From Enterobacter sp. 10-1 (lineage in GTDB: Bacteria; Pseudomonadota; Gammaproteobacteria; Enterobacterales; Enterobacteriaceae), in NCBI GenBank assembly GCA_002270295.1, contig NISF01000004.1:248001-312000 (forward strand): 64,000 bases of DNA. Reading direction: 5' to 3'. Both the position numbers and the translations under genes were made by a program. Shown here one piece after another: positions 1 to 64,000 of this stretch; position 1 is the first letter of the stretch; every line of letters begins with the position of its first letter. Under the pieces are notes generated by a model. That model was given only the letters and a program-made list of their open reading frames with translations. It was not told the DNA's origin and ran no database searches.

Positions 1-2
1 CT

Positions 3-998
3 CCTGGCTCGCGGCTGTGGGCGGTGGTTAAAGCCAACGCCTACGGTCACGGCCTGGCGCGCGTGTGGCACGCGCTGAGCGGCGCAGATGGCTTTGCGCT
101 GCTGAATCTTGAAGAGGCGATCCTGCTGCGCGAGCAGGGCTGGAAAGGGCCGATTCTGCTGCTTGAGGGTTTCTTCCACGCCGACGAGCTGGCGCTGTTT
201 GATAAGTATCGCCTGACCACCAGCGTGCACAGCAACTGGCAAATTAAGGCGCTACAGCAGGCGAAGCTTCACGCTCCGCTGGATATTTACGTTAAGGTCA
301 ACAGCGGAATGAACCGGCTGGGCTTTATGCCGGAGCGTATCCATACCGTCTGGCAGCAGCTGCGGGCGCTGGGCAACGTCAGCGAGATGACGCTGATGTC
401 GCACTTTGCCGACGCGGAAAACCCGCAGGGGATCGTTGAGCCGATGCGCCGCATCGAGCAGGCGGCGGAAGGGCTGGCGTGCTCGCGCTCGCTGGCGAAT
501 TCGGCGGCGACGCTGTGGCACCCGGAAGCGCATTTTGACTGGGTCAGGCCGGGGATCGTGCTGTACGGCGCGTCGCCGTCCGGCCAGTGGCAGGACATCG
601 CCAACAGCGGCCTGAAGCCGGTCATGACCCTCAGCAGCGAGATTATCGCCGTGCAGAACCTGAAGGCGGGCGAGGCGGTGGGCTACGGCGGCCTCTACCG
701 GACGACGCAAGAGCAGCGGATTGGCATTGTGGCCTGCGGCTATGCCGACGGCTATCCGCGCATCGCGCCGGCTGGAACGCCGGTGCTGGTTGACGGCGTG
801 CGCACCACGCTGGTGGGGCGCGTCTCGATGGATATGCTGGCGGTAGACTTAACGCCTTGCCCACAGGCCGGGATCGGCGCGCCGGTCGAACTGTGGGGCA
901 AAGAGGTTAAAATCGACGATGTTGCCGCCGCCAGCGGCACCGTCGGCTATGAGCTGATGTGCGCCCTGGCGCCGCGCGTTCCCGTTGTGACCGTGTAA
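3..998 (+). CDS. dadX: Catabolic alanine racemase DadX (5' end outside window)
   Basis: PLP-dependent racemase that interconverts L- and D-alanine; DadX is the catabolic isozyme that feeds D-alanine to the DadA dehydrogenase. The open frame runs into the left window edge, so roughly the first 25 residues are missing. The PLP-lysine motif [10 protein letters not shown] is at the start of the visible part. The family motif [12 protein letters not shown] and the C-terminal [11 protein letters not shown] follow. The sequence reads as a near copy of E. coli DadX rather than Alr. In E. coli dadX is followed by convergent cvrA; here the prophage begins 8 bp after the dadX stop codon. dadA would be expected just upstream of the window. 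Confidence 0.95.
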
Positions 999-1005
999 CT
1001 TCTCG

Positions 1006-1024
1006 TGAGGCGGCTCACTCCGCC
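1006..1024. other. Candidate attL core
   Basis: The 19-mer TGAGGCGGCTCACTCCGCC here recurs at 36269-36287 with one mismatch (C to A at position 9). It lies just after the dadX stop codon on the left; the right copy overlaps the cvrA stop codon. The two copies delimit all phage genes. The core is itself a short inverted repeat. The exact crossover point cannot be read from one sequence. Confidence 0.75.
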
Positions 1025-1032
1025 GATCATAT

Positions 1033-1069
1033 ATGCCGGTATTTCAATAGGTTACTGAAATACCGGCAT
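1033..1069. repeat. 14-bp perfect inverted repeat inside attL
   Basis: ATGCCGGTATTTCA (1033-1046) and its exact complement (1056-1069) flank a 9-nt loop. No T-run follows on either strand, so a rho-independent terminator is not clear. It lies between the att core and the leftward int/accessory operon. It could be an integrase arm or Cox site, or a terminator. The rest of 1070-1140 shows nothing recognisable. Confidence 0.6.
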
Positions 1070-1140
1070 TTCGATAACCTCAAACTACCCGCCAAAACCC
1101 GCCCTAACTCGGTGGGTGTGGACACTTTGTGGATCCCAAA

Positions 1141-1593
1141 TCAGGCACCAGCTTTTGCCACTAGGTACGCAACTACAGCACCGAATACACCCATCACTAT
1201 AGGGATGATAATGTTGCCCCATTTCCAGCGAGCGATTTCATCAAGCTTATCGAAACGATCCTGCACCACCTTGAGCGTGGACTCTTGAGACTCTTTTATC
1301 GCTTTGAAGGTATTAAGGTTTATCTCTGCAACACTTGCTTTGATATCACCCTTAAGACCGATAATTTCAGACTTCAAATCACCCTTAAGCTCTGATAAAT
1401 CAGCCTTTGTGACAAACTGCTCTGAACGCTCTGTCAGTCGTACAAGGTCAAGTTTGACAACGGAAATGCCGTCTTCAAGTTTTTCTACACGCTTTTCAAG
1501 ATTGTCAGACATATCACCGCCCCCATTCCCATCTTTCTTCCATATTACATCATCAATACTTCTGCGGTTGGGAAGTTCCGAAACGTTACTCAT
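1141..1593 (-). CDS. Phage accessory protein: coiled coil with C-terminal membrane anchor
   Basis: A 150-aa protein of unknown function. I chose the ATG at 1593 (MSNVSELPNRRS) because GGAAGG lies just upstream and the start overlaps the stop of the preceding gene. Residues about 30-115 are charged and heptad-like, with repeated LKGDLK / LKGDIK segments, so a coiled coil is likely. The last 25 residues (GNIIIPIVMGVFGAVVAYLVAKAGA) form one hydrophobic helix. This layout resembles XhlA/DUF1640-like membrane-anchored coiled coils, but I do not claim membership. It is AT-rich relative to the core phage genes and forms a two-gene unit with the zinc-ribbon gene between int and attL. A role in exclusion or host modification is only inference. 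Confidence 0.75.
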   Translation of the reverse strand: MSNVSELPNRRSIDDVIWKKDGNGGGDMSDNLEKRVEKLEDGISVVKLDLVRLTERSEQFVTKADLSELKGDLKSEIIGLKGDIKASVAEINLNTFKAIKESQESTLKVVQDRFDKLDEIARWKWGNIIIPIVMGVFGAVVAYLVAKAGA

Positions 1594-2059
1594 TGCCTTC
1601 CGCCTCTTTTGATTCCTGACGTGCAAACCACTTAAGGACAACACTAGCGCGGTAAAGTGTGAGATGACCGCAATTTAAGCAATTCATCTGATAGTAGCTA
1701 TTTAGTATTCCCCTCGGCTGGTCTACATCGTCAAAAGAAACATACTGAACGTAGGGAGGCGACCTTAACAAGTCGTCGTTTATTTTTCCATTTTCTATCG
1801 CTGGAGCTTTAATTCCTTCCAGAGAGAATGCTTGCGGGACTGATAGCTTTTCAGAACCACATGAGACGCATTTGCCCGAGACGCCCCTCTCGGCGAGAAA
1901 CTGGAAAAACAGCATCGGCGTGATCTGCCTTAATTTTTCCATTTGCTTTTCTACAATTTTCTTTGAATCTTCATCCGTTTTTTTGTTGAACTTTTCCTCA
2001 AGGTATAGCTTGATAAGGTGGTTTTTTAGATCGTCATCAGATATTTCTATGTTATCCAT
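1586..2059 (-). CDS. Phage accessory protein with two CxxC knuckles
   Basis: A 157-aa protein, not recognised. The N-terminal 50 residues are acidic and lysine-rich and probably helical. CVSCGSEK near residue 63 and MNCLNCGH near residue 125 form a split four-cysteine site likely to bind zinc. No catalytic motif is seen. The gene starts 3 bp after the integrase stop codon and overlaps the next gene by 8 bp, so it probably shares the int transcript or a nearby promoter. Low GC relative to its neighbours suggests recent acquisition. Confidence 0.75.
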   Translation of the reverse strand: MDNIEISDDDLKNHLIKLYLEEKFNKKTDEDSKKIVEKQMEKLRQITPMLFFQFLAERGVSGKCVSCGSEKLSVPQAFSLEGIKAPAIENGKINDDLLRSPPYVQYVSFDDVDQPRGILNSYYQMNCLNCGHLTLYRASVVLKWFARQESKEAEGNE

Positions 2060-2062
2060 AGC

Positions 2063-3031
2063 TTAATTCTCCAGAGGGTTAAACCGCACTGCATCCTGAA
2101 GGTAATCAGGTGCAAGATGCGCGTAAACCATCGTTTGCTGTATGTTCGAATGACCGAGTATTTTTTGCAGGGTCAGAATATTGCCGCCGTTCATCATGAA
2201 ATGGCTGGCGAAGGTATGCCGCAGAACGTGAACCCCTTGGCCTTCCGGCAGATCCGGAGCCACCTGTTTGATCGTCCGGCGCAGCAACTCGTAATCCACG
2301 TCCGCAAAAATATCGCCCGTTCCCCGCTCGCACAGCTCATCAAACAGCGCATTACTAACAGGCACGGTTCTGTTTTTGCTGTTCTTGGTGTTAATGAACA
2401 TCGCCTTTGAATGAGCAAGATGTGTTCGCCTTAGTTTAACGACCTCACCCCAGCGGGCGCCGGTCGCCAGACTTAATCGCGCCGCGAGGTTTTCCGGCTC
2501 GGGCAGGGTAGTCAAAAGCTGGTTAATCTGCGACTTCAGCAGATAGCCCATTTCATGCGCGTGCACTTTTAGCGGTGAAATGCCTTTAAAGGGGTTTTCG
2601 TGGTGATAATTCCCGGTTTCAATGAGCGTACCGAACAGAGAAGAGAGCGTTTCCTGTTCGCGGTTGAGCGTTTTAGCCTTAATGCCCGCTGCATATCGGG
2701 TTCCGCGATATTCGGCCCAGGCATTCTTATTCATCCGGTCAGTGGTGGGGAAGCCCATCGCTTCATCAACGCGCTCCAGTTTCCGGCGGGTACTTTCACC
2801 TGATTTCATGGTCTGGCCTTTGATGCGCCACCAAAGCTCAATAAGTTCGGAGAACGGACGCTTGTCGGGGGCTCTATCCAACCACTCTTTCCCGTGCTGA
2901 GAAGACAGGATCCAGCGCTCATATTGTTGCGCTTCGGATTTGGTTGGGAATTTTTTGCGTATACGCCGGCCTTCACGGCCCTGCGGACGCATATCAACCA
3001 TATAGCCATCTTTAAGAGATTTAATACTCAC
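2063..3031 (-). CDS. int: P2-type tyrosine integrase
   Basis: A 322-aa site-specific recombinase that inserts and, with Cox, excises the phage. The catalytic set is visible: R193 in ATGARWGEVV, H268-x-x-R271 in HVLRHTFAS, H294 in LGHSN and the nucleophile Y303 in TMVYAHL. Residues 1-60 form the arm-binding domain (GREGRRIRKKFPTKSEA). In P2 int directly adjoins the attachment site; here two extra genes separate it from attL by about 1 kb. It is transcribed leftward, the same direction as the repressor. Confidence 0.95.
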   Translation of the reverse strand: MSIKSLKDGYMVDMRPQGREGRRIRKKFPTKSEAQQYERWILSSQHGKEWLDRAPDKRPFSELIELWWRIKGQTMKSGESTRRKLERVDEAMGFPTTDRMNKNAWAEYRGTRYAAGIKAKTLNREQETLSSLFGTLIETGNYHHENPFKGISPLKVHAHEMGYLLKSQINQLLTTLPEPENLAARLSLATGARWGEVVKLRRTHLAHSKAMFINTKNSKNRTVPVSNALFDELCERGTGDIFADVDYELLRRTIKQVAPDLPEGQGVHVLRHTFASHFMMNGGNILTLQKILGHSNIQQTMVYAHLAPDYLQDAVRFNPLEN

Positions 3032-3095
3032 CAGAAAATCCCCCTATCATGACAGATCCCACCCTTACCCCATCTTTCCATTATGTTTAAAGCAG

Positions 3096-3395
3096 TTAGC
3101 CAACCTTCTTCGCGCCTCGGCGACTCGATGTGCCGTCTTGCCCATTAGGGGAGAGAGCCGGAGCTATCTGGCCGGATGCTTCATTGGTTTCATCACTCAT
3201 TAGCCACAAGGTGTACTTTTTGAAGACCTCGTGAGTTGTAATTTTCCTCAGCGTAACTCCGCCAGGCTCCATTATCCCGACCTCATATTTCTTAATTGTG
3301 CTTATGGAAATACCTGTTAAATCGGCAAATTTTGCCTGACTTAAATCCTCTGCTTCCCTAATCAGCTTTAGTTTCTCACTTAGCTCGCTTGACAT
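3096..3395 (-). CDS. C: C-type lysogeny repressor
   Basis: A 99-aa helix-turn-helix protein, the same length as P2 C. The HTH is at residues about 18-40 (LSQAKFADLTGISISTIKKYE). The C-terminal half (FKKYTLWLMSDETNEASGQIAPAL) aligns by eye with the P2 repressor. It should silence the rightward early promoter and maintain lysogeny. Its own start codon lies inside an ATGGTTCAT half-site, and a full palindrome of the same motif lies 25 bp away, which implies autoregulation. The immunity specificity cannot be judged. Confidence 0.88.
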   Translation of the reverse strand: MSSELSEKLKLIREAEDLSQAKFADLTGISISTIKKYEVGIMEPGGVTLRKITTHEVFKKYTLWLMSDETNEASGQIAPALSPNGQDGTSSRRGAKKVG

Positions 3396-3439
3396 GGTTC
3401 ATTCCTATGATCTAAAGTTGGTTCATATAAATGAACCAA
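3394..3439. promoter_or_regulatory. C repressor operators in the C/cox divergent promoter region
   Basis: A 22-bp perfect palindrome, arms TTGGTTCAT and ATGAACCAA around ATAA, lies at 3418-3439. A further half-site, ATGGTTCAT, at 3394-3402 overlaps the repressor start codon. The position between divergent C and cox is where P2-family operators lie. Binding by this repressor is inferred from location and repeat structure. Confidence 0.7.
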
Positions 3440-3476
3440 TAAAACCCCAAACTACCCAAACAAGGCAGGATAACAC

Positions 3477-3743
3477 ATGGCAAGAAACGCAAGAAGAGCC
3501 ACTACGCCACCTGAAATCAGGGATTTGCCGGGGGATTACCCATTCGGCGATCGTGTTTCTGAGTCCCTGGCCGACTATGCAAAACGCACCGGCTTAACGC
3601 TGAAGGCAGTTCAGCACCGCGCAGATGATGGCCGCTTACCGATCATCCAGGCCCGCCCGCGAGCAAAGCGGGAAGTGAACCTGCTCGCCATCTACATGAA
3701 CGCCCGTTACAAAGCCGAACGCTTTGTTGAGTCAATGAACTAA
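3477..3743 (+). CDS. Cox/Apl-like excisionase and transcription regulator
   Basis: An 88-aa protein, first gene of the rightward early operon, in the position and size of P2 Cox (91 aa) or 186 Apl. The segment SLADYAKRTGLTLKAVQHRADDGRLPII is a winged-helix/MerR-like DNA-binding unit comparable to the Cox motif. In P2, Cox directs excision and represses the lysogenic promoter. AGGA six bases upstream supports the ATG at 3477. The assignment rests mainly on context and the HTH-like segment. Confidence 0.75.
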   Translation: MARNARRATTPPEIRDLPGDYPFGDRVSESLADYAKRTGLTLKAVQHRADDGRLPIIQARPRAKREVNLLAIYMNARYKAERFVESMN

Positions 3744-3754
3744 AGGGGATGATC

Positions 3755-3985
3755 ATGCCGAAAGGGAGCGGAATTACGGGAGATGACTTGCCGAAAGTTA
3801 CCTGGATAAATAAGCACGCCGGAATTTGTTGCGGTTTTACCATCCGCGTATTACCACGCAGGGTAGGGAAGAAACGTTATCAAATTATGAAAGATGGTGA
3901 TTCCTTTGGAATTGACTTCGCTTTATCGGAAGCGCGTAGAACGATAGATCGGATTATTAACAACAACCATTTTATTGTCCATTAA
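3755..3985 (+). CDS. Small early phage protein, unknown
   Basis: A 76-aa basic protein (MPKGSGITGDDLPKVTW...). ATG 3755 is preferred over ATG 3749 because AAGGGG lies six bases upstream of it. The sequence VTWINKHAGICCGFTIRVLPRRVGKKRYQIMK suggests a small beta-rich fold, but I recognise no family. It is in the early operon, 11 bp after the Cox-like gene. Confidence 0.6.
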   Translation: MPKGSGITGDDLPKVTWINKHAGICCGFTIRVLPRRVGKKRYQIMKDGDSFGIDFALSEARRTIDRIINNNHFIVH

Positions 3986-3997
3986 GGAAGCGGGAAT

Positions 3998-4237
3998 ATG
4001 AAACGCCTTTATGCCGAACAGATTAATAAAATGCTGGAAGATTATTATTTCAATCTGGAGAACAACCCTCAAGGCCGCGAGTCACATTACGGGGTTCTGG
4101 CTAGCGGAATCCAGCACATCTATGGTGCTGCATTCTGCCTGAATGACGATGACACGCTTAGCGAGCTTCGCCCATTCGTCAACACCATCATGAATGGAGA
4201 GATACCCCCTCCAGTGTTTGCGGGGATTGCCGCATGA
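3998..4237 (+). CDS. Small early phage protein, unknown
   Basis: A 79-aa protein starting MKRLYAEQINKMLEDYYFNLE with a good SD (AAGGAAGCGGG). Mostly helical and acidic, with no recognisable motif. Its stop overlaps the next start (ATGA), so translation is coupled. It occupies the region of small early ORFs found between cox and A in P2 relatives. Confidence 0.65.
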   Translation: MKRLYAEQINKMLEDYYFNLENNPQGRESHYGVLASGIQHIYGAAFCLNDDDTLSELRPFVNTIMNGEIPPPVFAGIAA

Positions 4238-4512
4238 GCATGTTCACCGAAGAGAAAACTTCATGGGCACAGGAAATGCTGATCCGCGAGGCAGTAGATA
4301 ACGCCGAGCAGGGTTTTACTGTTCACCTGAAAAATGGTTGCGTCATTGTCGTACCAGCAAGCAGCCCGTCAATTGATTTAATTATTTACGGGCTGGAAAA
4401 AGATATTCGTGGTAATCACGAGCGTGCCAGAACGACCTTTATTGATTTTCTGTATCACTGGCACGAAAGGTTATTCAAGCTGGCTAAAAGAAAACCGCGC
4501 CCTAACCACTAA
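4234..4512 (+). CDS. Small early phage protein, unknown
   Basis: A 92-aa protein (MSMFTEEKTSWAQEMLIREA...) with a basic C-terminal tail (KLAKRKPRPNH). The middle GFTVHLKNGCVIVVPASSPSIDLIIYG looks like a beta-sheet core. No family recognised. It overlaps the preceding gene by 4 bp. The 68 bp after it hold no feature I can identify. Confidence 0.65.
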   Translation: MSMFTEEKTSWAQEMLIREAVDNAEQGFTVHLKNGCVIVVPASSPSIDLIIYGLEKDIRGNHERARTTFIDFLYHWHERLFKLAKRKPRPNH

Positions 4513-4580
4513 TTAACCAGCGTTAAAAATAACGGCATTCATTTTGCCGGGGATTCGTTTTGCCTTTTTCAGGAGGTCGC

Positions 4581-4808
4581 ATGTCGATCACGTCAATAAA
4601 ACTGGATGGCGGAATAAGTGATCCAGAGTTTGTGGAAATAAGCGCCAACGCACGGAAACGCGAGCGCGATCACCTGCTGGGCCTGCTGCGCATTTTCATC
4701 GGCCAGCTGAAAAAGGAAAGCGCCACCCCGGAAGAGATTTATTTATCAATCGAACAGTGGGCCAACGCCCGCGAGCTAACCATCAGTGAGGGAAAAAACC
4801 ATGAATAA
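4581..4808 (+). CDS. Small early phage protein, unknown
   Basis: A 75-aa protein beginning MSITSIKLDGGISDPEFVEIS. The ATG at 4581 is preceded by AGGAGG at optimal spacing. The rest is helical (RERDHLLGLLRIFIGQLKKES). It overlaps the following gene by 8 bp. It could correspond to one of the small P2 early ORFs, but I cannot assign it. Confidence 0.65.
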   Translation: MSITSIKLDGGISDPEFVEISANARKRERDHLLGLLRIFIGQLKKESATPEEIYLSIEQWANARELTISEGKNHE

Positions 4809-5346
4809 CATGATGCTTGACGTCAGGGCATTGGGCAGTGAAGACGACTCACAGCTGTTCGCTGTTGGGTGCGCCTTCTTTGAACCGTCAACCGGGCAGC
4901 TTGGGCCCCAGTTCTACCGCGCGATTGACCTAAACACCGTCAAAAATATCGATCCTGCAGTGGTGATCGGGCTGCTGAAAAGGGACGCCGATCAGCGCGT
5001 AGAGATAATTAGCGCGACCCACACCGAATTAGCCGCCGTGGCCGAACTTCTCGGATTCGTGGAAAAAAACGCATCGAAACATGCGGATCTCCGGTGCTGG
5101 ACAAGATCGGAGGGTGCGGTAAGGCAGCTCATTTCTGCCGTGAAGAGGCATAACCTGGTTGTGTCCCGCATCGCTCTCAGGGTCTGTAGTTTGAATACGC
5201 TGGTTATGCTGGCGGGTGCCACCGGTTACGTTCCGCACCCGCGCCGCTCAACGGCCACTTACATGCTGACTGACGCCGTATATCAGGCCGAGCAGGTTTG
5301 CGAGATCTGGCAGCGCCTAACCAGCCCGCATCTCGAATCACTGTGA
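4801..5346 (+). CDS. Degenerate DEDD-type 3'-5' exonuclease-like protein
   Basis: A 181-aa homologue of the phage exonuclease family (Rv2179c/ExoVIII-like), readable from the scaffold MNNMMLDVRALG, GCAFFEPSTGQLGPQFYRAIDL and TDAVYQAEQVCEIWQRL. The family catalytic acids are largely lost. The first DxE motif reads DVR, the middle motif expected as NGATFD reads TRSEGAVR, and the last motif H-x4-D keeps only the aspartate (ATYMLTDA). It is therefore probably not a nuclease and may be a binding or decoy relic. The start is set at MNNMML, overlapping the preceding gene by 8 bp. Confidence 0.7.
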   Translation: MNNMMLDVRALGSEDDSQLFAVGCAFFEPSTGQLGPQFYRAIDLNTVKNIDPAVVIGLLKRDADQRVEIISATHTELAAVAELLGFVEKNASKHADLRCWTRSEGAVRQLISAVKRHNLVVSRIALRVCSLNTLVMLAGATGYVPHPRRSTATYMLTDAVYQAEQVCEIWQRLTSPHLESL

Positions 5347-5354
5347 GGGCCGCC

Positions 5355-5582
5355 ATGCATCCGCGTCTCTCCGTCATTTGCAGCGCACCGCTGCCGGTCT
5401 GCAACAGGGCGCTGGCCGCCCTGAAGTGCTTCGCCCGCGGTCAGCGCAATTTCTCCCGCGTCATGCCGCATGCCTATCTCGTGATCCGCATTGGTCGCCG
5501 CTGGCGCTTGCTCAGTAAGAACGGCGGCCAGCAGTGGCGGCTGATGACCCACGAAACCTACAACCAGGAATATCGCAAATGA
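5355..5582 (+). CDS. Conserved phage protein, unknown
   Basis: A 75-aa, very basic protein. GAGGG five bases upstream supports ATG 5355. The C-terminal portion AYLVIRIGRRWRLLSKNGGQQWRLMTHETYN looks like a small beta-strand module seen in other enteric prophages, as far as I recall, without a known function. Stop and next start overlap as ATGA, so it is coupled to the next gene. Confidence 0.65.
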   Translation: MHPRLSVICSAPLPVCNRALAALKCFARGQRNFSRVMPHAYLVIRIGRRWRLLSKNGGQQWRLMTHETYNQEYRK

Positions 5583-5770
5583 ACCGATCACCTGAATACG
5601 CCCAGGGTGCATTGGCCGCCCTGCACGAGGCCAAAACCCTCAATCTCGCAAACGCCACAGCGCTCGGCGTGCTGGAAGGCCCGGAGGCCGCAAAGACCCT
5701 CGTTAACCTGATGAATATTGTGATTGATCCGCTAATCCAGAAATACACCGTGATGGAGGCAAAAAAATGA
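5579..5770 (+). CDS. Small phage protein, unknown
   Basis: A 63-aa alanine- and leucine-rich helical protein (MNRSPEYAQGALAALHEAKTL...). It overlaps the upstream and downstream genes by 4 bp each, so it is part of the coupled early operon. No motif recognised. Confidence 0.65.
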   Translation: MNRSPEYAQGALAALHEAKTLNLANATALGVLEGPEAAKTLVNLMNIVIDPLIQKYTVMEAKK

Positions 5771-6720
5771 TTAAGTCCCCGATCAAATGGGCCGGCGGCA
5801 AAACCCGCGTTATGCCGCAGCTGCTGAAGCACCTCCCAAAAGCTGATTGCCTGATTGAGCCATTCGTTGGCAGCGGCACCGTATTTATGAACACGGAATA
5901 CCGCCGCTACGTCCTCTGCGACAGCAATCGCGCGCTGATCAATTTCTTTCTTGTATTGAGGGATGATACAGAGCGCCTGATAGCGGTTGCCCGCAATATG
6001 TTTCGGGACGGTAATAAAGCAGATAAATATTACTCCGAGCGCGCAAGATTCAATTACATGTCATGGTATGAATCAGAAGAGGATTGCCGATCGACATTAT
6101 GGGCGGCGTCCTTTTTGTACCTGAATCGCCACTGCTTCAACGGTCTTTATCGTACAAATCTGGACGGCGATTTTAATGTGCCATTTGGCCGATATAAACA
6201 GCCATATTTCCCCGAAGCCGAAATGCGCTTATTCGGCGAAAAAGCGCGGGATACCAACGCACTCTTTCTTAGCAATGATTTCCGCACCTCCATTCCATAC
6301 ATCGCGAAGAACCGCCCGAATTCGGTAATTTACTGCGACCCCCCCTACATCCCGGCCAGCAAAACCGCCAACTTCACCGCCTACGGCAAGCCATTCACAC
6401 TGGACGATCACCGCGCTCTGGCTGCAACCCTGCTCGATGCTCATCGCCAGCATGGCGCCCGCTCAGTTATCTCAAACAGCGATACCCCAGAAACCCGCGA
6501 GATCTACTCCGCTTTCAGCCTCCACGCCTTCAGCGTCCGCCGTTCTGTCAGCGCCAAAAGCCGCGACATGGCCGGTGAGGTTATTGGCGTTCTTCGCGTG
6601 TGCGATTGCTGTGGCCGCTCAGGTGGCGCCAGCTGCCCGGATTGCGGCCCTGTGATGGGTGCTTCCACTTACGGCGCAATGGCTGCAGCGGGTGCATTCG
6701 ACGGGGCGGAGGAATTTTGA
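5767..6720 (+). CDS. dam: Phage DNA adenine-N6 methyltransferase (Dam type)
   Basis: A 317-aa D12-class methylase that transfers methyl from SAM to adenine, expected target GATC. Motifs: SAM site KWAGGKTRVMPQL at 7-19 and EPFVGSGTVF near 36-45, and catalytic DPPY in VIYCDPPYIPAS near residue 193. After the methylase domain comes a short tail with clustered cysteines (VCDCCGRSGGASCPDCG) that looks like a zinc ribbon, not present in E. coli Dam. Phage Dam can alter host methylation-dependent control or protect against restriction. It overlaps its neighbours by 4 bp and 1 bp. Confidence 0.92.
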   Translation: MIKSPIKWAGGKTRVMPQLLKHLPKADCLIEPFVGSGTVFMNTEYRRYVLCDSNRALINFFLVLRDDTERLIAVARNMFRDGNKADKYYSERARFNYMSWYESEEDCRSTLWAASFLYLNRHCFNGLYRTNLDGDFNVPFGRYKQPYFPEAEMRLFGEKARDTNALFLSNDFRTSIPYIAKNRPNSVIYCDPPYIPASKTANFTAYGKPFTLDDHRALAATLLDAHRQHGARSVISNSDTPETREIYSAFSLHAFSVRRSVSAKSRDMAGEVIGVLRVCDCCGRSGGASCPDCGPVMGASTYGAMAAAGAFDGAEEF

Positions 6721-6989
6721 TGAGTGAGCCAGTGTGGTTAGCAGTAGATCCCGCCGATGAGCGAGGGGATTACACCATCGTGACAGCGCTGGTTTACCGC
6801 ATAACCGGTAGTCAGCAATACCACACCTTCACCCTGATTGATTTTAGGGCATTCATCCTTGATGCAGATATGCCGCTCTCTAGGTCATGCGTATCCGGCA
6901 TTGGAAGCGATGACCAGGGCATCAGGAAGGGTGGGCTTGTGCGGCTAAAGCTTGTTTCCGAGGCACCTGACGAGGGGTTGCCATTCTGA
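6720..6989 (+). CDS. Small phage protein, unknown
   Basis: An 89-aa protein (MSEPVWLAVDPADERGDYTIVTALVYRI...). The ATG overlaps the dam stop (TGATG). The N-terminus is beta-rich and the C-terminus acidic (EAPDEGLPF). No family recognised. Translation is probably coupled to dam. Confidence 0.6.
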   Translation: MSEPVWLAVDPADERGDYTIVTALVYRITGSQQYHTFTLIDFRAFILDADMPLSRSCVSGIGSDDQGIRKGGLVRLKLVSEAPDEGLPF

Positions 6990-7144
6990 TGAACGAAGAA
7001 ACCAATTACCGCCGGTTCTGGCGAAACCTTGTTATCTGCTGCGCACTCTGCTCGCTGCTGTTCTGGCTCCCGATGGGCTATCTCGCCTTTCGTGTTTTCT
7101 CTGTGGTGTGGGAGGCGCTGTGGCTGCTTATTACAACGAAATAG
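6989..7144 (+). CDS. 51-aa membrane protein
   Basis: A short frame starting MNEETNYRRFWRN and then almost entirely hydrophobic (LVICCALCSLLFWLPMGYLAF and VVWEALWLLIT), enough for one long or two short membrane helices. The ATG shares one base with the previous stop (TGATG) and its end overlaps the start of the cytosine methylase by 25 bp. It has no recognised family; overlap on both sides suggests a real operon member. Confidence 0.6.
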   Translation: MNEETNYRRFWRNLVICCALCSLLFWLPMGYLAFRVFSVVWEALWLLITTK

Positions 7145-8236
7145 ACCCCCACGCAGCACAGCACCTGCGCAACCTTATCGACGCCGGCCACATTGCGCCG
7201 GGCGTCGTTGATACCCGCTCAATTGAGGATGTAACCCCCAATGACCTTATCGGATTCAATCAGTGCCATTTCTTCGCCGGGATCGGCGGATGGTCGCTTG
7301 CCCTGCGTCGCGCAGGATGGCCAGACAGCCGCCCGGCATGGACAGCATCATGCCCCTGCCAGCCTTTCAGCCAGGCAGGCAAAGGGCTTGGGTTTGCTGA
7401 CGAGCGGCACTTATGGCCCTCCGCACATTGGCTTGTCGGCCAGCGCCGCCCTGTCGTGGTCTTTGGCGAGCAATCTGGCAGCGCTGACGCGAACGACTGG
7501 ATCGACCTTGTACAAGCTGACGTGGAAGCCCTGGGCTATGCCTTCGGGGCGACTGCGTTTCCGTCTGCGAGCGTCGGCGCGCCGCACCAGAGAGACCGTG
7601 CTTATTGGGTGGCCGACGCCGATCGCCAGCAATGGGAGAGGTGCGGGGAATTTCAACCGACAGGGGGGGGGTAAACCTTCAGACAGCTGCGTTATTGGCT
7701 GGCTGGACAACGCCGAGCGCGACCGATGGAGTGCGCGGAGGGACGGGTATCACCTCGGGAATGACGGGCAGCAGCCTTACGCAGATGGTGAAAATGGCGG
7801 TATGGCCGACGCCGACAGCAACGGACGGGAAAGGCGGTTATCAGGGAGGACGGATCCGCAACGGGAAGCTATCGACGGACAGGCTCGATGTGGCTGCGCA
7901 GCTTGCGGGCTGGCCGACGCCGACCACGAGCAACGACCGCTCGCCATGTCCGCAAGAGGCTATGCGGATGTATCGCGACAATGGAACAAAGATTCAGAAG
8001 CGGCTTCAGGATGTAGCTGCGTTATGCGGCCCGGCCCGGTTAACGGCTTCTGGAGAGATGCTGATTGGCTCCACGGCCGGGATGGATGGTGGAGGCCAGT
8101 TAGACCCGGATCATTCCCGCTGGCTGATGGGATTCCCGCCCGAGTGGGAAGAGTGCGCACCTACGGAAACGCTATCAACATTGAAGCGGCGGCAGCGTTC
8201 ATAAAGTCCTACATGGCAGCGGTGGATCATGTCTGA
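7120..8236 (+). CDS. Phage DNA cytosine-C5 methyltransferase, frameshifted at a G9 tract
   Basis: Start GTG 7120 (AAYYNEIDPHAAQ follows) with GGGAGG upstream. The first part has motif I FAGIGGW (residues 52-58), catalytic SCPCQPFS with C80, FGEQ (motif VI) and GAPHQRDRAYWVA (motif VIII). It terminates at TAA 7672-7674 right after nine Gs. The remaining part, in the +1 frame to 8236, continues KPSDSCVIGWLDN and ends with the canonical motif X region RVGRVRTYGNAIN. With eight Gs the frame would be open for 371 residues. As read, the target-recognition and C-terminal parts are lost. It may be a phase-variable gene, a recent mutation or a sequencing error. It overlaps the next gene by 8 bp. Confidence 0.85.
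7241..8204 (+). CDS. Overlapping frame inside the methylase, conserved in phages
   Basis: A second frame inside the cytosine methylase gene, starting MTLSDSISAISSPGSADG. It contains SLSARQAKGLGLLTSGTYG, GSTLYKLTWK, LRASARRT and repeated GWPTPT motifs, and ends with ARLTASGEMLIGSTAGMD and HSRWLMGFPPEW. I recognise this string from proteins annotated as phage methyltransferases. It changes frame at the same G9 tract; with eight Gs it would be continuous for about 320 aa. Whether it is translated is unknown: the upstream SD is weak. It may be a genuine overprinted gene or a frame kept open by the composition of the methylase gene. Confidence 0.5.
7663..7671 (+). repeat. G9 homopolymer in the cytosine methylase
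   Basis: Nine consecutive Gs. Loss of one G restores both overlapping frames at once: the methylase reads PTGGGKPSDS and the alternative frame reads RQGGVNLQTA. Poly-G tracts of this length are slippage-prone in replication and error-prone in sequencing. Confidence 0.9.
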
Positions 8237-10856
8237 TTCCGCCGCTTTAGTATGGAGATGGAACGCCAAACGGCAGGCTGTTAACCCCAATAGTGTTGCT
8301 GATTCTGCGATTGAGTATCTCACCCCGAAAGGCGAGCGGAAGACGCTCGCCTATGCGGATTTGGTCGATACCGTCTATCGCACCCCCATGCGCCCGCGCG
8401 AGGGCGCCGCGCGCGAAGCATTCGACCGCAAAGGCCGCGCTCACTATCTGCGCCGCCGGGTTCAGACTCTACCGGCGTTTATCCGCAAGCGGTTCTCTCT
8501 GCGCCTGGAATCGCTGGAGCGTCACGATCCAAAAGAGGCAGTGCGCTGGCTGTTCAGCACGTTTGAGCGGCACGTGTTACGCCGCGTCGACGCGGTAAAC
8601 GCCCAATACCTACCGCAGAGCGAACTCCCCGCGATCCTTGCGCCTCTCCGTGATGATTTTCACCTGCTGCCCTGGGCGGACAAAAAACGCCTGAAACGAC
8701 TGGCCTATAAGCTCGCAAACCTGATGAAAAGCGAGTTTATGCGCGAGTTTGATTTCCAGTACGGGAAAACCGCTGATGTTGAGTTTTCCACGCTCTACGC
8801 TTACGGCTATATCGCCAGCAAGGCGACGAAGCTCAATATCTCGATCCCTGGCTGGGGTCGGTATTGCGAAGAGGAGATGGGAGCCGAAGAGGCACTGCGC
8901 GCCGTTGCGCGCCTTCAGTCGGAAAAGTGGTGGTTAGGTAAAATCCGCCGGATCCATGATTGCTGGCGAGAGCACCTCATGATCGCCGCGGGCTACGTCA
9001 GTAAGGTGGCGTCGCCGTATTGCTCCGATCCGTGCTTCAAGGAATGGATAGCCCAGAAAAAAGCGAACTTCGAATACCTCCAGGCGATGGAGTTGGAAGA
9101 TCAGGACACTGGCGAGCGCAGCTCTTTGCTGGACAAGGTCATGGGGAGCACGTCCAACCCCAAAAACGCCCGCGCCGAGCTGATGGTGCGCATGCGTGGG
9201 TTTGAGGATATGGCAACCGAAATGGGTTTGGTTGGCATGTTCTATACGCTGACCGCGCCGTCTCGTTATCACTCCACGCACGTAAAATCCGGCAAACGCA
9301 ACGACAAATATCGCGACGCTGGCCCGCGCCAGACGCAGAAATACCTCTGCAAAGTCTGGGCGCGAGTCCGTGCGAAATGGGGGCGAGAAGGTATTCGCAC
9401 CTTCGGCTTTCGTGTAGCCGAGCCGCACCACGACGCCACCCCGCACTGGCACCTGCTGCTATTCCTGCGCCCGGAAGAGGTGGAATATGCAACGGCCATT
9501 TTCCGCAAGCATGCGTTGAAAGAGGACGGTAACGAACCGGGCGCGCAGGAGCACCGTTTTACCGTTACGCCGATTGATGAAAAATTTGGCTCTGCAACGG
9601 GCTATATCGCGAAGTACATCTCTAAAAATATCGACGGTTACGGCATGGACGGCGAGCTAGACGATGAATCCGGCCAACCCGTCAAAGAGATGGCGAAGCG
9701 CGTGCGCGCATGGGCGTCGCGCTGGAATATCCGCCAGTTTCAGCAGATCGGCGGCGCCCCGGTGACCACCTGGCGCGAGCTGCGCCGGTTAGGTAACCGC
9801 GAGCTGGTTCTACATCCGGAGATCGAAGAGGCTCGCGCAGCTGCTGACGCGGCGGACTGGCCGGGGTACACCAACGCCCAGGGCGGCCCGTTAGTGCCTC
9901 GTGACTGCCTGCGCGTTCGCCTCAGTTACGAATACACCGAGGAAGGCAATGATTATGGTGACACGGTCGCCAAAATAACCGGTGTCTATTGCCCTCTCAC
10001 CATCCGTGAATCCGTCATTTTTACCCGCACAACCGAATACAAAATTGTGCCGAAGCGTAAGCCGTCGCCGGTCGAGAATTTGACCTTAGAAGGCCGCGCA
10101 GCGGCCCCTCGGAGTTCTGTCAATAACTGTACGGGGCCCGCCGGATCGGACGAAAAAGCACCATCAGAAACGGCGGTGCCAGCTGATAAAACCGCGCCCG
10201 ACAACAGTTCGGTGACAGCACTTCCGCTGAATATCGATGTTTTGAGGCGATATTCACGCCAGCAAAGGCAGGAGATCACCAGCAGGTTAAGAAAATCCGC
10301 CCGGGAAAGCTCAGATCAAGCCTTCACGCGTACCGCGCGCGGCCTGCGCACGTCGATTGATGACGAAAGCGCGCTGACATGGGGGCCAAAAGTTACCGCC
10401 GCGAAAGATATGAGCCTGACGCTGGAAGAGGCCGAGCGGCGCTGGCGCGAGCAGCTGCGGATCGAGGCTGAACGGCGAGCAGATAACTACGCGGCGGCGG
10501 TTGCGGAGTATCAGAAGAAAAAAGCTGAAGCTGCATTGCTTCGTCAGAACGGCGCAGCATCAATTAACCAGAATCAGAATTCACCACAACCAGACATTAG
10601 AGCGGGTGCTCAGGCAATGCCTGATAAAGTGATCGCGGGTCTGGATAGACGTAATATCATTCTAACCGATAGAGAGGTTAGAGCGTTGTTAAGTGGCTGC
10701 ATTCTGGCGTATGGCGAAATGGAATTTGCCATCAGAGAAGGGGGTCTGGTGGTAGAGCATCGGCTTTATAAGCATGCCAACCACGCCCCAGCATCGGCGA
10801 CTAAGCAAAGTGAGTTACTTAGTCGCTGGCAAAAGGCTACCAGGAAGAAACTATGA
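8229..10856 (+). CDS. A: gpA-type rolling-circle replication endonuclease
   Basis: An 875-aa initiator that nicks the phage origin and stays covalently attached to start rolling-circle replication. The metal-binding HUH motif is PHWHLLLFL near residue 405. The tyrosine motif is YIAKYISKN near residue 458, with the paired catalytic tyrosines of the P2 gpA family. P2 gpA is 761 aa; here the extra length is a charged C-terminal tail from about residue 620 on, with coiled-coil stretches (EEAERRWREQLRIEAERRADN). The origin normally lies within this gene. It overlaps the methylase stop by 8 bp and the next ORF by 4 bp. Confidence 0.93.
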   Translation: MSDSAALVWRWNAKRQAVNPNSVADSAIEYLTPKGERKTLAYADLVDTVYRTPMRPREGAAREAFDRKGRAHYLRRRVQTLPAFIRKRFSLRLESLERHDPKEAVRWLFSTFERHVLRRVDAVNAQYLPQSELPAILAPLRDDFHLLPWADKKRLKRLAYKLANLMKSEFMREFDFQYGKTADVEFSTLYAYGYIASKATKLNISIPGWGRYCEEEMGAEEALRAVARLQSEKWWLGKIRRIHDCWREHLMIAAGYVSKVASPYCSDPCFKEWIAQKKANFEYLQAMELEDQDTGERSSLLDKVMGSTSNPKNARAELMVRMRGFEDMATEMGLVGMFYTLTAPSRYHSTHVKSGKRNDKYRDAGPRQTQKYLCKVWARVRAKWGREGIRTFGFRVAEPHHDATPHWHLLLFLRPEEVEYATAIFRKHALKEDGNEPGAQEHRFTVTPIDEKFGSATGYIAKYISKNIDGYGMDGELDDESGQPVKEMAKRVRAWASRWNIRQFQQIGGAPVTTWRELRRLGNRELVLHPEIEEARAAADAADWPGYTNAQGGPLVPRDCLRVRLSYEYTEEGNDYGDTVAKITGVYCPLTIRESVIFTRTTEYKIVPKRKPSPVENLTLEGRAAAPRSSVNNCTGPAGSDEKAPSETAVPADKTAPDNSSVTALPLNIDVLRRYSRQQRQEITSRLRKSARESSDQAFTRTARGLRTSIDDESALTWGPKVTAAKDMSLTLEEAERRWREQLRIEAERRADNYAAAVAEYQKKKAEAALLRQNGAASINQNQNSPQPDIRAGAQAMPDKVIAGLDRRNIILTDREVRALLSGCILAYGEMEFAIREGGLVVEHRLYKHANHAPASATKQSELLSRWQKATRKKL

Positions 10857-11362
10857 CCACGTTCAGTGTAGAAATTAACGAAAATATCGTTATCAGACTT
10901 AAAAAGAGTGCTCGTCCGGAAATAACGCTTGATCTGCCATCTGTGCCGGAGCAAGGCGATAAGCTGTGGGTGAAAAGCATGCGCGGTACTCATATCGTCG
11001 AAACGGAAAGGTGTATGATCGTGGAGTCGTGCCGCGTTTCACGTCTGCGCCCAACCATACGGTTGGTATTATTATTTGGCATTGCAACCAATCACGGACA
11101 CGATGAATCAGCCACACCGCTTGCGTTACAGGATAAACGTAAGCATGCACCGCTGCCGGAGGTAGTTCGGAATATCAGATTGGAACAGGGTCAGCAAGGG
11201 CTGTTACAGAACCGAGAGAGAATGACCAGAAAATTAGCACTACTAGGCAAGACTGGCTCCGTCGCTTCTGGATGTGTTGGTCATACATCAATTCCGGCCA
11301 CTAATGACCATGCTGCAGGTGACGTTGAAGATGGCAATTCTGAAGGAGGTGATAAAGAATGA
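10853..11362 (+). CDS. Unknown 169-aa accessory protein
   Basis: Starts in ATGA overlap with gpA. The N-terminus MTTFSVEINENIVIRLKKS looks beta-rich. Residues 60-100 have a hydrophobic stretch (TIRLVLLFGIAT) followed by basic segments. The last 30 residues are acidic and glycine-rich. I recognise no family. It lies in the segment after A and before cos, which in P2 carries tin and old, so an exclusion or defence role is possible but not shown. GC is below that of the core genes. Confidence 0.55.
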   Translation: MTTFSVEINENIVIRLKKSARPEITLDLPSVPEQGDKLWVKSMRGTHIVETERCMIVESCRVSRLRPTIRLVLLFGIATNHGHDESATPLALQDKRKHAPLPEVVRNIRLEQGQQGLLQNRERMTRKLALLGKTGSVASGCVGHTSIPATNDHAAGDVEDGNSEGGDKE

Positions 11363-11451
11363 GCCATCTGGAATTAAGGCGGAGAGCTATCATCATCAAA
11401 AATTATCGAAATTTTATCATATGGGCTTGCATTTCAAGAGTGAGCGGATAA
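11359..11451 (+). CDS. 30-aa basic/hydrophobic peptide with near-perfect Shine-Dalgarno
   Basis: ATG 11359 follows AAGGAGGTGAT at about 7 nt, an extended anti-SD match much stronger than those of neighbouring genes. The peptide begins MSHLELRRRAIIIKNYRN and continues FIIWACISRVSG: a basic head and one hydrophobic helix. The ATG overlaps the preceding stop codon. The size and layout recall toxin-like or leader peptides; no homologue is recognised. Confidence 0.45.
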   Translation: MSHLELRRRAIIIKNYRNFIIWACISRVSG

Positions 11452-11462
11452 GCCTATATAAT
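11434..11462 (+). promoter_or_regulatory. Candidate promoter of the DUF2806 gene
   Basis: A consensus -10 box, TATAAT, lies at 11457-11462, 33 bp before the DUF2806 start. The -35 region is poor (TCAAGA at 17-bp spacing). An accessory gene with its own promoter, expressed in the lysogen, is typical of phage morons. Confidence 0.45.
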
Positions 11463-11494
11463 AGACGTCTTTTATCACAAACGGAGGATTCGCC

Positions 11495-12472
11495 ATGGAC
11501 CCACAGATAAATGTAAACGCAGACTTTACCCCTGCCATTGAAGGTGGAACAAAAGGATTGGGCAAGTTATTTCGAGTGATTTTGGGAAAAAGATTAAGTA
11601 ATAGCGATTATCATGAAGCTCTCAGTAATGCTCAGAAATTAAAGGATGTTTCCTTGATTGAGGGGGGGGTAGCTGAGTATCGTGATGGTGCCTTAATCAT
11701 CTTGCGGGACGATGCTCAGGAACCTAATACCGTTGCAGGCGCAATGTTGTCTATGAGGGATGCTAATGCACGAGAGGCCCTGAATCATGCAATTCATACG
11801 TTGCAAAATGAAAATCCAGTTGTAGACGAGGAACCATTGTCGGAGACTTTTTTTCATCACTGGTACAACCATGCTTCTAAGGTGTCGGAAGATGAAGTTC
11901 GTTCTTTATGGGGAAGGGTTCTTGCTTCTGAAATTCAAGCCGGTGGTTCAATATCATTGAGGACAATGAATATTTTATCGACAATGGAAAAAAGACAACT
12001 GCAAAGTTTGGAGATCCTTTCTAAGTACACGGCTGGAGGAAAACTTATTTTTTCCGAAAACAATGATGATATCAGATCCTTTGCATCAGATGTAAGTGTC
12101 GATGATATCAATGAAATGATGGATTTAGGTATTGTAAGGCCTGAAGCAGCTTCAAATTTTATAATTACAGATCTCTTTTTATTTAACAAAGATTTTAATC
12201 TAAATATACACACATGGGGTGCTAATGAAGAATATATATTAGGTGTGGATAAGCGTAGAGTGGTATCGGTTAAAATAAAAAACTTGACATCTACAGGCTC
12301 CTTACTGCTTCGCATAGCTCAGTCTAATATAGACTTAGATAAGCAGGTTAAAGATTATTGCCTCTACCTTCTACACTCTAGCCAGTTAAGTGCACAGAAT
12401 GTTGTTAAAATAGATATTTTTAAGCGAACAAAAAACGGAACCTATCAGCACTTAGGTAAAGTTGAAAAATGA
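11495..12472 (+). CDS. DUF2806-family protein in the P2 tin/old accessory slot
   Basis: A 325-aa cytosolic protein of the uncharacterised DUF2806 family. The family core is SETFFHHWYNHASKVSEDEVRSLWGRVLASEIQ (residues about 115-150), followed by SLRTMNILSTM and a C-terminal region with beta-strand character. The N-terminus carries IEGGTKGLGKLFRVILG, a possible amphipathic or membrane-touching helix. GGAGG precedes ATG 11495. It is strikingly AT-rich beside the GC-rich phage genes, has its own promoter and is followed by a strong terminator. It sits between A and cos, a slot where P2 and relatives carry anti-phage genes (tin, old). A defence or exclusion role is my inference; the biochemical activity is unknown. 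Confidence 0.75.
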   Translation: MDPQINVNADFTPAIEGGTKGLGKLFRVILGKRLSNSDYHEALSNAQKLKDVSLIEGGVAEYRDGALIILRDDAQEPNTVAGAMLSMRDANAREALNHAIHTLQNENPVVDEEPLSETFFHHWYNHASKVSEDEVRSLWGRVLASEIQAGGSISLRTMNILSTMEKRQLQSLEILSKYTAGGKLIFSENNDDIRSFASDVSVDDINEMMDLGIVRPEAASNFIITDLFLFNKDFNLNIHTWGANEEYILGVDKRRVVSVKIKNLTSTGSLLLRIAQSNIDLDKQVKDYCLYLLHSSQLSAQNVVKIDIFKRTKNGTYQHLGKVEK

Positions 12473-12651
12473 AATGATAATTTCTTTCGTGAATTACATA
12501 AAACACAGGTTAGAAACACGCCCAGCCCTTTGGAATACCAATTCGGACATGTCATTGAAAATTATGATAAGTATCATTAAATTTGCGCAGCCATACTGAT
12601 AATGTCAGCGTGGTTTTATTAGGTTACCAAACCACTGAAGTCTTGATTTCC

Positions 12652-12677
12652 AGCCCGCCAAAACGCGGGCTTTTTTT
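12652..12677 (+). terminator. Rho-independent terminator after the DUF2806 gene
   Basis: Stem AGCCCGC / GCGGGCT with loop CAAAAC, followed by seven Ts. It ends rightward early and accessory transcription before cos. Confidence 0.9.
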
Positions 12678-12699
12678 AGGATTTAATGAATGCAAAATG

Positions 12700-12790
12700 T
12701 TGCACAAATTTGCACAATTTTTGAAACGTCGTTTTTGCCTCACAGCGCCAGCACTGGCGGGACCTGGGCGGTTTGCACAAAGTGCACAAA
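12700..12790. repeat. Four TGCACAA repeats beside cos
   Basis: TGCACAA occurs at 12701, 12711, 12774 and 12783, that is, two pairs with 10- and 9-bp periods separated by about 60 bp. The second pair ends 22 bp before the cos core. The helical-turn spacing suggests a protein-binding array, perhaps terminase or a packaging factor. Confidence 0.6.
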
Positions 12791-12811
12791 AAGACGCATG
12801 TTTAGCGCGCA

Positions 12812-12830
12812 GGCGAGGCGGGGGAGCAAT
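12812..12830. other. cos: cos site (19-nt cohesive-end core)
   Basis: GGCGAGGCGGGGGAGCAAT closely resembles the 19-nt cohesive ends of P2 and 186 as I recall them. It lies where P2 cos lies, between the early/accessory end and the portal gene Q. Terminase (gpP/gpM) would cut here to package linear DNA. Confidence 0.82.
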
Positions 12831-13065
12831 CGCGCGCTTTGGGGGTAGGGAAGGGGTCGGTATACCTCGCCAAAAGCCGCCTGCCGGGCGCGCACTTTCG
12901 CGGTGCATCCGGCGAGCGGGCAGGCAAAAGCCCGCCAGAGTGGCGCTGGCTGCGTCTGGTTGGTGATATGACATTGAAGTGTTGCAGGTTGGCCGACATG
13001 GCCGGGAATGGTGGTGGTGCTGGTCGGTACCACACCGCCGGAAATGGCAGTGCGGTACCTTCAAA

Positions 13066-14118
13066 TTACTTCGGGGTTTCCAGCAGGGCGTAAGGGTTGA
13101 AGCGGATCACCTCTTCGCCGAGCCAGTCGTTAACATGCTTCATCGCTTCCATCACCGGCGTCAGTTCGTTGACCGCGAATACCCTCGCCGCCTTCTCGAC
13201 GTCGCCGAACGATCCGTTGCCTTCCGGGATGGCACCCATCAGTTGCGGCGGCACGCGGTGAGCTGCAAGCATGTCGTCGCGGGTGGAGGACTTCACGCCG
13301 ACAAACTCATCCTTCGCCGATATCTGGCTGAACGGCAGGATCTGCACGGCGTCTTTGCCGACGCCGGGCGCACTCAGCAGAATGTTTTTAAATGCCCCGC
13401 CGCGCCGGGTATCGGTCAATGTCTTCTTCAGGTTCTCCAGACTTTCCCCGTCAGCCACTGCGCTGCTGACGTAGACAATACAACCCGCATGCGATCCGTT
13501 GTCGTAGTAGAGCTTGCGGAACTTGTCGGCCGAGTGAGACAGGTTAGCCGACAGCAGGCCGGCGAAATACTCCGGCATGCCGTAGATCTCCTGGTGAATG
13601 TCGGGGTTGATCACATGACACACCGAACTGGTTTCGAACGGGTGATCGTCAAGCCCGGACTGAATAAACCAGTAGGTGTCGAGGTCAGAACCTCGCCGGG
13701 TGTACTTCGCCAGCGAGTTACGAAAACCCATTGGCCCATGCAGGCGGTTGCGCCGCATCTCAAGGTACGCATTGCCGAATACAAACCAGTCGAGCGCAAA
13801 GGCCGAGAACGCCTGGCGCGACAGCAGCTTGTGCGGGATGAAGCACCCGGCCAGCACGTTACGTTTGAAGAACAGCGCCGACTGGTGCCAGCTCGCATAG
13901 CCGAACTGGCGGGCCAGCCCGTACCAGCTAATCGGCGTCTCGTAGTACCGGCCATTGTTGGCGCAGTACATGTTATCCAGCAGGTCATGAGCACCGGTCA
14001 CGGGCCACGGGCCGTCGAACGTGAACGCGCTCAGGCCGGGGGCTGACTTCAGCGCGTCGGCGAGGTCTGCTTGCTCTCTGGCATACTGCCTGCCGCGCGG
14101 GGATTTTCGTCTGCTCAT
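13066..14118 (-). CDS. Q: Portal protein gpQ
   Basis: A 350-aa portal that forms the DNA-conducting ring at the capsid vertex. It aligns by eye with P2 gpQ along its length: ISWYGLARQFGY, KRNVLAGCFIPH, DWFVFGNAYLE, KYTRRGSD, INPDIHQEIYGMPEY and AHRVPPQLMGAIPEG. It is translated after gpP with an ATGA overlap, leftward from the promoter region near 15860. Confidence 0.95.
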   Translation of the reverse strand: MSRRKSPRGRQYAREQADLADALKSAPGLSAFTFDGPWPVTGAHDLLDNMYCANNGRYYETPISWYGLARQFGYASWHQSALFFKRNVLAGCFIPHKLLSRQAFSAFALDWFVFGNAYLEMRRNRLHGPMGFRNSLAKYTRRGSDLDTYWFIQSGLDDHPFETSSVCHVINPDIHQEIYGMPEYFAGLLSANLSHSADKFRKLYYDNGSHAGCIVYVSSAVADGESLENLKKTLTDTRRGGAFKNILLSAPGVGKDAVQILPFSQISAKDEFVGVKSSTRDDMLAAHRVPPQLMGAIPEGNGSFGDVEKAARVFAVNELTPVMEAMKHVNDWLGEEVIRFNPYALLETPK

Positions 14119-15839
14119 CAGTACTCCATAACAGTCATAGTGTTGCCGCCTTCCTGGCCCAGCGGCTCGTTAACGGTGGCGAGCATGGTCGCCCAGGCGA
14201 GATCGCCGTGACTCACACCACGGGCGCGGTCGGTGTCGTAAGTGATGACGCCGCCGGGCGTGACCACCTTGCGTACGGCGCAGAAAGCGGTGATTAGATC
14301 ATATTCTCCGCGGTCATACTCCCAGCGGCCGGCGCGAATCAGTTGCAGCATTTTCAGTACCAGCATGCGTTTACTGGCTGGCGAGAATTGGTAGCACACC
14401 GCCGCCGGAAAGCGCTTCTTCACGAGCTGGTAAACCGCCTCGCCAATGCCGCTGCCGTCGATGCCGATGTGCTGCACGTTGTAGCGCGTGAGCATGTTAA
14501 TGATCATGGCGGCCTGCGCCTCAAACTCCATGCCGCGCACGCGAATGGTCTCGATAGTGCGGAACTTGCCGCCGGGGATCAGTGGCGCCGCGTTAACAGA
14601 GATGGCCCCGCTGTCGCCTTTGCCGCTGGAGCCGTTGGGGTCGTAGCCAATCCATACCGGGCGATCGGCCATTGGCCGCATGGCGTAAGGTTTCCAGTCC
14701 GGCCACTCGTCGTAACCGTCTGCGCCGCAGCTCAGCAGTATGTTGTAGTCAAAGGCGGTTTCACCGTTCTTGATGAAGGTGCAGGCGTAGAGGTTGTCGT
14801 ACTCTTCCGGGCTGTTTTCCTCGCGGATTTCGTCAATGTCAGTCAGATCCCAACCGTTATCGACCGCATCCTGCAACGTGACGATCTGGCGCCAGATTTT
14901 GTCCGGGCACATCAACCCACTGTTAAGCGTCTTCCAGGACGTGTCGAACTCCACGCGCTTACCGTGGCTGCGGCCTTTGTTGAAGGCTTCACCCGACCAG
15001 AAAGGGTACGCCTCGTGACTCTCCGCTGACGGTGTCGAGAAGTAGGTACGCGTCAATCCCTTCAGGGTCGCCATTGCGCCGGCCACTTTCTTCAGGTTGG
15101 CAAACTGCCCGACCCAGAAAAATTCGTCAAAGTACAGATTGCCGGTATAGGACTGCGCAGTTGCCGCAGAGGTACCGAGGAAGTGCAGTTCCGCGCCGTT
15201 AAACAGCTGGATCATGTCACCCCCTTTAAGTTCCACGTCTACCTCGGCGGCAGCGGCGCGAATGAAGCTGCGAAACTGGTACGCCTGGCGACGACTGGCC
15301 GACAGGAATATCTGGTTGAGCTGATGCTTGTACTTCACGTCATCAGACAGCGCACGCAGCAACGCTTCGCGGGCAAAGTACCAGGTCGCACCAACCTGTC
15401 GGCTTTTCAGGATCGCCCGGTTACGGTGGTGATGGTTCTCATACCAGGTTTTCTGATGCCAGTGCAGCGAGTCGATGATATTGGCCCGCAGCGCGGAGAT
15501 CTGCGTCTCGGAAAAGAAGTTCTGTTTCTTGCGGATCTTCTTCTTCGGCTGCGCCATTGGTGTGCCGTTATCCAGCTTTTTGAGCTGTCGCGTCAGCAGG
15601 TCAATTTCCTTGAAGTCGCCACCGGTCTTTGTGTCCTTACTGGTGAGCTGGATCAGTCGCGCATCAATGGACGTCGTGACGCGCTGGATCGGTGGCGTGG
15701 TGTCCCATTCGTCACGTTTTTTCCATGAGTAAATCGTGTTCTGATTGATACCCATCAGGCGCGCGATTTCCGCCGGCGGGTATCCCTGCCAGTAGAGCTG
15801 CCGCGCCCGCTGCATGATGAATGCTTCTTCAATCGCCAT
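14118..15839 (-). CDS. P: Terminase large (ATPase) subunit gpP
   Basis: A 573-aa packaging motor. The start at 15839 (MAIEEAFIMQRARQLYWQG) has GAGGAGG five bases upstream; longer frames run back to 15911 without an SD. The N-terminal HTH is PAEIARLMGINQNTIYSW. Walker A-like KSRQVGATWYFA and Walker B NLYFDEFFW identify the ATPase. C-terminal acidic residues (GYDPNGSSG, GIDGSGIGE) fit the nuclease domain. The length is close to P2 gpP (590). Confidence 0.95.
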   Translation of the reverse strand: MAIEEAFIMQRARQLYWQGYPPAEIARLMGINQNTIYSWKKRDEWDTTPPIQRVTTSIDARLIQLTSKDTKTGGDFKEIDLLTRQLKKLDNGTPMAQPKKKIRKKQNFFSETQISALRANIIDSLHWHQKTWYENHHHRNRAILKSRQVGATWYFAREALLRALSDDVKYKHQLNQIFLSASRRQAYQFRSFIRAAAAEVDVELKGGDMIQLFNGAELHFLGTSAATAQSYTGNLYFDEFFWVGQFANLKKVAGAMATLKGLTRTYFSTPSAESHEAYPFWSGEAFNKGRSHGKRVEFDTSWKTLNSGLMCPDKIWRQIVTLQDAVDNGWDLTDIDEIREENSPEEYDNLYACTFIKNGETAFDYNILLSCGADGYDEWPDWKPYAMRPMADRPVWIGYDPNGSSGKGDSGAISVNAAPLIPGGKFRTIETIRVRGMEFEAQAAMIINMLTRYNVQHIGIDGSGIGEAVYQLVKKRFPAAVCYQFSPASKRMLVLKMLQLIRAGRWEYDRGEYDLITAFCAVRKVVTPGGVITYDTDRARGVSHGDLAWATMLATVNEPLGQEGGNTMTVMEY

Positions 15840-15905
15840 TTGTCCTCCTCGCTTCCTGCCGGGGAGATTAACCCGCGCGCGCGTGCCCTTTCGCCCGCTT
15901 TTGGT

Positions 15906-15923
15906 TGTCACAGTTCCCTCACA
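15906..15923. promoter_or_regulatory. Ogr-type activator site in the P/O divergent late promoter region
   Basis: TGT-N12-ACA (TGTCACAGTTCCCTCACA), the spacing of the P2 late-promoter activator site, which is centred near -55. Measured from the site centre, start points near 15860 leftward and 15970 rightward would suit gpP and gpO. It is nearly symmetric, so one site could serve both directions. Confidence 0.7.
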
Positions 15924-15996
15924 ACAACAACGCGTTGAGCGCGTGCGGCACCGCCTGCCATCATCACCGGGAACTCAACCAGATGAGCAAAAGAAC

Positions 15997-16830
15997 ATGG
16001 CTAATCAGGCAACCACCCGCAAGAAATTTAAGGTCATGACGTCCGGAACAACGGTCGATGGCCGCAATGTCACCCGCGCACAGCTTCATGCGATGGCGGC
16101 AGCGTACAACCCGGCAGTCTATGGCGCGCGCGTCAACATTGAGCACTATCTTTCCCCGTTCCCTGACAGTGTATTTAGCGCTATGGGGGATGTTGTTGCT
16201 CTGTCCGCTGAGGATATCAACGAAGGCCCTCTGACCGGGGAGGCGCATCTCTTTGCAGAGATTGAGCCCACTCAACGCATGAAGGACATGCTGGCCGACG
16301 GCAAGAAGGTCTATTCCAGCACCGAAATACACCCTAGCTTCCCACTGACGAAAGGCCCGTACCTTATGGGGCTGGCGATGACCGACACCCCGGCAAGCCT
16401 GGGTACCGATAAGCTGAAATTCACCGCTGAAAAGCGCGCCGAGATCATGCGTTTCAGTTCGCAGGATGCAGAAGTCACCTTGTTTACCGCTTCTTTTGAG
16501 GCCGAACTGATGCAGGAAAATCAGAGCCGTAATGATTCAGGTAAGGAATGGTTCTCCCGCGTGATGGGCATTCTCGGCAAGGGTCAGAAAACCGACGATC
16601 AGCGTTTTAGCCAGGTGCATCAGGCTGTTGAGGTCGTGGCGCAGTCTCAGGTTGATCTTGGCGAGCAGTTCAGCACCTCCGAACAGGAGCGCCAGCAGGA
16701 CAAGGCCGCCATCCAGAAGCTGACCACTGACCTTGCCGCACTGCGTCAGCAGCTTGAAGGGACGGACGGCAACTTCAGCCAGCGCCAGCCAGCAAACGGC
16801 GGTGCTAACGCGCAGCTCGCTGACTACTGA
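15997..16830 (+). CDS. O: Capsid scaffold and maturation protease gpO
   Basis: A 277-aa protein (P2 gpO 284). The N-terminal half is the serine protease that cleaves itself and the capsid protein: histidine in VNIEHYLSPFPDS and serine in KKVYSSTEIHPSF. The C-terminal half (QVDLGEQFSTSEQERQQDKAAIQKL) is the helical scaffold. Start ATG 15997 gives the conserved MANQATTRKKFKVMTSG; the SD is weak. First gene of the rightward head operon. Confidence 0.93.
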   Translation: MANQATTRKKFKVMTSGTTVDGRNVTRAQLHAMAAAYNPAVYGARVNIEHYLSPFPDSVFSAMGDVVALSAEDINEGPLTGEAHLFAEIEPTQRMKDMLADGKKVYSSTEIHPSFPLTKGPYLMGLAMTDTPASLGTDKLKFTAEKRAEIMRFSSQDAEVTLFTASFEAELMQENQSRNDSGKEWFSRVMGILGKGQKTDDQRFSQVHQAVEVVAQSQVDLGEQFSTSEQERQQDKAAIQKLTTDLAALRQQLEGTDGNFSQRQPANGGANAQLADY

Positions 16831-16854
16831 TATCCATAACGAGAGAAACCGCAC

Positions 16855-17901
16855 ATGAGAAACTCCACCCGCAGGCACTTTGACGGTTACGTTGCCCGTC
16901 AGGCGCAGCTGAACGGCGTCACCGCCGCCGCCGTCGCGGCGCAATTCAGCGTTGATCCGACCGTGCAGCAGCGCCTTGAGGCCGCAGCGCAGCAGGATGA
17001 TGCTTTCCTGAAACTGATCAACGTCTTTGGCGTTGAAGAGCAGATCGGACAGAAAATCCTGATCGGCAGCAAAGGCCCGCTGGCGGGCGTCAACAACAGC
17101 ACCACCAACCGCCGCAATCCCGGCGCTAACGACCAGATGGATCCGTACAACTATCTGTGCCGTAAAACCAACTACGACTACGCCGTCAGCTACGCGCAAA
17201 TGGATGCGTGGGCGCATCAACCGAACTTCCAGCCGCTGATTAGCTCTGCGATGGCCCGTCAGATGTCGCTCGACCGCATCATGATCGGCTTTAACGGTAC
17301 CAGCTACGCCGACCCGTCAGACCGCGCAGCGAATCCGCTGTTGCAGGATTGCGGTATCGGCTGGCTGCAAAAAATTCGCAACGAAGCGGCGCACCGTCGC
17401 ATTACCGGCGTGACGATCACCTCGCGCAACCAGAACAACGCCATTGTCGCCGAGGGAACCTACGGCAACGTAGCGGCTGCGGTCTATGACGCCAAAAACA
17501 GCCTCATGGATGAATGGCATAAGCGCAACCCTGACAACGTGGTGATTTTGTCCGGCGATCTGCTAACAACCAGCAATTTCCCGACCATCAACGCCATGAG
17601 TCAGACCAACCCGAACACCGAAATGCTGGCCGGTCAGCTGATTGTTGCGCAGGAACGCGTAGGCAATATGCCGACCTTTATCGCCCCTTACATGCCGGGT
17701 AACGCCATTCTCATCACGCCGCTTAAAAACCTCTCGATCTACTACCAGCGCGGTGGTCTGCGCCGGACGATCAAAGAGGAACCGGAATACAACCGCGTGG
17801 CAACGTACCAGTCCTCAAACGATGACTTCATCGTGGAAGACTACGGCGCGGTGGCCTTTATCGACGGCATCACCTTTGCCGAAGCACCGGGCGGCGAGTA
17901 A
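16855..17901 (+). CDS. N: Major capsid protein gpN
   Basis: A 348-aa P2-type capsid protein (P2 gpN 357). Features: MRNSTRRHFDGYVARQAQLNG, the region removed on maturation, then VFGVEEQIGQKILIG, NYDYAVSYAQMDAWA and RGGLRRTIKEEPEYNRVATYQS near the C-terminus. GAGAGAAACC precedes the ATG. It lies 24 bp after gpO. Confidence 0.95.
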   Translation: MRNSTRRHFDGYVARQAQLNGVTAAAVAAQFSVDPTVQQRLEAAAQQDDAFLKLINVFGVEEQIGQKILIGSKGPLAGVNNSTTNRRNPGANDQMDPYNYLCRKTNYDYAVSYAQMDAWAHQPNFQPLISSAMARQMSLDRIMIGFNGTSYADPSDRAANPLLQDCGIGWLQKIRNEAAHRRITGVTITSRNQNNAIVAEGTYGNVAAAVYDAKNSLMDEWHKRNPDNVVILSGDLLTTSNFPTINAMSQTNPNTEMLAGQLIVAQERVGNMPTFIAPYMPGNAILITPLKNLSIYYQRGGLRRTIKEEPEYNRVATYQSSNDDFIVEDYGAVAFIDGITFAEAPGGE

Positions 17902-17947
17902 CCGCGCACTGGCGGGCTTCGGCCCGCCGTTAATCGGGGAAAAAACA

Positions 17948-18862
17948 ATGCTGACACCGGCACAAAAACATTTTCAACGCGTCATGGCTGAACGTCATGG
18001 CAAAACAGACGAGCAGTCAGATACCGCGCGGACGGCGCACGAGCAGATCATGCACCGGCTACGCATGGATCAGAGTGCATTAAAGCGAGTGCAGTCTGAC
18101 CAGGCGAAAGCGGCGATGAAACGCCAGCTGCTCCCGCATTACGAGGGCTGGATCGAGGGCACGCTCGACGGCGACAGCGGCCGACAGGATGAGGTGATTG
18201 TCACCCTGATGGTCTGGGCGATCGATGCCGGTGATTACGCGCTGGCCGCCCGCATTGGTCGCTATGTCGTCACGCATGGTCTGCTGATGCCCGACCGCTT
18301 CAACCGTACCGCCGCAACCGTTCTGGTCGATGAGATTTGCGATCCGATTCTGGTGCAGGTCAAGGCAGACGATACCACCGACGTCACGCCGTATCTGACG
18401 GTACTCGATGACGTAGCGGACTTTACCGCCGGCAGCGATATGCCCGATGTGGTGCGCGCCAAGCTGTGCAAAGCTCGCGCTTTTGCGCTGCGTAACGGCA
18501 CAACCGAAGAACAGACCACCGCGCTGGCACTGTTGCGCCAGGCGCTAACCCTGGACGCGGGCGCCGGGGTGAAAAAAGAGATTGAGCGACTGGCTCGTGT
18601 GGTGAAAAAAGCCGCCGCACAGACAGGCGCAGACGGGGCCGATAGCACCGATGGTTCCGATGGTGGAGAGGGCGCCGAAGGCACCGGCGAAACTGGAGGA
18701 GATACCGCAGCGGACGGCGCAGGTGCAGGCCAAGCTGCAGCATCGTCAAATCCGGCGGTAGCGGCCAGCGAAACAGCAGCCAAAACCACCCGCAAAAGCC
18801 CAACCCGTAAACCGGCAGCGCGTAAAACAACCGCGAAAAAAACGCCTGCCGCCAAAAAATAA
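17948..18862 (+). CDS. M: Terminase small subunit gpM with histone H1-like tail
   Basis: A 304-aa protein. Residues 1-220 match P2 gpM (247 aa): MLTPAQKHFQRVMAERHG, YEGWIEGTLDGD, LMVWAIDAGDYALAARIGRY. The extra C-terminus is unusual. A Gly/Asp/Ala-rich linker (residues about 225-270) is followed by a lysine/alanine/proline tail, TRKSPTRKPAARKTTAKK, ending AKK, which resembles histone H1 or Hc-like DNA-binding tails. It likely adds non-specific DNA binding. The start MLTPAQ has no strong SD. Confidence 0.92.
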   Translation: MLTPAQKHFQRVMAERHGKTDEQSDTARTAHEQIMHRLRMDQSALKRVQSDQAKAAMKRQLLPHYEGWIEGTLDGDSGRQDEVIVTLMVWAIDAGDYALAARIGRYVVTHGLLMPDRFNRTAATVLVDEICDPILVQVKADDTTDVTPYLTVLDDVADFTAGSDMPDVVRAKLCKARAFALRNGTTEEQTTALALLRQALTLDAGAGVKKEIERLARVVKKAAAQTGADGADSTDGSDGGEGAEGTGETGGDTAADGAGAGQAAASSNPAVAASETAAKTTRKSPTRKPAARKTTAKKTPAAKK

Positions 18863-18964
18863 CCGACTTGCGCCCCGTGCGCTGGCGGCGCGGGCGGAGA
18901 TCTGCAACGCATTGCGTTTACTTTTCTCCGTCCGCTCACCGCCACCTATTCAGGAGACGACGCG

Positions 18965-19462
18965 ATGAGCCTTGTAGCCGGTCGCACTGTTACCCCCTCT
19001 TCGGAGGATGTGCCGGACACTGACGACGGTGGCGAGAAAGTCACTGCCGGGAGTTTCTGGCCGGAAATCGCCCTGAGCGATGTGCGCATGGAAATGCGCA
19101 TCAATGGAGCGGTGACGACCTCGCGCCTGAAGCAAGCCGTTATTGAAGGGGTATCCCACACCCTCGATCAGCTCACTGACTGGCAGGCCGCTCAACTGGC
19201 AGCGGGTTACACCCAACTGGCCGACGTCCCGGCGGTCAGAGTGAACAACGAGAGCGTGAAGGTTCATCGCTACCGCCGCGCGGTATTCAGCATCGCCCGT
19301 GCGCATATCCTCGGCACTAACCGGGACGTGGATACCACAGGTGATGCGGGCGAGAAGCGCGCCATCGCGCTGGCTTCACAGGCCGACGATATGTGGCGCG
19401 ATGCGCGCTGGGCGATATCCGACATTCGCGGCACCGTGCGCAATACTGCGGAGGCGTTCTGA
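18965..19462 (+). CDS. L: Head completion protein gpL
   Basis: A 165-aa protein (P2 gpL 169) that stabilises filled heads and forms the connector. Conserved FWPEIALSDVRMEMRING, EGVSHTLDQL, YRRAVFSIARAHIL and DDMWRDARWAISDIRG. AGGAGA precedes the ATG. The stop overlaps the gpX start (TGATG). Confidence 0.93.
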   Translation: MSLVAGRTVTPSSEDVPDTDDGGEKVTAGSFWPEIALSDVRMEMRINGAVTTSRLKQAVIEGVSHTLDQLTDWQAAQLAAGYTQLADVPAVRVNNESVKVHRYRRAVFSIARAHILGTNRDVDTTGDAGEKRAIALASQADDMWRDARWAISDIRGTVRNTAEAF

Positions 19463-19662
19463 TGAAAGTGAAAGCATTGCAGGGCGATACCGTGGATTTG
19501 CTGTGCCAGCGGCACTACGGCACCACGCAGGGCGTGACTGAGGTAGTCCTCGCCGCTAACAAATCGCTGGCCGGTCAGATCTTTCTCGACGCCGGCCAGG
19601 TGGTGGAACTGCCGGAAATCAGCGCCACCGCGACACAGGAGACCGTGCAGCTATGGAGCTGA
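19462..19662 (+). CDS. X: Tail protein gpX
   Basis: A 66-aa protein with a LysM-like sequence (GDTVDLLCQRHYG ... LAAGQ-like VVLAANKSLAGQIFLDAGQVVELP). It is the size and in the position of P2 gpX (67 aa), which joins tail assembly. The start overlaps the gpL stop by one base and the end overlaps the holin start by 10 bp. Confidence 0.92.
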   Translation: MKVKALQGDTVDLLCQRHYGTTQGVTEVVLAANKSLAGQIFLDAGQVVELPEISATATQETVQLWS

Positions 19663-19934
19663 TTAATCGTATCTGGAATGGCGTGACGTACTCCTGGTCA
19701 ACGCTGCTGACCAGTGTCGGCGTAATGACGCAAAAGGACTGGTTGACCGCTATCGGCATCCTGATTGGTATCGCTGCCGCCGCGCTGGGTGAGCTGCATC
19801 GCCGCCGCATGGCGCGCATTCACGAAACCAACAACACGCTGCTGAACGAATTGATCGACGCCATCCGCGACGACACCGAGAACCGTCAGGACGTTAAAGA
19901 ACTGATCCGCACTATCCGGGAGGCACCGCGATGA
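19653..19934 (+). CDS. Holin (gpY position)
   Basis: A 93-aa inner-membrane protein. The hydrophobic segment DWLTAIGILIGIAAAALGEL (about residues 29-48) is one membrane helix, with a second weaker N-terminal hydrophobic part. The C-terminal half is a charged coil (NNTLLNELIDAIRDDTENRQD). It is not P2 gpY by sequence but lies exactly between gpX and the endolysin and overlaps both. With a SAR endolysin, a pinholin-type role is plausible. Confidence 0.8.
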   Translation: MELINRIWNGVTYSWSTLLTSVGVMTQKDWLTAIGILIGIAAAALGELHRRRMARIHETNNTLLNELIDAIRDDTENRQDVKELIRTIREAPR

Positions 19935-20482
19935 AAAAGGGGATTATTGCCTGCTCCATCGCCGCGATCATCTCGCTGGCCGCCACGTTGTGGCCGCAGG
20001 CGCTGCGAACCAGCCCGGAAGCACAGCTGAAGATGGCGAAGTATGAGGACTGCCGTAAGACCCCGTACTACTGCCCGGCGGGCGTGCTGACGGTAGGCCT
20101 TGGCTCCACCTCAAAGGTGGAGGATCGCCAGTACGCCGAGGGCGAGATCGCCGAGCGATGGGTTAACGACCTCCTGCGTGCTGAGAAATGCGTTAACCGC
20201 GAATTTAACGGTGCCGCTGCGCCGCAGAAAGTCTTCGAGGGCATGACCGACGGCACGTTTAACGTCGGCTGCACCGGGCTGGGCTGGTACACCAATGGCA
20301 AGGGCCAGAAAGTCAGAACCACCCTCTGGCACAACGCGCAGGCGGGCAACTGGAAGGGCGTTTGCGAACGGCTGACGGACTTTGTGAACTCCGGCGGCAA
20401 GCGCCTGAAAGGGCTGATCAACCGCCGGGAAGAGTTTAAGGCCTGGTGTTTATCCGACCCCGCGCTGAAGGGGGCGAAATGA
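19931..20482 (+). CDS. SAR-type endolysin, GH24 muramidase
   Basis: A 183-aa lysozyme that cuts the glycan strands. Residues 4-25 (GIIACSIAAIISLAATLWPQAL) form a weakly hydrophobic signal-anchor-release helix, so export does not need a large holin hole. The catalytic triad fits E39-x8-C48-x5-T54, the Cys variant of the T4-type Glu/Asp/Thr triad. Further Cys residues (C41, C117-like) could take part in disulfide control, as in other SAR endolysins. It overlaps holin and i-spanin genes by 4 bp. Confidence 0.92.
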   Translation: MKKGIIACSIAAIISLAATLWPQALRTSPEAQLKMAKYEDCRKTPYYCPAGVLTVGLGSTSKVEDRQYAEGEIAERWVNDLLRAEKCVNREFNGAAAPQKVFEGMTDGTFNVGCTGLGWYTNGKGQKVRTTLWHNAQAGNWKGVCERLTDFVNSGGKRLKGLINRREEFKAWCLSDPALKGAK

Positions 20483-20874
20483 AAGCGACCGCCATTCTTG
20501 CCATCGTGATGTTTGCCCTGCCGATCGCCGCTGTCAGCGCCATCGCATGGCAAAGCCATAAGCGCGAACAGGCCGAAAAATCGCTGACCAGCACCCAGGA
20601 AGAACTGAAGCAGACCGGCGATGTGCTGACCGAGGTTAGGGCGCTACGCCAGGACGTCAGCCGGGTGGAAGCCAGACTGAAAACACTAAACCAGCAGCGC
20701 AACACAACGGGAGAGCATCGACGTGAAAACATCAAAACCGCACTGGCCGGTAACGGCTGCGCCGTTGCTCCTGTGCCTGCTGCTGGCGCTGACGGCCTGT
20801 ACCAGCGAGCCGAAGAAGTCGCCGCCGCAGATTATTCAGGAGCCCTTACCGGAAAGCCTGACGGCAAAAACTGA
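20479..20874 (+). CDS. i-spanin (LysB/Rz-like)
   Basis: A 131-aa protein with one N-terminal membrane helix (ATAILAIVMFALPIAAVSAIAW) and a periplasmic coiled coil (EKSLTSTQEELKQTGDVL ... VSRVEARLKTLNQQ). It pairs with the overlapping o-spanin to fuse the membranes in the last step of lysis. The ATG overlaps the endolysin stop. Confidence 0.88.
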   Translation: MKATAILAIVMFALPIAAVSAIAWQSHKREQAEKSLTSTQEELKQTGDVLTEVRALRQDVSRVEARLKTLNQQRNTTGEHRRENIKTALAGNGCAVAPVPAAGADGLYQRAEEVAAADYSGALTGKPDGKN

Positions 20875-21022
20875 CGTCCCGCCGCCACCGGCCAGGCCGA
20901 TGACGTGGGGCGGGCTTGCCGTCTGGACGGACTCATTACTTGACGCGCTGGATACCTGCAACGCAGATAAGGCGGGGATCCGTGAGCTGGAACTGCGGCG
21001 TATTGCCAGGGGGGTAAAGTGA
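20723..21022 (+). CDS. o-spanin lipoprotein (LysC/Rz1-like), overlapping start GTG
   Basis: A 99-aa lipoprotein whose first half lies within the i-spanin gene in another frame. Lipobox LTAC with Cys near residue 26, then a proline-rich periplasmic segment (PPPPARPM), typical of Rz1-class o-spanins. Start GTG 20723. The end overlaps gpR by 4 bp. Confidence 0.85.
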   Translation: MKTSKPHWPVTAAPLLLCLLLALTACTSEPKKSPPQIIQEPLPESLTAKTDVPPPPARPMTWGGLAVWTDSLLDALDTCNADKAGIRELELRRIARGVK

Positions 21023-21477
21023 AAAAAGCTGAACTACTGCGTGCTGCGCTGACCGCCGGTAACACCTGGTGCAAAGCCAACCCGGAACAAATCACAGTCT
21101 GGGTGGAGAAAGGCCATATCCAGATCGAGGCGACCGGCGAAGCATCGTTCATGTACCACTACACCATTCAGGTACTGGCGATGGATTTTCCCGGCCAGAT
21201 TGATGATCTCATGCTGCCGCTGCTGTCGTGGGTATGGCAGCAGCAGCCCGACCTGCTGTTGAATCCCGACAATAACCGTAAGGTGGAGTTTGACGCCGAT
21301 ATCGTCAATGACGACGTCGCCGACATTCTGTTTAAGGTGCCTGCCTGGGAGCGCGTGATAGTGGAAATCGCGGACGGAAAACCCGTCGCGAAACATCTGG
21401 CGGAGTCGCGTCCGCGCTTTAACGGTGGCGAGTGGGAGATGGTCTTTGATCCGGAGTCCGGGGGCGCGCTGGTATGA
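21019..21477 (+). CDS. R: Tail completion protein gpR
   Basis: A 152-aa protein (P2 gpR 155). Conserved elements: MKKAELLRAALTA, HIQIEATGEASFMYHYTIQVLAMDFPG and VVEIADGKPVAKHL-like text near the C-terminus. Needed for head-tail joining. ATGA overlap with gpS. Confidence 0.92.
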   Translation: MKKAELLRAALTAGNTWCKANPEQITVWVEKGHIQIEATGEASFMYHYTIQVLAMDFPGQIDDLMLPLLSWVWQQQPDLLLNPDNNRKVEFDADIVNDDVADILFKVPAWERVIVEIADGKPVAKHLAESRPRFNGGEWEMVFDPESGGALV

Positions 21478-22115
21478 GCAATAACGACGCGTTGTTTCAG
21501 CAGCTTGACAAGGTGTTTGCGACGATCCTGTCGGGCACGTCTCCGGCAGGTAGACAGCGTACCGCCCGCAGCGTCGGTACCATGTTGCGCCGGAGCCAAA
21601 GCCAGCGTATCGGCAGACAAGAGGCGCCGGACGGGGCGAAGTACCCGCAACGCAAGCAGCGGATACTGCGCGCGCAGGCAGGCATGCGTTTTATCTGGCA
21701 GGGGGAAACCCGCCAACTACGCAACTGGCGGGCCACTCGCGGACGCCACGGGCGCATGCTGACCGGCTTTGATATCGACAGAGGGGATATGCGCTCGTTT
21801 TATCGCGAAGATATTGAACGCTACCTCGATATCAGCTTCAGACCAGCCAGCCGGAATACGACCAAACGAGAGCAGATGTTTCGCCGTCTGCGTACCGCTC
21901 GTTTTCTTAAAACCAGCGCCACGCCTGACGGTGTTGAGGTGGGGTATTCCGGCGTGGCTGCGCGTATTGCCCGCGTCCATCAGTTCGGCCTGCGCGACAA
22001 AGTCAACAGCAGCGGCGCGATGGCGACTTATCCCCGCCGTGAATTGCTGGGCCTGAGTAAGGCCGACCGCATGGCGATAGCCCGTCAGGTGATCGACTCG
22101 CTGGGGGTGCGCTGA
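21474..22115 (+). CDS. S: Tail completion protein gpS (virion morphogenesis)
   Basis: A 213-aa protein, longer than P2 gpS (150 aa). Family motifs: ARSVGTMLRRSQSQRIGRQEAPDG and RIARVHQFGLRD, then YPRRELLGLSKADR. The extra length is a middle insertion (about residues 85-140). It overlaps gpV by one base. Confidence 0.9.
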   Translation: MSNNDALFQQLDKVFATILSGTSPAGRQRTARSVGTMLRRSQSQRIGRQEAPDGAKYPQRKQRILRAQAGMRFIWQGETRQLRNWRATRGRHGRMLTGFDIDRGDMRSFYREDIERYLDISFRPASRNTTKREQMFRRLRTARFLKTSATPDGVEVGYSGVAARIARVHQFGLRDKVNSSGAMATYPRRELLGLSKADRMAIARQVIDSLGVR

Positions 22116-22699
22116 TGGATCTTGCTGAGCTGATTCGCCTGCTGGAGAACGTCGTGCGCACCGGCACGGTGACCGAGATCGACGAGGACAAATGGCGCGT
22201 CAGAGTGCAGAGCGGCAGACTTGAAACCACATGGCTACGCTGGAACGCGCAGCGGGCCGGGGCGTTTAAGGTTTGGGTACCGCCATCCATCGGCGAGCAG
22301 GTCTGGTTTCTGTGCCTGGGCGGTAATACCGATGTCGCCTTTATCGGCGGCAGCCTGTACAGCGACGACAACCCGGCACCGGGCACATCGCGTAATGAGA
22401 TGGTGGTGACCGCTCCGGACGGTGCAACGTTCCGCTATGACGCGGAGGCAGGCGCATTGCAGGTAAAGGGTATTCAATCCGCTGTGGTTGAGGCGTCAGT
22501 CAAAATCACGCTGGAAACGCCGGAGGTGGAGTGCACCAACCTGCTGACCACCAAAAATCTGAACGTCACCAAGGGCGGGGAGATGCGCGGCAATTTTAAT
22601 CACACCGGCGGAGCGTTCAAATCTAACGGCGTGCAGGTGGATGATCACAATCACGGCGAGGTTGAGCGCGGTGGCGACTGGACGGTGGGCACAAAATGA
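22115..22699 (+). CDS. V: Baseplate spike gpV
   Basis: A 194-aa spike (P2 gpV 211) that pierces the outer membrane. The N-terminal OB-like domain includes GTVTEIDEDKWRVRVQ and WVPPSIGEQVWFLCLGG. The C-terminal beta-helix ends in VDDHNHGEVE, where HxH sites bind the tip iron in P2. First gene of the baseplate group. Confidence 0.93.
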   Translation: MDLAELIRLLENVVRTGTVTEIDEDKWRVRVQSGRLETTWLRWNAQRAGAFKVWVPPSIGEQVWFLCLGGNTDVAFIGGSLYSDDNPAPGTSRNEMVVTAPDGATFRYDAEAGALQVKGIQSAVVEASVKITLETPEVECTNLLTTKNLNVTKGGEMRGNFNHTGGAFKSNGVQVDDHNHGEVERGGDWTVGTK

Positions 22700-23061
22700 C
22701 AGAACGCTATCGCGGTATGAATGCCGCAGGCACCGGCACTCTGACCGACGAGGATCATGTGTGGCAGTCGGTTAACGACATTCTGCTGACACCGGTAGGT
22801 AGTCGCCTGATGCGCCGTAACTACGGCTCTCTGTGCCCTGATCTTATCGACAGTCCGCAAAACGATGTCACCCGCCTGCAACTGATGAGCGCAACTGTGA
22901 TTGCACTGGCGGCGTGGGAGCCGCGCATTGTCCTGGACACCATCAATGTGACGTACTCCGCCAGTGGCGCCGTAACAGCGGAAATGTCCGGCATGCTGAC
23001 CGAGACCATGGAAAAAAGCACCCGCGCGGTGACATTAAGGAGCGCTAATGCCAACGATTGA
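22696..23061 (+). CDS. W: Baseplate wedge gpW
   Basis: A 121-aa gp25-like protein (P2 gpW 115). Signature LTDEDHVWQSVNDILLTPVGSRLMRRNYGS and the downstream LMSATVIALAAWEPRI. Overlaps gpV by 4 bp and gpJ by 14 bp. Confidence 0.93.
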   Translation: MTERYRGMNAAGTGTLTDEDHVWQSVNDILLTPVGSRLMRRNYGSLCPDLIDSPQNDVTRLQLMSATVIALAAWEPRIVLDTINVTYSASGAVTAEMSGMLTETMEKSTRAVTLRSANAND

Positions 23062-23947
23062 TCTGTCGCAGCTGCCATCACCGACCATTATTGAAGAGCT
23101 CGACTTCGAGACCATTCTCGCCGAGGTTAAGGCGGTCATGGTGGCAGCATTTCCTGCTGATCAGCAGTCAGCCGTTGCCGCTGCGCTGGCGCTGGAATCC
23201 GAGCCGTTGACCATCATCGCGCAGGCGATGGCGTACCGCGAACTGCTGCTACGCCAGCGCATCAATGAAGGGGCGGCGGCCTGCATGCTGAGCCATGCGA
23301 CCGGCGATGATCTGGATAATATTGCCGCCAATCTGGACACGGAACGCTTGATTATCACCGAAGCCACCGACACCACAGACGCGGTAACGGAAAGTGATGA
23401 AGCCCTGCGCCTGCGTGCGCAGGCAGCGTTTGAGGGGATGAGCGTTGCCGGGCCATCGGCGGCATATGAGTATTTTGCCCGTAGCGCCAGCGGGAAGGTT
23501 GCCGCCGTGCGCGCGACCAGCCCGGCACCCGCAGAAGTGGTGATAGCCATCCTGTCGAGTGACGGTGACGGCACGCCATCAGCCGAGCTGATCGCGACGG
23601 TGCAGGCAGCGGTAAACGATGAAGATACGCGCCCGCTGGGCGATCGCGTGACAGTGCAGGGCGCCAAAATTATTGAATACGCAATTGATGCCACTCTGTA
23701 TCTGTATCCGGGCCCGGAATCGGAACCGATCATTAATACCGCGCTGGCCTCACTGCAAACCTTCCTGACCGGCGCTGATAAAAAAATCGGCCGTGACGTG
23801 GTGCGCTCCGCTATTTCGGCGGCCCTGCATGTTCAGGGGGTGCAGCGCGTGGTGATTAACTCCCCGTCAAGCGATCTGCAGATCGATAACACGCAGGTCG
23901 CGCGTAATACCGGGTACACCGTGGAAAACGGCGGCACCGATGAGTAA
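23048..23947 (+). CDS. J: Baseplate wedge gpJ
   Basis: A 299-aa protein (P2 gpJ 302). Features: MPTIDLSQLPSPTIIEELDFE, RQRINEGAAACMLSHATGDDLDN, SVAGPSAAYEYFARSASG and the C-terminal VQRVVINSPSSDLQID. It overlaps gpI by 8 bp. Confidence 0.94.
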   Translation: MPTIDLSQLPSPTIIEELDFETILAEVKAVMVAAFPADQQSAVAAALALESEPLTIIAQAMAYRELLLRQRINEGAAACMLSHATGDDLDNIAANLDTERLIITEATDTTDAVTESDEALRLRAQAAFEGMSVAGPSAAYEYFARSASGKVAAVRATSPAPAEVVIAILSSDGDGTPSAELIATVQAAVNDEDTRPLGDRVTVQGAKIIEYAIDATLYLYPGPESEPIINTALASLQTFLTGADKKIGRDVVRSAISAALHVQGVQRVVINSPSSDLQIDNTQVARNTGYTVENGGTDE

Positions 23948-24536
23948 TTCTCTCCTGCCGCCGTCCTCCAGAGACTGGCTTCGCCACACCGAAGCCGGCA
24001 CGGCCAGGCTGTCGGCGATCACTGTTGCACTTCGCACACTGTGGACGCCGACAGATTGCCCCGTGGATCTGCTGCCGTATCTGGCCTGGGCGTTGTCAGT
24101 TGACAGGTGGGATAAGGGGTGGCCGGCAGAGAGAAAGATTGCCGCTATTCAGCGTTCGTACTGGTTGCACCGGCGCAAAGGTACGCGCGCGGCGGTGCGG
24201 CGTGTTATTGAGGACATGGGATTTTCAGCGACGTTCGCGGAGTGGTTCGACGTCGGCGACGAGCCGGGAACATTCCGCCTTGAAGTCGATATCAATGAGG
24301 TCGGTCTGACACACAAGACGCTGGCCGAACTGAATCGCCTGATTGATGACGCAAAACCGGTCAGCAGGCATGCCGCCCGGCTCAATATCGCCGTTAAGCT
24401 GACAGGGGATATCTGGACGGGGTCAACGCTTTGCAGCGGCGACATTATCAGTATTTACCCCGCCGACTATGAGGCGGAAGAAAACATTACTTATAACGGC
24501 GTGATTTTCCACGACGGTAATTTTAATTACGGGTAA
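23940..24536 (+). CDS. I: Baseplate protein gpI
   Basis: A 198-aa protein (P2 gpI 176), which connects the fibre to the baseplate. Conserved LLPPSSRDWLRHTEAG, LPYLAWALSVDRWD and RKGTRAAVRRVIEDMG. The C-terminal tail (YPADYEAEENITYNGVIFHDGNFNYG) is longer than in P2. Confidence 0.94.
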   Translation: MSNSLLPPSSRDWLRHTEAGTARLSAITVALRTLWTPTDCPVDLLPYLAWALSVDRWDKGWPAERKIAAIQRSYWLHRRKGTRAAVRRVIEDMGFSATFAEWFDVGDEPGTFRLEVDINEVGLTHKTLAELNRLIDDAKPVSRHAARLNIAVKLTGDIWTGSTLCSGDIISIYPADYEAEENITYNGVIFHDGNFNYG

Positions 24537-24540
24537 GACT

Positions 24541-26928
24541 ATGACCAGACTGCCAGAATCCTCATTGTGGGAAGAAGAGATTGAGCTTATTTCCAGAAGC
24601 GAGCGCGTTTCCGGAGGACTGGACGGCGTGGCAAACCGCCCACTGAAAAGCCTGGCCAACCGCACGCGGTTCCTTAAGCAGCAAGCTGGAGAGTTAGATC
24701 AGCTTATCGCGGAAAAAATCAGCGCGGTAAAGACCTTTTCGGAAGGTGCTACGCTGGAGTCGCCACGCGAAGAAATACTCTATGGCGTACTTCGCCTTGT
24801 ATGGACGGGCGCATTTCCCAAGAGCGTTCCGGCGTACTCATCACCGAAAACGACCGGCGGCGTAGGGGCGGGAGCCTGGGCCTATACATCAGATGCAGTC
24901 ATTCGCCAGAACCTGGCTTCAAACGATGGCCTGAAATGGATCGGAAAGTGCAAAACCCTTGAGACACTTCGCACGATTGAGCCAACGATTTCAGGTCAGA
25001 GTATTATCCTGGAACGCGCTGTTATCGGAGGGCCATTATTAAACGTAATCATTACGCATAACCCGGCGGCGGCGGATGCGGTCGACGATGGCTACAGTCG
25101 TTTCGTTACCGCGGGTGGGGCGGTTTGGGATGCGGATATTTCATTCGGACATAATGTGTTTCTGGCTGGCTATTCTGATGCGCTAAATAATCTTGCCGAC
25201 TGCCTAAACAAAATCATTCTGAATAAGGTCAGCAAGGTCATTTCCCGTGGCTACGTTGCGGGCGGTGTGGATTCTGAGATAAGAATTCCCCCAAACCCCA
25301 ACGCTGAAGGCGTGACGAATTTTTACATGAATAAAAAATCCGTCAAAATCCCGTCGTTTTTGAGGGTTCATTCCGCGCCGGCGGCAATTTATGATTACAG
25401 CGACTTCACCACGGGTGTCGGCATTATTGGCAGTAATGAGTTTGAAGGCCTCACCAATGACATGATGTACCGGAATAACGGTGGTGGATGGGGAGCCGGA
25501 GCCGGTGCCTCTAACAGCCATAATTCGGGCGGATTTATTGGTAATGGCTGTTTAATAAAAGGCCCGAACACAACCTCAAACCCCAACGCGACCACCTATC
25601 CGGGCGTGCGCTGGGGTAACGTCACGTACCCCGGCGGCGACCAGGCCCATTTCAGGGATACCACCTTCTCTGATGCGCGCGTATCCGGGTGGGGTTCAGG
25701 GTTCCGCCCTGGCTCCGTTAATACCTATCTGATGGATGTGGTTGCCTGCCATTTTACAAATAACACCTACGGCATTGATACCTATACGGCATGGAGCGGT
25801 AGCACTCCGCAATGGGCTAACAGTGGCGAGAAAATGTCATTTCGTGGGTGCCTGATAAGTAACAACCGAAGCCATGCTGTTTATCTGGATAATCGCGGTG
25901 ATTTCTTCTACTTCGATATGTGCAGCATTGACTACAACGGCGGGGATGTATTCCATTGCAGCCCGACCAACCTCGGGGAAGTGAATTACATTAACGGCCA
26001 CATCGAGGGTAACAGCGGATTAATCCTTAACTGTCCGACGCGAACAACGAATGACGGGGAAAATAACGTCAAAATTCGCGGGGCGAAAATCTACCCCAAT
26101 AAATCCACCAACGATAAATATGGTGGCGTCAGGGATATTGTGTTCGGGACGACCATCAGGACGATTCTGGAGCTGGACAGCTGCAATATCTTCTGCCGCG
26201 CACCGTATGTTAACGGCGCATACCCGACCTGGAAAAGTTACAACCCGGCCAACCTGGCACGTCTCATTATTAAGTATCCAGGCAGCGGCCAGACATACCG
26301 ATTCCTGCCATCCTATGACGGAACATACGGTTATCGAATCAACGACAAGCTGCTGTTTTCCGGCAATGAAAATGAGAACGTCCCCACATCACGAACGGGG
26401 GATTTCTGGTGCATAAAATCAGGCGGCGCATCATGTGTGTACGGCGGCGCAGGTGACGCAGACAGTGATGGGGTCATCCCAATTAAAATCACGCTGAACT
26501 CGCCGACCGATACGGTGCAGTTGCTGTTCAGCCGGCAAATAACACCTGAACGGGGAACGCAGCATATTCACGGTTTTTGCTCGGTAAAAGCGGCAGCGTT
26601 TGCCGGGGCGCTGAACGTATCGGCTATCGCCAGAACCATTGCCAGCGTCACCAGAACGGTCAGCGCGGCTCCCGGTCCGGTGGCTGAAACCGAAAACCTT
26701 TACGGAGTAAACCAGAGTATCGCCCAGGATATTTTGCTGTCCCTGAAAAATGAGACGATTTCTATCACCGCAGATGACTACATGGGAACCCGGCCGCTGG
26801 CAGTCCAGCTAATCGGCGGGAATTACTCTTATCTCGGTTTCCTGTTCACCGGCGGTACCGGCACCTTCTACGTCAAATTGCCGGTGTGGGCGAACCTCGA
26901 TTTGCACCCGACTATCGGCTACCAGTAA
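24541..26928 (+). CDS. Tailspike, probable beta-helix polysaccharide-binding or depolymerase protein
   Basis: A 795-aa protein. The N-terminal ~115 residues (MTRLPESSLWEEEIELISRS, LKSLANRTRFLKQQ, REEILYGVLRLVWTGAFPK) are the anchor shared by Klebsiella-phage tailspikes as I recall it. Residues about 240-560 are Gly/Asn-rich with short repeating strands and many solitary Asn and Cys, typical of a right-handed parallel beta-helix. The C-terminal 150 residues form another domain. No pectate-lyase or glycosidase motif is certain. It would recognise or cleave capsule or O-antigen. It lies directly after gpI, where P2 has gene H. Confidence 0.8.
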   Translation: MTRLPESSLWEEEIELISRSERVSGGLDGVANRPLKSLANRTRFLKQQAGELDQLIAEKISAVKTFSEGATLESPREEILYGVLRLVWTGAFPKSVPAYSSPKTTGGVGAGAWAYTSDAVIRQNLASNDGLKWIGKCKTLETLRTIEPTISGQSIILERAVIGGPLLNVIITHNPAAADAVDDGYSRFVTAGGAVWDADISFGHNVFLAGYSDALNNLADCLNKIILNKVSKVISRGYVAGGVDSEIRIPPNPNAEGVTNFYMNKKSVKIPSFLRVHSAPAAIYDYSDFTTGVGIIGSNEFEGLTNDMMYRNNGGGWGAGAGASNSHNSGGFIGNGCLIKGPNTTSNPNATTYPGVRWGNVTYPGGDQAHFRDTTFSDARVSGWGSGFRPGSVNTYLMDVVACHFTNNTYGIDTYTAWSGSTPQWANSGEKMSFRGCLISNNRSHAVYLDNRGDFFYFDMCSIDYNGGDVFHCSPTNLGEVNYINGHIEGNSGLILNCPTRTTNDGENNVKIRGAKIYPNKSTNDKYGGVRDIVFGTTIRTILELDSCNIFCRAPYVNGAYPTWKSYNPANLARLIIKYPGSGQTYRFLPSYDGTYGYRINDKLLFSGNENENVPTSRTGDFWCIKSGGASCVYGGAGDADSDGVIPIKITLNSPTDTVQLLFSRQITPERGTQHIHGFCSVKAAAFAGALNVSAIARTIASVTRTVSAAPGPVAETENLYGVNQSIAQDILLSLKNETISITADDYMGTRPLAVQLIGGNYSYLGFLFTGGTGTFYVKLPVWANLDLHPTIGYQ

Positions 26929-26940
26929 GGAAAAACTCAT

Positions 26941-27159
26941 ATGACCATGTATTACATCCGCAAAGAGGAGGACGGCGTTTACGCCGTCTCCACAACCGAT
27001 ATCAGCAGTTTTATTTCGGGTGACTGGCCTGACGATGAGTATTTTGAATACGCGATGGCCGCGCTGGTTTCGTATCTGTCGTCTCAGCCAGAAGGTGAGG
27101 GGTATGTTCTGGTTGATAAATCCAGAGAAACAACAAGCGACAACCTGAATACCCGATAA
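26941..27159 (+). CDS. Small protein between the two receptor-binding genes
   Basis: A 72-aa acidic protein (MTMYYIRKEEDGVYAVSTTDIS...). AAGGAAAAACTC precedes the ATG at 26941, 12 bp after the tailspike. It is probably a fibre-linked accessory or chaperone, by position only. No family recognised. Confidence 0.6.
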   Translation: MTMYYIRKEEDGVYAVSTTDISSFISGDWPDDEYFEYAMAALVSYLSSQPEGEGYVLVDKSRETTSDNLNTR

Positions 27160-27186
27160 CGGCCAGATGGCGAGGAATCGATCACA

Positions 27187-28344
27187 ATGAGCAAAATTTT
27201 TAAATCGGTGATAACGGTCGCTGGCAGGGAAAAAATTGCGGCCGCCATCGTTAACGGGGATAAGGTTGTATTTTCTCAAATGTCTGTCGGTGATGGTGGC
27301 GGTAGCGCGACAATTCCCAACGATGAGCAGACTGCGCTGGTCAATGAATTATTTCGGACTCAGCTGAACAGCCTGAAGCTGTCAGATACCGAAAACATCA
27401 TTATTGCCGAAATGGTCATCCCACCTGAGGTGGGTGGCTTTACTATCCGAGAGGCCGCGCTGTTTGATGATGCCGGTGTGTGCATGGCGGTTGCCAACGT
27501 CCCGGAAACCTATAAACCCGCTCTGACAGAAGGTTCAGGGCGATTTACCATCCTCCGAATCTGGCTGGCGGTCAGCAGCACCGAGGCGGTAGAGCTTGTC
27601 GTTGATCCAGGAATCGTGCTGGCAACCGTAGAGGATGTGATTAACGCCGGTAATGATGCCAAAGATTATGCCGATGAGCAGTTGAGCGAGCACGCCAATT
27701 CACGGAACCATCCCGACGCCACGCTGAACGAAAAAGGATTCACCCGGCTCAGCAACGCCACTACCAGTAGCGATCAGGATAAAGCAGCAACGCCGCTCGC
27801 GGTAAGGCTGGCTGTTGAAGCTGCCATCACGGCTGCCTGGGAGCTGGATAACCCCGTCGGCACTGTGAAGTTTTATGCGCAGAATGTGAATCCCAACGAG
27901 CGCTACCCGTGGACTGAATGGGTTTATACCGGAGAAGACAGGACTATCCGCATCGGTAAAGCCAGTGGTGCGAACGTTGGTACGACCGGCGGCAGCGATA
28001 CCGTCATGCTACAGAAAGCTAATCTGCCAGCCGTGCAGATTGACGTAAGCGGCGAAACCAGCGAGTTACCAGAGGTGACGCTAACCTCTAAACCTGCCGG
28101 CAGGCATAAGCATGGCGGCGTGCCGAGCCGGGTGGATCCGTGGGAGATTGGCGGCGATATCAGCCAGCGCTTTAACCCGGCAAATTTGGGCGAAACGGAT
28201 GAGGCTGAAGACCATCAGCACGAAGTTGTGCAACCAGCCCACAAACACAATACCAGCGGCAAAACCGATAACCTCGGCGAAGGTAAATCTTTCAGTGTGG
28301 TAGAAGCCCACACCCTGCTGATGTGCTGGGCGCGAGTGGCGTGA
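27187..28344 (+). CDS. H: Tail fibre, gpH-like (DUF3751 collar-type N-terminus)
   Basis: A 385-aa fibre, shorter than P2 gpH (669). The N-terminus matches P2 H: MSKIFKSVITVAGREKIAAA, SVGDGGG and VIPPEVGGFTIREAALFDDAG. A short shaft (NAGNDAKDYADEQLSEHANS, then NHPDATLNEKGFTRLSNATT) leads to a C-terminal His-rich tip (KHGGVPSRVD, EDHQHEVV, AHKHN), which resembles metal-binding receptor tips. No gpG-like chaperone follows. Confidence 0.9.
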   Translation: MSKIFKSVITVAGREKIAAAIVNGDKVVFSQMSVGDGGGSATIPNDEQTALVNELFRTQLNSLKLSDTENIIIAEMVIPPEVGGFTIREAALFDDAGVCMAVANVPETYKPALTEGSGRFTILRIWLAVSSTEAVELVVDPGIVLATVEDVINAGNDAKDYADEQLSEHANSRNHPDATLNEKGFTRLSNATTSSDQDKAATPLAVRLAVEAAITAAWELDNPVGTVKFYAQNVNPNERYPWTEWVYTGEDRTIRIGKASGANVGTTGGSDTVMLQKANLPAVQIDVSGETSELPEVTLTSKPAGRHKHGGVPSRVDPWEIGGDISQRFNPANLGETDEAEDHQHEVVQPAHKHNTSGKTDNLGEGKSFSVVEAHTLLMCWARVA

Positions 28345-28441
28345 GTATCGAGTGCCGTCAAAATTAACAGTGCTGCAGGACAGTCAGAAGTGGCGGCGCG
28401 GTACCAACATAGTCAAATATGGCGATATCTGCCGGCAGTGA

Positions 28442-28464
28442 AAGCCCCTCGAAGGGGCTTTTTT
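28442..28464. terminator. Bidirectional terminator between convergent fibre and gpU genes
   Basis: Stem AAGCCCCT / AGGGGCTT around CGA, then TTTT rightward and A-tract support leftward. It separates the rightward fibre operon from the leftward U-FI block. Confidence 0.88.
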
Positions 28465-28469
28465 GTGGG

Positions 28470-28958
28470 TTAAAACAGGCTGCTGAGGGAGTTTGATACC
28501 GAGTTAACGGCTTTGGTCGCGCTGGTTTTGAGATCATCCAGCACATCACTGACCGACGACGTCTGTAGCTTCTCGCGGAAATCCGCATCTGCCCGACTCA
28601 AACTGATAGTGAACTCAATCTTTTTGGGGTTGCCGTAGCGGTCAAACTCCGTTTTTCCTCGCTCCAGCCGCGTCATGACGTACATCCCGTAAATCTGCCC
28701 GTCACCTTCAATCAGCGGCCAGGGGCGACCGGCAAAGCCGATTGTCTCTAGCGCAGACAGCGACCACCGTCCGCCGGTGATTTCGGGGTAAAGCACACCG
28801 TCAAGCGTGATCGTGTCATCACCGGGCCCGATGTACTGCCAGCCTGCCGACTGATTAACCCGGTCATTCTTAACGTGACGCCACTCCTGCGAGTGGCGCA
28901 GCTGCTGATACGGGACAGTGCGCAGCGTAAAAACAAACATCCCGTAAATCATCATCAT
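28470..28958 (-). CDS. U: Tail protein gpU
   Basis: A 162-aa tail-end protein (P2 gpU 159). Conserved FVFTLRTVPYQQLRHSQEW, GVLYPEITGGRWSL and MYVMTRLERGKTEFDRYG. AAGGAGG six bases before ATG 28958 sets the start. Here it is leftward, opposite to the rest of the rightward late genes. Confidence 0.94.
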   Translation of the reverse strand: MMMIYGMFVFTLRTVPYQQLRHSQEWRHVKNDRVNQSAGWQYIGPGDDTITLDGVLYPEITGGRWSLSALETIGFAGRPWPLIEGDGQIYGMYVMTRLERGKTEFDRYGNPKKIEFTISLSRADADFREKLQTSSVSDVLDDLKTSATKAVNSVSNSLSSLF

Positions 28959-28969
28959 AAAAAACCTCC

Positions 28970-31906
28970 TTACTCCCGATCGCGGAATGAACCACGGTTA
29001 GTTTTGCGGGTGCCGGCCATCGCATCGCGCACGGCATTGCGAACCATTTTTTCAAGCTCCTGATCCGAGCGTTTACCGACGTCGTTAAAGACCAGTTGGA
29101 AGAACGGCGCCGCACCCGAAGCCGCCGCGACCGGCACAGGTGATGCCCCCTGCGTCGCAGTCGGCACCGACAGAATACCGCCGGCCGCCGCCGCAGATAC
29201 GCGCGGCACAGGCTGCGGAATAACCCGTGCCTCCTGATAGGCGCCACGCAGCGCCAGTGCGCGCGGCAGGTTTTTAAAAACAATGTCGCCGGGGCCGATT
29301 TTCTTCGTATTGTTGGCTGTCGCCTTCGTGTTATCGGCGATACTGTTCAGACGTCGCAGAGTGCCGTTATCACCTGTAATGACCGGAGGTTTATCGCCGG
29401 CAGGCTTGTACACTTCCGCTTTCCCTAACGGGAGTTGATGCCCTGCCAGCGCTGCCGCAGAGGCTTCAAGCTCCCGCTGTGCCTTATCAGCCTGTTGCCT
29501 GGCTTTGCCTATCCCGTCAGGGATGAGATCCAGCTTCTTAAGTAGCCAGTCCACGCCGTTCATGAGTTGCTGAAGCGGCCACAGCAGAACGCTAAGCGCC
29601 GTCCCCATCACCCGACCGAATGTCTCCCCGGCAGAGACGCACTTATCCAGCGTCTCTTTGCTGGTCTGCATCGGCGTTAACAGGTTTTTGAACCACTCCC
29701 AGACGGCTTTAATACCGCCACCCAGAGCAGAGAAGACGGGCGCCAGCGAAGAAAAGGCGCCCCTGAGCGGCGTCAGTGCCTGCCATACGCCAGCAAAGAA
29801 CCCGGAGAAAAACGCCTTGATAGGCTCCCAATAGCGCCAGATCAGCAGCCCCGCCGCGACAAACGCCGCAGCAATCAGCCCGATTGGGCTTAACAGGAAA
29901 GGCAGCGCCCCACCCAGAACAGATACCGTGCCGGTGATCATGCCCCAGAGCGCAGGGAGGCCGGTCAGCCTGAGCATCAGCATGCCAAGACTTTTACCAA
30001 AAGATGCCAGCGCCGCACCTGGAGCCAGAAATGCACCCATTAACCCGGCCCGAATCGCGGGCATGATGGCGGAGATCCTCCCGAAACCGGATGCGATACC
30101 CGATATAACGACAGGCCAGCCGCGCATGCTTGCCATCACCGGGCCAGCGGCGGCACCCAGGGTGCGGAATGCGGCGACTGTGCCGAGAATGCCGCGACCA
30201 CCGGTTAGCACCGCAAAGCCGAGCTGTAGTTTTGCCAGCGGCCCAATCAGAATGCCGGCGGCAAGCGAGAGGGCGCCAATAGCGACAGTCAGCGCCAGCG
30301 TACCGCCCACAACGAGGAGGAGAGTTTGCGCAAGTCGGGGATTTGCCTTAACCCAGACTGTTACGCGCGAAATAGTTTCATCAAGCCATTGCACCAGGCT
30401 ACGCAGCGGGCCCTTGACGGTATCAGATATCTGGATTTGCAGACCCTCCCAGGCGCTGCTGAGGTTTGAAATGTCGCCCCCGAGGTTATCTGACATTTTT
30501 TTTGCCGTGGACGCGGACTCTCCCTGCGCTTTTTTCAGTTCAGCAATAAGCCTCTGGAGATCACCACTCCCTACGGATTTGACGAGCGTCTGTAACCCGA
30601 CCATTGCCTCTTCGCCAGCGATATCCTTGAAGAAGCTAATTTGATCGGTGTCACCGTATTTTTTCGTGGCTTTATACAGGTCGCCGAGGATTTGCTCGAC
30701 AGGCCGCAGCTTACCGCGGCTGTCCGCGACGCTTACTCCAAGCTCCTTGAGGGCTTTCGCAGCGGCCCCGGTTGGTGCCGAAAGTCGGGTAAGAGAGGCG
30801 CGCATAGCTGTCCCCGCATCGCTGCCACGCAACCCGTTATTAGCGAGAACACCAGCCATCGCCGCCGCTTCTTCCAGACTTATACCTAGAGCGGCAGCAA
30901 CTGGCCCGGTATACTTCATTGTATCGCCGAGTGCGCGCAAGTTTGTGCTGGAACGGGTAAATGTGCCGGCCAATACGTCACCAACACGCCCCATATCCGT
31001 TGCCTGCAAGCCAAACTGCTTGAGCACACTGGCGCCAATGTCGGCAGTCTCACCAAGAGAGATATCCCCGCTCAGCGCGCCGCCGGCAATAGCTGTATCC
31101 AGAACGCCGGGTAACGCGGCCTGAATGGCCTCAGGCGTAAAGCCGGCCATCGCGAGGAATGCTTGCCCCTGCGCCGCATCACTGCTTGAAAATGCCGTTT
31201 CGGCACCTAATTTTTTGGCCTGTTCTCGCAGAACTGTAAACCGGCTATCGCCTTTGTCCATGCGGGTCAGCGCCATTACCCGCGACATGTCGGTATCGAA
31301 GCCGACGGCAGGCGACAGAAATCTACCGCTTGCGTATCCAGCCACCGCCGCGCCAGCTACTGCCATCGTGCCGCCGCCGCGCAGTTTCGCGCCGGTTTCT
31401 TTTGCCTTCTCATAGCTTGCCTGTGCGCGCGTTACCGCAGCCAGGCGCTGTCGTTCACGCTCAAGCGCCTGGCTGTATTGCTCAGTTCGCCGGATGGCAG
31501 ATTGCACCGCACCGCTACCGGCGGTGAGGTTAACGCCGTGCTGGCGCACCGCCTGCCCGGCAGAGCGTAATTGGGTAGTCTGCTTGTTGTAGGTATCCGT
31601 CAGGCGTGAGAGCTTGTTGCGCAGCGTTTCAAGACGTGCCGCCTGAGCCTCGGTAAGCTGCCCGCCTTCGCGCTGCTTCTGGTTGAGACCGTCAAAGGCG
31701 CGCTGAGTGCTCCGGAGCTTCAGAGCTGTGTCGTTAGCTTGCGAGCGCAGCTTGTCGAAAGACGCCGCACCTTTCTCCAGGTCTTTAATGGAAGACTGTG
31801 TTTTTTTGAGGGAGTCAGAAAGGCCGCCAATCGCTTTGCTGGCGGCGCTGACCGGGCGGGTGAGCTTATCAATGGCGCTGAACGCAACGCGAATACTAAG
31901 ATCCAT
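28970..31906 (-). CDS. T: Tape measure protein gpT
   Basis: About 978 aa (P2 gpT 815). The start MDLSIRVAFSAIDKLTRPV at 31906 has AGGAGG at 9 nt; an alternative ATG at 31915 lies directly on the SD. The N-terminal 190 residues are coiled coil (SSIKDLEKGAASFDKL ...). A central region includes GFDTDMSRVMALT and a TP901-like core. Hydrophobic segments near residues 540-700 (LLVVGGTLALTVAIGALSLA, LIAAAFVAAGLLIWRYW) would enter the host membrane. Its start overlaps the end of the gpE+E' frame by 11 bp. Confidence 0.92.
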   Translation of the reverse strand: MDLSIRVAFSAIDKLTRPVSAASKAIGGLSDSLKKTQSSIKDLEKGAASFDKLRSQANDTALKLRSTQRAFDGLNQKQREGGQLTEAQAARLETLRNKLSRLTDTYNKQTTQLRSAGQAVRQHGVNLTAGSGAVQSAIRRTEQYSQALERERQRLAAVTRAQASYEKAKETGAKLRGGGTMAVAGAAVAGYASGRFLSPAVGFDTDMSRVMALTRMDKGDSRFTVLREQAKKLGAETAFSSSDAAQGQAFLAMAGFTPEAIQAALPGVLDTAIAGGALSGDISLGETADIGASVLKQFGLQATDMGRVGDVLAGTFTRSSTNLRALGDTMKYTGPVAAALGISLEEAAAMAGVLANNGLRGSDAGTAMRASLTRLSAPTGAAAKALKELGVSVADSRGKLRPVEQILGDLYKATKKYGDTDQISFFKDIAGEEAMVGLQTLVKSVGSGDLQRLIAELKKAQGESASTAKKMSDNLGGDISNLSSAWEGLQIQISDTVKGPLRSLVQWLDETISRVTVWVKANPRLAQTLLLVVGGTLALTVAIGALSLAAGILIGPLAKLQLGFAVLTGGRGILGTVAAFRTLGAAAGPVMASMRGWPVVISGIASGFGRISAIMPAIRAGLMGAFLAPGAALASFGKSLGMLMLRLTGLPALWGMITGTVSVLGGALPFLLSPIGLIAAAFVAAGLLIWRYWEPIKAFFSGFFAGVWQALTPLRGAFSSLAPVFSALGGGIKAVWEWFKNLLTPMQTSKETLDKCVSAGETFGRVMGTALSVLLWPLQQLMNGVDWLLKKLDLIPDGIGKARQQADKAQRELEASAAALAGHQLPLGKAEVYKPAGDKPPVITGDNGTLRRLNSIADNTKATANNTKKIGPGDIVFKNLPRALALRGAYQEARVIPQPVPRVSAAAAGGILSVPTATQGASPVPVAAASGAAPFFQLVFNDVGKRSDQELEKMVRNAVRDAMAGTRKTNRGSFRDRE

Positions 31907-32368
31907 CGTCGTCATCCTCCTGTTCATGGTTGCCGCTTCTGATGGCCGCCTTCTCGCGCCAGGCCATCAGCTCGCGCAGCTCCATGCCGTACATCTCGGA
32001 GGGCGGCCAGTGAAAAATAACTGCAATGTCGGCGATCAGATCGTCGACGTCAGAAAATACCGCCTCTCTTATTCGCTCCCCGTCTCCGCCGCGTTCGGTA
32101 CGGACGGCGCCGGCCTCGCCAAAAAAGGCGTAAGCTCTTCACATAGTGCGGTGAAGTCACCCGTTGCCAGCGTGGCAATTTCGGTACTGGTCAGCTGCGG
32201 ACTGGTGGTGCGCGTCAGCAGGGTGGAGACCGAATCGAAATCGAAGTTCAGCACATCAACCAGACGCAGGCCGCGCAGGGATCCCGCCTGTTTGATGGTG
32301 TCGGTGATAGTGATGGTGATAATTTCCTGATCGCCGCGCTTAACCGGCTTACTGAGAATAACGGACAT
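31896..32368 (-). CDS. E': Tail assembly protein gpE+E' by programmed -1 frameshift
   Basis: A second product of the E gene. A -1 slip at T TTT TTG (32126-32120) joins the first ~83 residues of gpE to an extension that continues FGEAGAVRTERGGD, then ADIAVIFHWPPSEMYGM and ELRELMAWREKAA, to TAG at 31896-31898. The FHW-P...ELM-WR text matches the P2 E' extension pattern. P2 uses the same T6G heptamer. No other candidate for the 31900-32070 gap is needed. Confidence 0.85.
32069..32368 (-). CDS. E: Tail assembly protein gpE
   Basis: A 99-aa protein, equivalent to P2 gpE (91 aa). Conserved RGDQEIITITITDTIKQAGSLRGLRLVDVL. It ends at TAA 32069-32071 when no frameshift occurs. gpE and gpE+E' act as tail-assembly chaperones for the tape measure protein. 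Confidence 0.92.
   Translation of the reverse strand: MSVILSKPVKRGDQEIITITITDTIKQAGSLRGLRLVDVLNFDFDSVSTLLTRTTSPQLTSTEIATLATGDFTALCEELTPFLARPAPSVPNAAETGSE
32120..32126 (-). other. Slippery heptamer TTTTTTG for the E/E' frameshift
   Basis: On the minus strand the zero-frame codons CCT TTT TTG give T TTT TTG, a canonical X XXY YYZ site, about 50 nt before the gpE stop. Confidence 0.85.
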
Positions 32369-32422
32369 AGCATTTTCTCCGGGCGGCCAGCAGGCCGCCT
32401 TAAAGGTGAGTAAAAAGGGTTA

Positions 32423-32938
32423 TCAGCTGCCGAGGCCCAGCGCCGACATAATGCGATCCGGGTAGAGGTTCTCCCCGTTGCGCTTGTAGATAAAGTTCAG
32501 CAGGTCGATTTCCAGCAGCGGCTTATCGTCCACTGACAGCTTGTAGTAGGTGTTTTTGATGGCGTAGGTGTGGTTGGTATCATCACCCTGTTTCGCATCA
32601 CCCGGATCGATTTCGGTGATACGTCCGCGCATCTCAACTTCCAGTAACGAGCTGGTACCGCCGCTGTAAAACTCACCGACAAAGCGCAGGCGCATTTCGT
32701 CGATATCGCCGCCATATTTCAGGATCAGCTCTTCAACCACGCCACCGACAATCATTGACGCGTCCAGCGCGCCGGAATCCAGCCCCAGATCAACCGCCAC
32801 CGAACCGAGCATACCGCCGCCCTGGTAATCTTCGGTCTTGCGGGTCACTTTCGGCAGCGTCACGCTGGGGACTTTGCCGATATGGTTCACGCCGTCCACA
32901 AAGACGGTGAACAGTCGGAGTTTTTTAGGAATAGCCAC
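32423..32938 (-). CDS. FII: Tail tube protein gpFII
   Basis: A 171-aa tube subunit (P2 FII 172). Start GTG 32938, its SD GGAGGTG lying within the end of FI; TAG and GTG share one base. Conserved AIPKKLRLFTVFVDGVNHIGKV, YQGGGMLGSVAVDLGLD and DPGDAKQGDDTNHTYAIKNTYYK. Confidence 0.94.
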   Translation of the reverse strand: MAIPKKLRLFTVFVDGVNHIGKVPSVTLPKVTRKTEDYQGGGMLGSVAVDLGLDSGALDASMIVGGVVEELILKYGGDIDEMRLRFVGEFYSGGTSSLLEVEMRGRITEIDPGDAKQGDDTNHTYAIKNTYYKLSVDDKPLLEIDLLNFIYKRNGENLYPDRIMSALGLGS

Positions 32939-34119
32939 TATTCACCTCCCAGCGATGCAAAAGCGGATTCGTAATACTGATCGGTGAACGTCTGGATCAT
33001 CGTCAGGTCTTCCAACGGCGGTACCGGGCTGTAGTTGTAGCGCACGATGGCCTTACCCTGCCGCAGGCCAACGGTTGGGTTATCGACGATATCAAACCAG
33101 CACGCTGCGCCAATCAGCTTGCCGGCGGTAACCAGCGCCTGAAGTTTGGCGTTAATGCCGCTCACCACGTCTTTCACGTTCGCAGGCGTCAGCGGGGTAT
33201 CCACGGTGGTGAATTGCGCTTCCGCGATACTGTCTGCCAAGATCTGCGCGGTTCGTGTGTACACCTCGAAAATGAATTCTTCGGTTTCGGTGGTGCGGTT
33301 GCCCCAGAAGCGGAAGCCGTCGCGCTTAATCAGCGTGGTGATCTCGTTGGCGTTTAGCTCGTTGGCGTCGGAGTCCTCCGCCTGCAACGCCCAGAACACG
33401 TCCTTCGCAATCCCCAGCACGTTTTTGACCGGCACGTTAGACAGTGATTTATGCCAGCCCTGCTCGTTGTCGATAAGCGCCCGCAAACCCAGCGCATACG
33501 CTACGGCCGGGAATTCTTCATTCACACCGCTCAGCGGGTTATAGGCGATGAAGTTCGGCCAGATCAGCATGCCCTCGCGCTCCGCAAACGTCTCGCGGTA
33601 GGTTTTCGCCTCCGCGATGGTGTCGCAGCCGTCGCAGTAGCTGTATGAGAACGCCCGCAGCTGCTTCGCGATAACCCGCAACTGCGCAGTCACTTCGGCG
33701 GTGTCGTACTCCGGAATGCCGAGAATGCGCGGGCGATAGCCGGTTTTCTGCTCCGCCGTCAGGAAGGCAAACATCCCGGTGTAGCTGCCGTCAGCCTGCG
33801 TGCCGCCGATAATCAGCTGCGACTGCGTCGGCTCATCTTCCCCGACCTTAGCCTCAGCAACGCGCACGACAATCACGCGGGTGCTGACCTGGTCGGAAAT
33901 AGCTTTCAGCGATTTGTAGAGCGAGCCTGTTTTACCTGCTTTGCCGAGCACACTGATAACACGCGTCACCAGCACCGGGGTGTTAAGTGGAAAAGTGAGA
34001 GGGTCGGCGTCTTCGGCTACCGCAACCAGACCAATGACCGTTGAATCAATGTCATTGATCGCGGTCTGGAGGTCGGTGTTTTCTTTGACGCGCGCCCCGT
34101 GAAAAAAGTTGTCGGTCAT
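32938..34119 (-). CDS. FI: Contractile tail sheath gpFI
   Basis: A 393-aa sheath (P2 FI 396). Motifs MTDNFFHGARVKENTDLQTAINDIDSTVIG in pieces, ILGIPEYDTAEVTAQLR, RDGFRFWGNRTTETEEF and NPTVGLRQGKAIVRYNYSPVPPLEDL. First gene of the leftward U-FI block, downstream of the divergent region shared with D. Confidence 0.95.
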   Translation of the reverse strand: MTDNFFHGARVKENTDLQTAINDIDSTVIGLVAVAEDADPLTFPLNTPVLVTRVISVLGKAGKTGSLYKSLKAISDQVSTRVIVVRVAEAKVGEDEPTQSQLIIGGTQADGSYTGMFAFLTAEQKTGYRPRILGIPEYDTAEVTAQLRVIAKQLRAFSYSYCDGCDTIAEAKTYRETFAEREGMLIWPNFIAYNPLSGVNEEFPAVAYALGLRALIDNEQGWHKSLSNVPVKNVLGIAKDVFWALQAEDSDANELNANEITTLIKRDGFRFWGNRTTETEEFIFEVYTRTAQILADSIAEAQFTTVDTPLTPANVKDVVSGINAKLQALVTAGKLIGAACWFDIVDNPTVGLRQGKAIVRYNYSPVPPLEDLTMIQTFTDQYYESAFASLGGE

Positions 34120-34195
34120 ACTCTACCGCCATCATGTTGAGTGAGTTCGCGGTCATCATCGCCGGGATGGCGGGCCGCTGTCGTGCCTTCAGGGT

Positions 34196-34213
34196 TGTGA
34201 CCGGCCTGTCACA
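34196..34213. promoter_or_regulatory. Ogr-type activator site in the FI/D divergent region
   Basis: TGTGACCGGCCTGTCACA is a near-perfect palindrome and fits TGT-N12-ACA. Placing it at about -55 gives start points near 34150 leftward (FI) and near 34260 rightward (D). It matches the site at 15906, also in a divergent late region. Confidence 0.75.
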
Positions 34214-34272
34214 ACAAAAAGCCATCGCCAGCATCGCGCGCGCATGAAACCATCAACGGCGGGGGAATGCAT

Positions 34273-35427
34273 ATGGCACTGACGACAGACACTATCGACA
34301 AAGCAAAAGCGCTACTGGACGAAGGGGCGCAGCGATTCAAGGACTATCAGTCCGAGCTTTCGCGCGTGCCGGCGTTCAGTATCCTGATGGGCGGCAAAGC
34401 ACTGACGCAGCTGGATCCGCGCATTATTTCGCTGGAGCTGACCGACAACCGCGGATTTGAGGCCGACGAGCTGACCATTGCTATCGACGATAGCGACGGA
34501 TTGATTGAACTGCCGCCGCGTGGTGCTGAGCTGTCGGTATCGCTGGGGTGGCAGGGTGAGCCGCTGGTTTACAAAGGGGTTTACACCGTTGACGAGGTCG
34601 CCCATTCGGGGCCGCCGGACCGACTGGAGATCACCGCCCGCAGCGCGGATTTTCGGGATGAGTTCAACGTCAAGCGCGAGGTGTCATGGCATGACGTGAC
34701 GGTTGAGCGCATCGTGTCAGCCATCGCCAGGCGTTACAAACTGACGCCGGTGATTTCCGAGCAGCTGATGAGCGCCGAGATTGACCACGCCGACCAGACC
34801 CAGGAAAGTGATATGTCATTTCTGACGAGGATGGCCGACCTGCTGGGGGCCATTGCCACCATCAAAAACGGTAGCCTTCTGTTTATCCTGCCGGGTGGTG
34901 GCGTCAGCGCGAACGGCAAAGCCCTGCCGCAGTTTGCGATCACCCGCTCCAGTGGCGACCGGCATTCGTTCCGCGTCGCAGACCGTGACGCCTACACCGG
35001 CGTGCAGGCGTACTGGCTGGATCTGGAGTTCGGCAAAAAGAAGAAAGTCACCGTCAAGGAACGCAAGAAAAAGACCGAGAGGAAGCCGCGCAGCAGCAGT
35101 CGGGAAGGGGATTATATTGCAGGTGAAGACGGCAACGTTTTTGTACTGCGGACAACCTATAGCAGCGAAATAGCCGCCCAGCGGGCTGCTGCGGCAAAGT
35201 GGCAGCAGCTCAAACGCGGCGCCGCCGAATTTAATATGACGCTGGCCTACGGTCGCGCAGATCTGTACCCGGAGATGCACGGCACGGTATCGGGATTTAA
35301 GACGGATATGAATAATCAGGACTGGATAATTGCGAAGGCCACGCACACGATCGACGACGGCGGATTTAAAACGCAGCTGGAGCTTGAAGCGAAAATACCT
35401 GAATGGATTGCAGAAACGGAGTCGTAG
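34273..35427 (+). CDS. D: Tail protein and late regulator gpD
   Basis: 384 aa (P2 gpD 387). ATG 34273 (MALTTDTIDKAK) is preferred to ATG 34267 because GGGGG then lies 7 nt upstream. It shares the late control protein D/VgrG gp27-like fold: LELTDNRGFEADELTIAIDDSD, VYTVDEVAHSGPPDRLEITARS, QTQESDMSFLTRMADLLG and MHGTVSGFKTDMNNQDWII. It forms the baseplate hub with gpV. A lysine-rich loop (FGKKKKVTVKERKKKTE) is notable. Confidence 0.94.
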   Translation: MALTTDTIDKAKALLDEGAQRFKDYQSELSRVPAFSILMGGKALTQLDPRIISLELTDNRGFEADELTIAIDDSDGLIELPPRGAELSVSLGWQGEPLVYKGVYTVDEVAHSGPPDRLEITARSADFRDEFNVKREVSWHDVTVERIVSAIARRYKLTPVISEQLMSAEIDHADQTQESDMSFLTRMADLLGAIATIKNGSLLFILPGGGVSANGKALPQFAITRSSGDRHSFRVADRDAYTGVQAYWLDLEFGKKKKVTVKERKKKTERKPRSSSREGDYIAGEDGNVFVLRTTYSSEIAAQRAAAAKWQQLKRGAAEFNMTLAYGRADLYPEMHGTVSGFKTDMNNQDWIIAKATHTIDDGGFKTQLELEAKIPEWIAETES

Positions 35428-35471
35428 CAGCCATAATAACGGTGAGTTCAACTCCCGCCCGGGAGGCCATC

Positions 35472-35720
35472 ATGTTCAAGTGTCCCATTTGCGGTGCCGT
35501 TGCCAAAACGCGCACCAGTCGCCCATTGAGTAATACCACCGTTCGCCATTATCACCAGTGCCAGAACTTTGAGTGCAGCGTCACATTTACCACCCTGAAT
35601 AGCGTTGAAAAGCTGGTAACAAAACGCGGTCATCGCGAAAAGTTGCCACCTGGATTTATCCCTTTGGATGCATTCCCTGCATCGCATTACGGCAACGATC
35701 AGCTCAGCTTTGCCATATAA
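35472..35720 (+). CDS. ogr: Late gene activator Ogr/Delta
   Basis: An 82-aa zinc-finger activator that binds TGT-N12-ACA sites and contacts RNA polymerase alpha. MFKCPICGAVAKTRTSR and HQCQNFECSVTF give the C-x2-C-x22-C-x4-C zinc site of P2 Ogr. The start at MFKCP is conserved. It follows gpD by 44 bp and a terminator ends the unit. Confidence 0.94.
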   Translation: MFKCPICGAVAKTRTSRPLSNTTVRHYHQCQNFECSVTFTTLNSVEKLVTKRGHREKLPPGFIPLDAFPASHYGNDQLSFAI

Positions 35721-35722
35721 AA

Positions 35723-35748
35723 AAGCCCCGCATCTGCGGGGCTTGGTT
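35723..35748 (+). terminator. Terminator after ogr
   Basis: Stem AAGCCCCGC / GCGGGGCTT with loop ATCT, followed by GGTTTT. Leading As make it usable also by the convergent gene at 35767. Confidence 0.85.
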
Positions 35749-35766
35749 TTAGATCTTCAAAAGAAG

Positions 35767-36153
35767 TTAAAATGCGTGGGTATGCGATGCGATGATTAAC
35801 TCAGAGCCATCGCCTTTTGCTTGCCCCGCCTCTTTGCAAGAAGAGCTGGGGTTCTCAAAAACAAACCCGCTATGAGCGTATCTATTTAACACCCGCACTT
35901 CTTTTGTATTTTTTAAGTACGTATTTTTTTTGGGGTTTAGCCAAAGAGGGCCACACACACCCATTCGAATGACGGAGTTATAGATTTGCGTAGTAACGCT
36001 ATCTTCATTCATTACAAGCGTAACAACACCATCATTACTTTCAATAGACAGCGGATTCCAGGGTTTAAGAGACTTCTGTAAAACAGCCTCGTTAGAGGCT
36101 TGCGCCGTGACGCTGGCTGATACCAGCAACAGTGAGAGAGCTAGTTTTTTCAT
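35767..36153 (-). CDS. Secreted protein of unknown function beside attR
   Basis: A 128-aa protein with a clear signal peptide (MKKLALSLLLVSASVTAQAS, cleavage after QA-S or nearby). The mature part has two cysteines (GVCGPLW and SSSCKEAG), which could form a disulfide in the periplasm. I recognise no family. It is AT-rich, convergent to ogr and lies next to attR, a common place for lysogenic conversion genes in P2-like prophages. An effect on the lysogen envelope is inferred. The 125 bp upstream is AT-rich and holds a palindrome, AAAACAT / ATGTTTT, at 36245-36268. Confidence 0.72.
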   Translation of the reverse strand: MKKLALSLLLVSASVTAQASNEAVLQKSLKPWNPLSIESNDGVVTLVMNEDSVTTQIYNSVIRMGVCGPLWLNPKKNTYLKNTKEVRVLNRYAHSGFVFENPSSSCKEAGQAKGDGSELIIASHTHAF

Positions 36154-36268
36154 TGTCGGTTTTATCCAAAGCTTAATTGTTAAAAAGCGCCTTGTTGTTA
36201 TTTTTTCGGTCTTTTTGTGGTCATGGAATAAATAAAATCAATTAAAAACATGCAATTAAATATGTTTT

Positions 36269-36287
36269 TGAGGCGGATCACTCCGCC
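36269..36287. other. Candidate attR core
   Basis: TGAGGCGGATCACTCCGCC, one mismatch from the attL core at 1006. It contains the cvrA stop codon (36278-36280) and part of an 8-bp hairpin (GAGGCGGA-TCAC-TCCGCCTC). The phage therefore targets the convergent dadX/cvrA junction and leaves cvrA readable. Confidence 0.75.
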
Positions 36288-38011
36288 TCATCTTCCGCAA
36301 CGCGCACCCCGACCTTCAGAACGTGGTCCTCTTCTTTTTCTGCGACCGTCCATACCATTCCGGCAAACTCAACGTGGTCGCCCACCACCGGCGCGGCCCC
36401 GAGCTGGTGCTGCACAACGTCGCCCAGCGACTGCTGGCGATCGCGATACTCTTCCCCGCCGTCGAGGCCGTAAATTTGCGCGACGTCGGCAAACTTAGCG
36501 CTGGCGTCAAGAATAAAGTCACCGAAGAAACGCTGATCGAGTGCCACCGGCGGCGACTGGCTGAACATTTTACCCAGCGCGGGCAGGTCGCGCTCGCGGC
36601 CGATAACGCACAGAATATCGCCTTCCAGCAGGCGGGTGCTGCCGGTGGGATGCAGCAGCGCGTTATCGCGAAACAGGGCGGCAATGCGCGTTTCCGGCGG
36701 CATATGCAGATCGCGCAGCGCCGCGCCGACGCACCATTTATCCGCGCTGAGCTGATAGACGAACTGCTCCCACGGATTTTCCGGATGAATATCCAGCCCG
36801 ACCCGGGAAATTGGCCAGCCCACCGGCGGGACCACCACTTTGGCTTTTTTCGCCGCCCATGACAGCGAGGTCCCCTGCAGCAGCAGCGAGACCAGCACCA
36901 CGAAGAAGGCGACGTTGAAGAACAGCCGCGCATTCTCAAGGCCGGCCATCATCGGAAAGACGGCGAGAATAATCGGTACCGCGCCGCGTAATCCCACCCA
37001 GCTGATAAATATCCGCTCGCGCAGGTTAAACCCGCGAAACGGCAGCAGGCCGGCGAAAACCGACAGCGGACGGGCGATAAAAATCATCCACATCGAGAGC
37101 AGCAGCGCCGGGATCGCAATGGGCCACAGGTCGGACGGCGTCACCAGCAGGCCGAGCACCAGGAACATGGCGATTTGCGCCAGCCACGCCAGGCCGTCGA
37201 AGTTTTGCAGAATGCCGTGACGGTTGCGAATCGGCCGGTTGCCGAGCAGGAAACCGCACAGATAGACCGCCAGGATGCCGCTGCCGTCCAGCGAGGTGGT
37301 GACGGCGAAAATCATAATTCCGCCGCTCAGCGCCAGCAGCGGATAGAGACCGGTAGGCAGCACGATGCGGTTTATCATCTGCAGGAGCAGGTAGCCGCCG
37401 CCGAGACCAATGACGATCCCCAGGCCAAACTGCTGCACGATGTGGACCGCAAACATCCAGCTCAGGCCGGATTCGTGCTGCTGAATCATCTCGATAAGCG
37501 TGATGGTCAGGAACACCGCCATCGGATCGTTGCTGCCGGATTCGATCTCCAGCGTCGAGCCGACGCGTTCGTTCAGGCCCTTGCCGCCGAGCAGGGAGAA
37601 CACCGCCGCGGCGTCGGTTGAGCCGACAATCGCACCGATCAGCATCCCTTCAATCAGGTTGAGGTGAAACAGCCACGCCGCCATCAGCCCGGTGAGGCAG
37701 GAGGTGATCAGCACCCCGACGGTGGCCAGCGAAAGCGCCGGCCACAGCGCCACGCGAAAGGAGCTGGCCTGGGTGCGCATCCCGCCGTCCAGCAGGATCA
37801 CCGCCAGCGCCAGGTTACTCACCATATAGGCGAAAGGGTAGTTGTCAAAAGGGATGCCGCCGATACCGTCAACGCCCGCCAGCATCCCGATAGCCAGGAA
37901 GATGACCAGGATCGGAATGCCGAGACGTGAGGAAAAGGAACTCAATAAAATGCTACAGGTTACTAATACAGAACCCAGAATAAACAGACTAATAACCGCA
38001 CCGGCATCCAA
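36278..38011 (-). CDS. cvrA: Potassium/proton antiporter CvrA (NhaP2)
   Basis: A 577-aa CPA1-type inner-membrane antiporter, nearly identical in reading to E. coli CvrA. About 12 helices start with [22 protein letters not shown]; the transport core includes [16 protein letters not shown] and [13 protein letters not shown] cytosolic TrkA-C/CorC-like regulatory half (after residue 400) contains [23 protein letters not shown]. It supports potassium homeostasis and osmotic adaptation. Its last codons and stop lie in the attR core. The protein ends EDEAE where E. coli ends EEEAES, so the prophage may have changed the final residue(s). Confidence 0.96.
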
Positions 38012-38103
38012 TGTTCATGTACTCCTTACGAGTATGAAGATTTTGATAATTTGACATCATATTAACCATCTGCGGGGGATCCGGAAATGTGTCACGGAAA
38101 ATT

Positions 38104-39018
38104 TTATTCTGTCAGCACCGGATGGCCGCTCAGCGTTAAGGTGGTGGTGGCCGAATTGTTCACCAGCAGCGCCCTCGCGCCAAGCGGCAGGGTGACGGTG
38201 CGCTGCTCGTGGCCGAAATCCAGGCCGTCGATCAGCGGAATCGCGAGCTGCGCGCGCAGGTATGCGTAAACCGCCGCTAAATCGTACCCGGCGTCGTAAT
38301 CGTTGGGCGCGGCTCCGCTGAAGCTGCCGAGGATAATCGCCCGCTGGCGCGCAAGAATGCCGCTATGCAGCAGCTGCAGCAGCATACGCTCGACGCGGAA
38401 CGGGTGCTCGTTGATATCTTCCACGACCAAAATGCCGTCGGTAATCTGCGGCAGCCACGGCGTGCCGATAAGCGAGGTGAGCATCGCCAGGTTGCCGCCC
38501 CACAGCGTGCCCTGCGCGCGGCACTCCGGACCGTCGCCGTGCCATTCGAGGGTAAACTCCGGGCTGCTCAGCGCCTGCCAGAAGTGAAATTCCGTGAACG
38601 GGTCCAGCGTTTCCGCACCAAAGTTACCTGCCAGCATCGGCCCGCTGAAGGTGATTATGCTACCCTTTGCCAGCAGACCCAGCTGGATCGCCGTGAAATC
38701 ACTGTGGCCGCAGATCAGCAGCGGGTCGCGCTGCTGGCGCGCGGTTAAGCCCTGCCAGTCGATGTGCGGCAGCAGGCGGCTGGCGCCGTAGCCGCCGCGC
38801 ACCGGCATCACGATGCGGTTGCTGCCGCTGAGGGTAGCGAGCTGGTTGATATCGCTCAGGCGTTCTTGCTCAGTCCCGGCAAAGCGCTGCTGTCGGCGGG
38901 TAATGACCTGCTGATGCATCACCTGGTGTCCGGCTTCCTGCAGACGGCTGACGCCGCGGGCCGCGGCCTGCTGGTTGGTGCAGTAGCCTGAGGGGGCGAC
39001 CAGATAAAACTGAGACAT
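38104..39018 (-). CDS. ldcA: Murein tetrapeptide LD-carboxypeptidase LdcA
   Basis: A 304-aa cytosolic serine peptidase (S66) that removes the terminal D-alanine from recycled murein tetrapeptides. The nucleophile S106 is in LICGHSDFTAIQ; the catalytic Glu and His come from VVEDINEHPFRVERM and LDFGHEQRTVTLPLG. The gene is divergent from emtA, 95 bp apart, as in E. coli. Confidence 0.96.
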   Translation of the reverse strand: MSQFYLVAPSGYCTNQQAAARGVSRLQEAGHQVMHQQVITRRQQRFAGTEQERLSDINQLATLSGSNRIVMPVRGGYGASRLLPHIDWQGLTARQQRDPLLICGHSDFTAIQLGLLAKGSIITFSGPMLAGNFGAETLDPFTEFHFWQALSSPEFTLEWHGDGPECRAQGTLWGGNLAMLTSLIGTPWLPQITDGILVVEDINEHPFRVERMLLQLLHSGILARQRAIILGSFSGAAPNDYDAGYDLAAVYAYLRAQLAIPLIDGLDFGHEQRTVTLPLGARALLVNNSATTTLTLSGHPVLTE

Positions 39019-39113
39019 GACAATTCCTTGCTAAGAATGAAAGGGTTATCATGCCGCCTGGAGCGATTATTGTCATCTCCAGGCGGCAAACTTCAGCCAA
39101 TAAGGATAGATGT

Positions 39114-39725
39114 GTGAAATTGAGATGGTGCGTTTTTTTATGTGTGTTATTGGCCGGCTGTAGCTCAAAACATGATTACCGCAATCCGCCGTGGAACGCT
39201 GAGGTTCCGGTGAAGCGGGCAATGCAGTGGATGCCAATCAGCGAAAAAGCCGGCGCGGCGTGGGGCGTTGACCCGCAGCTGGTGACGGCGATTATCGCCA
39301 TTGAGTCCGGCGGTAATCCAACGGTAGTGAGTAAATCCGGCGCGGTTGGTTTGATGCAGCTGAAGCCTTCGACCTCCGGGCGCGACGTCTATCAGCGCAT
39401 GGGCTGGCGCGGCGAACCGTCGGTTAGCGAGCTGAAAAATCCTGAGCGCAATATTTCGATGGGCGCGGCCTACCTGAGCATTCTTGAGAACGGTCCGCTG
39501 GCCGGGATTAAAGATCCGCAGGTGATGCGTTACGCGGTGGTGGTCTCCTACGCCAACGGCGCCGGCGCGCTGCTGCGCACCTTCTCGTCGAATCGCCAGG
39601 ACGCGATTGACGAGATCAATGATATGGATGCCGACGACTTCTTCGAGCACGTAGCGAAAAAGCATCCGGCTCCGCAGGCTCCACGCTATATCTGGAAGCT
39701 GCAGAAAGCGCTGGATGCGATGTAA
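39114..39725 (+). CDS. emtA: Membrane-bound lytic murein transglycosylase E
   Basis: A 203-aa outer-membrane lipoprotein that cleaves the glycan strand to 1,6-anhydro products. GTG 39114 is chosen because it gives [15 protein letters not shown], the E. coli-like signal with lipobox LAGC (Cys16), and AAGGA lies upstream. SLT catalytic Glu64 is in [25 protein letters not shown] follows. Confidence 0.95.
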
Positions 39726-39733
39726 TCATTGCC

Positions 39734-39816
39734 GCCTTCCCCCGGTCGCGCCGCGCTTAACGGGGCTACAGATCGCGTGATTTTGTAGCCCGGTAGGCGC
39801 AGCGGCCGGGGGGAGA
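39734..39816. repeat. REP/BIME-like inverted pair
   Basis: Two GC-rich REP-like arms in opposite orientation. CCCCCGGTCGCGCCGCGC ... GGGGCTACA (39738-39770) mirrors TGTAGCCCGGTAGGCGCAGCGGCCGGGGG (39784-39812), imperfectly. It fills the gap between convergent emtA and the TonB receptor gene, and probably limits read-through. Confidence 0.7.
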
Positions 39817-39831
39817 GTTATCGGCTATCTC

Positions 39832-41952
39832 TTAAAAATCGTAGCCGACGGTGGCCGTCACGCTACGCTCCGCGCCCCAGTAGCAGTTGCCGGTTCCGTA
39901 GCAGCCGGACAGATACTCCCGGTCACTGAGGTTATTCGCGTTCACCTGCACAAACGCCCCTTTCAACGACGGCGACCAGACGCCGAGATCCGCACGCACC
40001 ATCGCATCCAGCAGGGTCACCGACGGCAGGCGCTCGGTATTGGCGTCATCCGCCCACTGTTTACCAATGTAGCGTACGCCCGCGCCGGCGCTGATCCCCG
40101 CCGGGAACTGATAGTGCGCCCAGAAGGAAGCCATCTGATCCGGCGAGAGCTGCGGCGTATTATCGTTGGTGCCATCCTTGGTTTCCTGGAAGCGCAGGCG
40201 GTTCCAGGTATAGGAGGCGATGGTGCTCAGCTGCGGCGTAATTTGGTTATGCATCTCCAGCTCGACGCCCTGAGAGTGAACTTTCCCGGCCGGAACAAAG
40301 GTCGCGGTGGCGATATTCGGATCGCGGGTGGCCACGTCTTTCTGGGTTAAATCATAGATGGCGATGCTGTACATATCGGCGCTGCCCGGCGGCTGGAACT
40401 TCAGACCCGCTTCTACCTGTTCCGCGGTCGTCGGTTTGAGCAGGGTGCCGTCGGCTCCCGGCAGCATCGCCGGGGTAATTGCCTGGCTGTAGCTCAGGTA
40501 CGGCGAGAGGCCGTTTTCCAGCGCGTACAGCAGGGAAGCGCGGCCGCTGATATGGTCATCGGAACGGCGGCTGGTGGTGCCGAACGTGTCGCTGACCTGC
40601 TGGGAAACGATGCGATCGTAGCGGCCGGAGAGGTCCAGATGCCAGCGATTCCACACCATCTCATCCTGCAGATAGAGCCCGGTCTGGTAATAGCGGCGGT
40701 TATTGTTATCGCTGTAGGTGACGGTATGCCCGCTCTGAGCGGTATAGCCGGTAAACGGATCGAGCGGCGAGGCGCCGCCGGCACCGGTCCATAAATCGTT
40801 GCGGAAGCGGTGGTATTCCGCGCCGAGGATGAGGGTATGCGCCAGCTCGCCGGTACTAAAATCGGCGCGCAGGCGGTTATCCGTGGACCACGCGTCCAGC
40901 GAGCCGCGAGAGCCGCTGTAGCCGCGGGAGAGCATATTCGTGTCGTCAACCCAGCCCACCTGATACACCTGATCTAACGAGACGTTGGTGTGGGTATAGC
41001 TGCCGGCGGAGTAGGCCGACCAGACGTCGCTGAACTGGTGGTTAAATTCATAGCTGTAGATCTGCTCGCGACGCTGATAGCCATCGGACGGATCGCCTTC
41101 GTTGGTGCCGGTGGAGAGCTTACGCCCGTTGTGCGCGTAGCGGGTGCCGTCCAGCGGCAGCGAGCCGTGATAGCCGCCCGACGGATCTTTTTGCAGATAG
41201 GCGCGCAGCAGCAGAGAAGTGTCGGTATCCGGCTGCCAGAGCAGGGACGGCGAAATGGCGTAACGCTCTTCGCGGGAATTGTCATACTGGGTATCGCTGG
41301 AGCGCGTCATGCCGATAATCCGATAGGCCCACTGGTCGTTAATGGCATCGGTATAGTCGAAGGCGGCGCCTTTGGTATTTTGCGTTCCGCCGCTAAGACG
41401 GAAATGACCTTCGGAAGTGAACTGCGGGCGCTTCGAGGTCAGGTTGACCACGCCGCCCGGCACGCTTTGCCCGTACAGCGCGGAGGAGGGGCCGCGGATG
41501 ACGTCCACCCGCTCGATAAACCACGGATCGACCTGAATGACGTTGTGGCTCCCGCCATCGCTCATCAGGCGCATTCCGTCGAGGAACAGGTTGTCCACGT
41601 CGCCGCCGTGATAGCCGCGCAGGGAGACGGTATCAAAACGCGTCGCGCCGCCGCCAAAGCTTGAGTAGACGCCGGGCGTGTACTGCAGCGCCTGGCTAAT
41701 CGTATTCGCCCCCTGGTCGGCCATTTGTTGTCGGGTAATGACCGACACCGACTGGGCGGTAGTAATCAGCGGCTGATCGGTTTTGGTGGCCCCGGCGGAG
41801 GTCTTTGCGCTATAGCTCGTGGTCGGCGTGCTGGCGGAATCGACGGGCTGGGCGGTGACGACAACCGTCTCTTCCGCAAGGCCTGCGAGAGGGAAAGCGG
41901 TAGCGAGGGCGCACAGCAAGGCGGAGCGTTTGAAGGTGACGCGAGCGATCAT
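39832..41952 (-). CDS. TonB-dependent siderophore receptor, FhuA/FoxA-like
   Basis: A 706-aa outer-membrane receptor with signal peptide (SALLCALATAFPLAGLAE). A TonB-box-like ETVVVTA follows near residue 28. The plug domain (SVSVITRQQMADQGANTISQALQYTPGV, RGPSSALYGQSVPGGVVNLTSKRP) precedes a 22-strand barrel. The C-terminus NNLSDREYLSGCYGTGNCYWGAERSVTATVGYDF is typical of the ferrichrome/ferrioxamine class. It likely imports a ferric hydroxamate. A Fur-box-like site lies 80 bp upstream. It is a single-gene unit, with REP elements at both ends. Confidence 0.88.
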   Translation of the reverse strand: MIARVTFKRSALLCALATAFPLAGLAEETVVVTAQPVDSASTPTTSYSAKTSAGATKTDQPLITTAQSVSVITRQQMADQGANTISQALQYTPGVYSSFGGGATRFDTVSLRGYHGGDVDNLFLDGMRLMSDGGSHNVIQVDPWFIERVDVIRGPSSALYGQSVPGGVVNLTSKRPQFTSEGHFRLSGGTQNTKGAAFDYTDAINDQWAYRIIGMTRSSDTQYDNSREERYAISPSLLWQPDTDTSLLLRAYLQKDPSGGYHGSLPLDGTRYAHNGRKLSTGTNEGDPSDGYQRREQIYSYEFNHQFSDVWSAYSAGSYTHTNVSLDQVYQVGWVDDTNMLSRGYSGSRGSLDAWSTDNRLRADFSTGELAHTLILGAEYHRFRNDLWTGAGGASPLDPFTGYTAQSGHTVTYSDNNNRRYYQTGLYLQDEMVWNRWHLDLSGRYDRIVSQQVSDTFGTTSRRSDDHISGRASLLYALENGLSPYLSYSQAITPAMLPGADGTLLKPTTAEQVEAGLKFQPPGSADMYSIAIYDLTQKDVATRDPNIATATFVPAGKVHSQGVELEMHNQITPQLSTIASYTWNRLRFQETKDGTNDNTPQLSPDQMASFWAHYQFPAGISAGAGVRYIGKQWADDANTERLPSVTLLDAMVRADLGVWSPSLKGAFVQVNANNLSDREYLSGCYGTGNCYWGAERSVTATVGYDF

Positions 41953-42034
41953 TGCATAATCCTGAAGTTACGCAGCCTGGTACTCCTGTACGCCGCCACG
42001 AGAAAAAGCGAAAGTGTCAATTTCCGTCATAAAG

Positions 42035-42050
42035 TAATGCGAATTATTAT
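42035..42050 (-). promoter_or_regulatory. Candidate Fur box upstream of the siderophore receptor
   Basis: TAATGCGAATTATTAT matches the Fur consensus TAATGATAATCATTAT at 13 of 16 positions, about 83-98 bp before the receptor start codon. It implies iron repression. Confidence 0.5.
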
Positions 42051-42172
42051 TGTTTATTTTTTTCGTTATCAAGTTGTAATTGGCGCACAGGAAAGTAAAA
42101 CCCTATGATAAATATGGTGTTTATCGGCGCATGCGTGGCGGGCAGGGGATGTCGAGGCGAAAGCTGCCGCGC

Positions 42173-42196
42173 CGGGCTACCAGATTTAGTAGCCCG
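42173..42196. repeat. REP-like inverted repeat
   Basis: CGGGCTAC and GTAGCCCG around an 8-nt loop, in the gap between the MOSC gene end and the receptor promoter. It resembles the arms of the REP pair at 39734 and may act as a terminator of the seven-gene operon. No T-run is seen leftward. Confidence 0.5.
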
Positions 42197-42216
42197 ACGC
42201 TAAGGAACTGCGGGGG

Positions 42217-42861
42217 CTAAGAGCGGCTTTGCAGACGTAGCAGAGCCAGCGCTCTCCAGCCATCGGCAAGGAACGGCATGGCTGAGAGCGCCAGCAGCTC
42301 TTCAGACGTACCGCCGTCGCTAAAGACGATGGCCTGCACCCGGCTAAGCGGCCAGCCCTCCGCCGGCCGATCGAGCAGCACAAAGCCGTCGCTGCAGCCG
42401 GCCTCGCCGGGGGTGAGTACCCGGTAAAACCAGCCGTTGCGCGACTGCTGGTGCATCAGCTCCGGGGCGTGAGGGTCCCGTAGCCGCTCGGCCATAGTCT
42501 GACAGGCCACGCGTCCCCAGGAGATCTGGATTTCAGCGTTGCCGAGGCGAAAAACATCCCCCGGACAGACGTTGGCTTCCGTCATCCCCCGGGTGGAAAA
42601 GTTCTCACCGAACAGTCCGATATGCAGCTGCTGCCCCGCCAACGCCGGATAGCGTTCGCGCCAGTAGTCGTAATGCTCCCGCGCGTAGTGCATCAGCGCG
42701 CAGTCGGGATCGGCAAAATGCTCCTCAATACCGTTTTCTGCCTGCAGACCGTGGGTGTTGAGAAAGACGCGTCCGCTTAACGCCGTTTTACGCAGGGAAC
42801 CGTCCGCCTGGCGCTGGTTGCCGAGAATGCTGCGCAGCATTACCGGAAAATCTGCAATCAT
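42217..42861 (-). CDS. MOSC-domain protein, YiiM-like
   Basis: A 214-aa protein with a MOSC domain (molybdenum cofactor sulfurase C-terminal fold). FGENFSTRGMTEANVCPGDVFRLGNAEIQISWGRVACQTM contains the family GEN motif and the invariant cysteine (C in RVACQTM). E. coli YiiM reduces N-hydroxylated compounds with its Moco. AGGAGG five bases before ATG 42861 sets the start. It is the last gene of the ModE-box operon, 37 bp after the TonB receptor gene. A Mo-handling or Mo-using role fits. Confidence 0.85.
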   Translation of the reverse strand: MIADFPVMLRSILGNQRQADGSLRKTALSGRVFLNTHGLQAENGIEEHFADPDCALMHYAREHYDYWRERYPALAGQQLHIGLFGENFSTRGMTEANVCPGDVFRLGNAEIQISWGRVACQTMAERLRDPHAPELMHQQSRNGWFYRVLTPGEAGCSDGFVLLDRPAEGWPLSRVQAIVFSDGGTSEELLALSAMPFLADGWRALALLRLQSRS

Positions 42862-42898
42862 GATGTCCTCCTTTTTCTCCGCCGCGGCGGAGAAGGTC

Positions 42899-44869
42899 TC
42901 AGAATTTATATTCCACGCCGGCCCAGAAGTTACGCCCTTCCTCAATAAATCCTTCGCCGTAGTAGTAGCGGGTATCGAAGAGGTTATTGACCGAGGCGTT
43001 GACGCTAAAACCGTGGCCGATGGCGTAATCGGTCCGCAGATGGGTGATGGCGAATCCCGGCGCTTTTTGCGATCCGTCGCTGTTGCTATAGCTGGAGGTG
43101 CGCGCCTCTTCAGAGAGCGTGATTTGCAGCGGCTCGACGGGCTTGAGCGTCAGCCAGGCGGTCAGCGTCTGCACCGGCAGGTCGGTGACCTTGCCCGCCT
43201 CTTCGCGTTTGGCATCAGCATGAATCAGACCGTAGCTTAGCCCGACGTCGAGCAGGTCAAACGGCGAGCCTTTGATCCCCACATCCAGGCCGGTATAGTC
43301 AACCCGGCCGCTGTTTTGGTTCTGCACCGTATCGGCATCGATATTGATCGCCAGGATGGCGTCGCTGACCCGGTTATAGTAGGTGCTTATCTCGTAGGCC
43401 CAGCGGTCGTTGAGGTGTCCATTCCAGGTCAAATCGACGCCGCGGGCGCGCTCGGGCTTGAGCTGCGGATTGACCAGCGCAATCTGGTCTTTCGCCGGTT
43501 TCGAGGTGGTATAGCGCTCTTTGAGCGTCGGGAAGCGGGTGCGATCGGACCAGGAGAGCGACAGGGTATCTTCGTTGCGAAAGCGGTAGCGAGCCATCGT
43601 TTCCCAGTTAAACGCGCTCTGCCGGTTGTCGTCGTAATGGGTCACGCTGCCGTTCTTTTCGTGCTTCATTCCCTGAAGACTGTTGCGCCAGTCATAGCTC
43701 ATCCCGGCGACGAAGTCGAGATTATCCGCCGCCGCCCACTGGTATTCGCTGGCGACGGACCAGGTGCGATCCTTATAGCGATCGTAAGGACCGTTGACGG
43801 CGCTCTTCTCCCGATGAACATCATCTTTCCAGTTAACGGCAAAAGAGAGCTGGTCGTTCTGGCGGACGTCGGCGGCGAGCTGCAGCCCCGCGCCGGTGCT
43901 GTAGTCGCTATAGTGGCTGTAGCTGCCGTTTTTATTGTGCAGGTCCGCCAGCGAGTTATACATCAGCAGGGTGTTTTTGAAGGTGTCGTGATAGAGGCGG
44001 CTTTTCAGGGTGAAGCTGTCGCCGAGGTGCGTCGTACCCTGGTAGTAATAGCTCTCCTTATCGTACTCCGGCCACTGCCAGTAGCGGGATTTCTGGCTGC
44101 TGGTTCCGGCGTAAGGCGGGTTCTGCTTCTCGCCATCCTGCTTGATATAGGTCAGGGCGTACTCGTCGTTAGCGCGCGGCGTGAAGCCGAGCTTAATAAT
44201 GCCGCGCTTATCATCGCTTGCCGAGTTGACCAGCTTGCCGTCTTCCCCGGCGACGGGGTTATTCGTTCCGTGAGGCAGGCCGAGGAAATCCTGCTTCAGG
44301 CGGCTGCCACTAAGCTGGATGTAGCCCAGATCGCCGCTGGCCCCAAGGGAGGCATGGGTGTCATAGGCATTAGTTTCGCTGCGGCTCCAGCCCTGACGAT
44401 AGCCGATGCTGGCTTCCAGCGGTTTACTGGGGCTCGGGGTGGTGATGTTGATCGCCCCGCCCATTTGGTTGGGGCCCTGCAGCAGGGAAGAGTAGCCTTT
44501 TGATACCTCCACCGAGGCGATATCGGAAGTGAGAAACCGGCCCAGGTCGAGGTTGCCGTCGTAGGGGACGTAGATCGGCACGCCGTCAAAAAAAACCGGG
44601 ACCTGACGGCCATCGAAGCCGCGGACTTTTACCTGCAGCTCGTTGCGGCTGCCTGACTTTTGTAACACCACGCCGGGGACCACCGATAGCGCGTGCGCGA
44701 CATCCTGCTTATCCAGACTCTTGATGGTCTCCTGTCCGAGGATATTGGTGGTCGCCGCCGGGACGGGGCTTGACCAGACGGTCATGGACTCCTCCGCCGG
44801 GTCTGCCCAGGCGGTCTGACCTAAGCTGAGGCTAATCAATGTGCAAAGATAGCGCTTCCTGATTCTCAT
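42899..44869 (-). CDS. TonB-dependent receptor of the putative molybdenum-uptake operon
   Basis: A 656-aa outer-membrane receptor. The start at 44869 gives MRIRKRYLCTLISLSLGQTAWAD, a signal peptide, with AGGA upstream. A TonB-box-like EESMTVWSS follows, then the plug (LSVVPGVVLQKSGSRNELQVKVRGFDGRQVPVFFDGVPIYVP in part, SVEVSKGYSSLLQGPNQMGGAINITTPSP) and a barrel ending FWAGVEYKF. The closest classes by eye are CirA/BtuB-like, not FhuA. Being inside an operon with ModD and a ModE box, it may take up a molybdate chelate rather than iron. Confidence 0.88.
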   Translation of the reverse strand: MRIRKRYLCTLISLSLGQTAWADPAEESMTVWSSPVPAATTNILGQETIKSLDKQDVAHALSVVPGVVLQKSGSRNELQVKVRGFDGRQVPVFFDGVPIYVPYDGNLDLGRFLTSDIASVEVSKGYSSLLQGPNQMGGAINITTPSPSKPLEASIGYRQGWSRSETNAYDTHASLGASGDLGYIQLSGSRLKQDFLGLPHGTNNPVAGEDGKLVNSASDDKRGIIKLGFTPRANDEYALTYIKQDGEKQNPPYAGTSSQKSRYWQWPEYDKESYYYQGTTHLGDSFTLKSRLYHDTFKNTLLMYNSLADLHNKNGSYSHYSDYSTGAGLQLAADVRQNDQLSFAVNWKDDVHREKSAVNGPYDRYKDRTWSVASEYQWAAADNLDFVAGMSYDWRNSLQGMKHEKNGSVTHYDDNRQSAFNWETMARYRFRNEDTLSLSWSDRTRFPTLKERYTTSKPAKDQIALVNPQLKPERARGVDLTWNGHLNDRWAYEISTYYNRVSDAILAINIDADTVQNQNSGRVDYTGLDVGIKGSPFDLLDVGLSYGLIHADAKREEAGKVTDLPVQTLTAWLTLKPVEPLQITLSEEARTSSYSNSDGSQKAPGFAITHLRTDYAIGHGFSVNASVNNLFDTRYYYGEGFIEEGRNFWAGVEYKF

Positions 44870-44894
44870 TTTTATTGTTCCTGTTTTCGTTTTT

Positions 44895-45749
44895 TTATCT
44901 TGAACTGTCCGGCTCCAGGCGAACCTGAATATCCGCCGGCGGCGCATACCACGGCGCCGAAGTAATAAACAATTCAATCCCACAATCGAGGTAGTTGGTT
45001 AAGGTGGTTAAGGTAATTCCGCCCGTCAGCGCCAGCGTGCAGCGCGGGGCGATACGCTGCGCCAGGTCAGCAACCTGGCGCGCCTGCGGCGGGGTAAATT
45101 TATCCAGCTGCAGGATGTCGGGTTCCGCCTGCAGCGAGGCCAGCGCTTCTTCGAGCGTGTCGGCCTCAACGGCAACCTTTTTCTCCGGCGCTGACTGGCG
45201 CAGGAGCTGAACGGCGTGTCGCCAGTCGCCGTCGTCGGCGAGGAACCGGCGATGATTGGCGAACAGCAGCAGGGTTTCCGCGCAGCCGGCCCGGTGGATC
45301 AGCCCGCCGGCGGCGACGATGGCCTGGGTACCGAGCAGCCGGGTGCCGGGAATGGCTTTGCGGGTACAGGCGATGTGCGCTGCGGGATGGCGGGCGCGCA
45401 GCAGCGTCAGCATTTCCGCGACATAAGCCGATACGCCGCAGCTCCACTCCAGCACGTTCTGCGCCGCTTTCCAGCCCTGATGCAGCGCCTCAGCGCTGCC
45501 GGTCGCACGCAGCAGCGGCGCATCGGGCTGGACGCGCGCGCCCTCTTCCTGTAGCACGGTTACGCTTAATCCCAGGCTTTTCAGCATCTGTCCAGCCGGA
45601 GAGATACCGCTGACGCAGCCGCCCTGACGGTGGCTGAAGGTCATGACGCCGGGGCGCGCGCCAATCGCCAGCGCACGGGTGGTCAGGTCGCCGCCCTGAA
45701 TATCCTCCATCAGCCACGCGTCGGTCAGCGCCTGGGGGAAGTAGATCAT
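44895..45749 (-). CDS. modD: ModD, nicotinate-phosphoribosyltransferase-like
   Basis: A 284-aa homologue of NadC (quinolinate phosphoribosyltransferase fold) known as ModD in molybdate operons; its exact reaction is not established. Fold motifs: DIQGGDLTTRAL, CTRKAIPGTRLLGTQAI (in NadC TRKT-PGLR), EADTLEEALASLQAEPDILQLDKF and LTGGITLTTLTNYLDCGI. ATG 45749 shares the ATGA overlap with the methyltransferase. NadC itself is elsewhere in enteric genomes, so this is a paralogue. Confidence 0.88.
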   Translation of the reverse strand: MIYFPQALTDAWLMEDIQGGDLTTRALAIGARPGVMTFSHRQGGCVSGISPAGQMLKSLGLSVTVLQEEGARVQPDAPLLRATGSAEALHQGWKAAQNVLEWSCGVSAYVAEMLTLLRARHPAAHIACTRKAIPGTRLLGTQAIVAAGGLIHRAGCAETLLLFANHRRFLADDGDWRHAVQLLRQSAPEKKVAVEADTLEEALASLQAEPDILQLDKFTPPQARQVADLAQRIAPRCTLALTGGITLTTLTNYLDCGIELFITSAPWYAPPADIQVRLEPDSSR

Positions 45750-46549
45750 ACGTTTTCCCCACACTCCCAGGAGATAAGCGCCCAGTCGCGGTTGGTTGGC
45801 GCGATGGCCTGCGGGTCCTGCCGCTGATACCAGTGACGAAGCCGCGCGCGATCCTCTTCGTTGAGTACGCCAAGCGTCCATTTGACGTTCTCTTCAAAAC
45901 GTTCAAAGGTGGCGTTATCCCGTTGGCAGCTGGGGCCACGGATAAAATCGACCCGCGCGTGAATGCCCATTTGATACAGGACGTTCAGCGCGTAGATATA
46001 GTTCGGTAGTTCGATCACTTCGCGTCCCAGCGCGCGCTGGATTGCCGGCGGCATAAACGTTGGCTGAACGAGGTGGGTGGTATAGACGCGCAGCCGCGCC
46101 TGGCGATTGAGCTGATCCATCGCCTGACGCATGTTGCCGACCAGCGTTGAGCGTGAGGCCACGGCAATATCGCAGCGCGGAATATCGTGCCACGACTCCT
46201 CCCACGCCCGGAGATGCCAGCAGGCGTTGGCGATGCGCATCTGCGCCGCGCGCTTTTCGGCTACCTCCAGCATTCCCCGGCTGTAATCGACGCCGTGTAC
46301 CGCAGCGAGTTTATCCGCCAGCGCCAGGGCGACGGTTCCCGGCCCGCAGCCCATATCAAACAGGCTTTGCGCGCCGGTTAAGTCTATTTTTGCCAGTAGC
46401 TGCAGCAGGTAGCCGTCCGTAGGCTGGGCGCAGCTGTCGGCCATTTTCTCCGCCCTCGCGTCCCAGTGGGCGGGGGATTTCTCGGTGCGTCCGGCGAGCC
46501 TGAGCTGCTGTTGGTAAAGCCCGGCAAAATCAATATCGTCAATGAGCAT
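45746..46549 (-). CDS. Class I SAM methyltransferase
   Basis: A 267-aa enzyme with the Rossmann SAM motif SLFDMGCGPGTVALALAD near residue 65 and GVDYSRGMLEVAEKRA (motif II). The post-motif RCDIAVASRSTLVGNMRQAMD replaces the usual substrate loop. The substrate is unknown; methylation of a metallophore or ligand is possible. It starts 2 bp after the ATPase gene. Confidence 0.88.
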   Translation of the reverse strand: MLIDDIDFAGLYQQQLRLAGRTEKSPAHWDARAEKMADSCAQPTDGYLLQLLAKIDLTGAQSLFDMGCGPGTVALALADKLAAVHGVDYSRGMLEVAEKRAAQMRIANACWHLRAWEESWHDIPRCDIAVASRSTLVGNMRQAMDQLNRQARLRVYTTHLVQPTFMPPAIQRALGREVIELPNYIYALNVLYQMGIHARVDFIRGPSCQRDNATFERFEENVKWTLGVLNEEDRARLRHWYQRQDPQAIAPTNRDWALISWECGENV

Positions 46550-46551
46550 AA

Positions 46552-47316
46552 TTATTCCTGAAAGTGTGGGTGGCCAAGATGGTGGCGGATCTGGGCGGGC
46601 GTCACGCCGTACAGGGTGGCGAGGTTGCCCGGTGAGAGCTGCTGCTCCGCCGTTCCCTGAGTGACGAGGCCGTTTGGTTCGACCGCGATCACGCTATCGG
46701 CGATGGCGAGGGCGTGCAGCGGATGGTGGGTGGCCATAAACAGCGTCATCCCGGTTTGCCGCAGCTGGCGCAGGGTGTCGAGCAGGCGGATCTGGTGGCC
46801 GAAGTCGAGGCTTGAGGCCGGCTCATCCAGCAGCAGCAGACGCGGGCGCTGGACCAGCGCGCGGGCAATTAAGGTCAGCTGGCGCTCGCCGCCGCTCAGC
46901 GTGGCCCAGTTCCGCTCGGCGAGATGAGCGATACCCAGCGCCTCCAGCTGGGCGTAGGCGATACTGCGTTCGCTTCTGGCGGGCTGGGTGAAGGTACCGA
47001 TATAGGGGCTAAGGCCCATCAGCACCATATCGAGGACGCTGAAGGCGAAGGCCCCGTCGTGCGCCTGCGGCACCCAGGCGATCGCGCGGGCGCGATCGCG
47101 GGAGCACAGCTGGGTTACCGGCAGACCGTCGATCAGGATCTGGCCGTCGCGCAGAGGAAGGAGGCCTAGTATGCTGCGCATCAGCGTGGTTTTCCCGCTG
47201 CCGTTGGCGCCGAGCAGGCAGCACAGCGTGCCAGGCTGCAGCGAAAACGACACGTCGCGCAAAACGGCGCGTTTGGGATAGCCAATTTCGGCATGGCGTA
47301 CCGTCAGTAGCGTCAT
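46552..47316 (-). CDS. FecE/MolC-type ABC transporter ATPase
   Basis: A 254-aa ATPase for the FecCD-type permease. Walker A is CLLGANGSGKTTLMRSILG near residue 35, signature LSGGERQLTLIARALVQRP near 135, Walker B RLLLLDEPASSLD and the H-loop MATHH. ATGA overlap with the permease gene. Same family as FhuC/BtuD and H. influenzae MolC. Confidence 0.93.
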   Translation of the reverse strand: MTLLTVRHAEIGYPKRAVLRDVSFSLQPGTLCCLLGANGSGKTTLMRSILGLLPLRDGQILIDGLPVTQLCSRDRARAIAWVPQAHDGAFAFSVLDMVLMGLSPYIGTFTQPARSERSIAYAQLEALGIAHLAERNWATLSGGERQLTLIARALVQRPRLLLLDEPASSLDFGHQIRLLDTLRQLRQTGMTLFMATHHPLHALAIADSVIAVEPNGLVTQGTAEQQLSPGNLATLYGVTPAQIRHHLGHPHFQE

Positions 47317-48305
47317 GGTCGGCTCCTGCGCAGCAGCAGCGCCAGAAAGAAGGGCGCGCCGATAAAAGAGGTCAGGATCCCGAGCGGGATTTCGCTGGCG
47401 CTCAGTCCGCGCGCCAGGGTGTCGGTGAGCAGCAGCAGCACGGCGCCAAGCCCCATCGCCACCGGCAGGAGGCGCTGATGATTGCTGCCGGTCAGCAGCC
47501 GCCCGATATGGGGGACGATCAGCCCGACCCAGCCGATAATGCCGGCAATAGCGACCGCGCTGGCGGTCGCGAGGGTCGCGCAGGCGACCACAATTAGCCG
47601 CAGGCGAGCGACGTTGATCCCCAGCGATCGCGCTTCGTCATCGGACAGGGTCAGCAGATTGATTCGCCAGCGCAGCAGCCACAGCGGCAGGCACCCGGCG
47701 ATCATCAGCGGGGCGGCGACGGTCAGGTCGGCGGGGGTAATATCGGAGAGACCGCCCATCAGCCAGAAGGTGATCGAGGGGAGCTGGGTGTAGGGATCGG
47801 CGAGAATTTTGATAAGCGAAATTCCCGCCCCGCACAGCGTACCGAGGCAAATCCCCACCAGCACCAGCGTCAGCGCCGGATCGTGGCGGACGATGGCGCG
47901 GGAGACGATCCCAACGCCGGCCACCACCAGCAGGCCGCCGCAGAAGGCGAATAGCTGAATATAGAGCGTCGACATTCCGCACACCAGCGCCAGGCAGGCG
48001 CCGAGACCGGCGCCGCCGGCGACGCCAAGGATATCCGGCGAGACCAGCGGATTGCGAAACATTCCCTGGTAGGCGGCTCCGGCGGCGGAGAGCGACGCGC
48101 CGATGGCCAGCGCGGCGCCGATGCGCGGCAGGCGTATCTGCCAGAATACGATGCCGGCCTGCGGAGGAAGCGAGGCGCTGTGCGGATCGAACAGCAGATC
48201 GAACAGCCGCCCGAGGGTCAGGTTCCACGGGCCGGTCAGCAGGGCTGCCGAGAGGACCAGCAGGGCGGCAAGCAGCAGCGCGGCGCTCAAAGTTGCAGGC
48301 TTCAT
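47313..48305 (-). CDS. FecCD/MolB-type permease
   Basis: A 330-aa inner-membrane permease with about 10 helices. Family motifs: RLPRIGAALAIGASLSAAGAAYQGMFRNPLVSPDILGV, WLMGGLSDIT, SLGINVARLRL, GIIGWVGLIVPHIGRLLTG. FecCD proteins carry siderophores, vitamin B12 or, in MolB, molybdate. The gene is GC-rich like its neighbours. Confidence 0.94.
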   Translation of the reverse strand: MKPATLSAALLLAALLVLSAALLTGPWNLTLGRLFDLLFDPHSASLPPQAGIVFWQIRLPRIGAALAIGASLSAAGAAYQGMFRNPLVSPDILGVAGGAGLGACLALVCGMSTLYIQLFAFCGGLLVVAGVGIVSRAIVRHDPALTLVLVGICLGTLCGAGISLIKILADPYTQLPSITFWLMGGLSDITPADLTVAAPLMIAGCLPLWLLRWRINLLTLSDDEARSLGINVARLRLIVVACATLATASAVAIAGIIGWVGLIVPHIGRLLTGSNHQRLLPVAMGLGAVLLLLTDTLARGLSASEIPLGILTSFIGAPFFLALLLRRSRP

Positions 48306-49327
48306 GGACGATTCACCAGCCTCGTATAGCGCTCGGGCGTTAACGCCGCGTGCCAGAATAGCGTGCTGTAGCGGGTCAGATCCTGCTGCAGCGTGGCGCG
48401 GATTCGCGGATCGAGCCAGGCGTGCAGGCGGCGCATCCCGGCGAGGCGGTTGATCCCCGGCGGCGCGTCCAGCCAGCCAAAAGGCAGGCCGTCAAGCAGC
48501 AGAACCCGCCGCTGCGCCACGGCGGCGACGCCCTGCCAGGCGGGGTCGCGTAAAATCGCGTCCCGCGTCGTGGCCTGCTGGGTGAGGATGATATCCGGCT
48601 GCCATTCCAGCAGATTTTCCAGCGAGACCTGGGCCAGTCCGCTGCGTCCGCTCACCCGCGCGACGTTCTCTAATCCCAGCAGCTCCGCCGCCTCCGTGTG
48701 CAGCGAACCGGCGAGGCCCGTTTCCAGTCCCCTGGCTCCCCGCGCGGCGTAAAAGCGCGTTCGCGCCCCGGCGCCAGAGGAAAAGGCGAGCGCCTCGGCG
48801 ATAAACGTTTGCGCCAGCGACGCCTGGTGCCGGGTGCGTTCGGCGGTGCCGACGATGTCGCCAATCGTCAGCAGCTGCTGCGCCGAGGAGGCCAGGGTGC
48901 CGGTAATCAGCACCCACGGAATATGGCTGCGGGCGTGAACCCGGCGCGCCTGCGAGATCCAGGTGTCGTCCGCATTCCCGCAGTCCACCACCAGATCGGG
49001 CTCAAGCGCCAGCAGCCCCTCCAGCGACAGGGTGCTGGCGCGTCCGGCAAGACGGCCCGTTTTCGGCAGCCGGGCGATGTGCTCGGGCAGCGGAGCGTCC
49101 GGGAAGAGGGCAAAATCAAAAGAGGAAAATCCCAGCAGTTTTTCCGGCGCGGCGGCGAGCAGCAGCATATCGGCGGGCCCGCCGGCGCTGACAATCCGCC
49201 GGATAGCCGCCGGCGCAGGGTGTTCGCCAATGCTCAGGGCCAAAGGCGTGGCGGCGCGACTCTTCTGGCCGGGAAAGCACAGCATGAGGCTTAAAGCCTG
49301 CAGGAACGTACGGCGCGAAAAAGGCAT
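48302..49327 (-). CDS. Tat-exported ABC substrate-binding protein (class III)
   Basis: A 341-aa BtuF/MolA-like binding protein. The N-terminus MPFSRRTFLQALSLMLCFPG has the twin-arginine SRRTFLQ, so Tat export of a folded protein is likely. Periplasmic lobes: LLLAAAPEKLLGFSSFDF, LEGLLALEPDLVVDCGNADDTW, LENLLEWQPDIILTQQATT. The ATGA overlap couples it to the permease. It heads the operon, 35 bp after the ModE-like palindrome. Confidence 0.9.
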   Translation of the reverse strand: MPFSRRTFLQALSLMLCFPGQKSRAATPLALSIGEHPAPAAIRRIVSAGGPADMLLLAAAPEKLLGFSSFDFALFPDAPLPEHIARLPKTGRLAGRASTLSLEGLLALEPDLVVDCGNADDTWISQARRVHARSHIPWVLITGTLASSAQQLLTIGDIVGTAERTRHQASLAQTFIAEALAFSSGAGARTRFYAARGARGLETGLAGSLHTEAAELLGLENVARVSGRSGLAQVSLENLLEWQPDIILTQQATTRDAILRDPAWQGVAAVAQRRVLLLDGLPFGWLDAPPGINRLAGMRRLHAWLDPRIRATLQQDLTRYSTLFWHAALTPERYTRLVNRP

Positions 49328-49361
49328 ATGTTTCTATCCTGAAACAAAGTGATGAAAAAAC

Positions 49362-49385
49362 CGCTATATATTTACATATATAACG
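49362..49385 (-). promoter_or_regulatory. ModE-box-like palindrome
   Basis: CGCTATATA-N6-TATATAACG, where N6 is TTTACA. This fits the ModE operator consensus (CGNTATATA-N6-TATATANCG) and the E. coli modA operator half AACGTTATAT. It is 35-58 bp before the binding-protein start, so it overlaps the expected promoter. ModE with molybdate would repress the operon. The remaining bases to the treA end contain only the terminator. Confidence 0.8.
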
Positions 49386-49480
49386 TTGATGAAGTTGCCA
49401 GAGATCAAAAATCGACACATTAGTTTCCGCCTTACTCCATAAGGGTAAGGTGAAGTCGAAAGGCCATTCGGGAGGGGAAA

Positions 49481-49509
49481 ACGCCCGGCATGGCTGAGCC
49501 GCCGGGCGT
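49481..49509 (-). terminator. Terminator of treA
   Basis: Stem ACGCCCGGC / GCCGGGCGT with an 11-nt loop; leftward it is followed by TTTTCCCC. It lies 21 bp after the treA stop. Confidence 0.75.
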
Positions 49510-49529
49510 AAGTCGGGAGCGGTGAGGGG

Positions 49530-51296
49530 TTAATGCGCGGCGGCAGGCGCCGCCTTATCCGTTCCACTGGCGCTATCGTTTGCCGCCGGTCGCGCGGCAG
49601 GCGCCGCCTTATCCGTTCCGCCGGCGCTATCGTTTGCCGCCGGTCGCGCGGCCGGGAGCGAATCGCAGGGTTTCTCTTTCGGGCACACCAGGTCGAGCAT
49701 TTTCAAGGTCACGCCGTTGGTCCAGCCGAAGCCGTCCTGCAGCGGATACTCACCGCCTCCGCCGCCGGTGCCGGTTGAGCTGACGTCATACTTTTCCACC
49801 AGCTTCTGCTGGCTGTCATAGGTATGCTGCACGTTGCTGAGGAAGCGCCAGCTGACCTCCATCGCGATTTTCTGCTGGCCGTAGTTTTGCAGCCCTTCGG
49901 CGGCCACCCACTGCAGCGGCGCCCAGCCGTTCGGCGCATCCCACTGCTGACCGCTGTTGACGGTAGTGGTGGTTAAACCGCCCGGTTTAAGCAGACGAGA
50001 CTGCGTCGCGGCGGCAACTTTGGCCGCGCGTTCGCTGGAGGCGGCGTTGACGTACAGCGGGAACAGAGCCGCGGCGGTGAGCTGATTGCGCACCTTGTGG
50101 CTTTTGAGATCGTAATCGGCGTACCAGCCCTCTTTGTCATTCCACAGGTATTTCTCCAGCGCCTTCTGGCGGGCGTTAGCCAGCGCGTCGTACTGCGCCG
50201 CCTTCGCGCTATCGCCGGCGGCTTTGCTGGCGCGGGCGAGGGTTTTCTCCATGCGGAACATCAGCGAGTTAAGATCGACCGGAATGATGCTGGTGGTGCG
50301 AATGGTGCCCAGCTGCTGCGGGTTATCCATCCAGCGGGAGCTGAAGTCCCAGCCGGAGGCCGCGGCGGAGCGCAGATCGCGGTAGATCTCGGTCGCCGGA
50401 CGGTTGGGGTTGTTTTTGGCGGTGGTCACATCATCGAGCCAGGACTCCGGGCGCGGCGTATCGTTGTCATCCCAGTAGCGGTTCAGCAGCGCGCCGTCCT
50501 CCATGCGCACCACGCGCTGATTCGCTTTACCCGGCTCCAGCGCATCGGCGCCTGCCATCCAGTAGCGGTACTCTTTCTCCATCTCAGGCAGCCAGGTTTT
50601 CAGCGCCTGGTCGCCGTCGTGGGTCGCCAGCAGCTCCACCATAAACGGGAAGAACGGCGGCTGTGAACGGCTCAGATAATAGCTGCGGTTGCCGTTCGGG
50701 ATATGTCCCCAGGTATCGATTTCATAGGCAAAGTTAGCCACCATATCTGCAACTTTGTCCCAGTGCCCGCTCTCGGCCAGGCCCAGCATGGTGAAGTAGC
50801 TATCCCAGTAGTAGACCTCGCGAAAGCGGCCGCCCGGGACGACGTAAGGCCTGGGCAGCGGCAGCAGCGAATCCCATTTCTCGACCTCAACGGTACTGCG
50901 GGTCAGCACCGGCCACAGGCCGTCAATATGCTGGCGCAGGGTCTGGCCCTTGGGCGGTACGTACGTATCGTTATCTTTCGGTAGCGTAAAGTTGAGCCCG
51001 ACAAAGTGGCGCAGGTCGAAGCTGGCCTGATTTTTCTGCATGCGATAATCGGCGAGGATCATCAGCGGATCGCCGTTCGGCACCGCATCGGCGAAGGTTT
51101 TCTGATCGGGGAAGAGTTTGGCGCTTTGCACATCGTTGAACAGCGGGCCTAGCAGAATATCCGGCGACTGCGGCGGGGCGGGCTTTGTCTCATCGGCCTG
51201 GGCTGCCAGCGCCGACAGCGCAAAGAGGGCGCCTCCCAGCGCCAGACGCAAAGCGTAGGGCAGCGTTGCCGGGCGACGTGAAACGGATCTCGTCAT
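49530..51296 (-). CDS. treA: Periplasmic trehalase TreA
   Basis: A 588-aa GH37 enzyme that splits trehalose to glucose under osmotic stress. Signal peptide: [23 protein letters not shown]. Trehalase signatures [15 protein letters not shown] (near residue 155) and [12 protein letters not shown] (near 450), plus SGWDFSSRW with the catalytic Asp. The C-terminus has two tandem 18-residue copies of an Ala/Pro-rich motif ([17 protein letters not shown]). E. coli TreA ends with a different short tail. It is a monocistronic unit with its own terminator. Confidence 0.95.
49542..49649. repeat. 54-bp tandem duplication in the treA 3' end
   Basis: Two adjacent 54-bp copies, 49542-49595 and 49596-49649, differing at a couple of positions (ACT vs GCC region). 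Each encodes the 18-residue Ala/Pro-rich unit at the TreA C-terminus. Copy number may vary between strains. Confidence 0.9.
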
Positions 51297-51527
51297 GGGT
51301 AGTTCTCCTTATCATTACAGACGATTTTGCCACTGCGATTGACCATCAGAAAACCTTAGACGAATATCCGCCGCTACGCGTGTCGCAGCTAACATTTTGC
51401 GTGAAAACAGATAATTTACCTGCATTTTGCGCCGCCGCCGGGCGGATAAGGGCGCCATGCGGGTGGCCGCTTTCTGCTAAAATCGCGCTACCGTAACAAC
51501 GAGCTAAAAGCCCACCGGGAGCGAGCC

Positions 51528-52427
51528 GTGAACCGACGTCATTTTCTACTGTTTAGCGCCGCGGCGCTGCTGGCGGCCAACCGCGCCATCGCCCGCGATC
51601 CTGAGCAGGAAACCCTGTGGCTGTGGCCCGGCGACGCGCCGGGCGGCGGCGGGCCGCAGGGCGCGAGCCGGCGGTCGGCCCGAGGCGCCCTCAGCCATAT
51701 CGCGCGGCCGCAGCTGTCGGTGTGGCAGCCGGCGGCGCCTCGCGGACACGGCGTGCTGGTCGCCGCCGGCGGTGGCTACCGGCGGATTGAAATGGCGAAG
51801 GAGGCGTGGCCCGCCGCCCGCTGGCTAACGGCCCGCGGCTATACCGCCTATGTGCTGAGCTACCGTCTTCCCGGCGAAGGCTGGGCGGCGGGTGGCCTGG
51901 CGCCGCTGCAGGATGCCCAGCGCGCGCTGCGTCTGATTCGCCAGCGCGAGCAAAAGGTCAGCCTGCTGGGCTTTTCCGCCGGCGGCCACCTGCTGGGAAT
52001 GACCGCCTGCCGGGCTGATTTTGCCTCTTATCCGCCGGTCGACGCGAGGGATGCGCTGTCCGCCCGCGCCGACGGAGCGGCGCTGATCTATCCGATTATT
52101 TCGCTGGAGCCGCCCTATAGCCATACCGCGACCCACCGGGTCCTCGCCGGACCTCACGCCTCACCGGCGGTTGACCGCGCCTGGTCGGTGCAGACCTACG
52201 TGAACCGGCGCACGCCGCCCTGCTTTTTAACCCAGGCGCAGGACGATCCGGTGTCCGATCCGCACAATACGCTGATTATGGCCGACGCCTGCCGCCAGCA
52301 TCAGGTGGCGGTCAGCCTGTATCGCTACGCCAGCGGCGGTCACGGCTTTGGGATGGGACGCCCGGGCACGCCAACCGTCGCCTGGCCGGAGCGCTATGCG
52401 CGCTGGCTGGAGACGCTCTCGCCGTAA
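51528..52427 (+). CDS. Exported alpha/beta hydrolase (BD-FAE/acetyl-esterase-like)
   Basis: A 299-aa esterase-like protein. N-terminus MNRRHFLLFSAAALLAANRAIA is a Tat-like signal (NRRHFLL). Catalytic triad candidates: S150 in LLGFSAGGH, Asp in QAQDDPVSD and His in SGGHGFGMG. The motif GGGYRRIEMAKE is the oxyanion-type HGG variant. Substrate unknown: perhaps a polysaccharide acetyl group. Divergent from treA; the 231 bp between hold promoters only. Confidence 0.85.
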   Translation: MNRRHFLLFSAAALLAANRAIARDPEQETLWLWPGDAPGGGGPQGASRRSARGALSHIARPQLSVWQPAAPRGHGVLVAAGGGYRRIEMAKEAWPAARWLTARGYTAYVLSYRLPGEGWAAGGLAPLQDAQRALRLIRQREQKVSLLGFSAGGHLLGMTACRADFASYPPVDARDALSARADGAALIYPIISLEPPYSHTATHRVLAGPHASPAVDRAWSVQTYVNRRTPPCFLTQAQDDPVSDPHNTLIMADACRQHQVAVSLYRYASGGHGFGMGRPGTPTVAWPERYARWLETLSP

Positions 52428-52626
52428 TGGCGCAAAGCGGCTTTCCGTGCCTCATCGTGGTGCAGTCCGGGTGAAATATAAGAAAAATGACGGGTTGTTT
52501 TTTGCACAGTTAAGCGGCGCGAGGCTGCGGGCTTGCACAGCCAGGTTACCGGCCGTGACCTGGCATAATTAATGCTTATCTCTTCCCGGGGTTACCCCAA
52601 AGTGAGTACAACCGGAGGAGACGGCC

Positions 52627-54066
52627 ATGATAAAAATAACGCTTCCTGACGGGCATTATTATGACGAGATGCTTACCGTCGAGGGACAGCAGCGCCAGCA
52701 CTATAACGCCTGGTGGCAATGGTTTCACAACACCGATCAATTCTCTATCCGGCAAAAAAAAGAGCAGGCGGAGCTGCTTTTTCACCGTATTGGCATCACC
52801 TTTAACGTGTATGGCGAAGGCGAGGGGACCGAACGGCTGATCCCGTTTGATAGCGTACCGCGCATTATCCCCGCCGCCGAGTGGCGGCGCATCGATCGCG
52901 GCATCCGCCAGCGGGTGAAGGCGCTGAACGCCTTCCTTTACGATATCTACCACGAGCAGAATATCCTGCGCGCCGGGATTATTCCGGCGGAACAGGTGCT
53001 GGCGAACGATCAATACCAGCCCTGCATGCAGGGGATTAATCTACCCAATAATATCTACGCCCATATCACCGGGGTCGATATGGTGCGCAACAGCGACGGC
53101 CAGTACTACGTGCTGGAGGACAATCTGCGCACGCCTTCGGGCGTCTCCTATATGCTCGAAAACCGCAAAATGATGATGCGTCTCTATCCCGAGATGTTTG
53201 AACAGCACCATATTGCGCCGGTGGAGCGCTATCCGGGCTATTTGCTGCAAACCCTGCGTGAAAGCTCCCCCGTGGACGATCCCTGCGTGGTGGTGATGAC
53301 GCCGGGCCGCTTTAACAGCGCCTATTTTGAACACAGCTTTCTTGCCCAGCAGATGGGGGTTGAGCTGGTGGAGAGCGCCGATCTGTTTATTAAAGCGGAC
53401 GCGGTCTATATGCGCACCACCGAGGGGCCGCGGCGGGTCGACGTGATCTACCGCCGCGTCGACGACGCCTATCTTGACCCGCTGGCCTTCCGCGCCGATT
53501 CGATGCTCGGCGTGCCCGGCCTGCTGTCGGTGTACCGCGCGGGAGGCGTAGTGCTGGCGAACGCGATCGGCACCGGCGTGGCCGACGATAAATCGATCTA
53601 CCCCTTTGTGCCGGAGATGATCCGCTTCTATCTCGGCGAACAGCCGATCCTCAACAATATCCCGACCTGGCAGTGCCGCAAGCCGGAAGACCTGCTGTAC
53701 GTGCTTAACAACCTCGATCGGATGGTGGTTAAGGAAGTGCACGGCGCCGGAGGCTACGGCATGCTGGTCGGCCCGCGTTCGACGAAAGAAGAGCGTGAAG
53801 CGTTCCGCCAGCGCCTGCTGGCAAACCCGGCCAACTACATCGGCCAGGATACCCTGGCGCTCTCGACCTGCCCGACCTTCGTCGAAGACGGCCTGTCGCC
53901 CCGGCATATCGATCTCCGTCCTTTCGTGCTTTCCGGCCAGGAGATCCGCCTGGTGCCCGGCGGCCTGACGCGGGTGGCGCTGACGGAAGGCTCGCTGGTG
54001 GTGAACTCATCGCAGGGCGGCGGCACCAAAGATACCTGGGTGATGGAGGATGACGAATCATGCTAA
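52627..54066 (+). CDS. Circularly permuted ATP-grasp ligase (DUF404/DUF407)
   Basis: A 479-aa enzyme predicted to form a peptide-type bond using ATP. It matches the COG2308 family: GIQ-like LIPFDSVPRIIPAAEWRRIDRGIRQRVKALNAF, the ATP-binding EDNLRTPSGVSYMLENR, VMTPGRFNSAYFEH and VVKEVHGAGGYGMLVGP. GGAGGAGA sets the start. It is the first of four coupled genes, overlapping the alpha-E gene by 7 bp. Confidence 0.92.
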   Translation: MIKITLPDGHYYDEMLTVEGQQRQHYNAWWQWFHNTDQFSIRQKKEQAELLFHRIGITFNVYGEGEGTERLIPFDSVPRIIPAAEWRRIDRGIRQRVKALNAFLYDIYHEQNILRAGIIPAEQVLANDQYQPCMQGINLPNNIYAHITGVDMVRNSDGQYYVLEDNLRTPSGVSYMLENRKMMMRLYPEMFEQHHIAPVERYPGYLLQTLRESSPVDDPCVVVMTPGRFNSAYFEHSFLAQQMGVELVESADLFIKADAVYMRTTEGPRRVDVIYRRVDDAYLDPLAFRADSMLGVPGLLSVYRAGGVVLANAIGTGVADDKSIYPFVPEMIRFYLGEQPILNNIPTWQCRKPEDLLYVLNNLDRMVVKEVHGAGGYGMLVGPRSTKEEREAFRQRLLANPANYIGQDTLALSTCPTFVEDGLSPRHIDLRPFVLSGQEIRLVPGGLTRVALTEGSLVVNSSQGGGTKDTWVMEDDESC

Positions 54067-54989
54067 GTCGTACAGCGAGTGAACTGTTCTGGATGGCGCG
54101 TTATCTGGAGCGCGCGGAAAGCTACGCCCGGGTGCTCGACGTAACCTGGAAACTCTCGATGATCCCCCGTCATAGCCAGCAGGCGCGGGATCTGGCCCTA
54201 CCGCTGAACCTGTCGCAGACCCACGAGCTGTTTCAGGAGCGCCACGCGCGCTTCTCGATGGGCAATCTGTTTAACTTCTTTGCCCTCGACGGCAACAACC
54301 CCGGCAGCATCTACAGCTGCGTCGAGATGGCGTGGAATAACGCCCACGCGGTGCGCGGCAGCCTCTCCGCAGAGGTATGGGAGTGCATTAACGCGACGCG
54401 GATTGAGCTGCGCAGGCTACGCCAGCAGGGGATTAGCGAGCTCGGCAGCGACGGTTTCCTTGAGTGGGTAAAAGAGCGGGTGCACCTGTTTCGCGGCGCG
54501 GTGCTGGGCACGCTGCTGCGCAACGACGCCCTCAGCTTTATCGGCATCGGCACGCTGATTGAAAGGGCTTACGCGACCACCCAGCTGCTGCTGATCAAGG
54601 ACCAGCAGCTGAGCAGCGACCCGGACCCGGTGCGCGAGTACTACCGGCTGGACACGCTGCTGAACGCGGTCAGCGCGCGCGAAGCCTACAACAGTATTTA
54701 TCGCCAGCCGGTGAGCCGGGAGACGGTTATGGAGCTGCTAATTTTGCGCAACGACGTCCCGCGCTCGCTCCGGGCCTCAATTTCCGATCTGATCGGCCAG
54801 CTGGAGCATATCGCCAACGATCGCTCCCATCTGCCGCTGCGCCTGGCGCATCAGCTGAACGTCGACCTGCGCTTCAGCACCCGGGAAGACCTGGCCAGCG
54901 CCGACCTGCAGAGTTACCTCAACGGACTGCTGGCGCGGATCAACGCCCTGTCCGACAGCATCAGACAAACCTATCTGGAGGCGCTATGA
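54060..54989 (+). CDS. Alpha-E domain protein (DUF403)
   Basis: A 309-aa all-helical protein of COG2307. Typical start MLSRTASELFWMARYLERAESYARVLDVTWKL and the end SDSIRQTYLEAL. It is always seen beside ATP-grasp and transglutaminase partners; its reaction is unknown. It overlaps the next gene by 4 bp. Confidence 0.92.
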   Translation: MLSRTASELFWMARYLERAESYARVLDVTWKLSMIPRHSQQARDLALPLNLSQTHELFQERHARFSMGNLFNFFALDGNNPGSIYSCVEMAWNNAHAVRGSLSAEVWECINATRIELRRLRQQGISELGSDGFLEWVKERVHLFRGAVLGTLLRNDALSFIGIGTLIERAYATTQLLLIKDQQLSSDPDPVREYYRLDTLLNAVSAREAYNSIYRQPVSRETVMELLILRNDVPRSLRASISDLIGQLEHIANDRSHLPLRLAHQLNVDLRFSTREDLASADLQSYLNGLLARINALSDSIRQTYLEAL

Positions 54990-55801
54990 AACTGGTTATC
55001 GACCACCTGACCCGCTATGGCTACGATGAAGAAGTCAAGTTTTCGACTCAGTATCTGCGCCTGACACCGCGCAGCTCCGGCCGGCAAAAAATCAGCTCCT
55101 GGACGCTGACGCTGCCGGACGGGGCGAGCATTACGACCACCGATGCGTGGGGCAACGTGCTGCACGTATTGACGCTGGATAACCCGCATAAAGAGATCTC
55201 GATTCGCGCCAGCGGGGTGGTCGATATCGCGCAGGAGGATGAGGAGTGCGGGGTAGACGAAGAGGAGCTGCTCTCGCCGCTGGTCTTTTTACGCTGTACG
55301 CCGCTGACCCGCCCCGACGAGCGGATCCGCGAGTTTGCCCGGAACCTGTACCGCGCCGATGAGCCGGAGGCGAGCCTCAATCAGCTGATGGCGGAACTGC
55401 TGGTAAAAATGCCATACTCACCGGGAGCCACCCAGGTGCAGGACTCCGCCGCCGACGCTTTCGCGCGATCTAAGGGCGTGTGCCAGGATCATACCCACGT
55501 TTTCCTCGCCTGCTGTCGGGCGATGGAGATCCCGGCGCGCTACGTTAGCGGCTATGTTTATAGCGATAACGCGCAGCACGTGGCGATGCACGCCTGGGCC
55601 GAGGTGTGGCTCAACGGGCGCTGGAAATCGTTTGATATTACCAATAATACCCGTAACCTGAATCAGCACCTGCGGCTGGCGACCGGGCTGGACTATCTTG
55701 ACGCCTGTCCGGTGCGCGGTACCCGACTGGGCGGCGGCGGGGAAATTATGTTAACCAACGCTGAAGTGCGCGAGCATTCGCAACAGGCGCAGCAGCAATA
55801 A
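54986..55801 (+). CDS. Transglutaminase-like cysteine peptidase
   Basis: A 271-aa COG1305 protein. N-terminal beta domain: MKLVIDHLTRYGYDEEVKFS. Catalytic Cys in SKGVCQDHTHVFLACCR (near residue 165), His in HAWAEVWLNGRW and Asp in SFDITNNT. It could cut or cross-link peptides made by the ATP-grasp partner. Confidence 0.93.
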   Translation: MKLVIDHLTRYGYDEEVKFSTQYLRLTPRSSGRQKISSWTLTLPDGASITTTDAWGNVLHVLTLDNPHKEISIRASGVVDIAQEDEECGVDEEELLSPLVFLRCTPLTRPDERIREFARNLYRADEPEASLNQLMAELLVKMPYSPGATQVQDSAADAFARSKGVCQDHTHVFLACCRAMEIPARYVSGYVYSDNAQHVAMHAWAEVWLNGRWKSFDITNNTRNLNQHLRLATGLDYLDACPVRGTRLGGGGEIMLTNAEVREHSQQAQQQ

Positions 55802-55819
55802 AGGCAGGAACGGAGAACG

Positions 55820-56560
55820 ATGACCTACTGTGTGGCCATGTGTTTAGCGGATGGGCTGGTATTCGCCTCAGATTCGCGCACCAATGCGGGCGTGGATCAT
55901 ATTGCGACTTTCAAAAAGCTTCATGTTTTTCAGCAGGAGGCTGAACGGGTGCTGGTGCTGCAGTCCGCCGGCAATCTGGCTACGACCCAAAGCGTGATTA
56001 GCCTGCTGAGCGCGCGAATTCGCACCCAGCAGGAGCCTAACCTGATGCAGGTAAGCTCCATGTATGACGCGGCGATGCTGGTGGGCAAAACGCTGCAGGA
56101 GGTTATTCAGCGCGACAGCAGCAACCAGCAAAACTGCGGCAATACCAACTTTAACTGTAACCTGCTGCTGGGCGGCCAGCTGGCGGGGGAGACGCACCGC
56201 CTGTTCCATATCTACCCGGAAGGTAATTTTATTGAGGCCACCCGCGATACGCCCTATTTCCAGATTGGCGAAAGCAAGTACGGCAAACCGATTATCGACC
56301 GGGTGCTGACTATAGACACGCCGCTGGAGCAGGCGATGTGCTGCGCGCTGATCTCCATAGATTCGACGCTGCGCAGCAACCTCTCCGTCGGCCTGCCCCT
56401 TGATACGCTGCTCTACCGCAGCGGCAGCCTGAGCGGCGCGGAGCAGCATCGGATAACCGAAAGCGATCCTTACTTCAACACCATCCGCAGGGCGTGGTCC
56501 GAAGGGCTGCAGAATACGTTCCAGAAGCTGCCGCCGTTTGCGCCGGAGCGCGAGCGTTAA
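55820..56560 (+). CDS. Anbu, proteasome-type protease
   Basis: A 246-aa Ntn-hydrolase of the ancestral-beta-subunit (Anbu) family. After Met removal Thr2 is the expected N-terminal nucleophile (MTYCVAMCLADGLVFASDSR), with D18 and K-like residues of the proteasome fold. Family text: SAGNLATTQSVISLL, LLGGQLAGETHRLFHIYPEGNF and YGKPIIDRVL. It follows the transglutaminase gene by 18 bp and ends convergent with the AraC gene. Confidence 0.93.
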   Translation: MTYCVAMCLADGLVFASDSRTNAGVDHIATFKKLHVFQQEAERVLVLQSAGNLATTQSVISLLSARIRTQQEPNLMQVSSMYDAAMLVGKTLQEVIQRDSSNQQNCGNTNFNCNLLLGGQLAGETHRLFHIYPEGNFIEATRDTPYFQIGESKYGKPIIDRVLTIDTPLEQAMCCALISIDSTLRSNLSVGLPLDTLLYRSGSLSGAEQHRITESDPYFNTIRRAWSEGLQNTFQKLPPFAPERER

Positions 56561-57336
56561 ATCACGGTCGATGATGAAAGATAGCGCCCCGGCGTCATCC
56601 CCGTCATGGTGCGGAAAAAGTAGATAAAGGCGCTGTCGCTGGCGAAATCCAGCGCCTGCGCGGCATCGGTAATGCGTTTCCCCGTCGCCAGCAGCTCCAC
56701 CGCCTTCATCAATCGCCACTGCTGCCGCCACTGCTGCCAGGACATCCCGGTGTCGCGGCGCAAAATACGGCTGATGGTCTTTTCACTGGCTCCGCACTCT
56801 GCGGCGAGCGCCCGTAGCGTCGGCGGCAGCGCGTGGCCGCCCAGCGCGGCGAGGCGCTTATCCTGCGGCAGGGCGAGCATCATCGGCTCATGGGCCGCCG
56901 CGCTAATCTCCGCCGCGCACAGGGCGGCAAGGTGCCAGCCGGTACCGCTCTCCCAGTCGCTTTCCCACGGGCTCGCCGCCACCCGCTCCAGCAGCTCGCG
57001 CAGCAGCGGGCCGACGTTGAGGATCGCCGGGCGTTGGGGGAGAGCAGGAAAGCAGGAGGGCTCAAACCACACCGAGCGATAGTCGACGATGCTTTTCATC
57101 TCCGCGCGATGGCGTATGCCCGCCGGGATCCACGCCGCCCGGGTGGGAGGGAGCAGGCACAGCAGCGCGCCGTCGTTGAGCGTCAGGCTCACGCAGCCCT
57201 GACGGGTAAAAAGGATCTGCGCCATGTCGTGCCGGTGGCTGCCGGAGTCATGGTTACCCAGCGCCGACCGGACGCCAACCACCGTTTTGTTCAGCGCATC
57301 CGGGTTGAATGCCGCCTGCGCATCGAGCCACGCCAT
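56557..57336 (-). CDS. AraC-family regulator (NimR-like)
   Basis: A 259-aa regulator. N-terminal cupin: FTRQGCVSLTLNDGALLCLLPPTRAAWIPAGIRHRAEM. C-terminal HTH pair: ALAAECGASEKTISRILRRDTG and ITDAAQALDFASDSAFIYFFRTMTGMTPGRY. It closely resembles E. coli NimR, which controls a divergent efflux gene. Here the divergent gene is also an MFS exporter, so it likely activates it. Confidence 0.9.
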   Translation of the reverse strand: MAWLDAQAAFNPDALNKTVVGVRSALGNHDSGSHRHDMAQILFTRQGCVSLTLNDGALLCLLPPTRAAWIPAGIRHRAEMKSIVDYRSVWFEPSCFPALPQRPAILNVGPLLRELLERVAASPWESDWESGTGWHLAALCAAEISAAAHEPMMLALPQDKRLAALGGHALPPTLRALAAECGASEKTISRILRRDTGMSWQQWRQQWRLMKAVELLATGKRITDAAQALDFASDSAFIYFFRTMTGMTPGRYLSSSTVI

Positions 57337-57384
57337 AATGTCCGATTTCCGATATATATAGTCACTATGTTTATAATGTCCGAT
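57335..57384. promoter_or_regulatory. Direct repeats between araC-type and MFS genes
   Basis: ATAATGTCCGAT occurs at 57335-57346 and 57373-57384, 38 bp apart, in the 93-bp divergent region. AraC-family operators are often direct repeats of this size. Confidence 0.6.
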
Positions 57385-57429
57385 CTGCGGCCTGCCTACA
57401 ATAGCGCCTCTTATTATCAGGAGGTGGAT

Positions 57430-58602
57430 ATGTTCGGGCGTTCGGCCATAGTGCTGGTTACCGCATTACTGATGTTTCCGCAGATTGTGGAAACCATTTA
57501 CAGTCCGGCGCTGACCGATATCAGCGTCCGTTTTGCCGTCAGCGCGCAGCAGGCGGCGCAAACCCTGGCGGTTTACTTTATCGGCTTTGCTCTCGGGGTT
57601 CTTTTTTGGGGGCGGGCGAGCGATCTGTACGGTCGGCGTCCGGCGCTGCTGGCGGGGATCGCGACGTACGCCCTCGGCTGCGCGATGGCGCTGGCGGTAA
57701 CGGATTTCACCCTGCTGCTGCTGGCGCGGATCGTAGCGGCATTTGGCGCGGCGAGCGGATCGGTTGTCAGCCAGACGATACTGCGGGACCGTTTTAGCGG
57801 CCGCCGGCTCGCCGGCCTGTTTTCGCTTATCGGCCTGGCGCTGGCGGTGAGTCCGGCGGCAGGCGTCTGGATCGGCGGTTTACTTGCCGCCGGCTGGGGA
57901 GTGCGCGGCGTTTTCTTCGCCCTGGCACTGCTGGCCGGCGTCTTGCTGCTGCTGTGCCATTGGCTGCTGCCGGAGACGCGGCCGGCGCAGAGCGCGAAGA
58001 CCGCGTTTGTGCCGGTGCTGCGCCGGATGGCGACGGACGGGCAGATTGGCCTGGCGGTCATCCTGATCGCGGCGTTCAACGTCAGCCTGTTCAGCTATTA
58101 CAGCCTGGCGCCGTTTATCTTCGCGCAGCTGCGCCTGCCGGTCGCCGCGTTTGGCTACAGCGGTATTGCGCTGGCCAGCGGCTCCCTGGCCGGGGCGTTG
58201 CTGAATCGCCGGCTGCTACGCAGGGGCGTGACTCAGGGACGGATGCTGCTGCTCGCCTGCTGGCTCCATCTTATCGGCGGCGCGGCGGTGTACCTCTGGC
58301 GCGACTCGCTTTGGTTCCTGCTGCCGATGGCCGGCATCGCGCTGGCTTTCGCTATGGCGATCCCGCTGGTGCTCGGTTCGGCGCTCGGCGCCTACAGCGA
58401 TTGTCGCGGCACCGCCGGGGCCATTTTGGGTCTCGCCTACTATCTGCTGATTGGCCTCGGGCTGGCGCTGGTCGGCTGGGGGCAATCGCTGGGAATGTCG
58501 CTGATGATCTGCGCCGCGGCCGGCGTCATCGCCGGTATCCGCTATTTACCCTGTTTCGCCGAAAACAGCGCGGGCGCCGCCCAGGGCACCCGCGTCGGCT
58601 AG
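57430..58602 (+). CDS. MFS drug exporter, Bcr/CflA type
   Basis: A 390-aa 12-helix transporter. ATG 57430 (MFGRSAIVLVTALLMFPQIVETIYSPAL) follows AGGAGG at 5 nt. Motif A: FWGRASDLYGRRPALLAG; drug/H+ antiporter motif: IGLALAVSPAAGVWIGG. Bcr-like proteins export chloramphenicol- or bicyclomycin-like drugs; substrate here unknown. Ends overlapping the convergent ATPase gene by 4 bp. Confidence 0.9.
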   Translation: MFGRSAIVLVTALLMFPQIVETIYSPALTDISVRFAVSAQQAAQTLAVYFIGFALGVLFWGRASDLYGRRPALLAGIATYALGCAMALAVTDFTLLLLARIVAAFGAASGSVVSQTILRDRFSGRRLAGLFSLIGLALAVSPAAGVWIGGLLAAGWGVRGVFFALALLAGVLLLLCHWLLPETRPAQSAKTAFVPVLRRMATDGQIGLAVILIAAFNVSLFSYYSLAPFIFAQLRLPVAAFGYSGIALASGSLAGALLNRRLLRRGVTQGRMLLLACWLHLIGGAAVYLWRDSLWFLLPMAGIALAFAMAIPLVLGSALGAYSDCRGTAGAILGLAYYLLIGLGLALVGWGQSLGMSLMICAAAGVIAGIRYLPCFAENSAGAAQGTRVG

Positions 58603-59684
58603 TCCTCCTCCGCCAGCCGCTCGCCGCTGGCGGCATCGAAGAGGTGGATTTTCTCGCGTCGGGCGGCGAGATTCAGCGGCTGCTGGTGCCGGGCGTCGAT
58701 ACGTCCGGCAACCTGCACGTGCACCGGGAACCCCTGCCAGTCGAGATGCAGCAGGGTGGATTCCCCGGTAACCTCCATAATATTAACCGTCCCGGGCAGG
58801 CCGTCAGCGGCCGGCTGGATATCCTGCGGGCGCAGGCCGACGGTGACCGGCGCGCTTCCCTGCTGAGCCGCCGCCCGCTGCCAGCGTTCCGGCAGCGCCA
58901 GCCACAGTTCGCCGCAGCGCACGCCGGGAACTCCGTCGCGGCTGACGATCTCTCCCGCCAGCAGGTTCATCGGCGGCGAGCCGATAAAGCGGGCCACGAA
59001 GGTGTTGCAGGGGCGATCGTAAATCTCCAGCGGCGGCCCCTGCTGGACGATAAGGCCCTCGCGCATGACCACGATTTGGTCGGCCAGAGTCATAGCCTCA
59101 ACCTGATCGTGGGTGACGTAAATCATGGTGGTTTTAAAGCGCTGGTGCAGCGATTTGATCTCCGCCCGCAGCTCCATGCGCAGCTGGGCGTCAAGGTTGG
59201 AGAGCGGTTCATCAAACAGGAAAACCTGCGGGTTGCGTACCATCGCCCGGCCCATCGCCACGCGCTGGCGCTGGCCGCCGGAAAGCGCGCGCGGGTAGCG
59301 GGCCAGCAGCTTATCGATCCCCAGCAGGCTGGCGATATGCTGGACTTTGCTTTTCTGCGTCTCTTTATCGACCTTTTTGACCTGCATATGGAAGGCGAGG
59401 TTTTCGGCCACCGTCAGGTGCGGGTAGAGCGCGTAGCTCTGAAAGACCATCGCCACGTCGCGGTCGGCGGGATCGAGATCGCCGATCGGCTGGCGGTTCA
59501 TCAAAATTTCACCGGCGGAGAGGGCCTCAAGTCCGGCCAGCAGCCGCAGCAGGGTCGATTTCCCGCAGCCGGACGGCCCGACCAGCACCGTGAAGCTGCC
59601 GTCAGGAATGGTCAAATCCAGCGGCTGAAGCACCGTCTGTTTGCCGTAATGTTTGGCGACTTTTATCAGCTCAACGCTGGCCAT
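58599..59684 (-). CDS. Sugar ABC transporter ATPase (MalK/UgpC type)
   Basis: A 361-aa ATPase. Start MASVELIKVAKHYGK at 59684, with GAGGAGA upstream. Walker A GPSGCGKSTLLRLLAGLE, signature LSGGQRQRVAMGRAMVRNP, Walker B VFLFDEPLSNLD and the C-terminal TOBE-like domain (VTVGLRPQDIQPA) of CUT1 ATPases. Last gene of the operon; its start overlaps the kinase end by 14 bp. Confidence 0.94.
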   Translation of the reverse strand: MASVELIKVAKHYGKQTVLQPLDLTIPDGSFTVLVGPSGCGKSTLLRLLAGLEALSAGEILMNRQPIGDLDPADRDVAMVFQSYALYPHLTVAENLAFHMQVKKVDKETQKSKVQHIASLLGIDKLLARYPRALSGGQRQRVAMGRAMVRNPQVFLFDEPLSNLDAQLRMELRAEIKSLHQRFKTTMIYVTHDQVEAMTLADQIVVMREGLIVQQGPPLEIYDRPCNTFVARFIGSPPMNLLAGEIVSRDGVPGVRCGELWLALPERWQRAAAQQGSAPVTVGLRPQDIQPAADGLPGTVNIMEVTGESTLLHLDWQGFPVHVQVAGRIDARHQQPLNLAARREKIHLFDAASGERLAEED

Positions 59685-60633
59685 CGGCGGTCTCCTCAAT
59701 ATGGTGTTGTAGGGTTCGCCAGTCAGGATAGTGGCGGGGAGAGGTGCTAATGGCGTGCGCGGCGACGGCGTTGCCCCAGCGCAGCGCCTGTGATGCCGGC
59801 TGGCCGTTTAACAACCCGGCGAGAAAGCCGGCGTTAAAGCTGTCGCCCGCGCCGATGGTGTCAATCACCTCGACCGGCTTCACCGGCGCGCGGTCGCCGC
59901 GCTCCGCGGTCCACCACCAGGCTCCCTCCGCGCCGCATTTGACGATGCAGCCGCCCCGGCCGCTGAGGCGCGACGCCAGGCTGCGGGCCGCCTGCGGCAG
60001 CTCGCTCATCGCGGCGAGGCCGAGGGTTTCGACTTCGTTGAGCAGCAGCCAGTCGCAATCGGCCAGCCACTGGTGCGCCGCTTCGCGCAGCGCCGGGTCC
60101 CAGCTTTGCGGCGGCCAGCCGGTATCCACGGCGACCTGAAAACCGCGCTGACGCAGCGCCCGCAGCAGCGCCGGATAGTGAGGCAGCAGGGCGGTGCACA
60201 AAAACGTCCCGCAGAGCAGCACGATATCGCCGGCCGTCGCCTGGTCGGGAAGCTGGGCGAGAACGTCGTCGGCGGAGAGGCGGGTAATATGCCCGTAGTT
60301 GCTGAGGAAAGAGCGCTCTTTATCGGGATGTGTTACCGCTACCGTCAGCGAGGTTTCGCAGGCGTACTGCGGCCAGCGCTCGGCGCTGCCCGGAAACTGG
60401 GCCGCCAGCCAGGCGGTAAAGGCGTCATCGCCCTGGCAGCCGATGGTGCGATGCGGGATCTGCATGGCGGCCAGCGCCAGGGCGCAGTTGCCCGCCGAGC
60501 CGCCGGGGCGCAGGGCGCTATGCTCCAGCATCACCTCCGTCCCCGGCAGAGGCCACTGCGCGAGGGTGCCCATAATCAAATCAATATTGTAATTGCCCGC
60601 GATATAGATCACGGGCGCGGCGAGCTTGTGCAT
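59671..60633 (-). CDS. PfkB-family carbohydrate kinase
   Basis: A 320-aa ribokinase-fold kinase. N-terminal glycine motif ALRPGGSAGNCALALAAM, C-terminal catalytic DTIGAGDSFNAGFLAGLL with the Asp base. It likely phosphorylates the imported sugar. It lies 2 bp after the second permease gene. The sugar cannot be named from sequence. Confidence 0.92.
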   Translation of the reverse strand: MHKLAAPVIYIAGNYNIDLIMGTLAQWPLPGTEVMLEHSALRPGGSAGNCALALAAMQIPHRTIGCQGDDAFTAWLAAQFPGSAERWPQYACETSLTVAVTHPDKERSFLSNYGHITRLSADDVLAQLPDQATAGDIVLLCGTFLCTALLPHYPALLRALRQRGFQVAVDTGWPPQSWDPALREAAHQWLADCDWLLLNEVETLGLAAMSELPQAARSLASRLSGRGGCIVKCGAEGAWWWTAERGDRAPVKPVEVIDTIGAGDSFNAGFLAGLLNGQPASQALRWGNAVAAHAISTSPRHYPDWRTLQHHIEETADGQR

Positions 60634-60635
60634 AG

Positions 60636-61475
60636 TTATCCTTTACTTCCACCGTTAGTGAGGCCGCTGACCAGCGTTTTTTGTAACCAGATAGCGATAA
60701 ACAGAGGCGGGACCGAGGCGAGAATACCGACGGCGGCCACCAGACCATCGTCGGTGGCGCGACCGGCGGTAAACCCGGCGATGGTGACCGGCAGCGTCTG
60801 GGCCGCGATATTGCTGGTAAACAGCAGCGAATAGAAAAACTCATCCCACGCCAGCAGCCAGCCAAACAGCGCCGAAGCGCCGAGCATCGGTTTCGCCAGC
60901 GGTATGGTGATGCGCAGCAGCACCTGCCACACCCGCAGCCCGTCGAGGCGCGCGGCCTGCTCAATATCCTGCGGCAGCGCGTCAAACTGGTTTTTCACCA
61001 TCCAGGTGAGGAACGGCATAATCAGCGAGCAGTAAACCAGTACCAGCCCGCTGCGGGTATTGAGCAGGCCGAAATGTTCGAGAATAAAGTACAGCGGCAG
61101 GACGAAGGCCACCGGCGGCACCATATAAATACCCAGACCAGCGTACAGCCAGCCGTCGCGGCCCGGATAGCGAGAGAAGCTAAAGGCGGCGGGCACCGCC
61201 AGCGCCAGCGAGACCAGCGTCGCCCCGGCGGCGACCAGCAGGCTGTTGCGCAGCGCGGGTAAAAATAGCGCCCCCGGCTCGCCGGGCTGCAGGGAGAGCA
61301 GGCGGCCGTAGCGGCTAAAGTCCCACTGCCGCGGTAGCCACTCCAGCGGGACGCGGGTCAGATCGGCGGGGGTGCTGACGCTCATCAAAAATAGCCACAG
61401 CATCGGCGCCAGAATCGACAGGGCGACCAGCGCCGCTGCCAGATAGCGCAGGAGAGTACGGACTTTACGCTTCAT
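60636..61475 (-). CDS. Sugar ABC permease (MalG type)
   Basis: A 279-aa permease with six helices, starting LLRYLAAALVALSILAPMLWLFLMSVS. EAA-loop: EQAARLDGLRVWQVLLRITIPLAKP. It overlaps the other permease gene by 11 bp. Confidence 0.93.
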   Translation of the reverse strand: MKRKVRTLLRYLAAALVALSILAPMLWLFLMSVSTPADLTRVPLEWLPRQWDFSRYGRLLSLQPGEPGALFLPALRNSLLVAAGATLVSLALAVPAAFSFSRYPGRDGWLYAGLGIYMVPPVAFVLPLYFILEHFGLLNTRSGLVLVYCSLIMPFLTWMVKNQFDALPQDIEQAARLDGLRVWQVLLRITIPLAKPMLGASALFGWLLAWDEFFYSLLFTSNIAAQTLPVTIAGFTAGRATDDGLVAAVGILASVPPLFIAIWLQKTLVSGLTNGGSKG

Positions 61476-62376
61476 ATTCAGTGCTCCGGCGGCGCTGGCG
61501 CAGCAGCATAAACAGATACAGGGCGATCAGCAGAGCGCACATCAGGGTCATCAGAATGGCGTAGGCCGCGCCGCTGCCCGCCCGCAGATAGCTGAAGGAC
61601 TCCTGATAGACGAAAAAGCTGAGGGTTTTGGTGCTGTCGAGCGGGCCGCCGCGGGTCATCACGTAGATGATATCGAACACCTTGAAGGCGTCGATGGTCC
61701 GCAGCACCAGCGCCACGCCCAGCGGGGCGGCGATGGCCGGGAAGGTGATGGCGCGAAAGCGCCGCCACGATCCGGCTCCGTCGAGGCGCGCCGCCTCGTA
61801 CAGATCCTCAGGAATGGACTGCAGCGCCGCCAGCACCAGCAGCGTGACCAGCGGATAGTTTTTCCAGATATCCGCCAGCATCACCGCATTCAGCGCCGAG
61901 TCCGGCGACCCCAGCCAGCTGCGATAGCCGTCGATAATCCCCAGCTGGCTGAGCAGCGCGTTAATGCTGCCGTAGTCCGGGTTAAAGTTAAGCCGCCACA
62001 TCATCGCGTTGACGATGGTCGGCAGCGCCCAGGGCAGTATCACCAGCACCCGCAGGATATTCCGTCCGACAAAGCGCTGATTGAGCAACAGCGCGACCAG
62101 CACGCCGATAACGCCTTCAATGGCGACGGAGACCACGGTAAAATAGAGCGTACGGGCAAAGGCGGCGCGAAAATCCGGGTCGGTCAGGGCATAGAGATAG
62201 TTCTCCAGCCAGACGTAGTTCGTCGCCTCACCGTTTCCCACCAGCGCGGTATCGGTAAAACTTAGCCACAGGGTGCGCGCCAGCGGCCAGGCCGTCAGCA
62301 GGAACATCGCCACCAGCATGGGCGCCAGCAGCACCCATGCCTGACGACGCTCGCGTTGTTGCAAACTCAGCATCAA
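61465..62376 (-). CDS. Sugar ABC permease (MalF/UgpA type)
   Basis: A 303-aa permease. Helices begin AWVLLAPMLVAMFLLTAWPLA. EAA-loop: YEAARLDGAGSWRRFRAITFPAI. The pair is typical of CUT1 importers for oligosaccharides or polyols. It starts 6 bp after the binding-protein gene. Confidence 0.93.
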   Translation of the reverse strand: MMLSLQQRERRQAWVLLAPMLVAMFLLTAWPLARTLWLSFTDTALVGNGEATNYVWLENYLYALTDPDFRAAFARTLYFTVVSVAIEGVIGVLVALLLNQRFVGRNILRVLVILPWALPTIVNAMMWRLNFNPDYGSINALLSQLGIIDGYRSWLGSPDSALNAVMLADIWKNYPLVTLLVLAALQSIPEDLYEAARLDGAGSWRRFRAITFPAIAAPLGVALVLRTIDAFKVFDIIYVMTRGGPLDSTKTLSFFVYQESFSYLRAGSGAAYAILMTLMCALLIALYLFMLLRQRRRSTEYEA

Positions 62377-62382
62377 AAGTCC

Positions 62383-63630
62383 TTAACGCAGGCGGGCCGC
62401 GCTTTTATCCACGGTCTGCATGGCGACTTCCGGGGTTTCTTTACCCTGAAGCACCGCCTGAAGCTGCTGCTGCAGGGTGTTGGAGAGCCGCGAATAGTCG
62501 GCGGTTTCCGGGCGCGACAGCATGACGTTCAGCGATTTGTCCGCGGCGACGATCAGGCTCTCCTGGCCCTGAGCGACCGCCGGGTCGTGGTAGGAGGATT
62601 TCCACACCGGCAGGCTGAGTTTGGCGTATTTATCCTGCACCGGCTGCGAGGTCAGGTAGTGGATATACTGCCACGCCTGCTCCGGGTGCTGGCTGGCTTT
62701 AGCAATGCCTAAGCCCATCGAGCCGTTGACGGCGCCGGCTTTATCCGGGGTATCGCCGGGGGCAGGAATAATGCCGACGTCGCCGGCGACTTTACTCTGT
62801 TTCGGGTCGTTGGCCATGTTGTACATATAGGTCCAGTTCAGCGCGAACGCCGCATCGCCGTTGGAGAAGGCTTTACGGACATCCTCTTCGAGATATTCGC
62901 GCGAGGCGGGGTTGGTCAGGCCGTCGTCCAGCGATTTCTTCATCAGCGTAACCGCTTTCAGCGAAGCCGGCGTGGAGAAGTCGAGCTTGCCGTCCTGGTA
63001 GAACTTACCGCCGAAGCCGGAGACGAGGGTGGTGTAGTCGCAGACCAGCGCTTCCGCCTGGGACCAGCTCCACACCAGCGGGTATTTCACCACGCCTTTA
63101 TCTTTAAGAATTTTGGCGTCGTCCAGCACCTGTTGCCAGGTGGTCGGCACCTGCTTGATGCCGGCTTTTTCGAGCATGGCTTTGTTGTAGTAGAGATACT
63201 TGGTGTCGAGGATCCACGGCATCCCGAGGGTTTTGCCTTTGTAGACCACGGTATTCATTGCGCCAGGGAACACCTTTTCCCGCTCGTCGGCGGGGATCCG
63301 CGCCGAGACGTCCTGCAGCAGATCGAAGCGGCTAAACTCCGCCGGCCAGATGGCATCGAAGAGCACCACGTCATAGCCGTTACCGCCGGCACCGCGCGCC
63401 GCGACGATCTTGTCATGCAGCGCTTCATAGGGGACGAACTCAAGGTTGATTTTAATATCCGGATTTTGCTTTTCGAAGTCGGCGGTCATCGCACGAATAT
63501 CGTTTTCGCTGTACGCCGCCTGGGTCATAAACAGGGCGTTGACCTGGGTGGCGGCCGCGGCCGCGCTACCGCTGATGACGAGCATAGCCAACAGACCGGC
63601 CTTCACCCGAAGTGTGCTGTGGTATTTCAT
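62383..63630 (-). CDS. Sugar ABC substrate-binding protein
   Basis: A 415-aa periplasmic CUT1 binding protein. Signal peptide VKAGLLAMLVISGSAAAAA. SBP_bac_1 features: DIRAMTADFEKQNPDIKINLEFVPYEALHDKIV, YDVVLFDAIWPAEFSRFDLL, GMPWILDTKYLYYNKAMLEKAG and SWSQAEALVCDY. First gene of the leftward sugar operon; divergent from the ROK gene. Confidence 0.94.
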   Translation of the reverse strand: MKYHSTLRVKAGLLAMLVISGSAAAAATQVNALFMTQAAYSENDIRAMTADFEKQNPDIKINLEFVPYEALHDKIVAARGAGGNGYDVVLFDAIWPAEFSRFDLLQDVSARIPADEREKVFPGAMNTVVYKGKTLGMPWILDTKYLYYNKAMLEKAGIKQVPTTWQQVLDDAKILKDKGVVKYPLVWSWSQAEALVCDYTTLVSGFGGKFYQDGKLDFSTPASLKAVTLMKKSLDDGLTNPASREYLEEDVRKAFSNGDAAFALNWTYMYNMANDPKQSKVAGDVGIIPAPGDTPDKAGAVNGSMGLGIAKASQHPEQAWQYIHYLTSQPVQDKYAKLSLPVWKSSYHDPAVAQGQESLIVAADKSLNVMLSRPETADYSRLSNTLQQQLQAVLQGKETPEVAMQTVDKSAARLR

Positions 63631-63669
63631 GTGGCTCTCCGCTGTACTGAGAAAAAGGGGTTATGATTT

Positions 63670-63694
63670 ATTAAATCAATTTGATTGATTTAAT
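63670..63694. promoter_or_regulatory. Palindromic operator in the sugar operon promoter
   Basis: ATTAAATCAA-TTTGA-TTGATTTAAT, a perfect 10-bp-arm palindrome 40-64 bp before the binding-protein start. It is a likely target of the divergent ROK repressor. The rest of 63631-63853 holds only spacer. Confidence 0.65.
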
Positions 63695-63853
63695 CGGGGC
63701 GACAATACAGCCGCAAGGTCATTCGTGGCCCTTGGCATAAGCGTAGCAAAGCCTGTGCCATGCGAAAGTCCGCCCGAGAATGTCGTTGCGGGATTTGTGA
63801 CGGCGGCTAGAATTGCAGCATCAGGCGCCTGGGAAAGGCAAGGAAGGGAAAGG

Positions 63854-64000
63854 ATGAAAACATCGGGAACAAACCTTGAGCACGCGCGGGTGCACAACCG
63901 GCGGGTGGTGATTGAAGCCGTGCGCCTGCATGGCAAATTAACCCGCGCGGAGCTGGCGCGCTTGACCGCGTTGACCCCGCAAACGGTCTCTAATATTGTC
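63854..64000 (+). CDS. ROK-family transcriptional repressor (3' end outside window)
   Basis: The first 49 codons of a NagC/XylR-type repressor: MKTSGTNLEHARVHNRRVVIEAV then LHGKLTRAELARLTALTPQTVSNIV, the winged-helix DNA-binding segment. AAGGGAAAGG precedes the ATG. It probably controls the divergent sugar operon. The sugar-binding ROK domain lies beyond the window. Confidence 0.88.
   Translation, partial: MKTSGTNLEHARVHNRRVVIEAVRLHGKLTRAELARLTALTPQTVSNIV

Follow-up and report, generated by a model that had tools for sequence, protein, structure and literature searches.

A conserved ModE-type operator precedes an enterobacterial operon with a predicted role in TonB-dependent import of molybdenum or tungsten

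Enterobacter sp. 10-1 carries a seven-gene operon that we predict to import molybdenum (or tungsten) under repression by ModE, with the metal probably taken up as a chelate; we give this reading a probability of roughly 0.78. The operon occupies positions 42217–49327 on the minus strand of the 64,000-nucleotide stretch of DNA analysed here (the window) and reads leftward, as seen from its open reading frames and profile searches. In order from the promoter, it encodes a MolA-like substrate-binding protein (SBP), a FecCD permease, an ATPase, a methyltransferase, ModD, a TonB-dependent receptor, and a MOSC protein. With gene starts refined, the genes overlap by 4 bp at three junctions and are separated by 2, 25, and 37 bp at the others, as a first-pass annotation of this DNA had claimed (seven leftward genes with overlaps or gaps below 40 bp). 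An Rfam scan of positions 39000–52000 gave no match up to an E value of 0.5. The features are as follows:

49403..49408, minus strand: −35-like TTGATC, 17 nt upstream of the operator
49362..49385, no strand assigned: ModE-type operator CGCTATATA-N6-TATATAACG, exact palindrome match
48302..49327, minus strand: class III SBP with a Tat-type signal, 4pag/MolA-like (PF01497 Peripla_BP_2)
47313..48305, minus strand: FecCD permease, MolB-like (FecCD family; best PDB match HI1471 MolB)
46552..47316, minus strand: ABC ATPase (PF00005 ABC_tran)
45746..46549, minus strand: class I SAM methyltransferase (PF13649 Methyltransf_25)
44895..45749, minus strand: ModD, a NadC paralogue with an altered substrate pocket (TIGR01334)
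42899..44869, minus strand: TonB-dependent receptor (PF07715 Plug and PF00593 barrel, both above cut-off)
42217..42861, minus strand: MOSC/YiiM-like accessory protein (PF03473 MOSC and PF03475 YiiM_3-alpha)

The full ModE-type palindrome that had been claimed for the promoter region is borne out by a pattern search of the window, which found an exact box (CGCTATATATTTACATATATAACG) whose end lies 34 bp upstream of the start codon of the SBP gene. No match to this box was found in 100 shuffles of the window, even with up to three mismatches allowed. The motif TTGAY is present in 22 of 23 compared promoters, and its spacing to the box is exactly 17 nt in 14 of those 22. Since TTGAY stands 17 nt before it, the box is predicted to sit on the expected −10, which is the geometry of a repressor site. 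This −35/−10 reading draws on the comparison of promoters across loci and not on a generic sigma-70 scan, which called no promoter in the operon's promoter region. The predicted control of the promoter by ModE is well supported as a regulatory link, and ModE would bind the box and repress the operon.

A box with at most three mismatches precedes the SBP gene, at the same position, in all 24 homologous loci (window included), compared with 17 of 4800 first-order Markov-shuffled promoter regions. These loci come from 12 genera plus L017, L018, and L062. A second box is found at the start of the receptor gene in nine of the 24, the window not being one of them, and the resulting 33 boxes are the only matches in 432,615 bp. 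The second box of L056 falls within the longest frame for the receptor, ahead of the start suggested by relatives. L061 (= L041) has an interrupted SBP gene; one scanned stretch did not reach the box of this locus and gave eight mismatches, and the other scans show the box. Six core genes occur in order in 19 loci; the exceptions are L042 (no FecCD frame labelled), L043 (no ATPase and a short receptor frame), L018 (broken frames, and no methyltransferase or ModD), L051 (contig end), and L061. ModD and the methyltransferase occur together in 22 of the 24 loci, being missing from L018 and cut off in L051, while the MOSC gene is found in seven, L051 ending before that point. Of the 21 genomes that bear the operon, 20, among them that of Enterobacter sp. 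10-1, have a ModE scoring over the cut-off; G082 (290 contigs) gave no ModE match in this profile search although it bears the operon.

The exact box and its conservation carry the weight of the case for ModE. Lone loose matches mean little, because across the whole Enterobacter genome the pattern with up to three mismatches (14 forward and 12 reverse matches) is about as frequent as a reversed control pattern (10 and 13). Fifteen distinct ModE-like places were recorded in this genome. One site, at position 588444, lies beside modE/modA (locus L012; modE profile-scored at C11:587706), and the operon thereby has its operator type in common with the ModABC/ModE regulon; others precede frames taken to be moaA and dmsA. 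Names given to genes beside the ModE-like places are readings of frame starts, with only some of the proteins scored by HMM. Control of modABC, moa, and dmsABC by ModE is described in the passages and reference titles covered (PMC8264917; reference titles in PMC10845959). A three-mismatch place at C11:876479, inside a LysR-like frame, was taken as a chance match.

The same genome encodes two further ModE-boxed Fec/TonB systems, one of them a MolBCA orthologue, whose MolA gene is at a locus (L020) other than the operon described here. Boxes precede 34 of the 37 MolA-orthologue genes examined in enterobacteria and their relatives, 30 of 39 matches having been examined in a first round. For the receptor of the other system, the place of the box within the locus was examined in 14 of 17 matches: 12 of these were covered by longer stretches, and two have a box directly upstream.

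The operon is already known in E. coli as prrA-modD-yc73-fepC, described from the CFT073 PAI, O157:H7 S-loop 83/OI-55, and APEC BEN2908, where it was proposed to be an iron system. By our reading, the published names fit the receptor, ModD, methyltransferase, and ATPase of the window. In E. coli O157:H7 and ST131, we read the set of six genes next to treA, and these copies carry the ModE box with one and two mismatches, respectively; the six genes were also read in L062. In E. coli K-12 MG1655, ycgY is the sole gene from treA to ymgE. The E. coli SBP is ~60% identical to that of the window, and the E. coli operon lacks the following MOSC gene. Among 5426 complete E. coli genomes, 2101 contain a match to the first gene of the operon, and in 2093 of these the match spans 80% of the gene or more. 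Earlier E. coli reports propose an iron role (PMC1890555) or describe the operon as “possibly mediating iron uptake” (PMC12928451), and the passages covered mention no ModE site. Two things are new here, the conservation of the ModE boxes and the assignment to molybdenum, neither of which was found in the searchable literature. The earlier statement that the system is not described in enterics therefore holds within that literature for the molybdenum role, but not for the operon itself.

These reports, together with membership of the Fec/TonB family, are the basis on which the operon could be read as an iron-siderophore importer that ModE tunes for another reason, for example iron–molybdenum balance. 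Fur-like matches lend this some further weight in 4 of the 24 loci (L058–L060 and L062), where they have 5/19 mismatches. Three more loci (L044, L055, and L057; 6/19) equal the single control, a FoxA-like gene with 6/19 mismatches whose Fur regulation is presumed, so that seven loci match at least as well as it does. Across the 24 loci the mismatches range from 5 to 9, and the window promoter, at 9/19, has a poor match; additional control by Fur would be compatible with these figures. An iron importer sits badly with a ModE box at all 24 loci, a separate box at the receptor in nine, a MolB-like permease, and the linkage of relatives to molbindin (through ModD) and modE, and we regard it as improbable.

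Among the transport proteins, the permease points towards molybdenum. Its best PDB match is HI1471 MolB (207 bits), ahead of HmuU (164), FhuB (154), and BtuC (131), so that, of the FecCD permeases with a solved structure, MolB is the nearest to it by sequence. For the ATPase, the best single-domain PDB match is HI1470 MolC (126 bits), followed by FhuC (120), with five longer multi-domain chains scoring above HI1470. The SBP has an N-terminus, MPFSRRTFLQ, that we take to be of the Tat type, and its best PDB matches are 4pag (80 bits) and then MolA HI_1472 (39 bits). It shares 27% identity over a 229-column alignment with the MolA orthologue of its own genome; judged by these comparisons, the SBP is not orthologous to MolA, and we describe the operon as MolBCA-like rather than file it as MolBCA. 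Its closest match, 4pag, is a structure without an assigned function, and most database labels of the SBP say iron. An AlphaFold model of the SBP from a three-sequence alignment was unusable (pLDDT 32). In the receptor, ESMTVW after the signal peptide is presumably the TonB box. The MolBCA system of H. influenzae is likewise a FecCD-type ABC importer, whose MolB is matched by the operon permease and whose MolA is matched weakly by the SBP; we know of no receptor, ModD, or methyltransferase linked to it. ModABC belongs to another ABC importer class and, unlike the operon, has no outer-membrane part.

ZnuD takes up zinc at very low concentration without a chelate. By analogy, the receptor and SBP could take free molybdate or tungstate at very low concentration, ModD and the methyltransferase acting otherwise in molybdenum handling; regulation and metal would be the same as in our preferred reading. 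The MolA-like SBP and MolB-like permease would suit such a substrate, as the passages covered report that MolBC-A of H. influenzae transports molybdate and that MolA binds it in free form (PMC4031551). The search for a nearby or encoded chelator also leans this way, since none was present in the operon by gene content and family search and none was recognised by eye beside 13 of the 15 ModE-like places (all but two three-mismatch places on C33). A DHB-AMP ligase scored over the cut-off in 9 of 21 operon genomes. Yet diffusion through porins is believed to bring molybdate into the periplasm of Gram-negative bacteria, from where ModABC takes it up (PMC8264917), and the modE/modA locus is already present in this genome. 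Two cytosolic enzymes accompanying the transporter in 22 of 24 loci would, moreover, suit an organic ligand, and we consider uptake of the free oxyanion unlikely. The “molybdophore” of the first-pass annotation is accordingly retained here as a probable chelate, in the knowledge that a TonB receptor could take a free oxyanion.

The enzymes and their distant relatives bear on both the metal and its carrier. ModD scored 400.5 bits against TIGR01334 (cut-off 178.85) and retains most NadC catalytic residues, while its substrate pocket differs. At positions E101, R102, and K171 (5ayx numbering), which we take to be NadC substrate-site residues, W, K, and F are found in 23 of 23 ModD sequences and E, R, and K in 23 of 23 NadC sequences; the NadC set was picked with the motif TRK..PG.R and covers 23 of 27 loci, so that conservation of its R138 and K139 is built in. 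By these residues, the operon's ModD would not be a NadC (quinolinate phosphoribosyltransferase). In the methyltransferase, D.GCGPG and VASRSTLV are invariant in 22 of 22 aligned sequences; its AlphaFold model, from two sequences, was unusable (pLDDT 40). In L154 the ModD gene overlaps a molbindin gene, and in L173 one lies next to a frame that resembles ModD at 36% identity, without an HMM score. L171 contains, in order, modE, a palindrome with two mismatches, a receptor, DUF2478, an SBP, FecCD, and then a frame with a methyltransferase, the receptor homologue being divergent from modE across the ModE palindrome. The other three of four distant receptor homologues (L170, L172, and L173) have no box at up to four mismatches, and no molybdenum neighbour was recognised at L170. 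Of two alphaproteobacterial SBP relatives opened, L064 adjoins a molybdate SBP and a TOBE protein, and L063 has no molybdenum neighbour. ModD, the methyltransferase, and the MOSC protein may all act in molybdenum handling. ModD and MOSC had been said to point independently to molybdenum; this stands for ModD, through its molbindin linkage elsewhere, whereas MOSC, present in seven of 24 loci, points there weakly.

The presence of both enzymes in 22 of 24 loci, and a ModD with most NadC catalytic residues and a changed pocket, could also mean that the operon makes and retrieves a small molybdophore, with ModD and the methyltransferase building the ligand. This is very improbable, as the gene content and family search found no exporter or scaffold-forming enzyme in the operon, and two enzymes look too few for a chelator. 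Equally remote is a substrate of tungsten rather than molybdenum, given that ModE-type sites lie beside molybdenum genes in this genome and that nifH is present in it. The preferred reading overlaps with the free-oxyanion and tungsten readings, so the odds of the readings do not sum to one. As predicted from sequence, the core claim of a ModE-controlled operon importing molybdenum or tungsten via a TonB receptor is supported by the conserved boxes (at the receptor in nine of 24 loci), the MolB-like permease, the ModD–molbindin linkage, and the one receptor homologue beside modE.

Under this molybdenum (or tungsten) import reading, when intracellular molybdenum is plentiful, Mo-ModE would sit on the palindrome overlapping the promoter and shut the operon. 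When it is scarce, molybdenum or tungsten, probably in chelated form, would cross the outer membrane through the receptor, and the Tat-exported MolA-like protein would hand it to the MolB-like FecCD/ATPase importer. Cytosolic ModD and the methyltransferase (and MOSC where present) would then act on the ligand, releasing molybdate for Moco and, where present, nitrogenase. A wider proposal is that enterobacteria have a whole economy of molybdenum metallophores, governed by ModE, powered by TonB, and served by two unrelated receptors. For the operon described here, it holds that the metal is freed when the chelating groups of the carrier are disarmed in the cell through phosphoribosylation by ModD, methylation by the methyltransferase, and reduction by a MOSC reductase (where present). 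This proposal is possible, though on balance doubtful.

Azotobacter makes the catecholate molybdophores protochelin and azotochelin, siderophore-like ligands that carry molybdenum. Its chelators are known, whereas the operon described here offers a candidate receptor and no recognised chelator; to our knowledge, no dedicated receptor is known for the Azotobacter molybdophores. In A. ferrooxidans, a predicted bifunctional Fe/Mo TonB-ABC cluster beside nif combines siderophore-type uptake with a molybdate-binding protein (PMC2631029). It differs in its Fur box (in a figure legend) and ModA-like SBP, and the passages covered mention no ModE site or ModD (PMC2631029). No ModE-controlled TonB receptor was found in the literature searched, in part as passages, with most subscription papers and RegPrecise outside its scope.

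If correct, a ModE-controlled outer-membrane receptor would constitute a dedicated route for molybdenum or tungsten, and ModD would gain a testable role. The boxes before MolA-orthologue genes also suggest ModE as the unnamed factor through which molybdate represses molB in H. influenzae, an organism outside our survey of enterobacteria and their relatives. The cluster is common in gut bacteria and is labelled an iron importer, yet a ModE control site stands before it in each of the close relatives studied. The “iron” label would then be replaced for an operon whose first gene has matches in the 2101 complete E. coli genomes noted above.

The seven genes proposed for ModE-repressed import of molybdenum or tungsten form a single compact operon, as the first-pass annotation had claimed, with neighbouring genes overlapping by 4 bp or lying 2–37 bp apart. 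The full ModE-type palindrome claimed for its promoter region proved to be an exact match, while 100 shuffled versions of the window yielded no palindrome match allowing up to 3 mismatches.

42217–49327, − strand: Tat-type binding protein, FecCD permease, ATPase, SAM methyltransferase, ModD, TonB receptor and MOSC protein (Pfam and NCBIfam)
49362–49385: exact ModE-type palindrome (box), ending 34 bp ahead of the binding-protein start

Immediately downstream of the operon is a FoxA-like ferrioxamine-type receptor gene (39832–41952), which has a weak Fur-like match upstream.

We compared 24 operon loci. A survey of 295 genomes of the family detected the substrate-binding protein (SBP) in 21, the own genome among them, and two named loci and E. 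coli were added to these. The SBP-bearing genomes represent 12 of the 154 genera surveyed in the family. A box with 0–3 mismatches is found immediately ahead of the SBP in all 24 loci, even at SBP identities down to 40%. The 33 pattern matches in 432,615 bp of these loci comprise one ahead of each SBP and nine at receptor starts (loci L053–L061); shuffled promoter regions carried a box in 17 of 4800 cases. Because the receptor gene has its own box in those nine loci, the receptor itself, beyond the ABC part, would follow ModE there, which agrees with the earlier proposal of a ModE-controlled operon with a TonB receptor. The 25-bp modD–receptor gap of the window contains no box. ModE scored above cut-off in 20 of the 21 genomes with the operon.

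A −35-like TTGAY occurs in 22 of the 23 promoters compared, exactly 17 nt upstream of the box in 14, so that the expected −10 would be covered by the box. This placement suggests repression by analogy with modABC, which is described as being under negative control by ModE (PMC8264917).

Across the own genome, matches with up to 3 mismatches (14 forward, 12 reverse) were about as frequent as those of a reversed control pattern (10 and 13), so an isolated loose match carries little weight. There are 15 distinct ModE-like places, with adjacent genes named from reading frame starts, except for the profile-scored modE, sfnB and DUF1543 genes. Places with 0–2 mismatches adjoin dmsA, moaA, modE/modA, yghW, a narU-like gene, the sfnB/DUF1543 interval, the window operon, and two additional Fec/TonB loci. 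An exact site (L007:3697–3720; C22:560196–560219) lies at the start of a gene that we take to be yghW-like. The palindrome between the sulfur-acquisition gene sfnB and the DUF1543 gene is also perfect (L008:4451–4474; C32:550950–550973), and a sulfur–molybdenum connection is possible.

The operon SBP is MolA-like and the permease MolB-like; orthology of this SBP with MolA was ruled out by sequence comparison. When 23 ModD and 23 NadC sequences were aligned (5ayx numbering), R138, K139, R161 and E201 were common to all, H160 was kept in 23/23 ModD and 22/23 NadC, and D222 in 22/23 ModD. NadC E101, R102, K171 and N223 are replaced by W, K, F and K in every ModD. A fair guess is that ModD is a phosphoribosyltransferase-like enzyme for a different aromatic acid. 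The methyltransferase retains its D.GCGPG and VASRSTLV block in 22/22 sequences. In 22 of 24 loci the transporter genes occur together with both ModD and the methyltransferase, and the two enzymes would act on the imported ligand. A decaying copy in Candidatus Symbiopectobacterium (L018:9980–14731) has broken SBP and FecCD frames and an open 629-aa receptor frame; neither methyltransferase nor ModD was found there.

The metal may enter as a chelate or as free oxyanion, and a chelating ligand may be foreign to the cell. DHB-AMP ligase scored above cut-off in only 9 of the 21 operon genomes, so a self-made catecholate is not general among them. nifH scored above cut-off in 4 of 21, so nitrogen fixation is not what these genomes share. 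Two nifH-type genes are present in the own genome, on C34 and C11. By our reading, the cluster of the latter (L157:8730–13399) resembles anfHDGK of Fe-only nitrogenase, and its promoter has no ModE match at up to 3 mismatches.

Window-type receptors (E up to 1e-80) were detected in 5 of 274 class-level genomes, own included. In L171, one of the four distant loci, a modE-type gene (HTH_1 and TOBE) and the receptor gene are transcribed divergently, and a palindrome with 2 mismatches lies between their likely starts; receptor, DUF2478, SBP, FecCD and a methyltransferase-containing frame follow in order. L172 comprises receptor, SBP_bac_11 protein (26.6 bits, cut-off 25; the ModA-type family), DUF2478, SBP, FecCD and ATPase. 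At L173, receptors and SBPs are joined by a ModD-like frame and a TOBE protein; searches for a ModE box in these two loci found none. No linked gene was recognised around the L170 receptor. DUF2478 (L171:8902–9549; L172:9809–10357) may be a Mo-handling protein. ModD is rare, scoring above cut-off in 3 of 398 phylum-wide and 1 of 14 control genomes. One alphaproteobacterial SBP–FecCD–ATPase relative (L064) has a molybdate SBP as a neighbour, together with a TOBE protein; a second (L063) has neither.

ModD and MOSC had both been read as pointers to molybdenum. ModD keeps that role, since it overlaps a double-TOBE gene in L154, its sole instance above cut-off from another genus, but the MOSC protein is optional (7 of 24 loci). 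The supposed novelty was likewise only partly upheld: the operon itself is already known, but its ModE control and molybdenum role were not found in the papers searched, with RegPrecise outside the search.

Two further transport loci of the own genome carry the box.

L019:12555–15836 (C11:1652054–1655335): TonB receptor and Fec-type SBP at 12555–15811, directly behind a 1-mismatch ModE-type box
L020:9779–12634 (C32:459278–462133): SBP–FecCD–ATPase at 9779–12583, MolBCA orthologue with conserved ModE-type box

The L019 receptor is unrelated in sequence to that of the window (no significant match, E 0.37). Relatives of this receptor–SBP pair occur in 16 of 149 genomes, and a box is present in 17/17 such loci within the ~4–5 kb fetched around each, immediately ahead of the receptor in 12/12 longer stretches.

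The L020 SBP is the MolA orthologue (458 bits against HI_1472), and a box lies immediately ahead of the MolA-orthologue gene in 34 of 37 loci (28/30 and 6/7); outside the family the figure is 2 of 3. One report describes H. influenzae molB as repressed by molybdate via an unknown factor (PMC4031551). The conserved L020-type box is a candidate answer to the molybdate-dependent control of the H. influenzae mol genes.
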